Assembly: GCA_002238685.1 (NCBI GenBank)
Contig: MPMV01000023.1
Span: 1 to 64,000, forward strand
Source: a bacterium EF100-94H03 bin56
Lineage (GTDB): Bacteria; Pseudomonadota; Alphaproteobacteria; SP197
DNA length: 64,000 nt
Direction: 5' to 3'
In this document: piece by piece, positions 1 through 64,000 of the stretch
How the letters are laid out: each line of letters starts with the position of its first letter
Position numbering within the stretch: the first letter of the stretch is position 1
Program-made: the position numbers and the translations under genes
Notes under the pieces: generated by a model
Told to the model about the DNA's origin: nothing
Databases searched by the model: none
What the model saw: only the letters and a program-made list of their open reading frames with translations

Positions 1-319
1 CGGCGAGCAGCAGCGCGCTCGAGTAGCCGCCGAGCGAGTTGACCTTGCCGGTGCCGAACGTGAAGCGGGAGTCGCTGGCGTGGCGGCGGCAGTAGATGTA
101 GGCGAAGACGGCCAGGCCGAGCGCGACCGTATGGGAGGCCATGTGAAGACCGTCGGCGAGCAATGCCATCGAGCCGAACGCGATACCCGCCACGATCTCG
201 ACCACCATGGTCGCGGCCGTCAGCAGGGCGACGATCAGGGTGCGCCGCTCCCCCGGTCGCCGCCGATCCAGACCGAAAGAGTGGCCGTGCTCCCAGGCTG
301 CGAGATTCGTCTTGTGCAT
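1..319 (-). CDS. dmeF: DmeF-like cation diffusion facilitator (Co/Ni efflux), N-terminal part
   Basis: Minus-strand frame starting at the ATG at 319-317 and running off the left end, about 106 residues visible. It opens MHKTNLAAWEHGHSF, the His-containing N-terminus typical of DmeF-type CDF exporters. Two hydrophobic segments follow, one around LLTAATMVVEIVAGIAFGS and one after an ADGLHMASH motif. That motif carries the Asp/His pair expected at the TM2 metal site of CDF proteins. The family expels Co2+ or Ni2+ across the inner membrane by proton antiport. A cobalt exporter near cobalamin genes is plausible but the adjacency may be chance. No DmeR/RcnR regulator is visible beside it. The C-terminal half lies outside the window. 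Confidence 0.85.
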   Translation of the reverse strand, partial: MHKTNLAAWEHGHSFGLDRRRPGERRTLIVALLTAATMVVEIVAGIAFGSMALLADGLHMASHTVALGLAVFAYIYCRRHASDSRFTFGTGKVNSLGGYSSALLLA

Positions 320-758
320 TGTTTTCCTCTGCGAAGCTGCTCACTTTCGTGAGTCTTCCGGTTGCAACAAAAGCATGGATTCCCGCTCTCCGCCTTCGCG
401 GGAATGACGGATGGGCGGGGCCCGCATACAGCCTGTCATCCGCGAAAGCGTGAAGTTTTTCAACAGATGTCTGATGACACGTCACTGCTCACCCGGTGGT
501 TCGGCTGGTTGTTTAGTGTCCTGGTTGAGGCATTCGGCGGCGGGCGATGGTGATGACGATCAGGGGGTTGAAGCCGAGTGTCGCCATGGTCTGGAGGCAG
601 CTCGAGATTCGACAGTGGGCCTGTGTGGAACTGAACCGGCTGTCGGCATGCGGGACGGCCGCGTTTCCGCAGGTGTGCTTGCGTCTTGCAACCGCTAGCT
701 GGAATCGACGAGGCGGCCCGCGCTACGCTTCGAAGGATGATCCTCGCGAAGGGATTCG
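320..758. other. intergenic region between dmeF and amidase
   Basis: About 440 bp between divergent dmeF and the amidase. It should hold both promoters. Short frames here (for example 411-698) resemble no family I know. The only structured element I see is the dispersed-type inverted repeat at 375-410. Confidence 0.5.
375..410. repeat. short palindromic dispersed repeat (REP-like)
   Basis: Contains GGATTCCCGC, then a short spacer, then GCGGGAATGACGG, whose arms ATTCCCGC and GCGGGAAT are inverted copies. It resembles the common proteobacterial dispersed palindrome built on TCATTCCCGCGAA. A partial second echo (TGTCATCCGCGAAAGCG) lies near 434-450. Only one copy is in this window, so mobility cannot be judged. 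Confidence 0.5.
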
Positions 759-2242
759 ATGATGATAGAAGACTACGCCGACCTTGATGCCACGGACCTC
801 GCCGCTCGCATTGCCCTGGGAGAACTCACCGCATCGCAAGTACTCGAAGAGGCGATTGCCCGTGCCGAGCGCGTCAACCCGAAACTGAATGCGCTGGTCT
901 ACCCGTGGTTCGACCACGCCCGGGCTCGCGTCCGGGAAGGTCTGCCCGCCGGTCCTCTGCACGGCGTCCCCTTCCTGTTGAAGGACCTGTACGAGGACTA
1001 CGCCGGCCTGCCGCACAGCAACGGCTGTCGTGCGCTTGACGGCACGGTCGCGGACCATGATGCCGAACTGGTGCGTCGCTACAAGGCGGCAGGCCTGAGC
1101 ATCTTCGGGAGAACGACATCGCCGGAGTTCGGGCTCTCGACGACGACCGAATCCGCGCTTCACGGCGTCACCCGCAATCCCTGGCATCCGGACGTGACGG
1201 CGGGCGGGTCGGCAGGGGGGGGGGGCGCCCTTGGTTGGGCCGGGGGGCTTCCCGGTGGGCAAGCAACAGCGGCGGGGCGGCCGCTCTGGTTGCGGCCGGC
1301 GTCATTCCGATGGCGAACGCATCCGATGGCGGCGGCTCGATCCGCATCCCGGCGTCATGCTGCGGACTGTTCGGCCTCAAACCGACCCGCGCCCGCAATC
1401 CCATCGGCCCCGATGTCGGGGAGGGCTGGTCCGGCCTCGCGACCGCGCACGCGGTGTCGAGGACCGTGCGAGACAGCGCGCTCCTGCTCGACTGCACGGC
1501 AGGCCCCGACATCGGAGCGCCGTACTGGGCGCAAGCGCCGGAACGACCGTTCGTCGAGGAAGTCGGCCGCGATGTCGCCGGCATGAAGGTCGCAGTCATC
1601 CGCGAGCCGTGGTTCGACGCCGAAACCGACCCGGATTGCCTCGCGGCCGTCGACGCGGCGGTCGCGCATTGCCGGGCTCTCGGCCTTGCAGTCGAAGATG
1701 CCACTCTTTCCGTTCCCCAGTGGATGCTCGATGCGGACATGCAGATCATCTACAGCAACGCCCGCCAGACGGTAGAGCTGCTGGAATCCGTCTTCGACCG
1801 CCCCATGACCGAAAACGACGTGGAGCCGAACAATCTCCGCATGGCCCGCAACGACCGCAGCACCGGCGCCGACTACGTCACCGCCCTCAATGGCATTCAC
1901 GCCCTCGGCCGCCTCGTGGCGCGTTTCTTCGTCGACTTCGATCTCCTGCTCACGCCCACCATGCCAATGGCGCCATTGCCGCTCGGTCTGCTCTCGCCGT
2001 CGCGTGATGACGGCGAAGCGCAATGGCGCGATGTCGTTCGCACGATCGCGTTCACGGCACCGTTCAATGCGTCGGGCAACCCGGCGGCGTCCGTCCCGCT
2101 GCACTGGAACCGGGACGGCGTACCGATCGGCGTGCAGTTCGTCGCGCCGTATGGCGATGAAGCGGCGTTGTTGCGAATCGGCTCGGCGCTGGAGCGGATC
2201 GCACCGTGGGCCCATCGTCGACCCGGCGTACACTCAGGCTGA
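759..2242 (+). pseudogene. amidase signature family enzyme, frame broken by a 56-bp duplication
   Basis: The N-terminal frame starts at 759 and includes the catalytic Lys in LLKDLYED (about residue 75). It reads to TAGGS at about 1209. The C-terminal frame resumes at [12 protein letters not shown] and continues through [11 protein letters not shown], which carries the nucleophile Ser, to the stop at 2242. The break lies inside the GGSS-GG motif that holds the cis-Ser of the Lys-Ser-Ser triad. An extra stretch of about 56 bp with an 11-G run (1215-1225) sits there. Removing 56 bp leaves 1428 bp, a clean 475-residue frame of normal amidase length. The enzyme would hydrolyse a carboxylic amide; substrate unknown. 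Either a real pseudogene or, more likely, an intact gene with a sequence error. Confidence 0.8.
1212..1323. repeat. imperfect 56-bp tandem duplication inside amidase
   Basis: Copy one (about 1212-1267) aligns to copy two (about 1268-1323) at a 55-56 bp offset. For example CTTGGTTGGGCCGG matches CTGGTTGCGGCCGG, followed by GCTTCCCGGTGGGCAA against GTCATTCCGATGGCGAA. Most mismatches in copy one are changes to G. Copy two encodes the expected family sequence and copy one does not. Confidence 0.75.
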
Positions 2243-2374
2243 ACCCTGCAACCGTTCTGATCGCATCGGCCTTCATTCATTTGGTCTGTGTGGGGAGCCG
2301 CGCATACCGCGAATCGCTGCTTACCAGAAGGTTGCGGTTGACCGGCCTGCCGGTTGGCAAGGCCGTGGGGCTGA

Positions 2375-3847
2375 TTATGGATTCCCCGTGCGTGTCCGGG
2401 CGATGGCCAGCCAGCGATCGATGTCGGTCGAGGATTCGATGGCGTCGGCCACGGCGTCGATGGCCTGGTCGACCTCGTCTTCGAAGGCGATACCGTTCGC
2501 CGGACGACTGCCGAGGCGTTCGAGGAAGCTGCGGCGGAAGTCGTCCGAGCGGAAGAGTCCGTGCATGTAGCAGCCCATGATGCGGCCCGAGTTCGAGACC
2601 GCACCATCGGGACCTGTCTCCAGTTCCACCATGGGGCGCTCCAGGTCCGGTCCGGTTGTCACACCCATGTGCATTTCGTAACCGGCAATCCGTTCTCCTG
2701 TCATGGTGTCGCGGCCACGGACTTCGGCCAGCTGCTTGGTGCCGGCAAGTGTTGTCGTGATATCGAGCAGGCCGAGCCCGGGTTCCGAACCTGGTCTTCC
2801 CTCGATGCCTGAGGGATCGGCGACCTCGCAACCAAGCATCTGGTAGCCACCGCACAATCCGACGATCCACCCGCCGCGCCGGACATGGGCGGCAAGATCG
2901 ACGTCCCAGCCGTTGGCCCTGAGCGAGACAAGGTCGGCCAGCGTGCTCTTGGAGCCTGGCAGGACGACGAGATCGCAGTTTCCTGGAAGCGGCTCGCCCG
3001 GACCGATCATCCTGACGTCGACATCCGGTTCAGACATCAAGGGATCAAGGTCATCGAAGTTGGCGATACGGTCGAATCGCAGACAGGCAACGCGGATGGC
3101 CGCTGCGCTGCGGTCATTCCGCGGCCGCCGATGATCGAGGGCAACCGCGTCCTCGGCCGGCAGTCGCCGTGCCGCCGCAAGGTAGGGAATGACCCCGAGA
3201 CAGTCGATGCCGGCATGTCGTCTGATGATGTCGATCGCGGGATCGAAGAGCGAGACATCGCCGCGGAACCTGTTGATGCAGCAGGCGCGCACGAGGCGCC
3301 GTTCGTCATCGTCGAGGAGCGCCATGGTGCCGACGATGCTGGCGATGACGCCGCCACGGTCGATGTCCCCGACAAGCACGACGGGCACCTCGGCCTCGAC
3401 GGCAAAACCCATGTTGGCGATGTCGCCGTCCCGCAGGTTGATCTCCGCCGGCGATCCTGCCCCCTCGACGAGGACGAGATCGGCCGTGGCTTCCAGGTGC
3501 CGGAAACTCTCCATGACGGGCGCCATGAGCGTGCCCGCAAGACCGCGATAGTCCCGGGCGGAGCTCGAACCAAGAACCCGTCCCTGGACGATGATCTGGG
3601 ATGTGCGGTCGGACTGGGGTTTGAGGAGTACGGGATTCATGTGAACGCCGGCGGGGAGGCCACAGGCCCTCGCCTGAAGCATCTGGGCACGGCCGATTTC
3701 ACCGCCATCGGCTGCCACGCCGGCATTGTTCGACATGTTCTGGGGCTTGAAGGGCAGGATTTTCAGGCCACGCCGGGTGAAGGCGCGGGCGAGACCGGTG
3801 ACGATCAGGGACTTGCCGACATCCGAACCGGTCCCCTGGACCATCAC
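2375..3847 (-). CDS. cobQ: cobyric acid synthase
   Basis: About 490 residues, the usual CobQ size. It starts at GTG 3847 or the adjacent ATG 3844. CobQ uses glutamine and ATP to amidate four side chains of adenosylcobyrinic acid a,c-diamide. The N-terminal synthetase half carries a P-loop-like QGTGSDVGKS (residues about 4-13) and KPQNMSNNAG. The C-terminal glutamine amidotransferase half carries the catalytic Cys in VGLCGGYQMLG and a His in GYEMHMG. It is the last gene of the cobW-N-O-Q run, about 35 bp after cobO, and so probably falls under the upstream cobalamin riboswitch. Confidence 0.96.
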   Translation of the reverse strand: MMVQGTGSDVGKSLIVTGLARAFTRRGLKILPFKPQNMSNNAGVAADGGEIGRAQMLQARACGLPAGVHMNPVLLKPQSDRTSQIIVQGRVLGSSSARDYRGLAGTLMAPVMESFRHLEATADLVLVEGAGSPAEINLRDGDIANMGFAVEAEVPVVLVGDIDRGGVIASIVGTMALLDDDERRLVRACCINRFRGDVSLFDPAIDIIRRHAGIDCLGVIPYLAAARRLPAEDAVALDHRRPRNDRSAAAIRVACLRFDRIANFDDLDPLMSEPDVDVRMIGPGEPLPGNCDLVVLPGSKSTLADLVSLRANGWDVDLAAHVRRGGWIVGLCGGYQMLGCEVADPSGIEGRPGSEPGLGLLDITTTLAGTKQLAEVRGRDTMTGERIAGYEMHMGVTTGPDLERPMVELETGPDGAVSNSGRIMGCYMHGLFRSDDFRRSFLERLGSRPANGIAFEDEVDQAIDAVADAIESSTDIDRWLAIARTRTGNP

Positions 3848-3882
3848 TGCTGGTGTCGCCGAGGAAGGGATGTTCCCGCGTC

Positions 3883-4500
3883 CTAGAACTCGATGCCGGG
3901 CTGGCTGCGCACACCCTCGCGGAAGGGATGCTTGACGAGAGTCATCTCGGTGACGAGGTCGGCAATCTCGATGAGTGCATCCGGGGCGTTGCGCCCGGTG
4001 ACAACAACATGGAGGTCATCGCGGCGGGCGTTGAGCGCATCGAGCACATCGTCGGCATCGACATAGCCGTAACGCAGGGCAATGTTGAGTTCGTCGAGTA
4101 TGACGAGACGGATTCCCGGATCGGCCATGAGCTCACAAGAGGCCTTCCAGGCGGCTGCGGCCATCTCGGTATCGCGCTCGCGGTCCTGGGTCTCCCAGGT
4201 AAACCCCTCGCCCATGACCTTCCAGGTGACCTGTTCGGGAAACTGGCGGAACACCTTCAGTTCACCGATCGTGTCACGGCCCTTGATGAACTGCACGACG
4301 CCGATGCGATAACCGTGACCCAGGCAGCGCAGGGCCATGCCCCAGGCCGCCGTGGATTTTCCCTTTCCCTTGCCGGTGTGGACGATGAGAAGCCCGCGCT
4401 CCTCGGTCTTGGTCGCCATCATGCGATCACGGGCAGCCTTGCGCTTTATCATCCTTTCCCGGTGACGCTGGTTGATGGAGTCGTCGTCGGACGTCGTCAT
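3883..4500 (-). CDS. cobO: cob(I)alamin adenosyltransferase, CobA/CobO/BtuR type
   Basis: 205 residues from the ATG at 4500, which overlaps the cobN stop in an ATGA junction; this coupling decides the start. It transfers the 5'-deoxyadenosyl group of ATP to the cobalt of a corrinoid. The P-loop is HTGKGKGKSTAAWG (residues about 41-54). VVQFIKG, the acidic VILDELNIAL strand and VVVTGRNAP follow, all in the order expected for the BtuR family. The N-terminus is a charged tail typical of this type. Nothing looks degraded. Confidence 0.96.
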   Translation of the reverse strand: MTTSDDDSINQRHRERMIKRKAARDRMMATKTEERGLLIVHTGKGKGKSTAAWGMALRCLGHGYRIGVVQFIKGRDTIGELKVFRQFPEQVTWKVMGEGFTWETQDRERDTEMAAAAWKASCELMADPGIRLVILDELNIALRYGYVDADDVLDALNARRDDLHVVVTGRNAPDALIEIADLVTEMTLVKHPFREGVRSQPGIEF

Positions 4501-7500
4501 GGGATGTCCCTTTCGGTGAGGAGCGTTTCGAGGCCATGTATCGTACTGTTGCGTCGTGGTGTCCACAGACCGCGTCTGAAGGCCTCGTGCAGGCGCCCGG
4601 CGATATCCGTCAATGCGTCGGGGTTGGCCTCTTCAAGGAATGCACGGACTTCCGCATTGTCCAGCCATGAATCGGCAACGGCATCGAAGTGATGTCCGGG
4701 CACCGCACCGGTCGTTGCGGCGAAGCCGAAGAGGTAATCCACCGTGGCCGCCATTTCGAAGGCGCCCTTGTAGCCATGGCGCATGACTCCGGCGATCCAC
4801 TTCGGATTGACGACACGCCCTCGCACGACGCGTGCGATCTCTTCCTTCAAGGTGGCGATTCGCGGGTTTTCGGGGCGGGAATGATCGTTGTGATAGACCG
4901 CCGGCTGCCGACCCGAGGCGCTCCGTACCGCTGCAGCGAGGCCACCCTCGAACTGGTAGTAGTCGTCCGAATCGAGAAGATCGTGTTCCCTGTTGTCCTG
5001 GTTGTGGATGACGGCTTCGACGTGCCGCAACCGGGTCTCGAGGAGAGAGTGCGCAGCCTCGCCTTCGGCACCGGCGCCATAGGCAAATCCGCTCCATGCG
5101 ACGTAGGCCCGGGCGAGATCATCACGCCCGTCCCATGCTCCGCTGTCAATCAGCGCCTGGAGCCCGGCGCCGTAGGCGCCAGGCATCGACCCGAAGACCC
5201 TGGTGGCGGCATGCCTGAAGGCGGTTTCCCCGGCGCCTGCCGTCTCTTCTCGCACCATCGCTGCCAGGGGATTGACGTCCGCCGGTTCATCGAGCGCGGC
5301 GACAGCGCGCGCGGCAGTGTCAACGAGATCGATGAGGGATGGGAAGGCATCACGAAAGAAGCCGGATACCCTGAGGGTGACATCGACCCGCGGCCGTCCG
5401 AGCACTCCGGCGGGCATGATCTCGTAGCCGGTGACACGACCGCTGATGGCATCCCAGGACGGCTGGACTCCCATCAGCGCCAGAGCCTGGGCGATGTCGT
5501 CGCCACCGGTCCTCATGGTGGCTGTTCCCCATGCCGACAGTGCCACGGCGCGTGGCCATTCTCCGTGGTCCTGGAGGTGGCGCTCCACAAGCCGGTTGGC
5601 GGACATCCATCCCAGGCGCCAGGCAGCGGGCGTGGGTACCGATCGCGTGTCGACCGAATAGAAGTTCCGTCCCGTGGGAAGGACTTCCGGACGGCCCCTC
5701 GTCGGGGCGCCGGATGGTCCGGGTTCCACGAACGAGCCGTCGAGTCCGGCGAGCAGGCTGTTGATCTCGTGTGTTCCGCAGGCGTTGAGTGCCGGACGAA
5801 GGCGGCTCTCGACATCGTCCATCACCCGTGCCGTCGAGGACCAGCATGGATCAGGGGAGATGGTGCCGTCGATGAGGGCAAGGGCGAGGCTCTCGAGGCG
5901 TTCGAGTGTATCGCCGCATGTCCGCCACGGGCCCCCGTCGAGTCCGGCGAGAACGTCCGGCCGCGGCCCTGCCCACGGAACGGCCGGGGACATGTCGAGA
6001 GGATCGAAGTCGAGCGCGAGATCGTGGGCAAGCGCGCGCGTGATCGATTGTCCCGTGCCCTTTCCGTCACCCCGGGGCGCACGTGCCAGGGCAACGAGCG
6101 AGGAGCTGGCAAGGGAACCTTCCGGTGACCGTCCGAAAATGTGCAGGCCGTCCCTGATCTGCAGTTCCTTGATCTCGCACAGGTGACCGTCGAGCTTGGT
6201 CAGCCTCGCCGTCATGTCATCGGCTCCGATGATGCCGCAGTCCTCCTCGAGGCCGCTGCTGGCCAGAAGTGCCAGGATATCCGTCGCGATGACGTCAAGA
6301 CGCCTGGGATCGGTCTGTGAGGCTTCGTAGTACTCGTCAACAAGCCGTTCGAGTGTCTCGAGTTCGCCGTAGGTGCCGGCCCTGGCAAGCGGTGGGGTGA
6401 GGTGATCCACGATCACCGCCGACGTCCGCCTCTTGGCCTGAGTACCCTCCCCGGGATCATTCACGATGAAGGGGTAGAGATGGGGAAGCGGGGAGAAGGC
6501 TGCCTCGGGAAAACAGGAAGACGACAGTGCCAACGCCTTGCCCGGGAGCCACTCCAGGTTGCCGTGCTTGCCAAGGTGGATCACCGCATGGGCATCGAAC
6601 GGTCCCGAAAACCACATGTAGAAGGCGAGATAGGCATGGGGCGGAACCAGATCCGGATCGTGGTAGCTCGTGGCAGGATCGATGTCGTAGCCCCGGGTGG
6701 GCTGGATGCCGATCGCCAGATTGTCCCAGCGATGAATGGCAAGGTGGAAGTCGCCTTCGGAGACGAAGGGATCATCCTCCGGCCCCCCCCACCGGTTCAG
6801 GACCTTCTCGCGGACCTCCACGGGAAGGGCCTCGAAGCGCTCCCGGTAGGTGTCCAGGGAGAATGTGACATCCGAGTGACGGGGGGTGGGGCCGGTTCTC
6901 CGGTTGGTCGGCCCCGCCATCAGTGTTCCGATGAGTTCGGCTCCGTCGAAGGGAACGCCATCCACGCGGTATCCGGCGTCCCTCATCGCCCGGATGATGG
7001 TGGATGCCGAGGCCGGGGTGTCGAGACCGACACCGTTGGCAAGGCGTGAGTCCTTTCCAGGGTAGTTGGCGAGAACGATGGCGACACGGCGGTCTCCGGA
7101 CGGTGTGCGCCGGAGGCGCACCCAGCTGGCAGCCAGCCGTGCGGTCCAGGCAACACGGTCGTCGAGCGGCTGATGGGTCACGACACTGATCTCGGTTTCC
7201 GGAAGACGCGGTCCGGGAGCCTTGAAGGAGATGGCGCGGGCGAGAATGCGTCCATCGACCTCCGGGAGCGCCACATTCATCGCGATGTCCCGGGGGGCAA
7301 GACCGCGTGTGCGTTCCTGCCACTGGTCGAGGGTTTCACCGGATAGGACGGCCTGGAGGATCGGGCAACCGGCGTCATCAAAGGGTGAGGGGCCACGATC
7401 GGCACCCGGGCTCGAGACCGCAAAGCCGGTTGCGTTGACGATCACCGCCGGGCGGAAGGTGGCCAGCGTTTCCTCGACGAGTGCGGCCGCCGCCGGATCC

Positions 7501-8225
7501 TTGAGGCTCTGGCTGTAGAGCGGCAGCGGGTTGAGTCCCTCGCGCTTCAGGGCACGGACAAGGGCATCGACCGGACGAGTGTCGCCGGCCTGGACCAGGG
7601 CCCGGTAGAAGTGGACGAGCGCCACGTCCTCTCCCGATGCCCAGCGTCCGGGGAATGTGTCGCCGGCCACGTCTCCCTCGCCGGGCCAGTAGTATCCTGC
7701 CCGCGGAAACATCACTGGCGCTCCTGCCGCCTGTTCATGGCCTGCGAGTGCCGCTGCATGAACGAGAATGTTGTCGGCGTTTTCCCTGCCGCCGTGAATC
7801 AGGTAGCTCCACAACCGGTCATAGTCGGCATCGCCAACGGTTGATAGACGGCGAAGCTCCCCGTCCTGCCGGTCATCTCCGGGCAGCAGGGCAAGCGCGA
7901 TGCCGTGCTGCCTGGCAGCGGCGGCGATTTCATCGATGCCGTAACGCCAGTAGGAAGCACCGCCAAGCAGGCGGACGATGACCACGCGTGCCGGCACGAT
8001 GATGGTCTCGACATACGTGTCCACCGACAGGTTGTGTCCAAGCTGGAGGATGTTGGCGAGGCGCACCACGGGTGAGCCCGCAGGACGTCGGTCCGCCGCC
8101 GCTGCCAGCATGGCAAGTTCCGTGTCGGCAGCGGACAGAATGATGATGTCACCGGGGGTCTGACCGAGATCGAGCGCTTCCGTGCCGTCGGGGACAACGC
8201 CCGGCTGCGTGGTCAGCAGGTGCAT
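4497..8225 (-). CDS. cobN: cobaltochelatase large subunit CobN
   Basis: 1242 residues, full CobN length, starting at ATG 8225 which shares one base with the cobW stop (TGATG). CobN is the large subunit of the ATP-dependent aerobic cobaltochelatase that inserts Co2+ into hydrogenobyrinic acid a,c-diamide. Family blocks are clear: HLGKHGNLEWLPGKA, YPFIVNDPGEGTQAKRR and, near the C-terminus, WIAGVMRHGYKGAFEMA. The partner ATPase subunits CobS and CobT are not in the window and must lie elsewhere. Its stop overlaps cobO. The family also includes BchH/ChlH and CobN-like proteins, but the cob neighbours favour cobalt. Confidence 0.97.
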   Translation of the reverse strand: MHLLTTQPGVVPDGTEALDLGQTPGDIIILSAADTELAMLAAAADRRPAGSPVVRLANILQLGHNLSVDTYVETIIVPARVVIVRLLGGASYWRYGIDEIAAAARQHGIALALLPGDDRQDGELRRLSTVGDADYDRLWSYLIHGGRENADNILVHAAALAGHEQAAGAPVMFPRAGYYWPGEGDVAGDTFPGRWASGEDVALVHFYRALVQAGDTRPVDALVRALKREGLNPLPLYSQSLKDPAAAALVEETLATFRPAVIVNATGFAVSSPGADRGPSPFDDAGCPILQAVLSGETLDQWQERTRGLAPRDIAMNVALPEVDGRILARAISFKAPGPRLPETEISVVTHQPLDDRVAWTARLAASWVRLRRTPSGDRRVAIVLANYPGKDSRLANGVGLDTPASASTIIRAMRDAGYRVDGVPFDGAELIGTLMAGPTNRRTGPTPRHSDVTFSLDTYRERFEALPVEVREKVLNRWGGPEDDPFVSEGDFHLAIHRWDNLAIGIQPTRGYDIDPATSYHDPDLVPPHAYLAFYMWFSGPFDAHAVIHLGKHGNLEWLPGKALALSSSCFPEAAFSPLPHLYPFIVNDPGEGTQAKRRTSAVIVDHLTPPLARAGTYGELETLERLVDEYYEASQTDPRRLDVIATDILALLASSGLEEDCGIIGADDMTARLTKLDGHLCEIKELQIRDGLHIFGRSPEGSLASSSLVALARAPRGDGKGTGQSITRALAHDLALDFDPLDMSPAVPWAGPRPDVLAGLDGGPWRTCGDTLERLESLALALIDGTISPDPCWSSTARVMDDVESRLRPALNACGTHEINSLLAGLDGSFVEPGPSGAPTRGRPEVLPTGRNFYSVDTRSVPTPAAWRLGWMSANRLVERHLQDHGEWPRAVALSAWGTATMRTGGDDIAQALALMGVQPSWDAISGRVTGYEIMPAGVLGRPRVDVTLRVSGFFRDAFPSLIDLVDTAARAVAALDEPADVNPLAAMVREETAGAGETAFRHAATRVFGSMPGAYGAGLQALIDSGAWDGRDDLARAYVAWSGFAYGAGAEGEAAHSLLETRLRHVEAVIHNQDNREHDLLDSDDYYQFEGGLAAAVRSASGRQPAVYHNDHSRPENPRIATLKEEIARVVRGRVVNPKWIAGVMRHGYKGAFEMAATVDYLFGFAATTGAVPGHHFDAVADSWLDNAEVRAFLEEANPDALTDIAGRLHEAFRRGLWTPRRNSTIHGLETLLTERDIP

Positions 8226-9268
8226 CAGGTTGTCCGGCCACCGACTTCGCTGGCGATTGCATGCCGATCCAGGCCGTTGAGGCCGATCACGACAAGTTCG
8301 CTGCGCTTCTCCTCGCCATCTTTCCAGGGGCGGTCATAGTACCTCTCGATGCGTGGTCCCACGCCCTGGATGACGTGACGCATGGGTTTGCCGGCAACAT
8401 GGAGGAAACCCTTGATACGCAGGATGTCATGGTGCTCCACGGCCTCGACCAGGGATCTTTCCAGGGCATCGGGATCCCGGATGCAGTCGAGGGTGATGGT
8501 GAAACTCGTGAAGTCGTCGTGATCGTGATCGTCGTCCTCCCCATCGTGGTGGGACGGACGGTTGGCCAGATCATCCTCGGCAGCGGCGCCGATGCCGAGC
8601 ATGGCCAGGGGATCGACTGCACCTCCGGATGCGGCAATCACCCTGGTTCCGGGTCTGCGGTGGGTGTCGACGGTCTGGCGCACCGCTTCGAGCAGCGTGT
8701 CGTCGACCAGGTCCGTCTTGTTGAGGACGACCACGTCGGCACTGAGGACCTGTTCCTCGAACACCTCCTCAAGGGGACTTTCGTGATCCAGGTTGACATC
8801 GTCGCGGCGCTGGCGGTCGACCGCATCCGGGTCGTCCGCGAACCGGCCGTCCGCCACGGCCCGTGCATCGATCACCGCGATGACACCGTCAACGGTCACC
8901 CGTGTCTTCACCTCGGGCCAGTTGAAGGCCTTGATCAGAGGCTTGGGCAAGGCGAGCCCGGACGTCTCGATGATGATGTGGTCCGGGGGCTCCGGCCGCT
9001 CGATCAGTGCGCGCATGGTTGGCAGGAAGTCATCGGCAACGGTGCAGCAGATGCAGCCGTTGGCAAGTTCGACGATATCGTCGTCGGCACAGGTTTCCAG
9101 TCCGCAGCCGCGGATCAGTTCCCGGTCGACTCCGAGATCCCCGAACTCGTTGATGATGAAGGCAAGCCGGCGTCCGGATGCGGCACTGACCAGGTGCCGG
9201 ATCATGGTCGTCTTTCCGGAACCCAGAAAGCCGGTGAGGACGGTGGCAGGAATCTTGGCGGCGAACAT
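8225..9268 (-). CDS. cobW: CobW GTPase / cobalt metallochaperone
   Basis: 347 residues if started at ATG 9268 (MFAAKIPATVL), which fits the family better than upstream in-frame starts. The Walker A motif is GFLGSGKTT (residues about 13-21). The metal-binding CxCC motif sits in GCICCTV, a guanine-specificity NKTD is in LNKTDLV, and a His/Asp-rich loop (GEDDDHDHDDF) precedes the C-terminal CobW domain. COG0523 proteins hydrolyse GTP to deliver metal; CobW is thought to supply Co2+ to the chelatase. It heads the riboswitch-controlled run and overlaps cobN by one base. Confidence 0.95.
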   Translation of the reverse strand: MFAAKIPATVLTGFLGSGKTTMIRHLVSAASGRRLAFIINEFGDLGVDRELIRGCGLETCADDDIVELANGCICCTVADDFLPTMRALIERPEPPDHIIIETSGLALPKPLIKAFNWPEVKTRVTVDGVIAVIDARAVADGRFADDPDAVDRQRRDDVNLDHESPLEEVFEEQVLSADVVVLNKTDLVDDTLLEAVRQTVDTHRRPGTRVIAASGGAVDPLAMLGIGAAAEDDLANRPSHHDGEDDDHDHDDFTSFTITLDCIRDPDALERSLVEAVEHHDILRIKGFLHVAGKPMRHVIQGVGPRIERYYDRPWKDGEEKRSELVVIGLNGLDRHAIASEVGGRTT

Positions 9269-9364
9269 GTCAGTGATGTCCGCCTGGGAGCGCCGGCTGG
9301 CAGCGGCAATGAGCAACGTGAACGGACATCTGCCCCTCCCTCCGAGGTGCGCTGGCCTGTCGTG

Positions 9365-9535
9365 CCGGAACGGGGGAGATCTCCTGACTCCGGGTCATCG
9401 ATCCAGGGACTCCTTCCCGGCACCAGGTGCCAGTGGATGTCGTGTCCCGTGTCTCGCCGTTACAGTTGCGGGGGCAGTGCCGGCCTTGGATCCGTTGATC
9501 CGCACCGGCTTCCCTCGCCTCGTTCCAGGATTTCG
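9365..9535 (-). promoter_or_regulatory. cobalamin (B12) riboswitch upstream of cobW
   Basis: Read on the minus strand, the interval holds the conserved cobalamin riboswitch blocks in order. GGGAAGCCGGTGCGGATC (about 9514-9497) comes first, then GCACTGCCCCCGCAACTGTA, then CACTGG with GGGAAGG. Last is a B12 box, GAGTCAGGAGATC, near 9390-9378. It lies in the cobP-cobW gap about 100 bases before the cobW start, so it should repress cobWNOQ when adenosylcobalamin is plentiful. The outer helix ends were judged by eye. Confidence 0.92.
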
Positions 9536-9578
9536 ACCCTAGCAGGCGTCCCGGGATGGAACAAGCCGGTGAAGCTGA

Positions 9579-10199
9579 TCACCGGTGCGTGCCTTGTCCC
9601 TTGCCTTCGGGTTCTGCAGTCTGTGTCGGGATGTCCGGAGGTGGGCCCTTGAGCACGAGAGGAAGGCCGGCTGTCACGAAGATGACGCGCCCGGCAATGG
9701 CGCCGATGCGCTGGTGCATGGTTCCCGCCTCATCGCGGAATCTCCGGGCCAGCGCGTTCTCCGGGACGATCCCCATCCCCACCTCGTTGGAGACGAGGAC
9801 GACCTGGCCCGCGGCTTTGCCGAGTACGTGAAGGAGGCCGTCGATGTCCCGTTCGGGAGAATGTCCGGCGGCCATGACATTGGCGAGCCATATGGTCAGG
9901 CAGTCGACGAGCACGGCGCTCCCGGGTGATGTCGCGTTGTCGAGTGCGTCTGCCAGATACAGGGGCTCCTCGACGGTCGTCCACACATCGCCGCGCCGCC
10001 GCCGGTGTTGGCGGATGCGCTCCGCCATTTCCGCATCACGGGCTTCAGCTGTGGCGATGTAGCAGGCGGAAAGCCCGGTGGCCTCGATCTGGCGCTCCGC
10101 AAACAGGCTCTTGCCGGAGCGCGCACCACCGAGCACCAGGCAGACACCGGCGTTGCCATGGCAGGATGAAGGCATGTGCAGGTCCGATGCGTCCGACAT
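9579..10199 (-). CDS. cobP: adenosylcobinamide kinase / adenosylcobinamide-phosphate guanylyltransferase
   Basis: 206 residues. CobP (CobU) phosphorylates adenosylcobinamide and then activates it with GTP, for joining to the lower ligand. The P-loop is GGARSGKS (residues about 24-31), followed by YIATAEARDAEM with its acidic and basic kinase residues, and VSNEVGMGIVPENALARRF. These are hallmark blocks of the family. It is transcribed toward the riboswitch and lies upstream of it, so it is probably read from its own promoter. Confidence 0.95.
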   Translation of the reverse strand: MSDASDLHMPSSCHGNAGVCLVLGGARSGKSLFAERQIEATGLSACYIATAEARDAEMAERIRQHRRRRGDVWTTVEEPLYLADALDNATSPGSAVLVDCLTIWLANVMAAGHSPERDIDGLLHVLGKAAGQVVLVSNEVGMGIVPENALARRFRDEAGTMHQRIGAIAGRVIFVTAGLPLVLKGPPPDIPTQTAEPEGKGQGTHR

Positions 10200-10323
10200 C
10201 CCGGGATCCCTTCAAGGTGGCTTGAAGATGTTCAATGGGCGATCCTGACAGTCCCTGTCAAACCGCCTTGCGGGAGGCTCTGGTGAAGTGCCATCGTGAC
10301 GGGAGCACTCTGGAGATGGCCCG

Positions 10324-10887
10324 ATGGTGGCGGCAGGTCTGGTCGATATCGCACCCCCTTCCTGGGATGTCACACTCGATCTCGTCTACGGCCAGGCGGA
10401 CAATTTCACGGGCGCGGTGATCTATGCCCGTCCGCGCTGTTTCCTGGTGGACGCTGCGGCGACGTGTCTCGAACGCGCCATCCACTTCGCTGGCGAACAG
10501 GACCTGCGCCTCGTTGTGACCGATGCCTTCCGCCCCTCGGAGGCGCAGTGGGTGTTGTGGTCCCATACGCCGGATGACAGATTCCTCGCCCATCCTGAAC
10601 GCGGCTCGCCCCACAGCCGTGGCGTGGCCGTCGATGTCACGCTCGAGACCGCCGCCGGCGTGCGCCTTGACATGGGCGGACCCGTGGACGAACTGACGGA
10701 AAACGCGCGTCACGATGCACCGGGCATCACGCCCGGGCAGCGTGCCAACAGGCTCCTTCTCCTCGGCATCATGACGGCGGCGGGGTTCGACTGGTATGAT
10801 GCCGAGTGGTGGCATTACCAGTTGTTCGATCCGCGCCGCTGGCCGGTGCTGTCGGACAGCGAGGCCGGTACCGGCATCATGTCCTGA
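10324..10887 (+). CDS. D-alanyl-D-alanine dipeptidase, VanX/DdpX family
   Basis: 187 residues from the ATG at 10324, preceded by a GGAG-type ribosome site. Zinc-site motifs of peptidase family M15D are present: SPHSRGVAVD (SxHxxGxAxD) near residue 100 and EWWHY near 160. DAFRPSEAQW matches the conserved Arg block. Such enzymes cleave D-Ala-D-Ala, recycling peptidoglycan dipeptide in Gram-negatives. There is no obvious signal peptide, so it is probably cytoplasmic and not a resistance factor by itself. It is followed by a polysaccharide deacetylase on the same strand. Confidence 0.88.
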   Translation: MVAAGLVDIAPPSWDVTLDLVYGQADNFTGAVIYARPRCFLVDAAATCLERAIHFAGEQDLRLVVTDAFRPSEAQWVLWSHTPDDRFLAHPERGSPHSRGVAVDVTLETAAGVRLDMGGPVDELTENARHDAPGITPGQRANRLLLLGIMTAAGFDWYDAEWWHYQLFDPRRWPVLSDSEAGTGIMS

Positions 10888-10939
10888 CCGGCACCGGTCG
10901 GTTGATCGCCTTGTGTGCGCAGGCATACTGGAGACTGCC

Positions 10940-12061
10940 ATGCGATATGCACGAATACTCGCCCTGACGGGGGGCATGTGGTGGGGAACGATGGCATGCC
11001 CGGGGGGCGTCGTGTCGTTGCCGGCGATGGGGGGGGGCATGTGGTGGGGAACGATGGCATGCCGGGGGGGGGTGGTGTCGTTGCCGGCGATGGGGGACGA
11101 GCCGCAGTCCGCGGTGGTGGTTGTCTATCACCGGTTTGGCGAGGACGCCTATCCCTCGACCAGTGTCACCATTGAACAGTTTGAGCAGCACCTGGCGATT
11201 CTCGATGAGGGCGGATACCGGGTCCTGCCGCTCGAGGAGATTGTCAGGGGCCTTGCCGGAGAACGCGAGCTTCCCGACAGGACCGTGGCCATCACAGTCG
11301 ATGACACCTACAGGTCCATCCTCACGGAGGCCATGCCGCGGTTTCTTGACCGTGGGTTTCCCTTCACCGTCTTCATCAACACCGATGCGGTGAACAACTC
11401 CCTGACGTCGGTCAGCTGGGACGATGTACGGGCCATGCACGAGGCCGGAGTCGCCATCGGTGGCCAGAGTGCCGGTCATGGCCACATGGCCTTCATGGAT
11501 CGCGGCAGGATCGAGGAAGACCTGGCGCGCATGACATCGGATTTCATCAACGAACTGGGATTCGTGCCGAAGCTGTTTGCCTATCCTTACGGCGAATTCA
11601 GTGCGGAACTGGCGGCCATGCTCCGTGATGTCGGCTACGACGCCGCCTTCGGCCAGCACTCGGGCGTTGCCGTCGAGGGTGCGGACCTGTTCGCCGTGCC
11701 ACGCTTCGCGCTCAACGAGCGCTTCGGTACGCCGGAGAGGTTCAGAACCATCGTCGAGGCGCTTCCCCTGCCTGTCACGGACTCGCTTCCGCTCGACATG
11801 GTCATCCGCCGCCACAGTCCCAACCCGCCCCACATCGGGTTCACGGTCGCCGAATACGTCGGCGCTCTCGACCGGCTGGCGTGCTTCCCGTCACACGGCA
11901 GCGAGGTCGCGCTTGAGATTCTCGACAGGCGTGTCGAAGTGCGTCTCGACAGGCCCTTCCCGCCGGGTCGCAGCCGTGTCAACTGCACCCTTCCGGCAAC
12001 CGAGGGGCGCTACCGCTGGCTGGGCATTCCGTTTCTCGTTCCAGGTGGCGAGGAGGGGTGA
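10940..12061 (+). CDS. secreted polysaccharide deacetylase (NodB-like), with duplicated N-terminal segment
   Basis: 373 residues as written, from ATG 10940 (MRYARILALTGG), which gives a short hydrophobic export signal. A NodB-like fold follows: VVVVYHRFG, VAITVDDTYRS with the catalytic and metal Asp pair, FTVFINTDAV, and KLFAYPYGEF. Where most members have HSxxH, this protein has QSAGHGH, so the first metal His is Gln. I recall similar Gln-containing motifs in some proteobacterial members. The segment GGMWWGTMAC...LPAMG occurs twice in a row (21 residues) because of a 63-bp duplication that keeps the frame. The likely role is N-deacetylation of an envelope polysaccharide. Confidence 0.82.
   Translation: MRYARILALTGGMWWGTMACPGGVVSLPAMGGGMWWGTMACRGGVVSLPAMGDEPQSAVVVVYHRFGEDAYPSTSVTIEQFEQHLAILDEGGYRVLPLEEIVRGLAGERELPDRTVAITVDDTYRSILTEAMPRFLDRGFPFTVFINTDAVNNSLTSVSWDDVRAMHEAGVAIGGQSAGHGHMAFMDRGRIEEDLARMTSDFINELGFVPKLFAYPYGEFSAELAAMLRDVGYDAAFGQHSGVAVEGADLFAVPRFALNERFGTPERFRTIVEALPLPVTDSLPLDMVIRRHSPNPPHIGFTVAEYVGALDRLACFPSHGSEVALEILDRRVEVRLDRPFPPGRSRVNCTLPATEGRYRWLGIPFLVPGGEEG
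10975..11100. repeat. 63-bp imperfect tandem duplication in the deacetylase signal region
   Basis: CATGTGGTGGGGAACGATGG begins at 10975 and again at 11038, period 63. The copies differ mainly by C-to-G changes in the second copy and extra G at the end of the first. It adds 21 residues in frame right after the signal peptide. Confidence 0.9.
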
Positions 12062-12216
12062 GCGGCCCTGCCGTTCAAGACACGGGGCTGCCCGGTGGCA
12101 TCAGCCTGAGGCCGGTCCGGCACCATGGATCACAGCAGGGATCGCCGGTTTCCACTCCCGGGGAGAACGGGCAACTGGTGCGGCGTTGTCAGGCGAAGGT
12201 GACCGGTGGCTAGCGG

Positions 12217-13125
12217 TCAGGCTGTGAGGGCGGCGAGGCTTGCGGTGTCGAATTCGGTGAGACGGTTCTGGTCGATCACCGTGTGAACGTGGCTGATGTA
12301 GTCCGGTTCCTCGGCGTAGCGGTCAAGCGTGGTGGCGAGGGCATGGCTGTCGAGGGGTTCTCCGCTGGCCCGCAATCTGGCGCGAAGGTCGCGGAACGCC
12401 GCATAGGCGGAATGGCGGTTGAGATTGCCTGCATAGGCGAGTACCGCCGCCTTGAGGTCGCGGAACGACTTGACCACGTGGGTCTTGTCGGGGTCGCGGT
12501 TCAGGGGCACGAGGCCGGCGTGGCTGCTCCAGGACTTCTGGCCGAAGACAGCATTGCCGTTCCGGGCGAAGCGCGAGGTTCCCCAACCCGATTCGATGGC
12601 CGACTGGGCCAGTGCCAGGGCAACCGGCACGACGTCGACCCGGCGAAGAAGCTCACCGAGGTTGCCGCTCTCGACCCCGTAGAGCGAGGCCATGTAATCG
12701 AGCCAGGCCACGTCGTGCAGGGAAAGGCGGGCGCCGCTTGCGATCACCTGATCGAGATGCTCGAGACGGCGGCGTTCGGCGAGGATCTCCTCGTTGACCT
12801 TGAGGATCAGCGGCAACATGACCTTCAGGAAGATCTCCTTGCGCGCCGCGACATTGTCGATGAGGTGCATGTCAGCGGGCATGCGACTGACCATGATGCG
12901 GGGGACGGACATGGTCTGACGACGGATCTCGTCGATCCTGAGACCGGCCGTCGACAGTGCCGCATCGAGGAAGGCGGCGCCACCATCGATGTTCGTCACC
13001 GCCGCAAGGGCGACCGGACGCTGGGAGGGGAGTGGCACCGTGGTGGCTGCACCCTCGGACTCGGCGACGGCATGGCTCGACGTCAGGAACGCCACGCACA
13101 CGCATACTGTGGGGAAGAATCTCAT
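12217..13125 (-). CDS. Bax-like glucosaminidase-domain protein
   Basis: 302 residues from ATG 13125 (MRFFPTVCVCVAFL), which yields a signal peptide; an upstream in-frame start lacks one. A helical N-terminal part leads to a Bax/FlgJ-type glucosaminidase domain: ALALAQSAIESGWGTSRFA with the catalytic Glu of AIESGWG, NAVFGQKSW, VVKSFRDLKAAVLAYAGNLN. Such periplasmic enzymes hydrolyse N-acetylglucosaminyl bonds in peptidoglycan. The preceding deacetylase and VanX-like genes make a loose envelope-remodelling neighbourhood, though on opposite strands. Confidence 0.85.
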   Translation of the reverse strand: MRFFPTVCVCVAFLTSSHAVAESEGAATTVPLPSQRPVALAAVTNIDGGAAFLDAALSTAGLRIDEIRRQTMSVPRIMVSRMPADMHLIDNVAARKEIFLKVMLPLILKVNEEILAERRRLEHLDQVIASGARLSLHDVAWLDYMASLYGVESGNLGELLRRVDVVPVALALAQSAIESGWGTSRFARNGNAVFGQKSWSSHAGLVPLNRDPDKTHVVKSFRDLKAAVLAYAGNLNRHSAYAAFRDLRARLRASGEPLDSHALATTLDRYAEEPDYISHVHTVIDQNRLTEFDTASLAALTA

Positions 13126-13180
13126 GGATCCGCAAACCTTCGTGAAGGCAGAAGAATGATGCAGGTCGACCCGGTGGCGA

Positions 13181-13765
13181 CTAGAGAACCGGGCGGACCT
13201 CCACGACATCGGGGATGTAGTGCTTCAGGAGATTCTCGATGCCCATCTTGAGGGTCATTGTCGAGCTTGGACAACCGTGACAAGCGCCCTGCATGGAAAG
13301 CGAGACGACCCCGTTCCGGTACGAATGGAACACGATGTCGCCGCCGTCCTGGGCCACGGCAGGCCTCACTCTGGTATCGAGAAGTTCCTTGATCTGCGCC
13401 ACGACCTCGCTGTCGGCTTCTTCACCCGCGGGTTCGTCCATGCGGACGGACATGACGGGAGCACCGGTCACGAAGTGCTCCATGATGACCCCCAGAAGGA
13501 CCGGCTTCATCATCTGCCAGTCGTTCTCCGGCGATCGTGTCACGGAGATGAAATCCCGGCCGAGAAACACGCCGGTCACCCCGGCAACGTCAAAGAGACG
13601 GTGTGCCAGTGGTGATGTGTCGGCGGAACCGGAATCCGGAAAGTTTGCGGTTCCCGAGTCCATGACGGTCCTTCCGGGAAGGAACTTCATGGTCAGAGGA
13701 TTAGGTGTGTCTTCAGTCTGGATGAACACGGTTCGAGCCCGCTTTGTGTTCTCTTGTCCTAACAT
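13181..13765 (-). CDS. NfuA/NifU-like Fe-S cluster scaffold protein
   Basis: 194 residues from ATG 13765; a GTG at 13729 (reading FIQTEDTPNP next) is the other candidate and matches family N-termini closely. An N-terminal Nfu domain (TEDTPNPLTMKFLPG) is joined to a C-terminal NifU domain with AQDGGDIVFHSY and the cluster-binding CxxC in GACHGCPSS. It carries or delivers 4Fe-4S clusters to client enzymes. The two-domain layout is standard in Alphaproteobacteria and nothing is missing. Confidence 0.93.
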   Translation of the reverse strand: MLGQENTKRARTVFIQTEDTPNPLTMKFLPGRTVMDSGTANFPDSGSADTSPLAHRLFDVAGVTGVFLGRDFISVTRSPENDWQMMKPVLLGVIMEHFVTGAPVMSVRMDEPAGEEADSEVVAQIKELLDTRVRPAVAQDGGDIVFHSYRNGVVSLSMQGACHGCPSSTMTLKMGIENLLKHYIPDVVEVRPVL

Positions 13766-13891
13766 AGTGGCGATTGGCCCTCGGGAATTCAAGGGTGGAG
13801 ATGCCGGGCAAGAGGTGCGGGACCCGATCCACCATCGCCCATGTGCGCCCCGGCCGGAGGTCTGACCGGCCTCCGGGTCAACCGCGGGCCG

Positions 13892-14398
13892 TCACGTGAT
13901 GTTGATGATGTCCTCGTCGGAGATGGTGCCCGGGATGATGACAAGGGGGATGGTGAGACGACCGGCGAGATGTCCGGCGAGCCAGGAGACCAGCTTTCCC
14001 CTGCCTTCCGCGGGGTTCGATCCGACGCACAGGAGGTCGATCAGCGGGTCGTCGTCGACCGCACCCAGGATCTCGTCGCCAATGCGGCCCTCGCGCACCA
14101 GGAGTTCGGGCATCACGCCCGCCCAGGAGTTGACATCCTGCGCGAGATCGTTGAGCAGAGCCTCGGCCGTTTCGAGCTGTTCCTCGCGCATCATGTGTTC
14201 GACGCCGGACCATTGCCTGAAATCCACGGGCTGCACGACGTGGAGAAGCGCCACCCGGCCGTCGGTGTTCTTGGCCCGGCGGCAGGCGTAGTGCACCGCC
14301 ACCCGGCTGGGGGGCGAAGCGTCGACGCAGACCAGGAACTTGACCTGTCCGGCGACATGTCCGGGACGTCCGGCGTGCCTTGGCGTTGTCTCGCTCAT
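13892..14398 (-). CDS. universal stress protein (UspA family)
   Basis: 168 residues from ATG 14398. A single Usp domain: VKFLVCVDASPPSRVAVHYA at the N-terminus, LLCVGSNPAEGRGKLVSW, and a C-terminal strand IPLVIIPG. The usual ATP-binding G-2X-G-9X-G(S/T) pattern is only partly matched, so nucleotide binding is uncertain. It follows the TIGR02186/TauE pair on the same strand and could be co-transcribed with it. Confidence 0.85.
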   Translation of the reverse strand: MSETTPRHAGRPGHVAGQVKFLVCVDASPPSRVAVHYACRRAKNTDGRVALLHVVQPVDFRQWSGVEHMMREEQLETAEALLNDLAQDVNSWAGVMPELLVREGRIGDEILGAVDDDPLIDLLCVGSNPAEGRGKLVSWLAGHLAGRLTIPLVIIPGTISDEDIINIT

Positions 14399-14420
14399 CG
14401 TGGTCCGGATTGTGTCACGA

Positions 14421-15158
14421 TCAGGTCCGCCGGAACAGGAGGTTGCCGGCAAGGCCGGCGATGACGGCGGCGATGACGGCGGCGATGCCGTAGAACTCGG
14501 ACTCGCGGTGGGCGAAATTGTAGATCTCGGCGCCAAATCCGGCCTTGGAGACGATCAGTGGCGACGACTGTGCAGCCACCACCTCGCCATCACGTATCAG
14601 GAATGTGTCCGCGGCGTAGGTTCCCACAGGTACGCCCGCCGGAAGGGCGATGGTGGCGCGGAACAGCCGGCCACCGGCGAGGCTGACGGTGCTCGGTTCC
14701 ACCGGGTAGAGCCCTTCGGCCTGCTTCAGCTCGATCAGCGCCGCGCGGAATTCGTCGCGCAGGGACGGATCCATGTCGGCAGGTTCGAGTCTGAGCCCGT
14801 CGATGCCGATTTCCATGACCCGGCGCATGTCGGCATCGACGATCTCACTGAGAGGACGCGTCGACGCAAGGCCGTAGAAACCGGGAACAGACTGGAAAAT
14901 GGCTGACTGGGCGTTGATCCAGATGCCGAAGACCGGCGCCTTCTTGCGGACCACCACCTCCCGGCGCGGCCCGCGAACAACAACGACGATGTCGCCTTCG
15001 TTCTCGACCGCTCCGAACACGAGGATCTCGGTTCCGGCAAAGTCGGCGGTAATGCCGATGGCATGGTGTGACAGACCTGCCATGATCTCCTGGGCGGCCG
15101 ATCTGCCGGGGCCGGCAGAGACCGCCACCAGGAGCGCAAGGACCAGCAGGCGTTTCAA
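14421..15158 (-). CDS. TIGR02186 family membrane-anchored protein
   Basis: 245 residues starting at TTG 15158, which overlaps the stop of the upstream TSUP permease as TTGA. It has an N-terminal signal (LLVLALLVAVSAGPGRSAA), a body with FAGTEILVFGAVE and VVVVRGP, and a C-terminal membrane helix IAAVIAAVIAGLAGNLLF. This is the layout of TIGR02186 proteins, which are usually found next to TauE/SafE permeases. Function unknown; the constant pairing suggests an accessory part of an anion export system. Confidence 0.8.
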   Translation of the reverse strand: MKRLLVLALLVAVSAGPGRSAAQEIMAGLSHHAIGITADFAGTEILVFGAVENEGDIVVVVRGPRREVVVRKKAPVFGIWINAQSAIFQSVPGFYGLASTRPLSEIVDADMRRVMEIGIDGLRLEPADMDPSLRDEFRAALIELKQAEGLYPVEPSTVSLAGGRLFRATIALPAGVPVGTYAADTFLIRDGEVVAAQSSPLIVSKAGFGAEIYNFAHRESEFYGIAAVIAAVIAGLAGNLLFRRT

Positions 15159-16078
15159 TGGAACCCCGTCGGTGACAGGGTGTAGAGACTGGCCGGTTCG
15201 GCCACCAGGCGCCACAGCAGGGTCACGCAGACGCCCAGGACGACAAGAGCCAGAAGTCCGCGCAACTCCTCGCCGCGCAGCTCCGCCCCGACCCTGGTGC
15301 CGAACTGGGCGCCGAACACGGCTCCCAGTGTCAGGATTCCGGCCAGCATGACATCGACTGTCTGTGTGCTGGAGGCGTGCAGGAAGGTTGCAGTGGCCGT
15401 CACGAAGGTGATCTGGAAGAGCGATGTGCCGATGACGACGCCGACCGGCATGCCGAGCAGGTAGATCATGGCTGGCACCAGGAAGAAACCACCGCCCACA
15501 CCCATGATGGCGGCGAGAATGCCGATGACGAAACCGAGCGTGATCGGCAGCACGGCGCTGATGTAGAGCCTGGATGTGCGGAAGCGCATCTTGAAGGGCA
15601 GCCCGTGGCCCCAGTGATGCACGTGGGCCTTGCGGCGTACCGTCGTGCCGCTGCGCCGGCGCAGGATGGTGCGCAGCGCCTCCACCATCATCAGCGTGCC
15701 GATGGAGCCCAGCATGACGACATAGGAGATCGAAATGACAAGGTCGATCTGGCCGATCTGGCGCAGGATGCCGAACAGCCATACACCGAAGACCGAACCG
15801 AGCACACCACCGGCGATCAGCACGCCGCCCATTTTGAAATCGACCTGACGCCGCCGCCAGTGCGCCATGAAACCCGAGACCGACGCCGCCACCACCTGGT
15901 TCACCTCGGACCCCACGGCCACCGGGGGCGGGACACCGATGAAGATGAGCAGGGGCGTCATCAGGAATCCGCCACCGACCCCGAACAGGCCCGACAGAAA
16001 GCCGACCGCACCACCCATGCCGAGCAGGAGAAAGATGTCGACGGACATCTCCGCGATCGGCAGGTAGATCTGGAACAT
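15155..16078 (-). CDS. TauE/SafE (TSUP) family sulfite/organosulfonate-type permease
   Basis: 307 residues with about eight hydrophobic segments in two halves. Each half opens with the TSUP signature: GFLSGLFGVGGGFLMTPLL near the start and GILAAIMGVGGGFFLVPAM in the second half. The family moves sulfite, sulfoacetate or related anions. Its translation is coupled to the TIGR02186 gene downstream. Substrate cannot be told from sequence. Confidence 0.9.
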   Translation of the reverse strand: MFQIYLPIAEMSVDIFLLLGMGGAVGFLSGLFGVGGGFLMTPLLIFIGVPPPVAVGSEVNQVVAASVSGFMAHWRRRQVDFKMGGVLIAGGVLGSVFGVWLFGILRQIGQIDLVISISYVVMLGSIGTLMMVEALRTILRRRSGTTVRRKAHVHHWGHGLPFKMRFRTSRLYISAVLPITLGFVIGILAAIMGVGGGFFLVPAMIYLLGMPVGVVIGTSLFQITFVTATATFLHASSTQTVDVMLAGILTLGAVFGAQFGTRVGAELRGEELRGLLALVVLGVCVTLLWRLVAEPASLYTLSPTGFH

Positions 16079-16195
16079 GGCTGTGGTCGCTGGTTACCGG
16101 CGTCTCATCCCTTGTGCGCCTGCCTGCTGCCGGAGACAAGGGATGCGGGCAAGAAAATGCCCGTTTGCCAGCGTTGTCGGTGCCGTGACCGCCCT

Positions 16196-18532
16196 CTAGT
16201 CATCACCGGGCGGCGGATTCGCGAGAACCTCGCGCTTTCCGACGTGATTGGCGGCGCTGACCACACCGCTCTTCTCCATCTGTTCGATGATCGAGGCGGC
16301 GCGGTTGTACCCGATCTGCAGGTGGCGCTGGATGAAACTGGTCGACGCCTTCTGTTCCTTCGTCACGATGAAGACGGCGCGGTCGTAGAGTGCCCGGTTC
16401 TTGTCGGGTGCTCCGCCAGCCGCCATGTCCGGCAGGGCATCACCGGCGTCCAGGGGTTCCTCAGTGATGGTGTCAAGGTAGTCGGGCGTGCCTTGCGTGC
16501 GCAGATAGGCGACAACCTCGCGCACCTCCTCATCGCTGACGAAGGGTCCGTGAATGCGCGTCAGCCGGCCTCCGCCGCGCAGGAACAGCATGTCGCCCTT
16601 GCCGAGCAACTGTTCGGCGCCCTGGTCGCCAATGATCGTGCGGCTGTCAATCTTGGAGGTGACGTTGAACGACACGCGGCACGGGAAGTTGGCCTTGATG
16701 GTGCCTGTGATGACATCGACCGAAGGCCGCTGGGTGGCCATGATGAGATGGATGCCGGCGGCGCGGGCCATCTGTGACAGGCGCTGGATGGCGCCCTCGA
16801 TGTCGCGGCCTGCCACCAGCATGAGATCCGCCATCTCGTCCACCACGACGACGATGAAGGGCAGGGGCCTGTCGGCGATCACCTCCTCCTCGAAGCACGG
16901 ATCACCCGTTCTGGCGTCGAAACCGGTTTGCACGGTACGCGTCAGGGCGGTGCCTTCTGCGAGCGCCGCGGCGACACGGGCATTGAAGCCCTCGATGTTG
17001 CGCACCCCGATCTTCTGCATGCCGCGGTAGCGCTTTTCCATTTCGCCGACCACCCACTTCAGGGCCATGACCGCCTTGTGCGGTTCGGTGACCACCGGTG
17101 CGAGAAGGTGTGGAATGTCGTCGTAGACCGAGAGTTCCAGCATCTTCGGATCGATCAGGATGAGCCGGCACTCGTCTGGTGAAAGCCTGTAGAGGAGGGA
17201 CAGGATCATGGCATTGACCGCCACCGACTTGCCGGACCCGGTCGTTCCGGCAACCAGCAGGTGAGGCATGTTGGCCAGATCCTCGATCACCGGGGTGCCC
17301 GAAATCTGCTTGCCCAGGGCGATCGGCAACCTGACATCCGTCCTGGTGAAGGCGCGGGTTTCGAGAAGTTCGCGCAGAACCACCGTCTCGCGGTCGTCGT
17401 TGGGAAGTTCGATGCCGAGTACGGTGCGCCCGGGGACAACGGCCACGCGGGCCGAGACCGCAGACATGTTCCGTGCGATGTCGTCGGCCAGCCCTATGAT
17501 GCGGCTGGCGCGTATGCCGGCATCGGGTTCGAGTTCGTAGAGTGTCACCACCGGGCCCTCGCGCACATCCTCGATGTGGCCGCGAATACCGAAGTCCGAC
17601 AGCACTTCTTCAAGCATCCGTGCCTTCTCGACCAGCGCGCTCCTGTTGACCTCGCGTCGCCGCGAGGAATCGACATTGACCAGGAGTTCGCGGGGAGGAA
17701 GCTCGAAGGTGCCGTCATGGCGCTGGTTCTTGCGTGGCGCCGGCTGCCGGTTGCCGGCGGTTTTCCGGCGGTCGGCCGTTCCGGAACCCTTCTTGCGGGA
17801 TTTCTTCCGGGTGGGGCGCCGCGACAGATCTCCCCTGGGTATCGGGAAATCGGGGACCGCATCGCCGAGGGTTGCCGGCTCACTCCCGCCGGCCCGCCAC
17901 AGCGCGATCCTTTGTTTCAGGCGCTTGAGACCGTGCGCCGCGGCGCGGCACAATCGCCAGGCCAGCCTGACATCGGCCCAGGGAACGGCTGCCGCGAACA
18001 CCAGGGCGGCCAGTGCCGGCACATGGAGAGCCAGGGCATAATCCTGTGCCGTGGCGAGGGAGACTCCGAGCGTCTGTGCGGCCCAGGTCACCATCAGGGT
18101 TCCGCCAATGCCGCCCGCACCGGCAACGAACCACTCGCTTGCCGGCGTTGCCGCAAGAGCCGGCATCGACAGGAGTGTCGCTGCGAGGATCGCGAGAGCG
18201 CGCCAGACCGGACGGGACAGCCGGTGACGGATGATGAGGGAACGTGCCCATGCGATCAGCACGACGACCGGCAGGAGTCCGGCGAGCCCGGTGAACGTGA
18301 GGATCGCTTCGGCCACGGTGGCGCCCGGGGCGCCGGCAAGGTTGAGCACGGGTCCGTCCGTCACGTAATTCAGTGATGCATCGGCAACATCGAACGTGAC
18401 GAGAGCCAGGATGAACCAGCCGGCCACCGCGAGGCAGGCGACGCCGAGGGCCTCCATCAGCCGGCGGCTCATCCACGCCAGTGCTGTCGCCGGAAGCAGG
18501 TTGGGAAAGGACGATACCGGTCGTGTGGCCAT
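16196..18532 (-). CDS. ftsK: DNA translocase FtsK
   Basis: 778 residues. Four hydrophobic helices lie in the first 180 residues, followed by a short basic linker, then the RecA-like motor with Walker A GTTGSGKSVAVN, Walker B VVVVDEMADLM and the ATQRPSVDVITG block. A C-terminal gamma winged helix (TSFIQRHLQIGYNRAASIIEQ) recognises KOPS sites. FtsK sits at the division septum, pumps DNA and activates XerCD at dif. The linker is short, as in many alphaproteobacterial forms. It begins 3 bp after the stop of the DapC-like gene and is probably co-transcribed with it. Confidence 0.97.
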   Translation of the reverse strand: MATRPVSSFPNLLPATALAWMSRRLMEALGVACLAVAGWFILALVTFDVADASLNYVTDGPVLNLAGAPGATVAEAILTFTGLAGLLPVVVLIAWARSLIIRHRLSRPVWRALAILAATLLSMPALAATPASEWFVAGAGGIGGTLMVTWAAQTLGVSLATAQDYALALHVPALAALVFAAAVPWADVRLAWRLCRAAAHGLKRLKQRIALWRAGGSEPATLGDAVPDFPIPRGDLSRRPTRKKSRKKGSGTADRRKTAGNRQPAPRKNQRHDGTFELPPRELLVNVDSSRRREVNRSALVEKARMLEEVLSDFGIRGHIEDVREGPVVTLYELEPDAGIRASRIIGLADDIARNMSAVSARVAVVPGRTVLGIELPNDDRETVVLRELLETRAFTRTDVRLPIALGKQISGTPVIEDLANMPHLLVAGTTGSGKSVAVNAMILSLLYRLSPDECRLILIDPKMLELSVYDDIPHLLAPVVTEPHKAVMALKWVVGEMEKRYRGMQKIGVRNIEGFNARVAAALAEGTALTRTVQTGFDARTGDPCFEEEVIADRPLPFIVVVVDEMADLMLVAGRDIEGAIQRLSQMARAAGIHLIMATQRPSVDVITGTIKANFPCRVSFNVTSKIDSRTIIGDQGAEQLLGKGDMLFLRGGGRLTRIHGPFVSDEEVREVVAYLRTQGTPDYLDTITEEPLDAGDALPDMAAGGAPDKNRALYDRAVFIVTKEQKASTSFIQRHLQIGYNRAASIIEQMEKSGVVSAANHVGKREVLANPPPGDD

Positions 18533-18535
18533 GAC

Positions 18536-19738
18536 TCAGTCCCCTTCTGCCAGTGTTTCCGCAAGACGGGTCAGACCTTCCCGCGTGGAGTCGTGATCGC
18601 CCACCAGAGCCACCCTGATGTAGGGGAGGGCGTCATTGGTGCCATCGGCCCTGTCCTCGGCAAGGTAGGCGCCAGGGAGGACCTTGACGGCGGCTTCGGC
18701 CCACAACCTCCTTGCGGCCTCGATACCGTTGCCGACATCCAGCCACAGGAAGAAGCCGCCGGGCGGCCTGAAGAACCCGAAACGGTTGCCGAGAACGGCC
18801 TCGGCCATGTCGATCTTCTCCCGGTAGAGCCGGCGGTTCTCCTCGACGTGACCCTCGTCGGACCACAGCACCTCGGCGGTGGCCATGACGGCCATCGGGC
18901 TTGCCGCCGCTGCATATCTGCGCAGGCGCAAGTAGGCCGCGAGGAAATCGGGATCGCCGGCCACGAAACCATGACGCAGACCGGGAATGCTGGAGCGCTT
19001 GGACAGTGAATGGAAGCACACGACATGCGACAGATCGCCATCCTCGGCACAGATCTGCATGACACCGGGCGGTGGCGCACGATCCCAGATCTCCGCATAG
19101 CACTCGTCCGAGACCAGCAGGAAGTCGTGCCGTCTGGCAAGATCGACAACCCGCCGGAGATAGTCGGGGTCAGCCACCACACCCTGTGGATTGGCAGGGG
19201 AGCAAAGGTAGAAGATGGCCGTTCTGTCGAGGACATCACCGGTGAGACTGTCGAGATCCGGCAGAAAGCCGTTCTTCGAGGTGCAGGGCATGAAGACCGG
19301 CTGTGCCCCGGCGGCCACGGCACCCGCCTTGTAGGGCGGGTAGAAGGGATTGGGCATCAGCGCCAGCGGTGTGCCCTTCGCCCCCGTTGTCGGCACGGCT
19401 GCGAGGGCGATCATGAAGAGACCTTCCCTGGTTCCCTGGACCGGAATGATGCTCCGGTCGGGGTCGATGAAGCCATCGGCGAGTCCGTAGCGCCGGGAGA
19501 GCCAGGCGGCCATGGTGCGTCTGAGGCCCGGTGTGCCCTCCACCGGGGGATACCTGCTGTAGTCCGCGAAGGAATCAGCCAGTGGCTGGCGCGCAATCTC
19601 CGGCACACCATGGCGCGGCTCGCCAATCCACATCGCGATCGCCTCGCTGCTGCCCTCGGGCAAGGGAACGTCCTTGATGAGCGCGTTCATGCGCCGGAAA
19701 GGATATTCCTTCAGGGTTTCAAGTCTGTCGCTGATCAT
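18536..19738 (-). CDS. dapC: class I/II aminotransferase, probable succinyldiaminopimelate aminotransferase
   Basis: 400 residues from ATG 19738 (MISDRLETL). PLP fold type I: LCSPANPQG contacts the cofactor, SDECYAEIW supplies the Asp/Tyr, and SLSKRSSIPGLR contains the Schiff-base Lys. YPPVEGTPGLRRTMAAWL and the position just before ftsK match alphaproteobacterial genes annotated as DapC. That enzyme makes N-succinyl-LL-diaminopimelate for lysine and peptidoglycan. Other aminotransferases share these motifs, so the substrate call is moderate. Confidence 0.8.
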   Translation of the reverse strand: MISDRLETLKEYPFRRMNALIKDVPLPEGSSEAIAMWIGEPRHGVPEIARQPLADSFADYSRYPPVEGTPGLRRTMAAWLSRRYGLADGFIDPDRSIIPVQGTREGLFMIALAAVPTTGAKGTPLALMPNPFYPPYKAGAVAAGAQPVFMPCTSKNGFLPDLDSLTGDVLDRTAIFYLCSPANPQGVVADPDYLRRVVDLARRHDFLLVSDECYAEIWDRAPPPGVMQICAEDGDLSHVVCFHSLSKRSSIPGLRHGFVAGDPDFLAAYLRLRRYAAAASPMAVMATAEVLWSDEGHVEENRRLYREKIDMAEAVLGNRFGFFRPPGGFFLWLDVGNGIEAARRLWAEAAVKVLPGAYLAEDRADGTNDALPYIRVALVGDHDSTREGLTRLAETLAEGD

Positions 19739-19840
19739 GCTGTCATTCCGCGGACGGTCGGGAGTGTCGCACACATCACCCCCTGCAATCAAAATATTCA
19801 TTGTTGATGGTCTGTTAAACGGTGTTCCTCCCGGTCTTGG

Positions 19841-20716
19841 TCAACTTGCGTCCCGGCGTGCCAGGGCTTCCCGTCGAGCGACATAGAGACCGGCAAGGAT
19901 GATGATGATGGCGCCAGACCATGTCCATGTGTCCGGAAACTCGCGCCAGAAGACCCAGCCATAGAACGTGGCGCCGATTATTTCCGTGTAGATGAAGGGC
20001 GCCAGCAGCGAGGCCGGCGCCAGGGTGTAGGCCCTGATCACGAGACCGTTGCTGCTTGACGAGAGCAGGGCAATCACCAACAGCGCCGCCCATTGCCAGC
20101 CAACGGGTGATTGCCAGTACCATGGGCTCATCGCCGCAAGTACGCCCAGGGTGACCAGGGATGACCATAACATCATGTTTGCAGTGGAATTTCTCACGGA
20201 AATCTTGCGTGTGATGACGACATAGATCGACCAGAGCACGACTGCCAGCACCGGCCAGATGGCGCCCCATCCCATCAGTCCCGAACCGGGGCGCACGATG
20301 ACGAGACCGCCGACGAGACCGATGGCACAGGCGGCCCAGCGATGCCATCCGACGCGCTCGTTGAGAAACACGTGGGCCATGGCCGTGATCACCAGGGGAC
20401 CGATGAAGAGAATGGCGATGAGATCGGCGAACTGGAGGACCCTGAGGCCGCTGTAGAACGTGAACCCCATGGCGAACTGGCAGGCGGAACGGGCGATCTG
20501 CCAGCCTGGATCGGCGGTCCGGATGAGGCGCAACGGATTGGGCTGGCGCGACACCAGCAGCGCCATGACCACGAGGCCGCAGGCCTGGAACACCATGATC
20601 TGGAAGATCGGCAGATCCTGGATTGTCCACTTTGCCAGGGCATCGGAGGTGTTGATCAGCGACAGCGACAGCAGCATCAGGATGATGCCGGCGGCGTGTG
20701 GATGAAATCGGGTCAC
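19841..20716 (-). CDS. EamA/DMT family transporter
   Basis: 291 residues from GTG 20716, which overlaps the stop of the amidase upstream (GTGA) and sets the start. About ten hydrophobic helices in two EamA repeats; ADLIAILFIGPLVITAMAHVFLNE in the first and LAPFIYTEIIGATFYGWVFW in the second are typical. Likely a drug/metabolite or amino acid exporter in the inner membrane. Coupling to an amidase suggests it might export a product or related compound, but this is inference. Confidence 0.88.
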   Translation of the reverse strand: MTRFHPHAAGIILMLLSLSLINTSDALAKWTIQDLPIFQIMVFQACGLVVMALLVSRQPNPLRLIRTADPGWQIARSACQFAMGFTFYSGLRVLQFADLIAILFIGPLVITAMAHVFLNERVGWHRWAACAIGLVGGLVIVRPGSGLMGWGAIWPVLAVVLWSIYVVITRKISVRNSTANMMLWSSLVTLGVLAAMSPWYWQSPVGWQWAALLVIALLSSSSNGLVIRAYTLAPASLLAPFIYTEIIGATFYGWVFWREFPDTWTWSGAIIIILAGLYVARREALARRDAS

Positions 20717-22071
20717 GAAGGCAGCTGCGTCGTTCCGGCGGCTTCGACGGCTCTGGCAACACGCAGCAGGGCCTCCTCCCTGCCGGGCCGCTGCATCAGC
20801 ATCAGGCCTGCCGGCATGCCGGATGCGTCTTTCCCGCAAGGCAGGGTGACAGCGCAGACCTTCAGGAGATTGCCCGGCGTCGTGTTTCCGAGCATCGCGG
20901 CGTTCGCGGTCCTGTACGTCTTCTCGTCTTCAAGGAGATCGGCGATCTTCGGAGCACCGATACGGACGGTGGGGGCAACCAGGGCATCGCAACCGCCCAT
21001 CCTGCGGTGGAGCCTGTCGGCCAGGGAATCGAGTTGACGCAGGATCTCAAGAACCTCGTGTCCGGCCTGGACCTTGCCGGCAAGGAACCGGGGCAGCATG
21101 AAGGGAAAGATCCGTTCCGGCATGTCACTCACCACACCGGACCAGCACGACCAGGCATCCGTCGTGATCAGCCGGCCCGCGACATCCATCGCTTCCGCGA
21201 ACTCGTCGACATCCTGCCATTCGACGTTTGCGCCGGCAGCTTCGAGTCGCGAGAGGGCCGCGCGGCAGGTGTGGTCAATGCCCTCATCGATTCCGCGCCA
21301 CATCGGTGAGGCGACCGCGACGAGGCGCTTGCCTTTGACCCGGGCGCCGTCAAGGTCAGCCATCGTCCTGCCCGAGAGGACCGACCACATGGCCGCGGCA
21401 TCGGCCACGTCCCCGGCAAGCGGTCCGATGGTGTCGAACAGCGACGCCAGTGGCATGACTCCATCCATGGGAAGCGCGCCAATGGTGGTCTTGAGACCGA
21501 CCACTCCGTTGAGGCTGGCGGGAATGCGCACCGACCCTCCGGTATCGCTGCCGATCGCGATCGGGCCAAGGCCGCGCGCAACGGCGACACCGGCTCCGGA
21601 CGACGAGCCTCCGGGAATGCGTTCGACGGCCGCGTCATGGGCATTGGCCGGTGTTCCATGGGTCGTGTTGATGCCGAGTCCGGAGAAGGCGAACTCGGTC
21701 ATGTTGGTCTTGCCCAGGAACACGGTGCCTGCCTGCGTGGCGCGCTGCAGCAGGACTCCGTCGCGCTCGGGCACACGGCCCTCGAGAGCCCGTGCCGCCA
21801 TCGTCGTCTCGACACCGGCGACGTCCACCAGATCCTTCCAGGACACCGGGACGCCGTCGAGAGGACCCCGTCCCAGACCCTGGCGCTGGCGGCGACGGGC
21901 GGCCTCGGCCTCCGCGCGGGTACGTTCCTCGGAAAGGCGGATGAAGATCCGGTGGTTCGCATCGAGTGTCTCGATGCGCTCGAGAAAGTGTTCGGCAAGA
22001 TCCACGGGATCGATCGCGCCCCCGGCAATCTCCCCGCCAAGCTGCAGCGCCGTCATGTCGTGCCACATCAT
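20713..22071 (-). CDS. amidase signature enzyme
   Basis: 452 residues from ATG 22071 (a second ATG follows at 22068). The complete catalytic triad is visible: Lys in VSWKDLVDVAG, cis-Ser in PGGSSSGAGVAVA, and nucleophile Ser in GSDTGGSVRIPAS. Substrate unknown; GatA, the glutamyl-tRNA amidotransferase subunit, shares the fold but no GatC or GatB is near. It is divergent from the UbiH-like gene, with about 110 bp between them for two promoters. Confidence 0.9.
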   Translation of the reverse strand: MMWHDMTALQLGGEIAGGAIDPVDLAEHFLERIETLDANHRIFIRLSEERTRAEAEAARRRQRQGLGRGPLDGVPVSWKDLVDVAGVETTMAARALEGRVPERDGVLLQRATQAGTVFLGKTNMTEFAFSGLGINTTHGTPANAHDAAVERIPGGSSSGAGVAVARGLGPIAIGSDTGGSVRIPASLNGVVGLKTTIGALPMDGVMPLASLFDTIGPLAGDVADAAAMWSVLSGRTMADLDGARVKGKRLVAVASPMWRGIDEGIDHTCRAALSRLEAAGANVEWQDVDEFAEAMDVAGRLITTDAWSCWSGVVSDMPERIFPFMLPRFLAGKVQAGHEVLEILRQLDSLADRLHRRMGGCDALVAPTVRIGAPKIADLLEDEKTYRTANAAMLGNTTPGNLLKVCAVTLPCGKDASGMPAGLMLMQRPGREEALLRVARAVEAAGTTQLPS

Positions 22072-22182
22072 CGTCCCGGCTCCCTGGATGTCCTTGACGG
22101 GGTATCCCCGGCTGCTTGCTACCATTGTCGCGCCGGCGCTGCCAGTGATGACGTCGGACCGGATGTGAGGTTGAATGGAGCC

Positions 22183-23391
22183 ATGGAATCGCGTTTCGAT
22201 ATCTGTGTCGTCGGCGGTGGCATGAGCGGCATGACGGCTGCCCTTGCCCTGGCGCGGGCAGGATTCGAGGTCGCCCTCGTCGAGAGGGTTCCCCGCCAGA
22301 CAATTCTCGACAGTTCGTTCGACGGACGCGTGTCCTCCGTTTCCTGGGGTTCGAAGCTCGTTCTTGAACGGCTGGATGCATGGCGGGACATCGCTCCCCG
22401 CGCCCAGCCCATCCTTGATATTCGCGTCTCCGATCGGCAATCACCCTTCTTCCTTCACTACGACCATCGGGATGTCGGTGACCATCCCATGGGATGGATC
22501 ATGGAGAACCGGGTCCTCCGGCAGGCGCTCGACAGCGCGGTGGGGCGCGCCGCACGGGTCCATCCGGTATGCGCCGGGGTTGTCGCCATGGAATGCGACG
22601 ACGCGGGGGCAACCCTGGGCCTTGATGATGGCGCCAGGCTCCGCTGCAGCCTTGTCGTTGCCTGCGACGGCGCCCGCTCGCCGTTGCGCGCCATGGCCGG
22701 CATTGATGCCTGGCAGCACGACTACCGGCAGACCGCCATCATCGCCACGGTACGCCACTCGAGACCACATAACGGTATCGCCCACGAGCGTTTCCTTGCC
22801 GGTGGTCCCTTTGCCATTCTGCCGCTGCCGGGGGATCGCTCCTCAATCGTGTGGACCGAGGACGAGGAAATCGCCAGGCGGGTGCTCGAAATCGACCACG
22901 GCAGCTTTTCAGAGGAACTGGCGTGGCGGTTCGGCGACTTTCTGGGACCGCTGGAGGTGACGGGACCGGTCCTCGACCATCATCTTTCCCTGGTGGTCGC
23001 CAACCGGTTGACCGGCTGGCGGCTGGCCCTGGTGGGTGATGCCGCCCATGCCATTCATCCCATCGCCGGTCAGGGGTTCAATCTTGGCATCCGCGATGCG
23101 GCTGTGCTCGCCGAAGTCCTGGCCGACATGGCACGTCTCGGACTGGATCCGGGCACGGGCGCTGCCCTGGCGGCCTACGCCCGCCGGCGCCGCGTCGATA
23201 CGTGGATGCTGGTCGCCATGACCCACGGTCTCAACCGCCTCTTTGCCATGCGCTCGCCTCCGGTGGCGCTGGCCCGTGGCCTCGGTCTGGCCCTCGTCGG
23301 ATCCATGAAACCCGTCAAGCGCCAGCTCATGAAGGATGCCATGGGGGTGGCCGGCCGGTTGCCGCGGCTGATGACCGGGGAGAGACTGTAG
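22183..23391 (+). CDS. UbiH/UbiF family FAD-dependent hydroxylase
   Basis: 402 residues from ATG 22183. The FAD-binding N-terminus is ICVVGGGMSGMTAALALARAGF, a DG motif appears in VVACDGARSPLR, and the second FAD motif is LVGDAAHAIHPIAGQGFNLGIRD, which is diagnostic of the ubiquinone hydroxylase group. These enzymes hydroxylate the quinone ring using NAD(P)H and O2. Which ring position (UbiH, UbiF, UbiI or UbiL role) cannot be told here. Confidence 0.92.
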   Translation: MESRFDICVVGGGMSGMTAALALARAGFEVALVERVPRQTILDSSFDGRVSSVSWGSKLVLERLDAWRDIAPRAQPILDIRVSDRQSPFFLHYDHRDVGDHPMGWIMENRVLRQALDSAVGRAARVHPVCAGVVAMECDDAGATLGLDDGARLRCSLVVACDGARSPLRAMAGIDAWQHDYRQTAIIATVRHSRPHNGIAHERFLAGGPFAILPLPGDRSSIVWTEDEEIARRVLEIDHGSFSEELAWRFGDFLGPLEVTGPVLDHHLSLVVANRLTGWRLALVGDAAHAIHPIAGQGFNLGIRDAAVLAEVLADMARLGLDPGTGAALAAYARRRRVDTWMLVAMTHGLNRLFAMRSPPVALARGLGLALVGSMKPVKRQLMKDAMGVAGRLPRLMTGERL

Positions 23392-23402
23392 TCGCGGACG
23401 GT

Positions 23403-24686
23403 TCAGGAGCGGTCCTGCTGCTCCTCCAGGGTGCTCAGCACCAGCCAGCCGGCTGCCAGCAGGACAACGATGACAGCCATGCCAAGGCGCTGGCTCGATG
23501 TTGCATAGGCGATCACACCGACGAGAAGCGGCCCGGCGAAGCTGGTGATCTTGCCGGAGAGCGCGAACAGGCCGAACATTTCGCCGGTCAGGTGCGACGG
23601 GGCGAGGCGGGCCATGAGTGATCGGCTTGCCGATTGCACCGGGCCGATGAAGATGCCGAGCAGGCCACCGAGGATCCAGAACCAGAGCGTCGATTCGGTG
23701 ATCAGGACGACGGCACTGATCACGATGAGGGCGGCGAGTGCGACAAGCAGGGTCCGCCGCGCTCCGATCCGGTCGTCCACCCAGCCGAAGACCGCGGCCC
23801 CTGCGCAGGCCGTGATGTTGAGCAGGATGGCGAACAGCAACACCGACTCCTCGTCCAGGGCGAATGTGGTGGCGGCGTAGACGCCCCCCAGGGCAAAGAG
23901 CGTATTGAGGCCGTCAACATAGAGCAGGCGGGCGATGAGAAACCGGAAGATCGTGCGGTGCTGGCGAAACTCCCGCAGCGTGTCCACGAGTTGCCTGATA
24001 CCGATGCGCACGGCTTCTGCCGGCGGCCGTCCGGTGCCCGGTCGGTCTGGAGTGAACAGGAAGAACGGCCAGCTGAAGACGATGAACCAGAGTGCCGTGA
24101 TGACGGCGGTGAAACGGATATGCTCCGCCTCGTCGCGTTCCAGCCCGAAGGGTAGTGGATCGGCCAGAACGAAGAACCCCAGGACCAGGAGGAGGCATCC
24201 GATTCCACCTGCGTATCCCAGGCCCCAGGCCCATCCCGACAGGCGGCCGAACCGGGAGGGGGAGACGAGGTCCGGCAGCATGGCGTTATAGAAGACGAGC
24301 GACGTTTCGAAGGCGATGTTGACCAGGGCGACGAGAACCAGGGCCGGAATGATCCAGCGCGTTTCGGGTGCGCAGAACCACAGCGCCGCCGTCGCCACAA
24401 CCATGATGAGACTGAAGCCTGTGACCCATGGCTTGCGCCGGCCGCCGGCATCGGCGATGGCGCCTACCACCGGCGCCAGGAAGGCGATGACGAGTGCCGA
24501 CACCGCGATACCCCAGCTCCACAGGGCAAGGCCCTCGGCCTCGCTGCCGGCAATGGCACGCGCGAAGTAGGGGGCAAAGATGAACGTGATGACGATGGTG
24601 GGGGTGGGGGAGTTTGCCCAGTCGAAGAGGCACCACGAGACAATCCCCCTGGCCCCGGCAGGGCGGCTGGTTCCGGTCGTCACCAT
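23403..24686 (-). CDS. UMF1-type MFS transporter
   Basis: 427 residues from ATG 24686, overlapping the end of the GNAT gene by 7 bp. The UMF1 hallmark CLFDWANS sits at the N-terminus, followed by TIVITFIFAPYFA and about twelve hydrophobic helices, with DDRIGARRTLL as the mid loop. The family resembles fungal Atg22 and bacterial efflux carriers of unknown substrate. Probably co-transcribed with the GNAT upstream. Confidence 0.9.
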   Translation of the reverse strand: MVTTGTSRPAGARGIVSWCLFDWANSPTPTIVITFIFAPYFARAIAGSEAEGLALWSWGIAVSALVIAFLAPVVGAIADAGGRRKPWVTGFSLIMVVATAALWFCAPETRWIIPALVLVALVNIAFETSLVFYNAMLPDLVSPSRFGRLSGWAWGLGYAGGIGCLLLVLGFFVLADPLPFGLERDEAEHIRFTAVITALWFIVFSWPFFLFTPDRPGTGRPPAEAVRIGIRQLVDTLREFRQHRTIFRFLIARLLYVDGLNTLFALGGVYAATTFALDEESVLLFAILLNITACAGAAVFGWVDDRIGARRTLLVALAALIVISAVVLITESTLWFWILGGLLGIFIGPVQSASRSLMARLAPSHLTGEMFGLFALSGKITSFAGPLLVGVIAYATSSQRLGMAVIVVLLAAGWLVLSTLEEQQDRS

Positions 24687-25276
24687 GACGCTTCCCGGCT
24701 GACGCCGCCCCGGTGCCCAGGCGAACGGCGTTCCGCCAGCCAGTCCTGCCGGCCGAGCGTGTAGAGAACCTGGGGGCCCTGGTAGGCGACGACATCCCTG
24801 TCGTACGTGAATCCGAGTCTCGACATCAGGCGCCTCGAGGCGAGGTTGTGGGGGCTCGTGATGGCCTGGATGTAGTGTGCGCCCAGATCCGTGAAGGCGT
24901 GTTCGAGAACCCTCGCTGTGGCCTCGGCCGCGTGACCCCTTCCGGCTGCCCGGCGGGCGATGGCCCATCCCGCCTCCAGCCGCTCGGCCGGATTGACGTC
25001 ATCGCCGATGTCCATGACAAATCCCGTGTAGCCCATGATGGGCGCGTCGCTCCGGTCCTTCTCGCGAATGCCCCACATGCCGGCACCGTGGTGTTCGAAG
25101 GCCCACAGTGACCGTTCAAGGTAGTACCGGGCGAGGTCACCGGGATCACTGGAGCGTCCCGGGATGTCCATGAGATCCCACATGTGCTCCCGGTCCGCAA
25201 ACAGGTTCTCGAGCGCCGGGAGGTCACCCCGGGCGAGGGGGCGCAGCATGAGCCGCCCTGTGGCAAGAACCGTCAC
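24680..25276 (-). CDS. GNAT family N-acetyltransferase (RimJ-like)
   Basis: 198 residues from GTG 25276, chosen because GAGGTGA precedes it and TGRLMLRPLARGD is the usual RimJ-type start. The acetyl-CoA loop is ARRAAGRGHAAEA (R/Q-x-x-G-x-G/A) and the C-terminal NLASRRLMSRLGF block is standard. It likely acetylates an amine on a small molecule or protein N-terminus; the substrate is unknown. It diverges from the HAD gene. Confidence 0.88.
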   Translation of the reverse strand: MTVLATGRLMLRPLARGDLPALENLFADREHMWDLMDIPGRSSDPGDLARYYLERSLWAFEHHGAGMWGIREKDRSDAPIMGYTGFVMDIGDDVNPAERLEAGWAIARRAAGRGHAAEATARVLEHAFTDLGAHYIQAITSPHNLASRRLMSRLGFTYDRDVVAYQGPQVLYTLGRQDWLAERRSPGHRGGVSREASW

Positions 25277-25402
25277 ACGCCTGTCACCTCGACCGTTCAC
25301 ATGACACTGTGCCGACACGCCTTTCTCCGGGCAACCTTTAGAACCTTGGCAAGCGAAGGACGAGATGGCAGGAACAACATCACGCCGGAGGCGACGGAAC
25401 CG

Positions 25403-26275
25403 ATGACGATCCCGCTGATCCACGGCCTTTCCTCGCTGGCCGGTCGTTACGACGGATTGCTTGTGGACCTGTGGGGATGCCTGCACGACGGTGTCGAGGC
25501 CCATGCCTGTGCTGTCGATGCACTCGTGGCGTTCCGCCGCCTGGGAGGTCGTGTCGTGCTGCTCTCCAATGCGCCGCGCACGCCGCAGGCCATTGCCCGG
25601 CAACTGGAGGCGATGGATGTTCCCGACTGTGCCTGGGACGGCATCATGACAGCCGGCCTTGCGACACGCCTGGCCGTCGAGGAACGTGAGAACTCCTGGT
25701 ATGCAGCGCTTGGTCCCAGGTTCTGGCACCTGGGAACGGAACGGGACGCCTGTCTCCTTGACGGGCTTGCCCACGAGCGATGCACCGATGTCGACGACGC
25801 GGACTTCGTGTTGTGCTGCGGCATCCGTCGTCCGGGCGAGACCCTTGACGACATCATGCCCGAACTCGAACCGGCGCTCGCACGCGGCCTGCCGATGCTG
25901 TCGGCAAATCCCGACAGGTTCGTCCTGCGTGGCGCAGCGCGCGAAATCTGTGCCGGCATGATCGCCGAGGCCTATGTGGCCCGCGGCGGGTCCATGCGCC
26001 AGGAGGGAAAGCCTTTTCCGTCGGTCTACCGGCGGTGTCTCGGCATGCTCGCGGATGCTCTCCCGGAACGCGTCCTTGCCGTGGGAGATGGCATCGGTAC
26101 GGACATTGTCGGGGCGCGCGACAGTGGTATCGATGCAGTATGGATCACCGGTGGCCTGCCGGCACATTTCTGGGGCATTGCGCCGGAACGGGTCCCGCCG
26201 CAGACTCTGGTGGATGAGGCTTGTCGGCGCCATGACGTCCGACCGGCTGGGATCATGCCCCTGCTGACCTGGTAG
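25403..26275 (+). CDS. TIGR01459-type HAD superfamily (class IIA, NagD-like) hydrolase
   Basis: 290 residues from ATG 25403. HAD motif I is LLVDLWGCLHDG, where the second Asp of the usual DxD is replaced by Trp-Gly, as in this subfamily. Motif II is VVLLSNAPR, followed by GKPFPSVYRRC, and motif IV-like AVGDGIGTDIVGARDSGID binds Mg. The class IIA cap lies between motifs II and III. Possible small-molecule phosphatase of unknown substrate, common in Alphaproteobacteria. Its last 18 or so codons lie in a duplicated 112-bp segment. Confidence 0.85.
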   Translation: MTIPLIHGLSSLAGRYDGLLVDLWGCLHDGVEAHACAVDALVAFRRLGGRVVLLSNAPRTPQAIARQLEAMDVPDCAWDGIMTAGLATRLAVEERENSWYAALGPRFWHLGTERDACLLDGLAHERCTDVDDADFVLCCGIRRPGETLDDIMPELEPALARGLPMLSANPDRFVLRGAAREICAGMIAEAYVARGGSMRQEGKPFPSVYRRCLGMLADALPERVLAVGDGIGTDIVGARDSGIDAVWITGGLPAHFWGIAPERVPPQTLVDEACRRHDVRPAGIMPLLTW

Positions 26276-26442
26276 CAAGAGAGGCCACCCGTGCCACGCC
26301 GCCCGCCTCATCCGACCCCGGGGGAGTGACGCTTGCCGCCGCCATGACGTCCGACCGGCTGGTATCATGCCCATGCTGACCTGGTAGCAGGAGAGGCCAC
26401 CGGTGCCACGCCGCCAGCTTCATCAGACCCGGGGAGAGTGAC
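26219..26442. repeat. 112-bp imperfect tandem duplication at the HAD gene 3' end
   Basis: Copy one 26219-26330 and copy two 26331-26442 share CATGACGTCCGACCGGCTGG, CTGACCTGGTAGCA and GAGAGGCCAC at an exact 112-bp offset. Differences in copy one are mostly toward C or G. Copy two repeats the last codons of the HAD gene and its stop, then ends just before the ATG of the next gene. Either copy gives a normal HAD C-terminus. Confidence 0.9.
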
Positions 26443-26444
26443 CC

Positions 26445-28529
26445 ATGCTGTCCGAACCGGTCCGCAAGGGATACAGCGTCTGCCCGCACGACTGCCCGTC
26501 GACGTGTGCCCTTGAAGTCGACATTCTCGCGGCGGACCGTATCGGCAGGGTGAGGGGAGCGAAGGACAACAGCTATACCGCCGGTGTCGTCTGCGCCAAG
26601 GTGGCGCGCTATGCGGAGAGGATCCATCATCCGCAGCGCCTGACGACACCACTGCGCCGCGTCGGGGACAAGGGTTCGACGGACTTTGTCCCGGTCACCT
26701 GGGATGAGGCGATGGACGAGGTCGCGACCCGTTTCGCCGAAGCGGAAGCCCGCCATGGTCCCGAAACGGTCTGGCCCTACTACTACGCCGGCACCATGGG
26801 CCTGGTGATGCGAGACGGCATCAACCGGCTGCGCCATGTCAAGCGCTACAGCGGACAGCACAACACCATCTGCACGACCCTGGCCTGGGCCGGCTACATC
26901 GCCGGTACCGGAGCGCTCATGGGACCAGACCCCCGCGAGATGGCGAAGTCCGACTGTGTCGTCATCTGGGGCACCAATCCGGTCAACACGCAGGTCAACG
27001 TCATGACCCACGCGATGCGAGCACGCAAGGAACGCGGTGCGAGCATCGTCGTCATCGACACCTACCGCACAGGCACGGCCGAGAAGGCGGACCTCTTCCT
27101 GTGCGTGAAACCCGGAACAGACGCGGCCCTGGCCTGCGGCGTCATGCATGTCCTGTTCCGCGACGATATGGCCGACCGCCGATGGATGGACCGCTACACC
27201 GATGATCCGGCAGGACTCGAAAAGCACCTCGAGACCCGAACGCCCGAGTGGGCCGAAGCGGTCTGTGGCGTGCCGGCCGACAGGATCGAGACCTTTGCCC
27301 GGCTGGTGGGCCGAACGCCGAAGACCTATCTGCGCCTGGGTTACGGATTCTGTCGCGGCCGCAACGGCTCCGTCTCCATGCATGCCGCAAGTTGCATCGC
27401 CTCGGTAACCGGTTCGTGGCGTCACGAAGGTGGCGGCGCCTTTCACAACAACGGCCAGATCTACCACTGGGACCGCACGATGATCGAGGGCATCGACCGG
27501 AGGGACGCGTCAGTTCGTGTCTTTGATCAGTCGCGCATCGGCCCGGTCCTTGTCGGCGCCAAGAGCGATCTCGGTGAAGGTCCTCCGGTGACCGCCATGC
27601 TGGTTCAGAACACCAACCCGATGGTGGTGGCTCCCGATCTCGGCCTCGTGCACAGGGGATTCGCCCGCGATGATCTCTTCTGTTGCGTGCACGAGCAGTT
27701 CATGACGGAAACGGCCAGGATGGCGGATATCGTGCTGCCCGCCACGATGTTCCTCGAACATGACGACATCTACCAGGGCGGCGGACATCAGCACATCATG
27801 TGGGGTCCCAAGCTGGTTTCGGCCCCGGGAGAGTGCCGCAGCAACCACGACGTCATCTGCGATCTCGCCCGCCGGCTCGGGGTGGCAGACGAACACCCCG
27901 GGTTCTCCATGACACCCGCTGCACTGGCCGATCACCTGATGCAGGCATCGGGATGGGGCCCGCTGGACAATCTCGTTGCCAGGAGATGGATGGACGTCCA
28001 GCCCGACTTCGAGCGCGCCCACTTCATCAAGGGATTCGGTCACGCCGATGGTCGCTTCCGTTTCCGCGCGGACTGGTCTCACCGGCACAATGTCTTCGGT
28101 CCGCAAGGGGTGCCGCACACCATGCCGGGGTTTCCCGATTTCTGGGATGTCATCGACACCCGCCATCCCCTGCGCCTCGTGACGGCGCCGGCGCGCAACT
28201 ACCTCAACTCGAGTTTCACCGAAACGCCGACATCCATCCGGCACGAGAAAACGCCCACCGCCCAGATTCATCCCGATGATGCCCGTCCCCTCGGAATCAC
28301 GGATGGCTCGCGGGTGCGCCTGGGCAACGACAAGGGCAGCGTCGTGCTGCGGGCCCGTGTCGCGGACGACCAGCTGGCGGGCACGGTCATCGTCGAGAGT
28401 GTCTGGCCCAACAGCGCGTTCGACGAAGGGGTGGGCATCAATCTCCTGGTTTCGGCGGAACCCGGCGCCCCGATCGGAGGCGGTCTCTTCCACGACACCT
28501 CGGTGTGGCTGAAACGTCAACCCGATTGA
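26445..28529 (+). CDS. molybdopterin-dependent oxidoreductase (DMSO reductase family)
   Basis: 694 residues from ATG 26445, with GGGGAGAG before it. It begins with a 4Fe-4S site, CPHDCPSTC, whose fourth Cys is probably in GVVCAKV. The catalytic molybdopterin domain follows: PVTWDEAMDEVATRFAEAE, VVIWGTNPVNTQ, ADIVLPATMFLEHDD. A C-terminal dinucleotide-binding domain contains TPTAQIHPDDARPLGI. No Tat signal, so it is probably cytoplasmic. No partner Fe-S or membrane subunit is adjacent. The reaction is unknown. Confidence 0.88.
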   Translation: MLSEPVRKGYSVCPHDCPSTCALEVDILAADRIGRVRGAKDNSYTAGVVCAKVARYAERIHHPQRLTTPLRRVGDKGSTDFVPVTWDEAMDEVATRFAEAEARHGPETVWPYYYAGTMGLVMRDGINRLRHVKRYSGQHNTICTTLAWAGYIAGTGALMGPDPREMAKSDCVVIWGTNPVNTQVNVMTHAMRARKERGASIVVIDTYRTGTAEKADLFLCVKPGTDAALACGVMHVLFRDDMADRRWMDRYTDDPAGLEKHLETRTPEWAEAVCGVPADRIETFARLVGRTPKTYLRLGYGFCRGRNGSVSMHAASCIASVTGSWRHEGGGAFHNNGQIYHWDRTMIEGIDRRDASVRVFDQSRIGPVLVGAKSDLGEGPPVTAMLVQNTNPMVVAPDLGLVHRGFARDDLFCCVHEQFMTETARMADIVLPATMFLEHDDIYQGGGHQHIMWGPKLVSAPGECRSNHDVICDLARRLGVADEHPGFSMTPAALADHLMQASGWGPLDNLVARRWMDVQPDFERAHFIKGFGHADGRFRFRADWSHRHNVFGPQGVPHTMPGFPDFWDVIDTRHPLRLVTAPARNYLNSSFTETPTSIRHEKTPTAQIHPDDARPLGITDGSRVRLGNDKGSVVLRARVADDQLAGTVIVESVWPNSAFDEGVGINLLVSAEPGAPIGGGLFHDTSVWLKRQPD

Positions 28530-29466
28530 GGCCATGCTGGCACACCGCATCCCTGTTTTTCCCTCTCCCAATAGACGCCTTGTGACGTGACACATGCAGG
28601 TCTGTCGTATGGCCCCATGGCGCGAGCCACAACTGACCTCGTTCCCGGGCACAGTAGTTGCATTTGCGGAAAAGACAGCCGAGATACACAGGCCGTCCAG
28701 GCCCTTTGCAGAACCGGCGGAGCAGCGGGCCTCCCGACGCCACAAACTGGCCATAAAGAAACGGCACCGGGCCAGCTTTGACGCTTTACCACGGGTGAGC
28801 CCGTGGTGTTCGGGCGTCGGAATGATCACGGGGATCACGAGAGTACGCCGCATGTGATGCACGAGGCGTAGCCACATCAGTGGTCAGTTGCGGACACAAC
28901 AAGAGCGACACATGAGATGCCTCGGGCCCGGTGTTCCACAACGCCACAGGGACGCCATGAAGAGGACCGCCTCCTGGGCCGTATGGACACCACACGCACG
29001 CTACCGGGCAACGCTCTACGGCTGCTTCCCCGGCGGCCGCTCGGCGCTCCTGTCAGTGATGAAGAATGGGCGACGTCCTGATGGTGGAGTGTGTTGGGAA
29101 TAGAGAATGCAAGGAGCTGGCACTCCTCCAGCAACTCGGCGCTCGTCTGACCGGTAGGGCGCACTTGACGCGAGAGTCACTCGATGTCATCGAAGGTGCA
29201 GGTTGCCGGGCGGGATGCTGTGGGGCGGGCGTGGCGGTTTTCTGAAGAACCGGATGCCGTACAGTTCCAGATGCTCAAGCACGTCCCTGGCCATCGGACG
29301 GTACGGACGGTCCACACCGTACATGCGTTTGCGGGGCCAAAGGGTTGCGGCCTTGCTCAAAGCGCGTTCGATGGCGAACAGGAGACCCTCTGACAGGGTG
29401 GGCCCGAGTTGCGAATCATCAAACCAAATGTATAGTCCCCCTGACCTAGGCTTTGGGAGGCTCACC
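28530..29466. other. gene-poor interval before the transport island
   Basis: About 940 bp without a gene I can support. A minus-strand open frame from about 29432 down to 29187 reads plausibly (LSEGLLFAIERALSKAATLW, then ARDVLEHLELYGIRFF) but has no credible start and no family I recognise; it may be a remnant of a larger gene. A perfect hairpin lies at 28788-28807. The interval marks the left edge of a block with a different coding style. Confidence 0.45.
28788..28807. other. perfect 8-bp hairpin
   Basis: ACCACGGG, loop TGAG, CCCGTGGT. It has no following T-run, so it is not a classic intrinsic terminator. It lies about 260 bp past the stop of the molybdopterin oxidoreductase gene. Confidence 0.45.
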
Positions 29467-31011
29467 TTGACGTTCACGAATTCCACCCGCCGCAGCTTCA
29501 TGGCCGGGACACTGGCCGGCACCACGGCAATGGCGATCGGCCCGGGCCGCGTTAACGCCGCCGGCGATACCCTGACGGCCCGGGTGCTCGGCGACATCGC
29601 GATGATCGATCCGCCGTTCTGGCAGTCCGGGCCCGATTTCGACACCATGAACCTGATTCACGGAAAGCTGATCGATTTCGTCGGCGGTGAGGAGTGGAAA
29701 TGGGAGCTGGTCGCCGCCGAGTCGATCGAGCAGATCGACGACACCCATACCAAGTTCACCTTGCGGCCGGGCCTCATGTGGACGAACGGCTTCGGCGAGG
29801 TGACGGCCGAAGACGTGAAGTATTCCTTCGAGCGCTACAACGACCCGGCACTCAATGCGCCGAACGGCCCTGACTGGTCGCCGCTCTCGCACGTGGAGGT
29901 GGTCGACAAACTGACCGGCGTGATCGTGACCAAAGAGCCCTTCGCGCCCATGTGGTGGAGCGTATTGCCGTATTCCGCCGGCTATATCTTGTGCAAGCAG
30001 GCGATGGAGGAGATTGGCGGCAAGTTCACCGTGGACCCGCCGGCGACCTGTGGCCCTTACAAGATCGAAAGCTGGCATCCCAAGGAGAAGCTGACCCTCG
30101 TCCGGCATGACGGCTGGGCGGGCCCGGCGCCACACTACGAGCGCGTCGTGCTCGTGCCGATCGGTGATCCCAAGATCGCCGAGAAGGGCTTCCTGGCCGG
30201 CGAACTCGACTTCACCCACGTCAGCGAGAGCTCGGTGCCGGCCTTCGTAGAGTCGCCACCGGAAGGGGCTCAATTGGTGGTCCGGCCGTCCTTGGACTAT
30301 TTCTGGATCGGCATCAACAAGAACAACCCGAAGTACGCTGACGTCCGCGTGCGCAAGGCCATCGGCAAGGCGGTCGACATCGAGGCTATCCTGGAAGGCG
30401 CCTTCTTCGGCGCTGCCCGGGGGGCGACCAGCATGATTGCCCCAGGGATGCCGGGACATGTCGAAGGCACACCGCCCAAGCGCGATGTAGAAGCCGCCCG
30501 CGCCTTGATGGCCGAGGCCGGCAAGGCCGACGGCTTCGCCGCCGAGTTGGAAGTGATCGCGGAGACCGACCGGCTGACAGCTGCCCAGATCATCCAGGCT
30601 AATCTTGCGGACATCGGCATCGACCTGACCATCAACAGCCACGAGCGCGGCGCCTACTGGAGTCTTGCCGATGAGAAGGGCGAACAGGGCTTGGAGATGA
30701 CCTACAAGCTCTACTTCCAGCCTCCTGATCCAGTCTGGGGCACCCAGTGGTTCCTCACCGAGCAGGCCGGAGTATGGAACTGGGAGTGGTTCTCGGACGC
30801 CGAGTACGACGAACTCCACTACAAGGCGATCGCCGAACTCGACCCGGTCAAACGACACGAGATGTATGCGCGCATGATGAAGATCATGGAGGATTCCGGC
30901 TGCTTCATCTGGGTTGCCCATCCCCCATCGGCCTCGTTGACCCGGGAGGGAATTACGCCCGCCATCTGGCCCAACGGCAATGCGGACTTCCGCCTCTTCA
31001 GTGCTTCGTAA
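29467..31011 (+). CDS. peptide-type ABC transporter substrate-binding protein (SBP_bac_5), Tat-exported
   Basis: 514 residues from TTG 29467; GGGAGG ends 6 bp before it and decides this unusual start. The N-terminus has a twin-arginine signal (STRRSFMAGTLAG). The body is family 5 binding protein: VAAESIEQIDDTHTKFTLRPG, TAEDVKYSFERY, TCGPYKIESWHP, and VRVRKAIGKAVDIEAIL. It captures a peptide or similar ligand in the periplasm for the permease and ATPase genes at 35.3-39.1 kb. Two hydrolase genes are inserted between it and those partners. Confidence 0.92.
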   Translation: MTFTNSTRRSFMAGTLAGTTAMAIGPGRVNAAGDTLTARVLGDIAMIDPPFWQSGPDFDTMNLIHGKLIDFVGGEEWKWELVAAESIEQIDDTHTKFTLRPGLMWTNGFGEVTAEDVKYSFERYNDPALNAPNGPDWSPLSHVEVVDKLTGVIVTKEPFAPMWWSVLPYSAGYILCKQAMEEIGGKFTVDPPATCGPYKIESWHPKEKLTLVRHDGWAGPAPHYERVVLVPIGDPKIAEKGFLAGELDFTHVSESSVPAFVESPPEGAQLVVRPSLDYFWIGINKNNPKYADVRVRKAIGKAVDIEAILEGAFFGAARGATSMIAPGMPGHVEGTPPKRDVEAARALMAEAGKADGFAAELEVIAETDRLTAAQIIQANLADIGIDLTINSHERGAYWSLADEKGEQGLEMTYKLYFQPPDPVWGTQWFLTEQAGVWNWEWFSDAEYDELHYKAIAELDPVKRHEMYARMMKIMEDSGCFIWVAHPPSASLTREGITPAIWPNGNADFRLFSAS

Positions 31012-31110
31012 TCGGGCACGCTGCCGCTGACCGGTCTCGCAACCTCTCCTGAACCGATTGCGGCGGGGTGGTGGAGGCCGGCGTAGTCGCGCTTAGTTGG
31101 AGCTTAGGAC

Positions 31111-33153
31111 ATGCGGGTCGTTACCGATTTTCTGGTGAGAACCCGGGTCATCGAGAATCTCTGGATTCCGATGTCCGATGGCTGCCGCCTGGCGGCGCGG
31201 ATCATCCTGCCGGAAGATGCCGAAGCCGAGCCGGTTCCGGCGATCCTGGAGTACATCCCGTACCGCAAGCGCGACTACACGGCGGTCCAAGACGCTGCGG
31301 TCCACGCTTACTTCGCAGGCCACGGCTACGCTTGTGTCCGCGTGGACATGCGGGGCTCCGGCGAGTCCGACGGCATCCTGATGGACGAATACCTGCCGCA
31401 AGAACAGGAGGACGGCGTCGCAGCAATTGCCTGGATCGCCGACCAACCATGGTGCTCGGGCAGCGTCGGCATGATGGGATACTCTTGGGGTGGCATCACC
31501 TCCATGCAGATCGCATCCCGCCGGCCGCCCGCCTTGAAGGCCATCATCCCCGTCACTTCTTCGGTTGACCGCTACTACGACGATGCTGCCTATTTCATGG
31601 GTTGCTACATTGGCCAGACTATCGGCTGGGGTGCGGAGATGGACTCCCTGAACAGCCGTCCGCCGGACCCGGAAATCGTGGGCGACGCCTGGTGTGATAT
31701 GTGGCTCGAACGGCTGGAGAAGACGCCTTTTTTCTTGGAAATCTGGCTCCGCCATCAGCGCCGCGACGCGCTCTGGCTGCAGGGTGCCATCTGCGAGGAC
31801 TACGGGGCCATTCAATGTCCCGTCTTGGCCACGGGCGGCTGGGCCGACTGCTGGCCCAACACCGTCGGTCGCCTGCTTGCCAACCTCAAGGTGCCGCGCA
31901 AGGGAATTTCGGGCCCCTGGGGTCACAACTATTGCTGCTTCGCAAAGCCGGGCCCACGGATCGGTTTCCTCCAGGAGGCGCTGCGCTGGTGGGACCGCTG
32001 GCTGAAAGATGCGGACAACGGAGTCGAGGACGATCCTCTGTTTCGCGGCTACATCTTGCACAGCGCCGCGCCGCAGCCTTTTGGCAAGGACCGGCCCGGC
32101 CATTGGATCGCCGAGGACGATTGGCCGCCCACCTCGACACGGATCGAGACCTTCCACCTCGGGGCTGGCCAATTGACGGCGGAGGCGGGCGCCGGCGATA
32201 CCCGGTCGATCCGCTCACCGCAAAGCTGCGGCCTCGCGTCCGGCGAATACATGCCCTGGTTCGTCGGCGGGGATAGCGCGGAGTTGCCCGCCGACCAGCG
32301 GGAGGACGATGGCAAGTCTCTACTCTTCGACACCGAGCCGTTGGCAGCGCCGCTGCAAATCTTGGGGACGCCGCGACTGGCGCTGCGGGTCGCCTCGGAC
32401 TGTTCTTGTGGCCTCGTCGCCGCCCGCCTTTGTGACGTCGCGCCGGATGGCGCTTCGACCTTGATCACCTTCGGCATCCTCAACCTGGCACAACGCGCTG
32501 GTCGCGAAGGCCCGCTGGCTGTCGAGCCGGGGCGTGACTACGACGTTTCGGTCAGGCTGAACGACACGGGCTATGAGCTGGCTCCGGGACACCGCCTGCG
32601 TTTGGCGCTGTCGACGAACTACTGGCCCATGGCCTGGCCGGTACCGCACGCGGCGACGCTGACGGTGACGGGCGATGCCAGTGCGCTGGCCTTGCCGGTG
32701 AGGCAAGCCAGTTCCGAGGACCGGGGCTATGAGCCCTTCGGGCCGCCGGAGAGTGCGGCGATGCGGCCAACGACGACCCTCGAGCCCGGTGCGCCGCCTA
32801 GGCGCAAGATCGCCTATGACCGGGAGTCGGGATCTTGCACCTATGAGGTATTCCATGATGCCTCTTGGATCGGCCCGGGCGTCATCCGGATCGATGATAT
32901 CGGTACGGAGCTTCGCTCCCTGGTGACTCAGACCTATAGCATTGACGATGGTGACCCCCTCTCGGCGACGGCGGACTATCGTTTCGTCCACAACATCGAG
33001 CGCGGCGACTGGCGGGTTCGCACCGAGTCCCACACGCATCTCACCTGCGATTGCGACAGTTTCAGATTGACCCGGACCTTGGAGGCCTACGAAGGCGAGG
33101 AACGCGTCTTTTCCAGGGTTTGGGACGAGCACATACCGAGAGACGGCCTCTAG
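31111..33153 (+). CDS. CocE/NonD family hydrolase, copy 1
   Basis: 680 residues, full length for the CocE/X-prolyl dipeptidyl aminopeptidase type. The N-terminal alpha/beta hydrolase domain has IPMSDGCRLAARI, YIPYRKRD, DMRGSGESDG and the nucleophile Ser in MMGYSWGG (about residue 125). GGWADCWPNTV follows, then GPWGHNY with a likely catalytic His. The C-terminal jelly-roll domain includes PGHRLRLALSTNYWPMAWP. The family cleaves esters or amides such as acyl or proline-type bonds. No signal peptide, so it would act on imported substrate. It lies between the binding protein and permeases of one importer and beside a homologous copy. Confidence 0.93.
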   Translation: MRVVTDFLVRTRVIENLWIPMSDGCRLAARIILPEDAEAEPVPAILEYIPYRKRDYTAVQDAAVHAYFAGHGYACVRVDMRGSGESDGILMDEYLPQEQEDGVAAIAWIADQPWCSGSVGMMGYSWGGITSMQIASRRPPALKAIIPVTSSVDRYYDDAAYFMGCYIGQTIGWGAEMDSLNSRPPDPEIVGDAWCDMWLERLEKTPFFLEIWLRHQRRDALWLQGAICEDYGAIQCPVLATGGWADCWPNTVGRLLANLKVPRKGISGPWGHNYCCFAKPGPRIGFLQEALRWWDRWLKDADNGVEDDPLFRGYILHSAAPQPFGKDRPGHWIAEDDWPPTSTRIETFHLGAGQLTAEAGAGDTRSIRSPQSCGLASGEYMPWFVGGDSAELPADQREDDGKSLLFDTEPLAAPLQILGTPRLALRVASDCSCGLVAARLCDVAPDGASTLITFGILNLAQRAGREGPLAVEPGRDYDVSVRLNDTGYELAPGHRLRLALSTNYWPMAWPVPHAATLTVTGDASALALPVRQASSEDRGYEPFGPPESAAMRPTTTLEPGAPPRRKIAYDRESGSCTYEVFHDASWIGPGVIRIDDIGTELRSLVTQTYSIDDGDPLSATADYRFVHNIERGDWRVRTESHTHLTCDCDSFRLTRTLEAYEGEERVFSRVWDEHIPRDGL

Positions 33154-33170
33154 GCCGTCGGGAGTGCGCG

Positions 33171-35238
33171 GTGACCAGGTTCGTCGATCACTTTCCACAC
33201 GCCGTTCGCCACGTTGAGAATGTCTGGATCCCCATGAGCGACGGCGTGCGTCTGGCGGCCCGCCTTTGGTTGCCCGAGGACGCTGAGGCGGCACCGGTAC
33301 CGGCCATCCTGGAGTACATCCCCTATCGCAAACGTGACGCCACGGCCGTCCGTGACAGCCTGCGCCATCCCTATTTCGCCGGCCACGGCTACGCCTGCAT
33401 CAGGGTCGACATGCGGGGTTCCGGGGATTCAGAGGGCCTGCTGTTCGACGAGTACCTCCCCCAGGAGCGCGACGATGCGCTCGAGATCCTGACCTGGATT
33501 GCCGCACAGCCGTGGTGCGACGGCGCTGTGGGCATGACCGGCATATCCTGGGGCGGCATCGTGTGCCTGCAGACGGCAATCTGCCGTCCGCCCGAGCTCA
33601 AGGCGATCATCCCCGTGCACGCCTCGGTCGACCGCTACTACGACGACTGCTGCTATTTCGTCGGCTGCTATCCCGGCCAGACCGTGGGCTGGGGGGCCGT
33701 CATGCAGGGCTTCAATGCGCGCCCGCCGGATCCGGCGATCGTCGGTGAGGCCTGGCGGGACATGTGGCTCCAGCGACTGGAAGCGACGCCCTCGTTCCTG
33801 GAGGTCTGGCTGAACCATCAACGGCGGGATGACTACTGGCTTCAGGGAACCGTCTGCACGGACTATGACAAGATCCGTTGTCCGGTGCTGGCGGTCGGCG
33901 GCTGGGCCGACTGTTGGCCCAACACGGTCGGGCGGCTGCTCGAGAACCTGCAGGTCCCTTGCAAGGCAATCTCCGGGCCCTGGGGCCACACCTATCCCCA
34001 TGTGGGCTGCCCGGGACCGGCGATCGGGTTCCTGCAGGAGTGCCTGCGCTGGTGGGCCCGCTGGTTGAAGGGCGAAGACAACGGCGTCGAAGCCGCGCCG
34101 GCCTTGCGTGCCTGGATCAGCCGAAGCGAGCCACCCCGCGCTACTATGGCCGAGAGGCTGGGTTACTGGGTCGGCGGGGGAAGCCGGGCGGGGGGGGGGG
34201 AGGCCGCCCCGCGCCCCCCCTTTAGCGCAAAGGGGGCCGGGCGAGGGACAGCCTGCCTCGCGCCTCTACTTGAGCGAAAGGGGGCTGGTCGAAGCTGCCA
34301 CCTCCCGATCGTCGCTCTCCCTTCGCTCGCCGCAGAGCTGTGGCCTGGCCTCCGGAGAGTACATGCCGTGGTTCGCCTCAGGGCCGGGCGCGGAGCTGCC
34401 GCCGGACCAGCGCGAGGACGATGCCAAGTCTGCTTGCTTCGACGGCCCACCTCTCGACGCACCACTGGATATCCTCGGCACATGCTTCGCGGAGCTCGAA
34501 ATCACCACCGACCGCCCGGCCGCCTTGGTCGCCGTTCGGCTCTGCGATCTGGCGCCCGACGGAGCCTCGAGCCTCGTCACCCTGGGCCTCTTGAATTTCG
34601 CTCAGCGCGAGGGCCGGGAGAGGCCGCTTGCAGTCGAGCCCGGTCGGGTCTACCGCCTGCGCGTGCGCCTGAACGACGTTGGCTATCATTTCTCTGCCGG
34701 TCACCGGCTTCGCCTAGCGGTTTCCTCGTCCTATTGGCCCATGGCCTGGCCGGTCCCGGAGCCTTCGACCCTGACTCTGCATCTAGGTGATAGCCTCCTC
34801 AGCCTTCCCCTGCGGGCCGCCAAGGACATCCCGGTCGGATTTGAACATGCCGAGTGTGCCAGGCCGACGGCGACGACCCTGATCCGTCCCGGCCGCCGTT
34901 TGCGAAAGCTCGAGTTCGACCGCGAAACCGGCCGGACGCATTACCGCGTCGAGGACGACTTCGGCACGACACACCTCGAGGAGGCCGACCTGGAGATGGA
35001 AAGCGTCGCGACGCAGAGCTACGTCATCCTGGACGACGACCCGCTGTCCGCCGAGGCTCACTACAGCTTCCGGTTCGGATTTGCCCGTCACTCTTGGTCA
35101 GCTCGCACCGAAGGTGAGGTCACCATGACCTGCACAGACTCGGACTTCCGTCTTCTTGGCCGTACACTCGCTTTCGACAGGCAGGACCGAATTTTTGAGC
35201 GAGAGCTCGATGTGACTGTCCCGCGCGACGGGTTTTGA
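33171..35238 (+). pseudogene. CocE/NonD family hydrolase, copy 2, frameshifted by a 49-bp duplication
   Basis: Starts at GTG 33171 (TRFVDHFPHAV) 17 bp after copy 1. It keeps IPMSDGVRLAARL, DMRGSGDSEG, nucleophile Ser in MTGISWGG, GGWADCWPNTV and GPWGHTY. Around 34165-34260 the expected linker is replaced by G-rich sequence with an 11-G run. The frame then changes and LYLSERG...SPQSCGLASGEYMPWF continues to the stop at 35238. Length 2068 bp minus one 49-bp period gives 673 codons, close to copy 1. Two paralogs may have different substrate preferences. I consider the break more likely a sequence error than a true loss. Confidence 0.85.
34210..34307. repeat. 49-bp imperfect tandem duplication inside CocE copy 2
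   Basis: Copy one (34210-34258) with CTTTAGCGCAAAGGGGGCCGG aligns to copy two (34259-34307) with CTTGAGCGAAAGGGGGCTGG at a 48-49 bp offset. Copy one has one extra base and more C/G. Copy two encodes the family sequence LYLSERG. Confidence 0.7.
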
Positions 35239-35256
35239 GGGGAGACGAGGCTTGCC

Positions 35257-36201
35257 ATGTTGACCTTCGCGGCGAAGCGGCTGTTTCTGGGGGTGCTGAT
35301 CGTCGTCGCTGCCGTCTCCCTGCTCTACGGCATGATCCACATGGTGCCGGGCGACCCGGTGAAGATCATGCTGGGCCCGCGGGCGACACCGGAGATGAAG
35401 GAGGTCCTCTTTGAGAAGCTGGGCTTGAACGATCCCCTGCCGGTCCAGATCGTCAACTTCTTGGGCGACGTTGCCCGCGGCGAGCTGGGCTACGACGTCT
35501 TTACCGGCCGGCCCGTCGGGACCATCGTCGCCGAGCAGGCACCCCATACCATCATCTTGGTCTTGGCCAGCATTGGCTGGGCAGCGGCAATCGGGATTCC
35601 CTTGGGCTGCTATGCCTCGGTTCGGCGCAACACTCTGTTCGACCGGATCAGTGGCGTCTTGACGGTGAGTTGCATCGCAATTCCGCCCTTTGTGGTCGCT
35701 CTTTACGCCCTGCTCTTGTTCGCCGTCTGGCTTCAATGGCTGCCCGCCATTGGCGCCGGCGAGAGAGGAGACCTCGGCAGCCAGATTTCCCACTTGATTC
35801 TGCCGTCGTTGGCCGTCGGGCTCGGTTGGGTCGGCTACATCGCGCGCCTCGTGCGCGCCTCCATGCTCGAGGTACTCGGCGAGAACCACGTCCGCACGGC
35901 GCGCGCCGTCGGCCTACCGGAGCCGACTATCATCTTCAAGTACGTGCTGCGGATTGCCGTCCTGCCCACCATCACCTTGCTGGGCATCGGCATCGGCATT
36001 CTCCTGTCGAGCGCCGTCTTTGCAGAGATCGTCTTCGCCCGGCCGGGCATTGGCAAGCTGATCTACGATGCGGTGACCACGCGCAACTATCCCGTAGTCA
36101 TGGGCTCGGTCCTGGTCACCACCATGCTGTTCGTGCTCTGCACGACCCTGGCGGACCTGATCAATGCCCTCCTCGACCCAAGGCAGAGAAGCGGGCAATG
36201 A
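35257..36201 (+). CDS. peptide-type ABC transporter permease, DppB-like
   Basis: 314 residues with about six membrane helices. N-terminal LIVVAAVSLLYGMIHMVPGDPVK is the DppB/OppB opening. The EAA loop is seen in HVRTARAVGLPEPTIIFKYVLR, and FARPGIGKLIYDAV is near the end. It forms half of the membrane channel. Follows the CocE pair by 18 bp and overlaps the next permease as ATGA, so all five downstream genes look like one transcript. Confidence 0.95.
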   Translation: MLTFAAKRLFLGVLIVVAAVSLLYGMIHMVPGDPVKIMLGPRATPEMKEVLFEKLGLNDPLPVQIVNFLGDVARGELGYDVFTGRPVGTIVAEQAPHTIILVLASIGWAAAIGIPLGCYASVRRNTLFDRISGVLTVSCIAIPPFVVALYALLLFAVWLQWLPAIGAGERGDLGSQISHLILPSLAVGLGWVGYIARLVRASMLEVLGENHVRTARAVGLPEPTIIFKYVLRIAVLPTITLLGIGIGILLSSAVFAEIVFARPGIGKLIYDAVTTRNYPVVMGSVLVTTMLFVLCTTLADLINALLDPRQRSGQ

Positions 36202-37091
36202 GCGCGACGGCTGAAAGAGTCTCAATTTGGCCCACGGGGGCCTGGTCTGCCGCAGTCAAGGGACTGCGACGCGTGGTGCGGGAGCCGCTCGGTCTGGTCG
36301 GGCTGATCCTCGTTGCATTGGTGACCGTCAGTGCCATCGGTGCGGACTGGTTCGCCCCTTACGATGCCACGGAGATCAACGTCCGCAACCGCATGCTCTG
36401 GCCCTCCCTGGAACACCTCTTGGGCACCGATCAGCTGGGCCGCGATCTCTTCTCTCGCGTCCTCTATGGCGGTCGCATCGCCTTGGAGGTCGCCCTGATT
36501 TCCATCGGGCTGGCCGTCGTCATCGGATTGGCCCTCGGTATGCTGGCAGGCTTTGGGCCGCGCTGGCTGGATGCGGTGCTGATCTTCGCCTTCGACACTG
36601 TGCGCTCCTTCCCCACCATCATGTTCGCACTCGCTGTGGTGACCTTGGTAGGGCCGAGCTTGGAGACGATCATGCTGATCGTCGTCGTCACGCAGATCCC
36701 CGTTTACGCCCGGGTGGTTCGCACCCAGACGCTGGCGCTGAAGGGGAGCGAGTTCATCATGGCCGCGCGGGTCATGGGTGTCGGCACCCTGCGCATCATG
36801 ACGGTCCATCTCCTCCCCAACGTGATCGGGCCGCTGCTCATCCTGGCGAGCATGGACATTCCCTTCGTGGTGACGATCGAAGCCGGCCTCTCCTTCCTCG
36901 GCATGGGCGTGCGGCCGCCGACGCCGAGCTGGGGCTCGATCCTGAACGACGGCTACTCCTTCATCAGCAACACGCCTTGGCCGGTCCTGGCCGGTGGTAT
37001 CCCGCTCATTCTGACGACGCTCGGGTTCACCTTCCTGGGCGAGACCTTGCGCGATACCTTCGACCCCAAGCTTCGACGGATCATCGAATGA
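36198..37091 (+). CDS. peptide-type ABC transporter permease, DppC-like
   Basis: 297 residues from the ATG at 36198 overlapping the dppB-like stop. The N-terminal NLLGTDQ-like block is HLLGTDQLGRDLFSRVLYGGR. The EAA loop is GSEFIMAARVMGVGTLRIMTVHLLPN, and SFLGMGVRPPTPSWGSIL is the DppC signature. It pairs with the preceding permease. Translation is coupled to the next ATPase through another ATGA. Confidence 0.95.
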   Translation: MSATAERVSIWPTGAWSAAVKGLRRVVREPLGLVGLILVALVTVSAIGADWFAPYDATEINVRNRMLWPSLEHLLGTDQLGRDLFSRVLYGGRIALEVALISIGLAVVIGLALGMLAGFGPRWLDAVLIFAFDTVRSFPTIMFALAVVTLVGPSLETIMLIVVVTQIPVYARVVRTQTLALKGSEFIMAARVMGVGTLRIMTVHLLPNVIGPLLILASMDIPFVVTIEAGLSFLGMGVRPPTPSWGSILNDGYSFISNTPWPVLAGGIPLILTTLGFTFLGETLRDTFDPKLRRIIE

Positions 37092-38074
37092 TCGACGGCA
37101 TCGAGACCGTTCTCGCCGTCGAGGACCTGTCTGTCGATTACCGGACCGAGGCCGGACCGCTCCATGCGTTGCGGAACGTGAGCCTGGAGGTACCCCAGGG
37201 AATGATCGTTGGCATCGTGGGAGAAAGCGGCTGCGGTAAGTCGACCTTGATTGCAGCCATCATGCGCCTCCTGGCGCCGAACGCCTCGGTGGTTGGCGGC
37301 CAGGTCCGCGTTGCAGGGCAATCCCTACTCGACCTGGACGACAGCACCATGCGAAAGCTTCGCGGCGATCGCCTGTCCGTCGTCTTCCAGGACCCCATGA
37401 CGACCTTCAATCCCGTCTTGAACATCGGCACTCAGATGATCGACGCGCAGCACCGGAAACAGATGAGCAAAGAGGAAAAGCGCCAGCGCGCCGCGGACAT
37501 GCTGAGCTTGGTCGGCATTCCCGACGCGGCCAGCCGTTTGAACGACTTTCCCCATCAGTTCTCGGGCGGCATGCGCCAGCGAATTGCCATCGCCATGGCC
37601 TTGCAGGCCGAGCCGGATCTCTTGATCGCTGACGAGCCAACGACCGCTCTCGACGCCACTCTCGAAGTGCAGATCATCCATTTGCTCAAGGAACTGCAAA
37701 GGCGCATCGGCTGCTCGATCCTCTTCATATCTCACCATCTCGGGGTGGTCGCGGAGCTGTGCGACAGAGTCGTGGTCATGTACGCGGGCGAGGTGGTCGA
37801 GCGCGGAAGCGCCCGACAGATCTTCAAGTCTGCGCGGCACCCCTATACCCAGAAGCTACTCTCGTGCGATCCCGCGCAGCTAGAGACGCCGACGCGCCAC
37901 CTGCCCTCCATTCCTGGCGAGCTCCCGAACCTGGTGCAATTGCCGCAAGGCTGCATCTTTGAGGCACGTTGTCCGCGCGCCGACCAAGTCTGCCGAGCCT
38001 CGCCGCCCCTGAGCGATTCCGTCGCCGAGCAGCATGACGTGCGCTGCTTCCACTTCGAGGATCAAAGCGGCTAA
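37088..38074 (+). CDS. peptide-type ABC transporter ATP-binding protein, DppD-like
   Basis: 328 residues. Walker A GESGCGKST, Q-loop VVFQDPMTTFNP, signature FSGGMRQRIAIAMAL, Walker B LLIADEPTTALD and switch His in FISHHLG. The C-terminal oligopeptide extension contains CIFEARCPRADQVCR, the Cys-rich site that often binds 4Fe-4S in DppD-type subunits. Its stop shares a base with the next start (TAATG). Confidence 0.96.
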   Translation: MIDGIETVLAVEDLSVDYRTEAGPLHALRNVSLEVPQGMIVGIVGESGCGKSTLIAAIMRLLAPNASVVGGQVRVAGQSLLDLDDSTMRKLRGDRLSVVFQDPMTTFNPVLNIGTQMIDAQHRKQMSKEEKRQRAADMLSLVGIPDAASRLNDFPHQFSGGMRQRIAIAMALQAEPDLLIADEPTTALDATLEVQIIHLLKELQRRIGCSILFISHHLGVVAELCDRVVVMYAGEVVERGSARQIFKSARHPYTQKLLSCDPAQLETPTRHLPSIPGELPNLVQLPQGCIFEARCPRADQVCRASPPLSDSVAEQHDVRCFHFEDQSG

Positions 38075-39084
38075 TGGCCTTGCTCGAGGTGGAGAATCTG
38101 CGGGTCCGTTTTCGAGTCAAGGGGGCAGTCAAGTCCCTGGTTGAGCGCGATCCGGATCCCTTCATCGACGCCGTGCTCAATGTCTCCTTCACCTTGGAGG
38201 GGGGACGAACCTTCGGCCTCGTCGGCGAGAGCGGCTGCGGAAAGACGACTCTGGCACGTGCCATCGTCGGACTGCTGCAGGCCCAGCGAGGGACCGTGCG
38301 TTTCTCAGGTCAGGAGCTTCTGGGTCTCACCGACCGCCAGGCCAGGCCGCTTCGCCGGCAGATCGCCATGATGTTCCAGGACCCGGTCGGCTCTCTCAGT
38401 CCCCGCCTGACCGTCCGTTCGATCATCACCGAGCCCTTCAAAGTTCACGAACCAGGGCGCCAAGACCTCGAAGATGACCTGCAGCGCTTGCTGTCGATGG
38501 TCGGCCTCTCGCCGGAGTTTGCCGCGCGCTATCCCCACCAACTGAGCGGCGGTCAAGCGCGACGAGTCGGTGTCGCCCGTGCCCTGGCGCTGAACCCCAA
38601 GCTGATCATCGCCGACGAACCGACCGCTGGATTGGACGTCTCCGTGCAGGGCGACATCCTCAGCCTCTTGGCACGACTGCAGGACGACCTCGGCATGGCC
38701 ATGCTGATCATCAGTCACAACCTGCACGTCGTGCGGCACGTGACCGATCGCATCGGCATCATGTATCTCGGCCGATTTGTCGAGCAAGGCCGCACGGAAG
38801 AAGTCTTCGCCCACCCACGCCACCCCTACACCCACGCACTCTTGTCGGCCAATCCGAAGCCTGATCCGGACGCGGTTCGCGACCAGGTGGAACTCCTCGG
38901 CGAGGTCCCGAGTCTCCTCGCGCGCCCGGCGGGCTGCGAGTTCCATACCCGCTGCCCCTTCGTGTCCGCGACCTGCAGGACCGTCGCCCCCAACACGATC
39001 CGATTGGAGGGCGCGCACCTTTTTTCCTGTCACCATCCGCGCGTAGCTTCTCCCGACCGAGCGGTGTTGACTGGCCGAGGTTAG
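38074..39084 (+). CDS. peptide-type ABC transporter ATP-binding protein, DppF-like
   Basis: 336 residues. Walker A GESGCGKTTLARA, Q-loop MMFQDPVGSLSPR, signature LSGGQARRVGVARALAL (with Ala where Arg/Gln is common), Walker B IIADEPTAGLD, switch His in IISHNLH. The C-terminal CEFHTRCPFVSATCR completes the extension. With the DppD-like gene it makes the ATPase pair of a complete importer. Confidence 0.95.
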   Translation: MALLEVENLRVRFRVKGAVKSLVERDPDPFIDAVLNVSFTLEGGRTFGLVGESGCGKTTLARAIVGLLQAQRGTVRFSGQELLGLTDRQARPLRRQIAMMFQDPVGSLSPRLTVRSIITEPFKVHEPGRQDLEDDLQRLLSMVGLSPEFAARYPHQLSGGQARRVGVARALALNPKLIIADEPTAGLDVSVQGDILSLLARLQDDLGMAMLIISHNLHVVRHVTDRIGIMYLGRFVEQGRTEEVFAHPRHPYTHALLSANPKPDPDAVRDQVELLGEVPSLLARPAGCEFHTRCPFVSATCRTVAPNTIRLEGAHLFSCHHPRVASPDRAVLTGRG

Positions 39085-39112
39085 GAAGTTGTGAATCCTG
39101 CGGGGCCAGAGA

Positions 39113-39785
39113 ATGAAACTCTCACCTGATCAGATCGATCGGTTCGGGTCTGACGGGCTCTTGTTCTTTCAGGGCCTGCTCTCGCCAGACGAAGTGAAGG
39201 TCCTCAGATCCGCCCTGGGGAAGGTTCTGGAGCTCCGTCGGCCCGAAGTCCTCCGCGAGAAGCACTCGGACACTGTGCGTTGCGCATTTGCGCCGCACAG
39301 CTATAGCGGTCCTTTGCGCGCCTGGTGCGCCATCCGCGCCTGGTCGAGCCGGTGCGCCGGCTTCTCGGGGGCGATGTCTACCTGCACCAGTATCCGGTCA
39401 ATCCCAAGGCCGCTTATCACGGCGAGGCCTGGGCTTGGCACCAGGACTACGCCGCCTGGCAGATGGAGAACCACATGCCGAGGCCGCAGGTGATCAATGT
39501 CGGGGTCTTCCTCGACGAGGTCACCGAGTTCAACGGGCCGGTCATGTTCATCCTGGGAAGCCACACGCACGGCATTCTGACATCGACCTTTGATGAAGCT
39601 TCGGCGAGCTACGCTTTGCATGCCTTGTCAGAGGAAACTGTCGCCAGCCTCGCCCAAACCGGCCGCCTTGTTTGCCCGAAAGGGCCGGCGGGTTCCGTTT
39701 CGCTGCAACCTTGTGCACGCCTCGAACAAGAACCTCTCGCCGGATCGTCGGGCCATTTGCACCATTTGCTACAATCGCGGTGTAC
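39113..39785 (+). pseudogene. PhyH (phytanoyl-CoA dioxygenase) family protein, two frameshifts and truncated
   Basis: Starts at ATG 39113 with LSPDQIDRFGSDGLLFFQGLL. The frame is lost near 39305 (one base appears missing) and continues as RSFARLVRHPRLVEP, then WAWHQDYAAWQMENHMP with the Fe-binding HxD, and EFNGPVMFILGSH. It shifts back near 39700 to CNLVHASNKNLSPDRRA with the distal Fe His and Arg. Recognisable sequence ends near 39785. Such enzymes hydroxylate a substrate with Fe(II) and 2-oxoglutarate. Two compensating indels plus a lost C-terminus suggest real decay at a junction, though sequencing indels are possible. Confidence 0.75.
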
Positions 39786-40097
39786 CCGGCCGGCTTGCCG
39801 CGGCCTCTCTACATGCGGGATGGCGGGGTGGACAGGGCGATGGACCAGAACGGTGCCGACATCGATATCGTCGAGGTAGTCCAGCGCACTCACGTAGCCC
39901 TAGATACCGTAACCCGGGTTGTCGAGGTCGATCTCCTCCACCAGGGTCACCACACCGTCGGTGATGGCGTAAGGGCCGCGGTGGGGCGGCGGTCCGATAC
40001 TCCTGTGAGCGGCCTCCGGCGCTCCCCTTCCGGACCGTGGTCTCCTCGGTTCGCGGCCCAACAGGAAAGATGGGATGTTGGGCGGGATGTCGTTCAT
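39785..40097 (-). pseudogene. unrecognised minus-strand gene remnant with in-frame stop
   Basis: From ATG 40097 the minus strand reads MNDIPPNIPSFLLGR..., then ITDGVVTLVEEIDLDNPGYGI, a TAG at 39902-39900, then in the same frame YVSALDYLDDIDVGTVLVH and PVHPAIPHVE until about 39790. Composition looks protein-like on both sides of the stop. No family recognised and no clear ribosome site. It meets the truncated PhyH tail to tail, which suggests a rearrangement breakpoint near 39785. Confidence 0.4.
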
Positions 40098-40140
40098 GAT
40101 GTGATTGTTCCGGATGGGTGTGGCTGAAACCCGCCTCAAG

Positions 40141-40773
40141 TCAGCTCCAGGCAAACACCGGCTGCTCGAGTTGATCGACCCGGGTCGCCCGTCCCCCGAG
40201 CACCACTTCGCGGAACTGGAAGATCACGGCAGCGGTCGGCGCATGGATCTTGGTTCCGGCGATCGGCATGCGGATCACCAGGCGGTCGCTTTCGGGTATG
40301 GTGACGAACTCCGGGGACCCTGGTCTGTAGAGTGAGGTGAAGGGGATGCGGTAGATGGCCGCGACTTCTTGCGGATTGGCCTTCAACTCGACCTTGCCTC
40401 CTCCCCAGACGACAACCGGCGTGATGAGGTAGCCTGAACGGGTAGGGTAATCGTCGAGTCGTCCCAGCACGGCGCTTTCGTCGAGATCAAGGCCGACCTC
40501 CTCGGCGAGTTCCCGCAGCGCCGCCTCCTCGGGTGTCTCGCCGGGATCGAGGCGGCCTCCGGGGAGTGCCCACTGTCCAGCATGGCGATTCATGCGCGCT
40601 GCCCGGCGTGTCAGGATGAAGGCACCCTGTCCCTTGCGGTCGGAGACGACGGTCATGGTGACTGCAGCCCGCTTGCGCCCGTCAGGGGAGATCTGCCGTG
40701 TCTCGAATCCGGCAAGATGCCGCACCATGCGTCGTTTGAGGGCAGGGCCGTTGACGAGACTGTCCGCGTTCAT
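40141..40773 (-). CDS. Nudix hydrolase, CoA pyrophosphatase-like
   Basis: 210 residues from ATG 40773. Complete Nudix box: GGRLDPGETPEEAALRELAEE followed by VGL, with all Glu metal ligands. Preceding FILTRRAARMNRHAGQWALPGG resembles the NudL/CoA pyrophosphatase UPF0035 region. It would cleave nucleoside diphosphate-linked compounds with Mg or Mn. The exact substrate is uncertain. It is the first intact gene right of the transport island. Confidence 0.88.
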   Translation of the reverse strand: MNADSLVNGPALKRRMVRHLAGFETRQISPDGRKRAAVTMTVVSDRKGQGAFILTRRAARMNRHAGQWALPGGRLDPGETPEEAALRELAEEVGLDLDESAVLGRLDDYPTRSGYLITPVVVWGGGKVELKANPQEVAAIYRIPFTSLYRPGSPEFVTIPESDRLVIRMPIAGTKIHAPTAAVIFQFREVVLGGRATRVDQLEQPVFAWS

Positions 40774-40903
40774 GGCAGGGTTCTCCACCGGGTTCCCGGA
40801 GCGCCGGCGTGGACTGTGGCGATCCGGCCGAAGGGCGTCAACGCTCCCCTTGCACACGGACCATCTGTCCGGCAGAAGGTGATGGGCGATCCGGCAGGGA
40901 CAC

Positions 40904-42069
40904 ATGATGACGATTCCCTCGACCATGGCAGCCGTCCTGCTTACCGGCCACGGTGGGCTGGACGTGCTGGAATACCGGGAGGACGTCCCCGTCCCCGTTC
41001 CCGCACCGGGCGAGGTGCTGATCAGGGTTGCTGCCGCGGGAGTCAACAACACGGATGTCAACACGCGGATCGGCTGGTACTCGAAGAAGGTGACGGGCGC
41101 CACCTCTGAAGGACCGGCGGCAATCGACGCGTCCGATGCGTCATGGGCCGGCGTGGCGATGACGTTTCCGAGGATCCAGGGAGCCGACTGCTGCGGCAGG
41201 ATCGTTGCAACCGGAGAGGGCGTCGATCCCGCTCGCATGGGCGAGCGTGTCATCGTCAGGAGCATGATGCGCGCACCTGTTGCCTCGAGACCGTTCGAGT
41301 GCTGGACCTTCGGTTCGGAGTGCGATGGCGCCTTTGCCCAGTTCGCCGTCGCGCCGTCTGCCGAGACGTACGCCGTGACGAGCGACTGGACGGATGCCGA
41401 ACTGGCCTCCATCCCCTGTGCCTGGTCAACCGCCGAGAACATGCTGGAGAGAGCGGGCGTGGGGGCGGAACGGATACTCGTGACCGGCGCCTCCGGTGGT
41501 GTGGGGACGGCGGGGCGGACCGGACCCGCGTGCCGGGCCCTTCCGGTGGTGGGGGTTCGGCGGCGGCCAAGTCGGCCCGGCGCCGGGGAGCCACGGTCAT
41601 CGCGGTGGCCGGTGCAGCCAAGGCAGAGGGTGTCCGGGCACTCGGCGCCAGCGAGGTGATCGACCGCGACAGCGACCCCGCCGCCGTGCTCGGACAGGAA
41701 TCGGTCGACGCGGTCATCGACGTCGTGGCCGGCGCGACATGGCCGCGTTTCCTCGACATCCTCAAACGCGGCGGCCGGTACGCGACATCCGGTGCCATCG
41801 GCGGACCGCTGGTCGAACTCGATCTGCGGACACTCTATCTCAAGGACCTGACACTCGTCGGCTGTACGGCCCAGGACGATGTCGTCTTCGACAAACTGGT
41901 GCGCGCCGTCGAGGAGGGCACGGTCCGCCCCCTGGTGGCCGCCACCTTCCCGCTCAGCGCGATCAGGCAGGCACAACGCATCTTCATGGCCAAGACCCAT
42001 ATCGGCAAGCTCGTCCTCCTCCCGCCTCCCGTGAAGAAAGAGAGCCGGGGGAAGACAGGAGGAACGTGA
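40904..42069 (+). pseudogene. zinc-type/MDR alcohol dehydrogenase-like oxidoreductase, frame broken by a 50-bp duplication
   Basis: N-terminal GroES-like domain from ATG 40904: LTGHGGLDVLEYREDVPVP, VAAAGVNNTDVNTRIGWY, IQGADCCGRIVATG. The Rossmann motif begins as VTGASGGVG, then the frame is lost at about 41500 and recovers at SAAAKSARRRGATVIAVAG. It continues with DVVAGATWPRFLDILKRGGR and AQRIFMAKTHIGKLVLLP to 42069. Removing 50 bp gives 1116 bp, 371 residues, a normal MDR length. It would reduce a quinone, enone or aldehyde with NAD(P)H. Probably intact in the organism. Confidence 0.82.
41492..41591. repeat. 50-bp imperfect tandem duplication in the MDR Rossmann motif
   Basis: TCCGGTGGTG begins at 41492 and at 41542. 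Downstream, ACGGCGGGGCGGACCGGACCC aligns with TCGGCGGCGGCCAAGTCGGCCC. Copy two encodes the expected family sequence. The offset of 50 shifts the frame. Confidence 0.8.
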
Positions 42070-42071
42070 CC

Positions 42072-43301
42072 ATGCCCGTCATCAACGGCGACAGACTGGT
42101 GGGCGACCTCGAGGCGCTTCGCACCTTTGGCAGGTGCGGCAACGGCGTGATTCGCCAGTCCCTGAGCGAGGTCGACATGGAGTCGCGCCGCTGGCTGGTG
42201 GAACGCATGGCGGATGCGGGGCTCGACGCCGGTATCGACGGCGTCGGCACGGTCTTCGGCCGCTCGCGCAATCCCGGCAAGGCGTTGCTCGTCGGCTCCC
42301 ACACGGATACCCAGCCCACGGGAGGCTGGCTCGATGGCACCCTGGGCGTCATGTATGGCCTCGAGACGGTGCGCGCCTTCGCAGAGTCCCGCGAAACCCG
42401 TGATCTTGCCGTCGATGTCGCTTCCTGGATCGACGAGGAAGGTACGTTCTTCGGCCTGCTGGGGAGCAAGATGTTCTGTGATCTCGTCGGGGAGGAGGAC
42501 CTTGACGGGGCAAGCAATGCCAGCGGAACGACCCTGCGTGCAGCGCTGCGCGATGCCGGTCTCGAGGGACGCCCCCTTGAACGTTGCATACCCGGCCGTT
42601 ACCGGGCCTACATGGAGGCTCACATCGAACAGGGGCCGTGGCTCGAGGAGGAGATGAGGCGCATCGGCGTAGTCACGGGCATCGTCGGCATCAGGGACGT
42701 GTCGGTAGTGTTCGAGGGTCAGCAAAACCATGCGGGCACCACTCCGATGGCACGGCGCCGGGACGCCGGCGCGGTGCTGGTGGCCTTTGCCACACGTGTT
42801 CACGAGGTGTTTGCCGCGCATGCCGGACCACGTTCCGTGTGGACGATCGGCGACATCCGCCTCGAGCCGGGTGCGGCCAGCATCATTCCGGGGCGAGCGT
42901 GGCTGTCCCTGCAGTACCGCGATGCCGATGAGGCTCGCATGGACCGGTTCGGGGATCTCGTCGCGGACCTGGTTCGTGAGTGCAATGCATGCGGTCCGGT
43001 GGCCGTGTCGATGGAGCCGACGAAGGACCGGACCGCCGCTGCCCTCATGGATGCGGATCTGCAGCGTTATCTCGAGGCGGCGGCCGAGCGCCATGCCCCG
43101 GGAGCATGGATGCCCATGCCGAGCGCAGCGGTGCATGATGCCCAGAACCTTGCACGGATCCTTCCCAGCGCCATGTTGTTTGTGCCGAGCAGGGGCGGTA
43201 TCAGCCATGCCTTCGAGGAAGACACCTCAAGGGAGGATATTGTCCTCGGGTGCCAGGTCTTTGCCGACGCCATCGCCTCGGTCCTGCTCGAAGAAACATA
43301 G
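42072..43301 (+). CDS. hydantoinase/carbamoylase family amidase (N-carbamoyl-L-amino acid hydrolase-like)
   Basis: 409 residues from ATG 42072, 9 bp after AGGAGG. M20 metallopeptidase fold: metal ligands in GSHTDTQPTGGWLDG, WIDEEGTFF and AYMEAHIEQGPWLE; a dimerisation/lid segment has FEGQQNHAGTTPMARRRDA; SRGGISHAFEE gives the last His. The family removes a carbamoyl group from N-carbamoyl amino acids, or acts on allantoate or beta-ureidopropionate. Logically it could act after the HyuAB enzyme about 6 kb downstream. It follows the MDR gene by 2 bp. Confidence 0.9.
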   Translation: MPVINGDRLVGDLEALRTFGRCGNGVIRQSLSEVDMESRRWLVERMADAGLDAGIDGVGTVFGRSRNPGKALLVGSHTDTQPTGGWLDGTLGVMYGLETVRAFAESRETRDLAVDVASWIDEEGTFFGLLGSKMFCDLVGEEDLDGASNASGTTLRAALRDAGLEGRPLERCIPGRYRAYMEAHIEQGPWLEEEMRRIGVVTGIVGIRDVSVVFEGQQNHAGTTPMARRRDAGAVLVAFATRVHEVFAAHAGPRSVWTIGDIRLEPGAASIIPGRAWLSLQYRDADEARMDRFGDLVADLVRECNACGPVAVSMEPTKDRTAAALMDADLQRYLEAAAERHAPGAWMPMPSAAVHDAQNLARILPSAMLFVPSRGGISHAFEEDTSREDIVLGCQVFADAIASVLLEET

Positions 43302-43375
43302 ACCCGGGGCAATGTCGTGCAACGGAGCCGCCCGTCGTGCATGATATCCGCTGAATGCACGAAGAGGATTCGCTC

Positions 43376-44320
43376 ATGGAGCAGAGAACGTTCGGTCACT
43401 CCGGCCTGCAGGTGTCGCTCGCCGGCATGGGCTGCAACACTCTCGGCTGGTGGGTGGGCGAGGACCAGGGAACACGGGTGGTTCATGCAGCCCTCGATTC
43501 CGGTGTGGGCCTCTTTGATACGGCGGACATGTACGATGACGGAACCTCGGAGAGCATTCTGGGAAAGGCGCTTGCCGGCCGCCGCCAGGACGTTGCGATC
43601 GTGTCGAAGTTCGGCCTGAAGACGGCAAGCGACCAGCGCGACATTCCGCGCGGGTCGCGTGACTACATCATCCGTTCCTGTGAGGGCAGCCTGCGCCGGC
43701 TCGCCACCGACTACATCGATCTCTACCTGCATCACGAACCCGATCCCCTGACCCCGGTAGCGGAAACACTCGATGCCCTTGACCGCCTGATCGACCAGGG
43801 AAAGATCCGCTACTACGGCTGTTCCAACTACAAGGGCTGGCAGATCGCGGATGCGGCCTGGCAGGCCGACACCCTCTGCGTTCCCCGATTCATCGCCGCA
43901 CAGAATGAATGGAGTCTTCTCGCGAGGGAGACCGAGACCGAGGTCGTCCCCGCAGCCCGACGGTTCGGACTCGGCATCATGCCCTATTTTCCGCTGGCCA
44001 TGGGGTTTCTGACCGGCAAGTACACCGCGGGCGGCAAACCGCCCGAATCGTCGCGTCTGGCGTCGGGGCAGGAACGCCATTCCACACTGTTGTCGGAGGC
44101 GAACTTCGAGCGCCTCGACAGGCTCGGCGCCTACGCTGCGGAACGCGGAAAGAGTCTCCTGGAACTGGCCATTGGCTGGCTGGCGAGTCACGATACCGTC
44201 ACCACCGTGATCTGCGGGGCCACCAGGGAGGATCAGGTGCGAGCCAATGCGGCGGCGGCCGGCGCCTGGAACATGACGGCCGGCGAAGTCGACGAGATTG
44301 CCGCCATCGTCGGTCCTTGA
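43376..44320 (+). CDS. aldo/keto reductase
   Basis: About 314 residues from ATG 43376, preferred over 43355 because GAGGA lies 7 bp before it. Catalytic tetrad visible: Asp and Tyr in FDTADMYDDG, Lys in IVSKFGLK, His in LYLHHEPD. Other family blocks are GMGCNTLG, GKIRYYGCSNY and PLAMGFLTGKY. A TIM-barrel NADPH-dependent carbonyl reductase of unknown substrate. It may be transcribed with the small gene after it. Confidence 0.92.
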   Translation: MEQRTFGHSGLQVSLAGMGCNTLGWWVGEDQGTRVVHAALDSGVGLFDTADMYDDGTSESILGKALAGRRQDVAIVSKFGLKTASDQRDIPRGSRDYIIRSCEGSLRRLATDYIDLYLHHEPDPLTPVAETLDALDRLIDQGKIRYYGCSNYKGWQIADAAWQADTLCVPRFIAAQNEWSLLARETETEVVPAARRFGLGIMPYFPLAMGFLTGKYTAGGKPPESSRLASGQERHSTLLSEANFERLDRLGAYAAERGKSLLELAIGWLASHDTVTTVICGATREDQVRANAAAAGAWNMTAGEVDEIAAIVGP

Positions 44321-44347
44321 GACGGCAACCCGAAGGGGAGTGATCCA

Positions 44348-44566
44348 ATGCCTCTAGTGTTCCGCCATCTCCTCGTTGCCGCCGCCAGGCGGGCCGCGTC
44401 CGATCCCAGGGTGAGGGCGAAGGCCAAGGAGATCTTCGACGAGAAGGCCCGCCCGGTTCTTGCCAGAAAGGCGCGCGAACTGAAGGAGGAGGCAACCAGG
44501 CGCGATCCCGAAGAGCATCCCGCACGGTTTGTGGGGCGCGCCTTCAGGCGGTTTCTCGACGGCTGA
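44348..44566 (+). CDS. small basic conserved-looking protein, unknown function
   Basis: 72 residues. It is rich in Arg, Lys, Ala and Glu, mostly helical (RVRAKAKEIFDEKARPVLARKARELKEE is split by no glycine), with a short hydrophobic start FRHLLVAAA and an amphipathic FVGRAFRRFLDG end. GGGGAGTG precedes its ATG at 44348. Its tight fit between the reductase and the MFS gene, with 27 and 18 bp gaps, supports it being real. Function unknown. Confidence 0.65.
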   Translation: MPLVFRHLLVAAARRAASDPRVRAKAKEIFDEKARPVLARKARELKEEATRRDPEEHPARFVGRAFRRFLDG

Positions 44567-44584
44567 AGGCTCTCCCTCAGGACC

Positions 44585-45802
44585 ATGGATCGTTCCTGGA
44601 GATCACCTCTTGTCGTGATCGCCGCGGGCTGCGTCATCGCCATGATCGGCTTTGGCGTACGTTCCGTCTTCGGGCTCTTCCAGGAGCCCGTGTCGCTCTA
44701 TCACGGCTGGAACCGGGAAGTGTTCTCCATGGCGCTCGCTGTGCAGAACCTGCTCTGGGGTCTTGGCGTTCCGGTAGCCGGCATGATCGCCGACCGCTTT
44801 GGTCCCAGCCGGGTGATCATCGGCGGAGCGATCGTCTATGCCTTCGGCATCTGGGCGATGTCGGTTGCCGAAACCGGCACCATGTTCGTTCTGGCAGCAG
44901 GTGTCCTGGTCGGTCTCGGTGTCGCCTTCACCGCCTTTTCCCTGGCGCTTGCCTCCATGGTCCGGGTCGTGACGGTGGAGCGGCGTTCCTTCGTTCTCGG
45001 ACTTGGCACCGCCGCCGGCTCCTTCGGCCAGTTCGTCTTTTCGCCCAATGCCCAGTTCGCCATCAGCCTGTTCGAATGGCAGGGCGCACTCATGGTCCTG
45101 GCGGCGGCATCACTGGTGATGATTCCACTGGCCGTCCTCCTGCCTGCTGCGTCTCCGGCCGTCGACGAGAGGGCCCATGAACAGGGCATGCGGGATGCCA
45201 TCGTCGAGGCCGGGCGACATTCCGGGTACGTGCTGTTGACTCTCGGTTTCTTTGTCTGCGGTTTCCAGATTGCCTTCATCACCGTGCATTTCCCGGCGTT
45301 CGTGACCGGATCCGGCTTTGATGCGACGGTGGCTGCCTGGTCGCTGGCCCTGGTGGGCGTCTTCAACATCGTCGGCTGCCTCCTGGCGGGGGTGGCCGGA
45401 CAGCGCTGGAGCAAGCGCTACAGTCTTTCCACCATCTACTTTGTGAGGACCGTGCTCATTGTCGCCCTGATGCTGGCTCCAAGAACCGACGCCATGATCT
45501 ATCTCTTCGCCGGATGCATGGGTCTCGTCTGGCTGGCCACCGTGCCCCTGACGTCGGGGATCGTCGCCCAGGTCTTCGGCACCCGCTACATGGCCACCCT
45601 CTTCGGAATTGTTTTCTTCAGTCACCAGGCGGGCAGTTTCATCGGTGTCTGGCTGGGAGGACGACTCTTCGATGTAACCGGTTCCTACGATGTGATCTGG
45701 TGGATCAGCGCGGTGCTTGGACTGCTTGCCTGTCTGGTCCATCTTCCCATAAACGAGAGACCTCTGGCGCGCCTTGCCGCCGCCCCGCTCCGGGGTGCGT
45801 GA
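44585..45802 (+). CDS. MFS transporter (monocarboxylate/oxalate-like group)
   Basis: 405 residues, about twelve hydrophobic helices. GMIADRFGPSRVII is the MFS motif A loop between TM2 and TM3, and the second half shows VAGQRWSKRY and FFSHQAGSFIGVWLGGRLFD, as seen in monocarboxylate-type MFS carriers. It probably moves an organic acid. The ligand is not predictable. Confidence 0.88.
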   Translation: MDRSWRSPLVVIAAGCVIAMIGFGVRSVFGLFQEPVSLYHGWNREVFSMALAVQNLLWGLGVPVAGMIADRFGPSRVIIGGAIVYAFGIWAMSVAETGTMFVLAAGVLVGLGVAFTAFSLALASMVRVVTVERRSFVLGLGTAAGSFGQFVFSPNAQFAISLFEWQGALMVLAAASLVMIPLAVLLPAASPAVDERAHEQGMRDAIVEAGRHSGYVLLTLGFFVCGFQIAFITVHFPAFVTGSGFDATVAAWSLALVGVFNIVGCLLAGVAGQRWSKRYSLSTIYFVRTVLIVALMLAPRTDAMIYLFAGCMGLVWLATVPLTSGIVAQVFGTRYMATLFGIVFFSHQAGSFIGVWLGGRLFDVTGSYDVIWWISAVLGLLACLVHLPINERPLARLAAAPLRGA

Positions 45803-45843
45803 CCATCGATGGGCGTCCGCCACACGACTGAAGGACTGGCTGC

Positions 45844-48462
45844 ATGACCATGGAAGAGACCCGCCTTGCCGACTACCGACCCTTTCCCTGGCGTATCGAT
45901 ACCGTCGTTCTTCATGTTGCACTCGATCCTGAAGCGACGGTCGTTCATGCCACGCTGGCCATCGAGGCGGCGCCAGGCGGCCAGCCCCTGACACTCGATG
46001 GTGACAACCTGTCCCTCGACATGGTGGCCATCGACGGCGTGCCACTGGCCGCGTCGGCCTATCACCATGACGAGACCGGACTCGTCATCCATGAGCCGCC
46101 CGGCCGCTTTACCCTGGAGACCCGCACCACCATCGCACCGGCTCGCAATGTGGCCCTGGAAGGCCTCTACACGTCGTCGGGGATCTACTGCACGCAGTGC
46201 GAGGCCGAGGGATTCCGCCGCATCACCTTCTTCCCCGACCGCCCCGACGTGCTCGCCACCTATACCGTCGGCATCGATGGCGACCGCTGCAGCTGTCCGG
46301 TTCTGCTCTCCAATGGCAATCTCGTGAAGGAGTATGATCTCGCGAACGGCCGACACCGCGCGGTCTGGCATGATCCGTTTCCGAAACCCTCCTATCTCTT
46401 CGCCCTGGTCGCCGGGAATCTTGGCTGCCTCGAGGATACCTTCACCACCGCTTCCGGTCGCGATGTCAGCTTGCGAATCTGGAGTGAGCACGGCAACCGG
46501 GAGAAGTGCCTCTACGCCATGGATTCCCTCAAACGGGCCATGCGCTGGGACGAGGACAATTACGGTCTGGAATACGATCTCGACACGTTCAACATCGTCG
46601 CCGTCGCCGACTTCAATGCCGGTGCGATGGAGAACAAGAGCCTCAACATCTTCAACTCCAGCCTTGTTCTCGCCAGTCCGCAGACGGCAACGGACAGAAA
46701 CTACGAAGACATTGAAAGCGTCATTGCCCACGAGTACTTCCACAACTGGACCGGTGACCGCGTGACCTGCCGCGACTGGTTCCAGCTCTCCCTCAAGGAG
46801 GGGCTCACCGTCTACCGGGACCAGGAGTTCACTGCCGACATGAGAAGTCGGCCGGTCAAGCGGATCGATGATGTGCGTCGTTTGCGCGCCGCGCAGTTTC
46901 CCGAGGACGCAGGGCCCATGGCTCACCCGGTGCGCCCGTCGAGCTACGTCGAGATCAACAACTTCTACACGCCGACGGTCTACGAGAAGGGGGCGGAAGT
47001 CATCCGCATGATGGAGCGCATCCTCGGCAGGGACGGATTCCGCAGGGGCATGGATCTCTACATTGAACGCCACGATGGCACGGCGGTGACCTGCGACGAT
47101 TTCATCGCCGCCATGGCGGACGCCAATGGGGCCGATCTCGGCCACTTCAGCCTGTGGTACAGCCAGGCGGGCACGCCGGAAGTGACCGCGTCGGGCCGAT
47201 GGCTTGCCGACGAGGCGGCCTATGAGCTCGTGCTCGAACAGGAAACGCCACCAACGCCGGGCCAGGCAACCAAGGAGGCGCTCCGCATTCCCCTTGAAGT
47301 CGGTCTCGTCGGTCCGAACGGCAACGACATGGAAGTGACCCTCGAAGGCGGGAGTGCCTCGAGCCATGTTCTCGACCTCGACCGGCCCTCCCGGACCTTC
47401 CGTTTCGAGGGTGTCGGAGCCCGGCCCGTCCTGTCGCTCAACCGGGATTTCACGGCGCCGGTGCGTGTGACGTCCGATATCGATGATGCCGGTCTGGCCT
47501 TCCTCATGGCCCACGACAGCGATCCCTTCGCCCGCTGGGAGGCCGGTCAGCAGTATGCAACACGCCTGCTGCTCGCCATGATCGCGGCCATCCGCCAGGG
47601 AGGCACTCCGACAACGGACGAACGCTGGCTTGAGGCCATGTCGACGGCCATTGGCGACGGGTCCCTCGATCCCTCCTTCAAGGCCCGTGCCCTTGCGCTC
47701 CCCGGTGAATCCTGGCTCGCCGAACAGATGGAAACGGTAGATGTCGAGGCCATTCATGAAGCGAGGGAGACCATGAGGCGGGCCGCTGCAAACCGTTTTG
47801 CCGGCAGCTGGAGGGCGATGATCGGGGAGAATGACGAACCCTACAGTCCCGACGGCGAACAGGCGGGTCGCCGTGCCCTGAAAGGCGTGGCGCTTTCCTA
47901 CTGTGCTGCACCTGGTGACGCGGAGGCGGTCGCGATTGTCACCGGGGCCTACGCCGACGCCGGCAACATGACGGACCGTCTTGCGGCGCTGTCGCTGATC
48001 GCCGCCATCGATACGCCACAGCGCGACGAGTGCCTCGCGGACTTTCATGACCGGTTTCGCAACGATGACCTGGTGATCGACAAGTGGCTGGGTGTTCAGG
48101 CGGCATCGCCCCTCGACGATACGCTCGCCCGGGTCCGGGACCTGCTCACCCACGAGACTTTCAGCCTGGAGAAACCCAACAAGGTCTTCGCCCTCTTCGG
48201 CGGTTTCGCGATGGCCAATCCGCTGAACTTCCATCGGCGCGACGGATCGGGCTACCGCTTTGTCGCGGATCGGTTGGTCGATCTCGACGACATCAATCCC
48301 CAGGTGGCGGCGCGGATCATCAATCCACTGATCCGCTGGCGCCGCCAGGACAGCGACCGCCAGGCGCTCATGCGCCACGAACTGGAACGGATACGCTCCA
48401 AGGAGAACCTGTCGCCCGACCTTGGCGAAAAGATCACGAAGTCCCTGGAGCAGGAGGAATAG
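45844..48462 (+). CDS. pepN: aminopeptidase N (M1 family)
   Basis: 872 residues, the length of the E. coli type. The exopeptidase motif GAMENKSLNIF lies near residue 260. The zinc site HEYFHNWTGDRVT is near 296 with the downstream Glu in LSLKEGLTVYRD. YTPTVYEKGAEVIRM contains the catalytic Tyr. It removes N-terminal residues from peptides in the cytoplasm, which fits with the peptide importers nearby but is also general housekeeping. An alpha/beta hydrolase starts 5 bp after its stop. Confidence 0.97.
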   Translation: MTMEETRLADYRPFPWRIDTVVLHVALDPEATVVHATLAIEAAPGGQPLTLDGDNLSLDMVAIDGVPLAASAYHHDETGLVIHEPPGRFTLETRTTIAPARNVALEGLYTSSGIYCTQCEAEGFRRITFFPDRPDVLATYTVGIDGDRCSCPVLLSNGNLVKEYDLANGRHRAVWHDPFPKPSYLFALVAGNLGCLEDTFTTASGRDVSLRIWSEHGNREKCLYAMDSLKRAMRWDEDNYGLEYDLDTFNIVAVADFNAGAMENKSLNIFNSSLVLASPQTATDRNYEDIESVIAHEYFHNWTGDRVTCRDWFQLSLKEGLTVYRDQEFTADMRSRPVKRIDDVRRLRAAQFPEDAGPMAHPVRPSSYVEINNFYTPTVYEKGAEVIRMMERILGRDGFRRGMDLYIERHDGTAVTCDDFIAAMADANGADLGHFSLWYSQAGTPEVTASGRWLADEAAYELVLEQETPPTPGQATKEALRIPLEVGLVGPNGNDMEVTLEGGSASSHVLDLDRPSRTFRFEGVGARPVLSLNRDFTAPVRVTSDIDDAGLAFLMAHDSDPFARWEAGQQYATRLLLAMIAAIRQGGTPTTDERWLEAMSTAIGDGSLDPSFKARALALPGESWLAEQMETVDVEAIHEARETMRRAAANRFAGSWRAMIGENDEPYSPDGEQAGRRALKGVALSYCAAPGDAEAVAIVTGAYADAGNMTDRLAALSLIAAIDTPQRDECLADFHDRFRNDDLVIDKWLGVQAASPLDDTLARVRDLLTHETFSLEKPNKVFALFGGFAMANPLNFHRRDGSGYRFVADRLVDLDDINPQVAARIINPLIRWRRQDSDRQALMRHELERIRSKENLSPDLGEKITKSLEQEE

Positions 48463-48466
48463 ACCC

Positions 48467-49276
48467 GTGCCCCGCTTCACCTCATCCGGCGCCTCGTTGT
48501 GGTACGACCAGACCGGGTCCGGTCCCGACATCGTCTGGCTTCCCGGTGGTGACCAGCGCGGTTCGGAGATGCGCTGGCAGGTGGAAGGCTTCCCGGACTA
48601 CCGGAACACGACGATGGATCCCCGTGGCGTCGGCGAGACCGAAGCCCTCGAGGGCCCGCCGTGGTCCATTCTCGACATGGCGCGCGACTGTGCCGAACTG
48701 ATCGAGGCGCATTGCAGGCCACCGGTGGTGGCGGCGGGTCTCTCCATGGGCTCGCTCATCGTCCAGGAACTGGCGATCAACTGGCCGCACCTCGTGCGCC
48801 TTGTCATCCCCATGGGGACCTTCGCCGTGTCGGAAGGGTTCTCCCGGGAGTGGATGGAGGCAGAGATCCGTTTTCGCCGGAACCACGGCGATCTCCCCTT
48901 CGACTTTGCCGTCACCCACTACGCGGCCTTCATGTATCCGCCGGAAGTGCTCGACGACCCGGACTTGTGGGGGAGTCTGAGGGCGGTGACGGAGGCGGCC
49001 TACGGGAAACGGGACGGCGCCATGCTCGATGCCCAGTGGCAGGCCTGTTGCGAGTTTGACACGACATCGAGGCTTCCCTCGTGCGAGGTGCCGATCCACG
49101 TCATCGGTTTCGGACTCGACATGCAGGCGCCGCCATCCCTTGGCCGCAAGTGCGCCGAACTGGCGGCGAACGGCCACTATCATCACCTTGACGGCCTCAG
49201 CCATCTCTCCCTCTGCGGCCATCGCCACGACGTGGTCAACACCACAATCCGCGCCATCATCGAAGGGCACGGCTGA
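48467..49276 (+). CDS. alpha/beta hydrolase fold protein
   Basis: 269 residues from GTG 48467, 9 bp after AGGAGG; that site sets the start. VWLPGGDQRGSEM gives the oxyanion region, DPRGVGETEAL follows, the nucleophile Ser is in AAGLSMGSLIVQ, and the likely His is in GLSHLSLCGH. The closest look is to small-molecule esterases, lactonases or haloperoxidase-like members. Probably co-transcribed with pepN. Substrate unknown. Confidence 0.85.
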   Translation: MPRFTSSGASLWYDQTGSGPDIVWLPGGDQRGSEMRWQVEGFPDYRNTTMDPRGVGETEALEGPPWSILDMARDCAELIEAHCRPPVVAAGLSMGSLIVQELAINWPHLVRLVIPMGTFAVSEGFSREWMEAEIRFRRNHGDLPFDFAVTHYAAFMYPPEVLDDPDLWGSLRAVTEAAYGKRDGAMLDAQWQACCEFDTTSRLPSCEVPIHVIGFGLDMQAPPSLGRKCAELAANGHYHHLDGLSHLSLCGHRHDVVNTTIRAIIEGHG

Positions 49277-49397
49277 ACCCGGCATCCGGTGTCGTTGCCC
49301 CGTTATCCGGTTCTTCGCGACGGAGCTCTTGTTCCTGGTGCTGTCGATGAGCCCGCGGCTGGAAGGACTGTTCCTGGCAGTGCCGACAAGGGGCGCA

Positions 49398-51068
49398 TCA
49401 GTTTGATGCGGTTCCGTGGCGGTATCCGTAGTCCCTCCTGGCGGCGGCGGGGGTCACGAGGCCGCTCTTGAGATCGGCGGCGATCAGTCCCGGATCCCGA
49501 GCTGCCGGATCGCCGTAACCACCGCCTCCTGGCGTTTCGATCCGGAGTGTTTCGTCCGGGGGAATGTCCTGTTCGCCCTTGCCGTTGAGGTGGCGCCCCG
49601 ACGACAGGCGCACGGTGCCGCAGGCGCCATTGCTGCCGCCATCGCGACCCCGTGCAGGGAAGGTGACCCTGTCGAACGCTGCCGCTATCTGGAGGGTGGC
49701 ATTCTCGGCGGAGCCGACCTCGATGATCTGTCCGTGGCCGCCGCGATGGCGTCCGGCGCCTCCCGAATCGGGGCGCAATTCGCGGCGCCAGACGATCAGC
49801 GGGGCGACGGATTCAGCCAGTTCCACCTGGGTTCCGATGACGCCCGATGGAAAGGCCGTTGCATCGAGACCGTCACTCGATGGGCGTGCGCCGGTGCCGC
49901 CGTTGTGGACCATTTCCAGGGCGAAGCGGGTCTGCCCGCTGCTGTGATAGATGCCGAATCCGCCGCGCAGGGAAAGGTCCCAGAGCACCGACGTTCCTTC
50001 TGCCGGCACACTGCCGGGCCTCGCTCTGTGCAGACAGCCCAGCGCCGCATCGGGAAGCAGCTGCCCGACAATGTGGCGCATGACCACCGGAGCCGGCTTT
50101 GTGGCATTCATGATCGACCCTTCAGGTGCGGTCACCCGGAAGGGTTCGAGGGCTCCGGCGTTGTTGGGAATGTCGGGAGCAATGACGCACTTGAGACCGA
50201 ACACCGTGTAGGCTTCGGAATAGGTCAGCGGGCAGTTGATGCCGTACCGGGAAGCGGGCGAACTGCCGGTGAAATCGATCGTGAGGGAGCCGTCGGATAT
50301 GGTGAGGTGCGCCGCAATCCTGATCTCGAACTCGTAACCGTCGACCATCATCTCGTTCGACCAGGATCCGGAAGGCCACGAACGCAAGCGTTCCCGCGTC
50401 GCTTCGCGCGACGTGTCGATGATGTGGTCTGAAAGCCCTCCAAGAGAGGCAAGGCTGAATTCCCGCATCATGTCGGCAAGCCGTTCCTCACCCACCTCGC
50501 AGCAGGCAATGAGAGCGTAGAGGTCGCCTTCGTTCTGCACCGGAACCCGGCTGTTTGCCCTGAGGAGCGACATAAGGGTGCTGTTGATCTCCCCGCTCTC
50601 GATGAGCCTGAGGGGCGGGATGTACATGCCCTCCTCGTGGACGTCGGCGGCCTCGGGACCGAAACTCCGGCCGCCGATGTCGGCGAGGTGCGACGTGCAG
50701 GCATTGAGGCCGATCACCTCGCCATCCAGGAAACAGGGCTTCACCAGCACGAAATCATTGAGGTGCCCGGCACCAATCCAGGGATCATTGGTAACCCACA
50801 GGTCACCGGGCCGGGCTTCGCCGGGAGGAAAGTGCCTGATGAGATGGCGGACCGAATTCGCCATGGTGTTGATGTGGCCGGGTGTCCCCGTCACCGCCTG
50901 GGCCATCATGCGGCCCTCGAGATCGAAGATGCCCGCCGAGATGTCGCCGCACTCGCGCACGATGGGACTGAAGGCGGCGCGCATCAGCGTCTGGGCCTGT
51001 TCCTCGACGACCGAGATGAGACGGTCCCACATGATCTGGAGATGAATTCTCTCGAGTGCGTCGGTCAT
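49398..51068 (-). CDS. hyuB: hydantoinase/oxoprolinase B-type subunit
   Basis: 556 residues; its ATG at 51068 overlaps the hyuA stop as ATGA. Family blocks: SVVEEQAQTLMRAAFSPIVRE, DLWVTNDPWIGAGHLNDF, TDFTGSSPASRYGIN-like FTGSSPA, and a Gly-rich end IETPGGGGYGDP. HyuB forms a complex with HyuA for ATP-dependent hydrolysis of N-methylhydantoin, 5-oxoproline or hydantoins, and acetone carboxylases share the fold. Lacks an AcxC-type third subunit, favouring hydantoin chemistry. Confidence 0.93.
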   Translation of the reverse strand: MTDALERIHLQIMWDRLISVVEEQAQTLMRAAFSPIVRECGDISAGIFDLEGRMMAQAVTGTPGHINTMANSVRHLIRHFPPGEARPGDLWVTNDPWIGAGHLNDFVLVKPCFLDGEVIGLNACTSHLADIGGRSFGPEAADVHEEGMYIPPLRLIESGEINSTLMSLLRANSRVPVQNEGDLYALIACCEVGEERLADMMREFSLASLGGLSDHIIDTSREATRERLRSWPSGSWSNEMMVDGYEFEIRIAAHLTISDGSLTIDFTGSSPASRYGINCPLTYSEAYTVFGLKCVIAPDIPNNAGALEPFRVTAPEGSIMNATKPAPVVMRHIVGQLLPDAALGCLHRARPGSVPAEGTSVLWDLSLRGGFGIYHSSGQTRFALEMVHNGGTGARPSSDGLDATAFPSGVIGTQVELAESVAPLIVWRRELRPDSGGAGRHRGGHGQIIEVGSAENATLQIAAAFDRVTFPARGRDGGSNGACGTVRLSSGRHLNGKGEQDIPPDETLRIETPGGGGYGDPAARDPGLIAADLKSGLVTPAAARRDYGYRHGTASN

Positions 51069-53173
51069 GACGGGGTTGCCTCCCGTGCTTCGAGGACGAT
51101 GTATCCATTGCAGTCGATTCGTCCGTGGAATGATGCGGTGACCACGGTGGTGGTCTGTCCTTCGGTGATGACGCAGGGTCCCTCGAAGACGGCACCGGGG
51201 GCCAGCGACTCCCTGCTGAGAACCGGCACATCCACCATCTGTCCGGTGGCGGGGTCCACAAGGAGGCGACGTGGCGAACCTGCACCTTCGTCGCTCCTGG
51301 CGGTCATCACCGTTTCGGGATCATCGGGCATCGGTGCCATCACCACGAGTTTCCAGCCGAGAATCTCGACGTCCATTCCCGGCACGTTGCGGGCATACTG
51401 CCTGGCGTACTCGTGGTCGTAGGCCGCCTGCAGGAGATCCCTTTCGTCACCGCCGATGTTTCCACCGCTGACGGGGACCTCGATCTCGTGTCCCTGTCCA
51501 AGGTAGCGCATGAAACAGCTGCGGTGTTCGACCAGGGGAACGTTGCCGGCACCCTGACGAACGATCGTCGATGCCTCGTCAGCCATGGCGGAGAAAAGGT
51601 TCGCAACCACGGCGGCATCGAACGTCGCCAGGGTCATGTAGCGGCTGCGCACGATCTCGAAGGCAACCGGTGCGCGCAGCATGCCGACGGCTGAACCGAC
51701 GCCGGGGTGATCCGGGATGACGACCTGCCGGATGCCGAGCTTTTCGGCCATGCGACAGGCATGCAGAGGGCCGGCGCCTCCGAATGCAATCATCGTGCAT
51801 TGCCGCAGGATCTTGCCTCTCTCGACAGCGTGGACCTGGGCGGCACTGGCCATGTTCTCATCGACAACTTCCGATATGCCGAGCGCCCCGGTCATGACGT
51901 CCATGGACAGGAGATCGGCGATGGTCCGCCGGATGGACTTCGCGGCAGCTTGAGTGTCGAGGGGCATGGTGCCGCCAGCGAATGAGGTTGCCTCGAGACG
52001 GCCGAGAACGAGGTCGGCGTCGGTCACGGTGGCATCGCTTCCACCCCTGGCGTAGCAGCTTGGTCCCGGCTCCGATCCCGCACTTCGGGGTCCGACCTCG
52101 ATGCGCCCGAGGCTGTCGATTCCGGCAACGGACCCTCCGCCGGCGCCGATCTCGATCATTTCGATCACCGGCAGGCGAACGGTCATGCCGCTTCCCTTCA
52201 TGAAACGCGCCGCCCGGGCAATCTCGAAGATGCGGGCCGTTTGCGGCCTGGCATCGTCAATCAGGCAGACCTTGGCTGTGGTTCCGCCCATGTCATAGGA
52301 AAGAACGCGGGCATCGCCTCGTCTGGCGGCCACCCGGGCGGCGAGAACGGCACCGGCACTCGGTCCCGATTCAACGAGACGGATGGGAAAGCTGACAGCC
52401 GTCTCGAGAGAGCAGATGCTGCCGCCCGATGTCATCAGCAACAGGGGTCCGCAGATGCCGGCACGGGCGAGATCGTCGCCGAGCGCTTTCAGATAACGGG
52501 CCATGAGCGGTCGCACATAGGCATTGCACACGGTGGTCGTGAGCCGCTCGTACTCACGCACTTCAGGACAGACCTGTGAAGAGAGCGTGATCGACACGCC
52601 GGGGCATTCGCGAAGCAGAAGGTCCCGCACGCGTTCCTCGTGACGCGGATTGGCATAGGCATGCAGGAGACCGATAGCGACGGATTCGATCTTCTCGTCA
52701 CGAATCCGCCCTGCGATTTCCAGGACACCCGCCTCGTCGAGCTCCTCGAGCGGGGTTCCGGTGACGTCGATGCGCTCCGCCACCGGCCAGGTGAGGTGGC
52801 GAGGGACAAGTGGTTCGGGCTTGTTCAGCCAGATGTCGTACTGGTCGTATCGGTTCTCGTAGGCGAGGCGCAGCGTATCGCGGAAACCCCGGGTGCAGAC
52901 CAGGGCTGTTCTGGCACCCTTTCTTTCGATGAGCGCATTGGTGGCAAGCGTGGTGCCGTGGATGACCGAGCGGACCTCATCGCCACTGATGCCGGCCTGA
53001 TCCACCGCCAGCCTGATGCCGGTCAGCACGCCCTGTTCCGGCGCCCGCGGGGTCGTGGGGACCTTTGATGTCTCGAGGCGGCCATCGCTGGTTTCGAGGG
53101 CAACGTCCGTGAACGTGCCACCGACATCTATTCCAATGCGGACACGACCTTGGGAAGCGGCGTTTTCAGACAT
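51065..53173 (-). CDS. hyuA: hydantoinase/oxoprolinase A-type subunit (ATP-binding)
   Basis: 702 residues from ATG 53173 (MSENAASQGRVRIGIDVGG). The actin-like ATPase phosphate loop is IGIDVGGTFTDVAL, and ASK-type blocks include SVIHGTTLATNALIERKGA, LSYDMGGTTAKVCLI and CTMIAFGGAGPLHA. It couples ATP cleavage to ring opening with HyuB. Products would be N-carbamoyl amino acids if hydantoins are used, a substrate for the carbamoylase at 42.1 kb. No regulator is next to it. Confidence 0.94.
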   Translation of the reverse strand: MSENAASQGRVRIGIDVGGTFTDVALETSDGRLETSKVPTTPRAPEQGVLTGIRLAVDQAGISGDEVRSVIHGTTLATNALIERKGARTALVCTRGFRDTLRLAYENRYDQYDIWLNKPEPLVPRHLTWPVAERIDVTGTPLEELDEAGVLEIAGRIRDEKIESVAIGLLHAYANPRHEERVRDLLLRECPGVSITLSSQVCPEVREYERLTTTVCNAYVRPLMARYLKALGDDLARAGICGPLLLMTSGGSICSLETAVSFPIRLVESGPSAGAVLAARVAARRGDARVLSYDMGGTTAKVCLIDDARPQTARIFEIARAARFMKGSGMTVRLPVIEMIEIGAGGGSVAGIDSLGRIEVGPRSAGSEPGPSCYARGGSDATVTDADLVLGRLEATSFAGGTMPLDTQAAAKSIRRTIADLLSMDVMTGALGISEVVDENMASAAQVHAVERGKILRQCTMIAFGGAGPLHACRMAEKLGIRQVVIPDHPGVGSAVGMLRAPVAFEIVRSRYMTLATFDAAVVANLFSAMADEASTIVRQGAGNVPLVEHRSCFMRYLGQGHEIEVPVSGGNIGGDERDLLQAAYDHEYARQYARNVPGMDVEILGWKLVVMAPMPDDPETVMTARSDEGAGSPRRLLVDPATGQMVDVPVLSRESLAPGAVFEGPCVITEGQTTTVVTASFHGRIDCNGYIVLEAREATPS

Positions 53174-53338
53174 CGTGTTCAGTGTGCTGAATAACTGATG
53201 CGACCCGGACCGCATTGGACGGCATCCGGCTCGGCCAGGCATGCCACAAATGGCGAGGTCGCCGGGAGAATGCCACCCTTCGAGAGCCCGTCAACCCCAC
53301 CGCGTTGCCTGACGGCACTCCGGCGCGCCCGTCATTGG

Positions 53339-54199
53339 TCATGTCGAGCCGTGACCACCCCGCCGCCCGGCAAGAAACTGGCAGAGTTCGGAATCGGGCA
53401 CCTGCTGTTCCGAATAGGTAAAGGTGCCTCGATCGCGGATCTCCGCCGCCGCGCGCCGGATGAGTCCGAACGTGGCGCGGGCCAGCGACCCGCCGATACT
53501 GACCCGCTTTACCCCCAGATCCTCGAGCTCAATCACGGTCAACGGATTGCCGGCAAGTCCCATGACCACGTTGACCGGGGTGTCGACTTCCTTCACCAGA
53601 CGGCCAATGGTCTTTGCGTCGGTCATCCCGGGCACGTAAAGGCAGTCGGCTCCCGCGTCTCTGTAGGCCGTGGCTCTCTTCACCGATTCCGCGAACGGAT
53701 TCGCGGACCCGGCCAGATAGCACTCTGCTCTTGCCGTCAGGGTAAACGGAAACGGCAGGGAGGCTGCGGTCGCCACCGCCGCCTCGATTCTCTCGACCGC
53801 CAGGGTGTGATCGTAGAGAGTGCCCGTGCCGTAGGAGGCGGCAAAGTCTTCGATGCTCGCGCCGACCGCACCGGTCTTAGCCACCCGGCGGATGGTCTCT
53901 GCCACCTCCTCCGGGGAGTGTCCGTAACCGTTCTCGGCGTCCACGCTGACCGGTATCCGAACGGCGCGGCTGATTCGGCCGGTTTCCTCCAGCGCCGCCT
54001 CACGAGTGAGCGCTCCCTCATAATCCGGCAATCCCAGACCGAAGGCGATCCCCGCGCTCGTCGTGCCCACCGCAGGGAAGCCTGCAGCTTCGAGCATGCA
54101 GGCGCTGCCGGCGTTCCACGCGTTCGGCATCACGAATATTCCATCGGCCGAATGCAGATCCCTGAACACGATCCCTCTGCTCTTCTGCGCTTCATCCAT
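53339..54199 (-). CDS. isocitrate lyase / PEP mutase family protein
   Basis: 286 residues from ATG 54199 (MDEAQKSRG). TIM-barrel family motifs: VMPNAWNAGSA, TTSAGIAFGLG, VSVDAENGYG (Mg-binding Asp/Glu), and VGASIEDFAASYG. It lacks the KKCGH cysteine loop of true isocitrate lyase, so it belongs to the PEP mutase/methylisocitrate-lyase-like group that makes or breaks C-C or P-C bonds next to a carboxylate. Reaction unknown. Confidence 0.88.
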   Translation of the reverse strand: MDEAQKSRGIVFRDLHSADGIFVMPNAWNAGSACMLEAAGFPAVGTTSAGIAFGLGLPDYEGALTREAALEETGRISRAVRIPVSVDAENGYGHSPEEVAETIRRVAKTGAVGASIEDFAASYGTGTLYDHTLAVERIEAAVATAASLPFPFTLTARAECYLAGSANPFAESVKRATAYRDAGADCLYVPGMTDAKTIGRLVKEVDTPVNVVMGLAGNPLTVIELEDLGVKRVSIGGSLARATFGLIRRAAAEIRDRGTFTYSEQQVPDSELCQFLAGRRGGHGST

Positions 54200-54540
54200 G
54201 GCCCGGCGTTCCCTTTCACACCAACTGGTACAGACTTCATGAAACATGTGATCACAGGGCGCCCGGACCATCGCAGAACACTGCATCCCCAGCCCCCGCG
54301 CAAGGAGCCCAAGCATGTGATCCCAACAAGCCTCGGGCGCGGTTTACAAGCATGCGACGCGCGACGGAAAGAAAAATCCGTGACGTGTGTCCGGATGGAC
54401 TTCGATCCCGTGCAAGATGCCGTCGGCAGTTCAAGCGAGAAGCGCATGCAAGTTCGTCCGTGTGGCATCTCAGCCTCGACCGCCTGGTTGAACAGCAGAC
54501 CTGCAAGCGTGTCACGATCGTCGCATGAATCTGACGGGCC

Positions 54541-54640
54541 TCAGGAGCCGACCTCGTCGATCGCGGCCATGCTTGGTCGAACCGGCATTCGTTCCAACCA
54601 GGATTTCAGCCGGGGTTGATTGCCCAGCAGCTGTCGACCC
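54541..54640 (-). pseudogene. glutathione S-transferase C-terminal remnant
   Basis: The minus strand reads QLLGNQPRLKSWLERMPVRP then SMAAIDEV and a stop. This matches the last helix of many proteobacterial GSTs (P-x-L-x-x-W-x-x-R-M-x-x-R-P). Upstream the frame loses any GST character. A fragment of 30 or so residues, so the call is tentative. Confidence 0.5.
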
Positions 54641-54762
54641 TGCGGCGCCGGTCGAAAGCAGGCGAACATCAGCGAGGCTCGGAGGGGCGGCCAAGCATGC
54701 TCCGTTCGACCGGCGGGAGGCAAGTGTGGTAATCTTGAGCCGAAGACGACAGGGGCCTTCGG

Positions 54763-54960
54763 CGATGATGGTCAATGACTCCTGCCCCGGACCGGCCTTC
54801 ATCGCGGACGCGGTGCGGCGCGATTGCCACGTCGAGGTCGTCTGGGACGCCAAGCCGCTTTCAGCGCATCTGGCTGCGCGAAGACTGCTACAGCATCCGC
54901 GGCCGGGCAGATCTTCGCTTCCGACCGACCCTGTGGACGGCCGCCACCATCGAAGGCCGC
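54763..54960 (+). pseudogene. possible TauD/gamma-butyrobetaine dioxygenase N-terminal remnant
   Basis: One frame gives CHVEVVWDAK. The next frame continues RFQRIWLREDCYS, which resembles the W-D-G...F-x-x-x-WLRDNC start of gamma-butyrobetaine hydroxylase-like proteins. At least one frameshift separates the parts, and nothing of the catalytic domain follows. Weak evidence. Confidence 0.35.
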
Positions 54961-55059
54961 ACGGAGATGAACTATCGCCAGGCTGCTTGCGTCACGTCCG
55001 TCGCCCGCAATCGAGCCAGCATTGATTGCCTGGGCTAGCTTGGAAAGGGAGAGCTATCG

Positions 55060-55947
55060 ATGACGCAGTGGGAGATTGCGAAGTTTGCGCCTTCGGCGGC
55101 ATCAGACGGCATTGCTGCGGCGGTGACTCGCGATGGATGCGCCATAATTGAAGGGCTCGCCAGCGAGAACACCCTGGATTCGATAGAGCGGGAGTTGGCG
55201 CCCCATGTGGAGGTAACGCCCAAAGGCGACGGCGAAATCATGGGCTTCGAGACGAAGCGAACCGCGGGTCTCATGGGGAAGTCACCTGGCGCGGGCAGCC
55301 TTGCATGCGAGCCGCTCATACTCGACATCGTTGACAATATCCTCGGTCCCTACTGCGACCGTTTCCAGATCATGTCGACTACCACCATCTCGATCGGCTC
55401 CGGGGAAACCCTGCAGCCGCTTCATCGAGATGACGGTCTGTACCCGTTCCGGCATCCCAGCCAACGCGAGTTCATCGTCGCCACGTTATGGGCGTTGAGC
55501 GATTTCACCGAGGAAAACGGAGCTACCCGCATGATCCTGGACAGCCATCGCTGGGACGACGAGCGGCAGCCCACCCAGGAGGAGACGATCCCGGTCACCA
55601 TGACCAGGGGCTCGGTGAGTGTTTATCTCGGTTCGGTCTATCACGGCGGCGGCGCCAATCGCTCGGCCGGCGAACGCACCGGTCTCTATATCGGCTACTG
55701 TCTGGGCTGGTTGCGTCAGGAAGAGAACCAGTTCTTGGCGGTTCCGCCCGACGTGGCACGTACGCTGCCTGAACAGCTTCAGGGTTTGCTCGGTTATTCG
55801 ATTCATCGGCCGTTTCTGGGCTGGTGCGAGCATCAGGATCCGAGAAACCTGCTCGCCAAAGACAACTCTGCCGCCGGTGAACGGCCCGACACGATCCATG
55901 AGGGCGTCGACACCGTGGAGCAGGGGCCCGAGGTGCGGAGGGTGTAG
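55060..55947 (+). CDS. PhyH (phytanoyl-CoA dioxygenase) family protein
   Basis: 295 residues from ATG 55060 after AAAGGGAGAG. Iron ligands: HxD in PLHRDDGLYPF and the distal His in SVYHGGGANRS. The Arg two turns later (GERTGLYIGY) should bind 2-oxoglutarate. It is intact, unlike the copy at 39.1 kb, and shares only the general fold with it. It faces the dimethylformamidase genes tail to tail. Possible role: hydroxylation, for example oxidative N-demethylation of the amide substrate, which is inference only. Confidence 0.9.
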   Translation: MTQWEIAKFAPSAASDGIAAAVTRDGCAIIEGLASENTLDSIERELAPHVEVTPKGDGEIMGFETKRTAGLMGKSPGAGSLACEPLILDIVDNILGPYCDRFQIMSTTTISIGSGETLQPLHRDDGLYPFRHPSQREFIVATLWALSDFTEENGATRMILDSHRWDDERQPTQEETIPVTMTRGSVSVYLGSVYHGGGANRSAGERTGLYIGYCLGWLRQEENQFLAVPPDVARTLPEQLQGLLGYSIHRPFLGWCEHQDPRNLLAKDNSAAGERPDTIHEGVDTVEQGPEVRRV

Positions 55948-56022
55948 AGTGCATCACGGTGCGCCGTAGCACGATTTGGCGAGTTTGCTACCCCGGCACC
56001 TTCTGGCGGCGCATGGCCACGT

Positions 56023-58394
56023 TCAGAGAGGCGCAGGATCCAGGAAGCGTCTGAGCACGTTGTCGGTGACTTTCGAGACATTGTTGTCGTAGCCGTTGTG
56101 GCAGAGGCTTCCGGACCAAGACATTGAGCTTGTAGAGAACACGCCACCACCGTTGGGTGTTTCGAAGAACACCATGTCGCCCCGGGCTTGGCTGTTGTCC
56201 ATGGCGCCTAGACCTGGCGAAATCATCAGGCAATCTTCGACAGTCGGCAGATACTGATTGGAAAGACCCTCGGAGCTGGCGAGCACCAAAGTGTGGGGTG
56301 GCGACCCCAAATCGCCATCGCAGCGATCAAGTTCGATGCCGGCCGCACCACCCCCGACCACACCGAAATCGCCAATGATTTCGTCGTCAATACCGGAGAA
56401 GATGAACTCTGCCCTGGACTCATAGCTACCCGGTTTTCTCCTGTAGTATCCGCATATGTCAAAACCTTCGACCGCCATGCCGACACCGACCAGAGTTCCC
56501 GGTGGCCGTCCGATGCGGCGCCATATGCCGCCGTATTCACCGTTGAAGCTGTGGTAGTACTCACCGGGTGCGGCCGACTTTTCGCGAAATTCGACTTCGG
56601 TGCGACGCAGTTCGACAACCCCCGGCAATGTGCCGTGATAGGCGACGCGTGAATAGAAGCCATTGCCTCCCATGTACATCAATCGTCCGCCCTGGCGGAG
56701 ATACGTGTCGAAGGCGTCCCACATGCGCGTCGACACGTACTCGGGATGCGTGCCGGTCATCACTGCGCTGTACTGGCCGATCAGCTGCAGGCCCTCGTCG
56801 TCGAGATCGTCATCCGTGATCACGTCGTAATCGTGTCCCATGGCTTCGAGCCAGTCGACGATGTGCAGGTCGGCGTTGAACTGCCATGGCATGTTTCCGC
56901 CAGGGCCGACCCACGAAATGGTGATGCCGGGCCGCATGTTGAGAATGGGACGCAAGCGCGAGGAATGGCACACTGCGCTGCCATCGAAGAAAACATCGTA
57001 CATCGAATGCCCGAACTCGGGGTGCGCGTTCAGGAACAGATCCTCGGGGCTCAGTGATGTGAGGTGTCCGTTGAAGATTTCGGATCCGCTTGATTCGACG
57101 ACCATGTGCTCGTTGGCGTAGGCCCAGTAGCTCGCGGTCGGGATCAGCAACGCCAGATCCGCGTTCCTGGAGCCGCGCGGCGGTCGTACGAAGAACGGAA
57201 TGTGGTCTTCATCTTCGCCCGATGTCAGGCGAGCCGCGTAGACGCCGCTGCGCATGTCTGCTGGAATTGTGTACTCGAAATCCGCTTCCCAGCCCGCGTC
57301 GTAAAGGTCATCCTCGTGAAAATGAATGGCGCCGTACTGCTCGGGGGCGTGTTGCCAGTTCATCTCTTTCCCGGTCCAGTTGTAGCCCGTCATCGCCCGC
57401 ATCGGCAGGTTGACCAGCATCCCGTCGATACGGTTCGCCGACGCATCCTCGATGCGTGTCGTCGGAATTGCCCGGGCAAAGTCCCATGCTGCAATGACCG
57501 CTGGCCGAAGGTCCGCCGGTATCGGTCGTTGCAGCAGCGCTGTCATCGAGTCGCGGTCCAAGACGCGGTTGGCGATGCGCGGACTGTCGATCTTGCCGTT
57601 GTAGTGGTGCGTCCCCACCGCCCTGCCGCCGGCTTCCCCTCCATAGGTTGCGGCAATCATGAACGGAGCATGGGATCGTCCCGGCCTCCTGCTTGTCCTG
57701 GTCTTGCATACTTCTGCGACAGAATTGGCCAGGGGATTTTCGACCAGTGGAACTTGGTGGATGCAAACTTCGCCGGTTTCGGCATCGAAACTCGCACCCA
57801 CGAGATACCACTCGCGTTCGTGCAACGGTTGGCCCGAACTCACGATCTCGACGTTGTCCTCACCGTCTCCCAACATCAGGGCCAGTGTCGCGTCATTGTC
57901 GATCACCAGCGCGTAACCGCTTTGGTCAGGCTCGGACCACTTGCCGAGCAATGCTTGACGCCCCCGTGCCGGTGTGGTCGGCCAGATCATCGCCTGAAGC
58001 GTGAAGCTTGAAAGTGCGGCGAATGGCGCATCGCGGCCGATCACGCCGTGGGAGCCCGCGTGAATCGCTTGCTGCCGTCCGGCGAATTCGCCCGCCGCCA
58101 CAGGCTCCATCACGGGCTCCTTGAAGCCGGCCCCTTCCGGAGGCCGATCGCGCGGTGGAGCCCGGGGTAAACCGTTTCCGGCCGCCGGGCAATTCCGCCC
58201 GCCGCCACAGGCTCCATCACGGTCTCCTTGAAGCCGGCACCTTCGGGATGCCGATCTCCCGATATCAGGCGCACGATGTCCGCCCGATAGTGCGAGACTC
58301 CATAGCAGCTCACCATGAAGCGGACGGTCTCTCCCGGTTGTACGCTGATACGGTTCGTGTAACCGACAATCTTCTTTTCCTTTATCGTCGTCAT
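56023..58394 (-). pseudogene. dmfA2: N,N-dimethylformamidase large subunit, frame broken by a 107-bp duplication
   Basis: N-terminal frame from ATG 58394: MTTIKEKKIVGYTNRISVQP, then GETVRFMVSCYG. It loses frame in a duplicated segment and continues as APFAALSSFTLQAMIWPTTP, a LamG-like region with GKWSEPDQSGYAL. The catalytic half follows: LIPTASYWAYANEH, YDVITDDDLDDEG, VMTGTHPEYVSTRMWDA, GGRLMYMGGNGFYSRVAYH. Total 2372 bp minus 107 is 755 codons, matching the known large subunit of about 760 residues. The enzyme hydrolyses N,N-dimethylformamide and similar amides at a mononuclear iron site. The break is probably a sequence error. Confidence 0.85.
58035..58248. repeat. 107-bp imperfect tandem duplication in dmfA2
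   Basis: Copy A 58035-58141 and copy B 58142-58248. GCCGCCACAGGCTCCATCAC occurs at 58094 and 58201, and TCCTTGAAGCCGGC follows both. Copy B's distal half is a C/G-enriched, indel-bearing version of copy A. Because 107 is not a multiple of three, the frame is lost. Confidence 0.9.
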
Positions 58395-58421
58395 TGCCGA
58401 TGTCTCCCAACAGGTCGCGCC

Positions 58422-58721
58422 TCAGTTCAAGTCTTCGCCAGTCAGCGTTTTCCAACGCCTCTTGAAGACCTCCCATTCAGCGTCTTCAGCGCATGTGAAC
58501 ACCTGGTCATCTACAACTTCGACCGGATCACCCCGGACGCCGCTAAGCCTGCCCAGAATCCATTCTCGATGAGGTTTGACGCAGAGAAGGACATACTTGC
58601 CGGGGAAAGGATCCGCTCGGACCACGTTGAGCATCTGCTGGAGATCGGCGCTATGGTGGCCCACTGGATTGGCCCGGAACTCTTCCACGAGGTCCTTGCG
58701 TGACGGATCAATCTTGTACAT
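58422..58721 (-). CDS. dmfA1: N,N-dimethylformamidase small subunit
   Basis: 99 residues from ATG 58721, with AAGGGGGA upstream; a GTG at 58745 would add 8. The sequence ANPVGHHSADLQQMLNVVR, GKYVLLCVKPHREW and EWEVFKRRWKTLTGE matches my memory of DMFase small subunits. It lies just upstream of the large-subunit gene, 27 bp apart, the known gene order. The small subunit stabilises the large one. Somewhat short compared with the characterised form of about 130 residues. Confidence 0.75.
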   Translation of the reverse strand: MYKIDPSRKDLVEEFRANPVGHHSADLQQMLNVVRADPFPGKYVLLCVKPHREWILGRLSGVRGDPVEVVDDQVFTCAEDAEWEVFKRRWKTLTGEDLN

Positions 58722-58895
58722 CTGCGCGTCCCCCTTCTTCGACACTTCCAGTCTATCACCGACCTCGGCGACTCCCCAATCCCAAGTTCAACGGTAGACC
58801 GTGGATTTGAGGTCGGTCTGTTCGTCCAAGTCGTTGAAGATGCGGGTTACTGGAGTCCGGTTTCCGTGAGCCCGAAAATGCTGTAGCGAAACATT

Positions 58896-59600
58896 TTGGA
58901 CGTGTTCCGGATTCTGCTTGATTTTAGGCTTGTCGAGCGGAACTACCCTTCGACGTTCGTCCGCGAGGGCAAGCATGTACGCCGATGCGAGATTCGCGCT
59001 CTCGGCCGCGGGGACGTCCTTCGACCGGCTGATCGCCTTGTTGGTGCGGCATTCCGAGCGGGCCTAGTGCCGAACGACATGGAAGCCGGCAATCTCGCCT
59101 GCATCCGCATCGGCGGACCGCTCTTGTTCGGGCGGCTCTGGGGGCGGCTGGGGCTGGGCGATGAGTTCGAACCGACCGGAGAAGGTGATCTTGCGCCGCG
59201 CTGCGTGAAGGACGAGACCGAGGAACGTCTGTTCGAGCGCCGGCGTGACCTGTTCACCGACTCGTCGCTGGTCTTCATGGACACCACTACCTTGTCGATT
59301 CCCGGCGCGGGCGGGAAAAGCCTGGCGGCGGCGATCGCGGAGTCGGCGGAACGGGGTCATGTCTTCTACTCGTTCCGCTCGCTGGTGCTGCAGATAGTGC
59401 TGGCCGACCTCTGCGGACCCCACGAGGTCTCCGTCGAATGGGACGATCTGGTCCGAGATCTCGACCGACTGCAGAAGGCGAGCATCGAGAAGAACGGCAA
59501 GCGCGTCACCATGCGCACGCCGGTCTCCGGGCGGGTCTGGCCTGTCTTCCAGGCCGCCGACATTGCGCTGCCGCCAAACTGGCGTGAACTCCATGCTTGA
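58896..59600 (+). mobile_element. IS1634-family (IS4 superfamily) transposase remnant with internal deletion
   Basis: The open frame joins two transposase ends. The first part has GPLLFGRLWGRLG, ERLFERRRDLFTDSSLVFMD and TTTLSIPG, holding the first catalytic Asp. It then passes directly to AERGHVFYSFRSLVLQIVLADL and LQKASIEKNGKRV...VFQAADIALPP, which is the IS1634-type C-terminus. About 200 central residues, with the other catalytic acids, are missing near 59315. The element cannot move by itself. Terminal inverted repeats were not identified. Confidence 0.7.
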
Positions 59601-60100
59601 CCCTCATCCCCCAGAAAGGGAGTGCATACACCCGACACCGTCGACGTAATATCGTTAATTATCCTATACTTGGAAATCGCGCTGTAGAAGTCTGGCCAAA
59701 CCCGTGCGCCTCGATGCAGCCCTGCGCTCCGATGCAGTCCCGCACCGAGAGCGACAGGTGCTTGCTTGCCACTCGCTTGTCAGGTGATGACGAGCGGCGT
59801 ATGCTTCACGCAGCGGCTGGAACACGCAAAACTCAGGTGTCCCCGGCGGCGGAGGAGGGTCGTGTGACAATTGGCCACGATGGCCACCCTCAGGTGGTTC
59901 CTGCAGCGCAACGTCGAGCAATGACTGACGCGGCCGTGTGCATGTTCGAGTTGCTGCCCAATCGCAACGTCAACCCCAAAGTCAAGAGCCGGAAGCGGTT
60001 TCTGCGGAAGACTCCGAATCCCTTACGTCTGGCTGCTGGGCGCGGAATGCTGCATGTCCACCCGCCTCGTCGCGGACACTGCCGAGAGGGAGTTGTCACC
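59601..60100. other. intergenic region before second importer
   Basis: About 500 bp between the transposase remnant and the binding protein. An AT-rich patch near 59649-59675 (AATATCGTTAATTATCCTATA) stands out in this GC-rich DNA and could be a promoter or an IS edge. I see no supported gene. Confidence 0.45.
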
Positions 60101-61678
60101 ATGCAACGATCAAAGTTCTTTCCGGTCTTGGCGTCCTGCCTGGCCGTTTTCGGACTGCTACTTGTTTCGGGAGTTGGCTCATCCGCGGGGGCGAGCAGCT
60201 CAGGTGGGACAATCACATGGGCAAAGCCTGACGAGGCGCAGTCCCTGGACCCCCATACCGACTTCAACGGGAACACATGGAAGTTCTTCTTTCCGGTCTA
60301 CGATACGCTCGTGACAACGGGAGAAACCCTCGATCTTCAGCCCGGCATCGCAGAATCTTGGGAGCAGACTTCACCCACGACATATGTCTTCCAGCTTCGC
60401 AAGAACGCGGCATTTTCCAACGGGAGGCCTGTCGTCGCCAGCGATGTGGTGGGCAGCCTGGAGCGTGTCCTCGATCCCGACACGGGGTCATGGTGGGCGA
60501 ACGCCCTGGGAGCCGTGAGCGAAATCGTTGCCGAGGGCGACCATGTGGTGCGCATCGAACTCGAGAAACCGCACACGCAACTGCTCTCGGCGCTCGCCCA
60601 TGTCTCGACGGCGATCATGCCAATGGAGGAGTACGCCGCGGGAACTTTCGATCCAACCAAGGAACTGATGGGTTCCGGCCCCTTCATGGTGACCGAGCAT
60701 CTGCAGGACCAGTCCTGGACCTACGAGGCCAACCCCCACTACTGGGGCGAAGGCCTGCCGGTTGCCGACGAACTGAAAATCCTGATCGTCCTTGACGAGG
60801 CGGCGCGTATCGCGGCGCTTCGGGACGGACGTGCGGACATCGGCACGTTCGTCAACCCGGATCTTCCGGCTCTGCTCGAGGGTGATGAAAACATCACCGT
60901 CGTGACACAGGAAACGGCGAGCTACTACAACCTCGATGTCAACGCCCTTTCGGAGCAGTCACCCTTCACCGACATCCGCGTCCGCCAGGCGATGAACCTC
61001 GCCCTTGATCGCGAAGAAATCAGCCGGGTCGCGTTGGGCGGCATGGGTGCCGTCGACTATCCGCTGCCACGGACCTTCCCCTCATCAAAGGTATGCGTCG
61101 ACGTACCCTCCTATTCGGGATCGAGAGAGGAAAGGCTCGAGAGTGCACGGGCCCTGATGAGCGAGGCGGGCGCCGAAGGGGTGGAAATCGACTTGTTGAC
61201 CACCTCGGCACTGCCTTCGCTCATCCACATCGCGCAGGTAATCAAGCAACAACTCGCCGACATCGACATGAACGCCAACATCCTGCAACTCGGCTATGCG
61301 GAATGGATCGACGCCGTGTGGGTGCGCGGTGAGTTCGACCTGAATGTGACCTGGCTTTCGGGCTACGGCGACCCCGCTATCGTGCTCGGTTCGTGGAATC
61401 CGGAGAAAACGGGATGGAACGCCCACTATCTCGTTTCGGATCCGGAACTGAACGACAAGATTGCCGAGGCTGCGGAGACTCCCAGTGGTGACGAGCGAGA
61501 TGCGCTGTTCGCCGAGATTTGCGCGTTGATCGACGATGGAGCGAACATGGTGGCACTCGTCAACAAGAACAGCATCATCGCCTACCGCAATGACCGGGTC
61601 GAAGTGAACATCCATCCTGCGGAAGGCTACGAGGACGAGCTGAAGTACATCGAGGAATTTGCCCGCATCGCGCCGTAG
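60101..61678 (+). CDS. peptide-type ABC transporter substrate-binding protein (SBP_bac_5), second system
   Basis: 525 residues from ATG 60101. Sec-type signal (FFPVLASCLAVFGLLLVSG). Family 5 body: WAKPDEAQSLDPHTDFNG, IAESWEQTSPTTYVFQLRKN, VASDVVGSLERVLDPDTG, GSGPFMVTEH, DIRVRQAMNLALDREEI. Distinct from the 29.5 kb protein, which uses a Tat signal. First gene of a second Dpp-type operon; likely ligand is a peptide-like or amide compound. Confidence 0.93.
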   Translation: MQRSKFFPVLASCLAVFGLLLVSGVGSSAGASSSGGTITWAKPDEAQSLDPHTDFNGNTWKFFFPVYDTLVTTGETLDLQPGIAESWEQTSPTTYVFQLRKNAAFSNGRPVVASDVVGSLERVLDPDTGSWWANALGAVSEIVAEGDHVVRIELEKPHTQLLSALAHVSTAIMPMEEYAAGTFDPTKELMGSGPFMVTEHLQDQSWTYEANPHYWGEGLPVADELKILIVLDEAARIAALRDGRADIGTFVNPDLPALLEGDENITVVTQETASYYNLDVNALSEQSPFTDIRVRQAMNLALDREEISRVALGGMGAVDYPLPRTFPSSKVCVDVPSYSGSREERLESARALMSEAGAEGVEIDLLTTSALPSLIHIAQVIKQQLADIDMNANILQLGYAEWIDAVWVRGEFDLNVTWLSGYGDPAIVLGSWNPEKTGWNAHYLVSDPELNDKIAEAAETPSGDERDALFAEICALIDDGANMVALVNKNSIIAYRNDRVEVNIHPAEGYEDELKYIEEFARIAP

Positions 61679-61744
61679 CGAGACCGCGCCGGGGCCGTCG
61701 TCAACGCCCCTGGCGCTGCGGGCCCAAGGGGATGGAGGAGCAGT

Positions 61745-62710
61745 TTGCGCGTCGTCCGGTTTGTCCTGTTTCGCCTGAGCGTCGCGCTGCTCACGTTGTT
61801 CGGGGTTTCAATCATCGTCTTCGCGGCCATTCGTTTCGTGCCGGGTGGGTTCGAGGATGTCGTCCTCGGCCCATTCGGCACGCCGGAGACCCGGGAAGCC
61901 GTGCGGGCCAAGTACGGTCTGGACCGGCCTCACCTGGAACAATACGTGCTCTGGTTGGGTGCGACGACGAAAGGCGACTTCGGTACTTCCCTGACCACCG
62001 GGCAGCCGGTCGCCGCGGAGATCATTCGTCGTGCTCCGGCCACGATCCAGCTCGCCTTGATGAGCACACTGCTGGCGATCGTTGTTGGCGTGCCCCTGGG
62101 TGTTGCCTCGGGGGTGACGAGCACCAACCGCGTCGCACGAGCCGCCGGACGTCTCGTCGGGGCGCTGGGCGCCAGCGTCCCGACGTTCGTTCTCGGCACC
62201 GTGTTCGTCTTCGTATTCTCCGTATGGTCTCTGGGGGTGACCGTCGGCGGCTATGTCCCCTTCTTCGAGGACCCCTTGGCCAACATTCGCGCCATGACGC
62301 TCCCGGTCGTGACGCTGAGCGTCTTCGGTATGGCTCTCATTCAGCGCACCACACGGGATTCAGTACTCAACGTCACCTCTGAAACGCATATCACCGCGGC
62401 GGTGGCGCGAGGCGAGAGACCCCCGGACATCATTCGGGGCCACGTCCTGCGCAACGCGTCAATTCCCATCGTGACTGTAACCACGGTGTTTCTCGCATAC
62501 CTCCTTGGCGGCGCGGTCATCGTCGAACAGATGTACTCAGTGCCCGGCATTGCCGTCTACGTGGTTCAAAGCGTCGAAAACAGAGACTATCTGGTCGTGC
62601 AGGCTGGTGTGCTCCTGGCCGCCACGTTCTTCGTCTCGATCAACATCCTGGCAGATGCCATTTACGCGCTCATCGACCCGCGAATTGGCGGGCAGCGGAG
62701 AGACTCGTGA
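61745..62710 (+). CDS. peptide-type ABC permease, DppB-like, second system
   Basis: 321 residues from TTG 61745, with GGAGGAG just before it supporting this start. N-terminal LFGVSIIVFAAIRFVPGG, the later GTSLTTGQPV, EAA loop in ITAAVARGERPPDIIRGHVLRN, and MYSVPGIAVYVVQSVENRDY. It overlaps the next permease by 4 bp (GTGA). Confidence 0.92.
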   Translation: MRVVRFVLFRLSVALLTLFGVSIIVFAAIRFVPGGFEDVVLGPFGTPETREAVRAKYGLDRPHLEQYVLWLGATTKGDFGTSLTTGQPVAAEIIRRAPATIQLALMSTLLAIVVGVPLGVASGVTSTNRVARAAGRLVGALGASVPTFVLGTVFVFVFSVWSLGVTVGGYVPFFEDPLANIRAMTLPVVTLSVFGMALIQRTTRDSVLNVTSETHITAAVARGERPPDIIRGHVLRNASIPIVTVTTVFLAYLLGGAVIVEQMYSVPGIAVYVVQSVENRDYLVVQAGVLLAATFFVSINILADAIYALIDPRIGGQRRDS

Positions 62711-63570
62711 CTCTGCTGGTCAGAGGTCCTCTTTCGGAACTGCTCGACTTCGTTCGGCGAGACCGCCTGTCGGGCGCCGGGGCGATTCTCCTGGCAACAT
62801 TGGTGCTTCTGTGCCTTTTCGGGCCGTGGTTGCCACTCGGCGATCCCGAGGAAATCGGGATCGGGCCTCGTTTGTCGGTACCGGCCTCCGGATGGCTGCT
62901 CGGAACCGACGAACTCGGTCGGTCCGTGCTTCCGCGCATTGTCGACGGGCTTCGTTCAACGTTCCTGCTGGCCGGCACTGCGGTGGTCCTCACGGGCCTG
63001 TTCGGCACCCTGATCGGATTGGTAGCTGCCTACGCCGGCGGTTTCGTCGACATGACGATCATGCGTCTGGTGGACATCCTGTTCGCGTTTCCGCCGCTGC
63101 TGCTCGGTATCCTGATCGCTGCCGCGCTCGGCCCGGGGGGCACCTCGGCGATACTGGCGATTGCTCTCATTACCCTGCCACTGTTCGTTCGCGTCGTGCG
63201 CGCCGTGGCGCTGAGCGTGGCCGCACGCTCCTACGTCATCGCTGCCGAGGTCAGCGGAGCCGGGTTCTTGCGCGTCATTCTGGTCCACTTGCTGCCCAAC
63301 GTGCTCGGCGCGGTCATCATCCAACTCACCTACGCGCTGTCGATCGGCATGCTGGTCGAAAGTGAGTTGAGTTTCCTGGGTCTCGGCGTCCAGCCCCCTG
63401 ACGCCTCACTCGGGTCGCTGCTGCGTCTCGGCAGTGTCTATCTGACCATCGCTCCCTGGTTGGTCTTTCCAGCCGGCCTGTTGCTGGCGACGGCAATTCT
63501 TTCGGTCAATCTGCTGGGTGACGGGCTGCGCGACATGATCGACCCTCTTCGAGGCAGACCGTTGCGATGA
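62707..63570 (+). CDS. peptide-type ABC permease, DppC-like, second system
   Basis: 287 residues from GTG 62707 overlapping the previous stop. LLGTDELGRSVLPRIVDGLR is the DppC N-terminal block, RSYVIAAEVSGAGFLRVILV plus HLLPN the EAA loop, and SFLGLGVQPPDASLGSLL the C-terminal signature. Overlaps the ATPase gene as ATGA. Confidence 0.93.
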   Translation: MTLLVRGPLSELLDFVRRDRLSGAGAILLATLVLLCLFGPWLPLGDPEEIGIGPRLSVPASGWLLGTDELGRSVLPRIVDGLRSTFLLAGTAVVLTGLFGTLIGLVAAYAGGFVDMTIMRLVDILFAFPPLLLGILIAAALGPGGTSAILAIALITLPLFVRVVRAVALSVAARSYVIAAEVSGAGFLRVILVHLLPNVLGAVIIQLTYALSIGMLVESELSFLGLGVQPPDASLGSLLRLGSVYLTIAPWLVFPAGLLLATAILSVNLLGDGLRDMIDPLRGRPLR

Positions 63571-64000
63571 GCTCGCTTCTCGACGTTCGCGACCTTGTCG
63601 TGGTCTACAACACGCCGCGAGGCACCGTTCTCGCGCTGGACGGTGTGAGCGTGGGCCTGAATGCAGGCGAGACGCTCGGTATCGTAGGCGAAAGTGGGTC
63701 CGGCAAGAGCACGCTGGGCCTGGCGATCGGCCGGCTGATGCCCCAGAACGCCTACCGGCTCTCGGGAGATCTGGTCGTGAACGGGCACTCGGTCTTCAAG
63801 GGTGACGACGAGAATCTGCGCATTCTGCGAAGAGATGCGCTCGGCTTCATATTTCAGAATCCCATGGCCGCGCTCGACCCGACCATGCGCGTCGGACGGC
63901 AGTTGACACGAGCCGTCGGGCGACGGGCGGCGCCAGAAAAGGTGTTTTCCTTGTTATCCAGTGTGGGGTTGACCGAGACCGAGAGGGTCTTCCACAGCTT
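63567..64000 (+). CDS. peptide-type ABC ATP-binding protein, second system, partial
   Basis: About 144 residues visible before the window ends. Walker A GESGSGKSTLGLA and Q-loop FIFQNPMAALDP are present; the signature motif, Walker B and C-terminal half lie beyond 64000. Gene order implies a DppD-like subunit, with a DppF-like partner or fused second domain to the right. Confidence 0.92.
   Translation, partial: MSSLLDVRDLVVVYNTPRGTVLALDGVSVGLNAGETLGIVGESGSGKSTLGLAIGRLMPQNAYRLSGDLVVNGHSVFKGDDENLRILRRDALGFIFQNPMAALDPTMRVGRQLTRAVGRRAAPEKVFSLLSSVGLTETERVFHS

Follow-up and report, generated by a model that had tools for sequence, protein, structure and literature searches.

A split dimethylformamidase-type gene pair and a Dpp-type importer lie in a nine-gene block found at different genomic places in two sister alphaproteobacterial species

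The window analyzed here is a 64,000-nt stretch of contig MPMV01000023.1 (C86 in our genome set) from the uncultured alphaproteobacterium bacterium EF100-94H03 bin56 (G000). It contains most of a block of nine genes in the order PhyH-dmfA2-dmfA1//SBP-permB-permC-oppD-oppF-amidase, the last genes of which lie beyond the window end. The dmfA1-dmfA2 pair, on the minus strand, is transcribed divergently from the importer genes on the plus strand. At one end of the block, and convergent with dmfA2, is a gene for a PhyH-family Fe(II)/2-oxoglutarate dioxygenase (55060..55947, plus strand; PF05721, E 6e-28, 98.9 bits against a cut-off of 22). Its product is 77% identical in amino acid sequence to the copy in RHO1_bin_48 (G007), a MAG of a sister species, and the HRD and distal H...R motifs are visible in the alignment. 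Its nearest solved relatives are swnH2/swnH1 (E 4e-28), and solved relatives, judged by their names, use diverse small molecules.

The importer has the full Dpp/Opp-type set: an SBP_bac_5 substrate-binding protein (60101..61678; PF00496, E 4e-74), DppB-type (61745..62710) and DppC-type (62707..63570) permeases that both match PF00528 (BPD_transp_1), and two ATPases, all on the plus strand. The OppD-type ATPase gene (63567..64000) is cut by the window end and continues to 64535 on the contig, followed by oppF (64546-65487); these two names reflect the look of the sequences, their mutual similarity, and their position. The amidase gene (65537-66979) scores 361 bits with NCBIfam NF004815, below the cut-off of 506 bits. 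The binding protein matches solved binding proteins weakly, with 8upi best (E 6e-39) and OppA and others after it, and every score against named NCBIfam models is far below the cut-off. No tRNA genes were found within the window, nor were there Rfam matches in the 44-64 kb interval.

An imperfect direct duplication with an offset of 107 bp (58010..58250, limits approximate, minus strand), which is an insertion relative to the RHO1_bin_48 gene, shifts the frame of dmfA2. As a result the gene consists of two minus-strand open reading frames (58394..58110 and 58110..56023) sharing a TGATG overlap, and the single unbroken large-subunit frame present in the RHO1_bin_48 counterpart is absent from the window. 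The N-terminal frame (94 aa) carries the start of domain I followed by the decayed duplicate and, over its first 55 aligned codons, shares 80% identity with the unbroken RHO1_bin_48 gene. The downstream frame (695 aa) has the ATG of TGATG as its start codon, preceded by AAGGAG as a possible ribosome-binding site, and encodes a complete metal site (PF20254, E 9e-96; PDB 6lvb_A, E 7e-148); its DMFA2_C domain scores 321.9 bits against a cut-off of 27. The small subunit, dmfA1 (58422..58718, minus strand; 98 aa), matches 6lvb_B (E 3e-5) and is 85% identical in RHO1_bin_48. The proposal of a two-gene enzyme, made in a sequence-only reading of this DNA, stands insofar as both genes match 6LVB chains, with the qualification that the duplication has split dmfA2. 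The split gene may be functional through a coupled restart at TGATG, may have been broken recently, or may be misassembled.

DMFase is known from solvent degraders. The likeness of the window enzyme to Paracoccus DMFase (6LVB; Arya et al. 2020, PMC7686228) includes a large and a small subunit, encoded in the order found in most homologues here, and a LamG/pentraxin-like domain combined with a DMFA2_C domain. It extends to the Tyr-Tyr-Glu iron ligands and to equivalents of His519 and Asn547. In the alignment, window DmfA2 reads S-Y-Y-H-E-N-M at sites 395/399/440/519/521/547/693. Y399, Y440, and E521 are kept in all 189 aligned rows, N547 in 188, and H519 in 187. The size gate F693, by contrast, is among the more variable positions (entropy rank 42 of 367 columns) and is Met in the window and Val in RHO1_bin_48. 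Window DmfA2 is 39% identical to the Paracoccus enzyme over 721 aligned positions and differs further in being importer linked, split in the assembly, and one of 11 paralogues. In the tree it pairs with the RHO1_bin_48 copy (support 1.0), with the OG-N group next (0.967), and falls outside the clade of 6LVB, although the DMFase clade has a support of only 0.22. A second solved relative, N-acetyl-(R)-beta-phenylalanine acylase (8HUY), belongs to the same superfamily (E 1e-127), has the same ligands and, by its PDB name, takes a larger amide than DMF as substrate. It is 37% identical to window DmfA2, has one kind of chain in the solved entry, and lies in a different clade, which it shares (support 1.0) with the importer-linked enzyme of a Thalassobaculaceae MAG (locus L203).

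The PhyH, dmfA2, dmfA1, SBP, permease, OppDF, and amidase genes lie together on contig C7 of RHO1_bin_48 in the same gene order as in the window. The genes to the left of the window block (MFS, PepN, hydrolase, hyuB, hyuA, and PEP mutase) are syntenic on a different RHO1_bin_48 contig, C78. A PEP mutase/isocitrate-lyase-family gene (53339..54199, minus strand; PF13714, E 2e-78; 4lsb, E 7e-73) had been counted with the dmfA system and set the start of the feature at 53339. It belongs to a different syntenic unit; in RHO1_bin_48 it and hyuAB stay with their left neighbors, off the block contig, and all three were rejected as members of the system. The real unit is the nine-gene block. The assignments to the PEP mutase, PhyH, DmfA1-DmfA2, and Dpp-type importer families were all confirmed by domain or PDB matches, and the proposal that these neighbors belong with dmfA held for the importer and PhyH, which keep their order elsewhere in the genome of the sister species. 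Nucleotide identity to RHO1_bin_48 is 75-78% in the block versus 84-90% in the flank, and the two DmfA2 sequences of the block are 75% identical, compared with 86-96% for eight further orthologous DmfA2 pairs between these species. This greater divergence of the block and of its DmfA2 fits a separate acquisition.

An IS1634-family transposase remnant (~58896..59600, plus strand; NCBIfam NF033559, E 5.5e-7, under its cut-off), the only copy in the genome, sits in the gap between dmfA1 and the importer. A remnant marking the neighbors as unrelated insertions had been named as grounds for refuting the link to dmfA. The IS remnant, however, lies inside the block rather than at a border, and in RHO1_bin_48 the same genes flank that position without the IS, separated by a gap of ~0.5 kb. 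Comparison of the block borders with the IS gap revealed no repeats longer than 12 bp.

The dmfA1-dmfA2 pair is not the rarely seen enzyme that it had been taken for: 11 DMFA2_C loci were counted in the window genome, and 4-12 are usual across its bacterial family. A short 536-aa DMFA2_C protein on contig C62 had no PDB sequence match. As a general association, the proposed links to SBP_bac_5 and PhyH largely failed in a survey of 106 family dmfA2 loci. SBP_bac_5 was absent within 6 kb of 89 loci and present at 17, versus 6.5 expected (P 2e-4, a value that ignores relatedness). A single orthologous tandem cluster accounts for nine of the 17 (L019, L064, L069, L076, L082, L100, L107, L127, and L149), and one other group accounts for four (L023, L056, L098, and L130). 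PhyH was missing at 92 loci and found at 14 versus 8.6 expected (P 0.048, uncorrected for relatedness), a weak general enrichment. Amidase was rejected as a general neighbor (8/106 within 8 kb versus 5.9 expected; 2/106 within 3 kb versus 3.0). Neighbors were counted with in-house profiles and expectations were taken from Pfam counts; because the former are probably less sensitive, the observed numbers lean low. Loci cut by contig ends were counted with whatever flank was available, and weak hits (G003:C6 and G009:C380) and fragments at G011:C76 were kept outside the 106. In the fetched stretches, the orthologous group nearest the window (L156 and 10 family loci) had no SBP_bac_5 and one PhyH.

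The specific link between importer and dmfA was supported. Among 16 genomes, the closest relatives of the importer are at the window locus, in RHO1_bin_48, and on contig C25 of the window genome, and close relatives of the DppB-type permease occur only on those RHO1_bin_48 and C25 contigs and in G095. The C25 copy ends, at oppF, ~3.3 kb from another dmfA1-dmfA2 pair and likewise has an amidase (68%). Importer-dmfA2 operons of other composition recur in unrelated lineages, where Dpp-type importers also adjoin dmfA2. Independent same-strand runs are amidase-TauD-OppD-OppF-SBP-permB-permC-dmfA2 (L203), dmfA1-dmfA2-permB-permC-SBP-FGase (L193), dmfA1-dmfA2-SBP-permB (L168), and dmfA1-dmfA2-Liv-type importer-amidase (L187). 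Judged by the titles retrieved, papers on dimethylformamidase and dmfA2 do not describe the family expansion or the importer link.

We consider it slightly more likely than not that this is a mobile uptake-and-hydrolysis cassette for a natural substrate of the N-formyl or N-acyl type that exceeds DMF in size, a reading suggested by the presence of an importer and two more enzymes in a block that is relocated in a related species. We infer that the Dpp-type ABC importer would take up an organic amide, whose amide bonds would be cut by DmfA1/DmfA2, a putative DMFase-type heteromeric hydrolase with Fe(III) on two Tyr and one Glu, and likewise by the amidase-signature hydrolase. The PhyH dioxygenase may hydroxylate a carbon atom, either in this amide or in one of its products, and the imported N-formyl or N-acyl amine, the most likely substrate, would serve as a carbon and nitrogen source. 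The absence of these neighbors from most family dmfA2 loci and the dmfA2 frameshift count against this reading, as does the statement on Paracoccus DMFase that formamides are substrates and acyl-substituted amides hardly so (PMC7686228).

It is very unlikely that this is a true DMF or N-methylformamide (methylotrophic) degradation locus with the importer, PhyH, and amidase as bystanders. The identity to Paracoccus DMFase, the full set of metal ligands with H519 and N547, and the presence of dmfA1 are what such a locus would have. However, DmfA2 does not group with DMFase, for what that poorly supported clade is worth, its gate residue differs, and 11 paralogues are hard to explain by one solvent that was introduced in 1893 (PMC7686228). 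Chance neighbors, with the order common to two species being an inherited adjacency without functional coupling, are an unlikely explanation. SBP_bac_5 and PhyH are abundant in the 4.5-Mb window genome (39 and 32 copies, with 21 amidases), so single adjacencies can be chance, and the modest PhyH excess and the dominance of one tandem cluster among the SBP_bac_5 loci are in keeping with this. Yet the gene order of the block has persisted although its location differs between the two genomes, and unrelated lineages also have importer genes and dmfA2 tightly packed on one strand. A decaying locus, in which the duplication and IS insertion left dmfA2 a pseudogene while the importer, amidase, and PhyH alone remain functional, accounts for the frameshift and the IS remnant, but we regard it as rather improbable. 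The downstream dmfA2 frame runs for 695 codons without any further break, its dN/dS against RHO1_bin_48 (0.127) is near that of intact neighbors (0.06-0.125), and TGATG coupling would still permit translation. Decay would, however, look the same in these data as a recent break or a fault in the assembly.

A broader reading, which we offer tentatively as a possibility somewhat short of probable, is that DMFase-type Fe(III)-tyrosinate hydrolases may constitute a large, modular family acting on natural amides and paired with interchangeable importers (Dpp, Pot, and Liv types) and Fe/2OG oxygenases. One marine/sponge-associated alphaproteobacterial group would have expanded it to about ten per genome, with the iron site fixed and the size gate variable, to use natural products of the N-formyl/N-acyl kind, among which terpenyl formamides are a possibility in sponges. 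The structure paper gives the evolutionary origin of two of the DMFase folds as unknown (PMC7686228). If the modular-family reading is true, DMF degradation would be a recent by-use of the DMFase-type family. A binding protein paired with a DMFase in one block provides a direct handle on the natural substrate because it can be screened for ligands, and the expanded, gate-variable family, whose metal site is rare, may serve as a ready source of amide hydrolases for enzymology and for the breakdown of pollutant or pharmaceutical amides.

Every gene family named in the sequence-only reading, namely a dimethylformamidase (DMFase) pair, PhyH, a PEP mutase-like gene, and a Dpp-type importer, was confirmed with Pfam. 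By sequence match, the window DmfA2 (large subunit) and DmfA1 (small subunit) corresponded to chains 6lvb_A (E 7e-148) and 6lvb_B (E 3e-5) of the Paracoccus DMFase, and DmfA2 additionally matched an N-acetyl-(R)-beta-phenylalanine acylase (8huy, E 1e-127). The importer extends beyond the window on its contig (C86): downstream of the permease genes lie oppD (ending at 64535), oppF (64546-65487), and an amidase gene (65537-66979). The locus is a variant on the DMFase loci described so far. Overall, the earlier observation was confirmed in part, and its interpretation found partial support.

The sister-species MAG RHO1_bin_48 (G007) has the same gene order on its contig C7: amidase, oppF, oppD, permC, permB, and binding protein (SBP) genes on one strand, with dmfA1-dmfA2 divergent from the importer and PhyH convergent. 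The left flank of the window locus (MFS protein, PepN-type peptidase, hydrolase by Pfam, hyuB, hyuA, and PEP mutase) is syntenic on another G007 contig, C78. Of the proposed association, PhyH, the importer, and dmfA1-dmfA2 stay together on C7, but PEP mutase goes with the left flank. Nucleotide identity was 84-90% between positions 45113-54395 and C78 and 75-78% between positions 55038-66939 and C7. The DmfA2 pair of the block is 75% identical, versus 86-96% for eight further pairs of orthologous DmfA2 proteins from these species. The identity gap and the separate contigs indicate that the block lies at different places and has a history unlike that of its flank. The simplest reading of the sequences is that the two species acquired related blocks separately, with the caveat that one or both contigs might be chimeric. 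The block itself is one unit. The hyuB-hyuA-PEP mutase genes (49398-54316) all run in one direction as a separate unit, which is syntenic on C78 at 84-91% identity; HyuA most closely resembles caprolactamase alpha (460 bits, against a cut-off of 1000). Genes for hyuA/hyuB also occur near dmfA2 in several lineages (L175, L226, L119, L140, and L152), those dmfA2 belonging to branches other than the window's.

The description of dmfA1-dmfA2 as rarely seen did not hold for this lineage, because the window's own genome alone carries 11 loci with DMFA2_C, the C-terminal Pfam domain of DmfA2. In a 16-genome sample of the bacterial family that included this genome, 14 of the 15 others had 4-12 matches and the remaining one a single weak match, versus 0-2 in each of 45 genomes of other families. 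In a sample of 385 genomes of the class, 74 had one or more matches at E 1e-40, and some other families in that sample (e.g., f56, f81, and f120) had up to seven candidates; no more than four matches per genome were scored, making these counts lower bounds. MAGs in the family include, besides G007, SP197 (G005), SI072_bin42 (G009), and casp40-mb.99 (G010). From a sponge list in PMC8163846, we infer that "RHO" refers to the sponge Rhopaloeides odorabile; several relatives are of open-water origin, judging by their names.

Among 106 merged dmfA2 loci of the family, SBP_bac_5 lay within 6 kb of dmfA2 at 17 (6.5 expected from genome-wide counts) and PhyH at 14 (8.6 expected), kinship of loci being ignored. 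Amidases near dmfA2 were at expectation. PotD-type binding proteins, an abundant type (49 in the window's genome), were within 6 kb in 24 of the 106 fetched stretches. In the orthologous group nearest the window (L156 and ten family loci), dmfA1 was present at 11/11 loci, PhyH at one, and SBP_bac_5 at none of the fetched stretches; by sequence look, groES-groEL adjoins this group in several family genomes (L067, L075, L103, and L124). Other arrangements were also seen. One orthologous group has a dmfA1-dmfA2 fusion of ~850 aa (L021:8886-11438, minus strand; L054, L084, L097, L121, and L137), and L119 may be a fusion of another group. Some loci carry two or three distinct dmfA2 paralogues in tandem, in most cases after a single dmfA1; SBP_bac_5 comes next in L064, L069, L076, L100, and L107 but went undetected in L120 and L136. 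A DMFA2_C protein of 536-571 aa without dmfA1 lies near SBP_bac_5, two permeases, and PhyH in L023 (1809-10004), L056, and L098, and L130 is similar, with PhyH not detected; the L023 protein had no sequence match in the PDB.

Outside the family (69 loci: 66 of the 79 named loci L155-L233, plus L131-L133), SBP_bac_5 lay within 6 kb of dmfA2 at five loci, with a same-strand copy in all five; LivJ-type proteins were found at four, PotD types at six, and hyuA at two. On one strand, L203 (a Thalassobaculaceae MAG) carries amidase, a TauD-type Fe/2OG dioxygenase, oppD, oppF, SBP, permB, permC, dmfA2, and gamma-glutamyltransferase genes; its DmfA2 clusters with N-acetyl-beta-phenylalanine acylase in the tree (support 1.0). 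In L193 (a Rokubacteria MAG), a one-strand run of dmfA1, dmfA2, permB, permC, and SBP is closed by an N-formylglutamate amidohydrolase family gene (15519-16373). L168 (a Dehalococcoidia MAG) has dmfA1, dmfA2, SBP, and permB, and L187 (an alphaproteobacterial MAG) has dmfA1, dmfA2, a Liv-type importer, and an amidase. In L156 (9495-16117), a PotD-type protein follows dmfA1-dmfA2 by 29 bp; judged by eye, two permeases and an ATPase come after it, and M24-like and OYE-like genes lie upstream.

Searching the 16 family genomes with the window DppB-type permease (E 1e-60) yielded four matches: the window, G007:C7 (82%), G000:C25 (56%, in the window's own genome), and G001:C69 (37%). The C25 copy is accompanied by SBP, permC, oppD, oppF, and an amidase (68%), and dmfA1 and two dmfA2 genes lie ~3.3 kb from its oppF end. 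The importer follows dmfA, with C25 as the sole independent case, since the window supplied the query and G007 carries the same block. The 385 class genomes contained one further close permease copy (G095, 49%), adjoined by two amidase genes; its contig stops just upstream of SBP.

We aligned 187 DmfA2 proteins with two solved references (189 rows), after dropping L154 (identical to L091) and 21 rows sharing identical C-terminal 400 residues. With residue roles taken from PMC7686228, Y399, Y440, and E521 were Tyr, Tyr, and Glu in 189/189 rows, H519 was His in 187 and Gln in two, and N547 was Asn in 188 with one gap. The same paper describes F693 as a constriction that explains the poor activity of DMFase on larger amides. 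Position 693, where loop alignment is uncertain, was Phe in just 42 rows (Met in the window, Val in G007) and ranked 42 of 367 domain III columns by entropy. Across the aligned DmfA2 proteins, the iron site is fixed and the gate variable.

Relative to the intact 753-aa ORF of G007, the window dmfA2 contains a 107-bp insertion, an imperfect copy of neighboring sequence, that breaks it into ORFs of 94 codons (58394..58110) and 695 codons (58110..56023). The TGA of the first overlaps the ATG of the second (TGATG), with AAGGAG upstream. Both parts still look conserved against G007: dN/dS was 0.127 for the downstream part, the upstream 55 codons had dN 0.111 and dS 1.16, and neighboring genes had dN/dS of 0.06-0.125. 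The break may thus be recent, may be bypassed by coupled translational restart, or may be an artifact of assembly.

The substrate, the order of steps, and the regulation of the block are features that we infer. The preference of DMFase for formamides (PMC7686228) and the formylglutamate amidohydrolase in L193 suggest an N-formyl compound, and the acylase clade suggests a larger acyl compound. Sponges are known to make formamides (PMC4728513), a general fact about sponges rather than about the window's genome. In the best-supported scheme, the importer would take up an organic amide, which the DMFase-type enzyme and the amidase would hydrolyze; the dioxygenase might act on the substrate or on a product. 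The combination of an amidase, an Fe/2OG dioxygenase, a Dpp importer, and dmfA2 has arisen twice, with PhyH in the window and TauD in L203. This repeated origin, each time with another dioxygenase family, is the strongest hint in favor of the oxidation step as part of the scheme.
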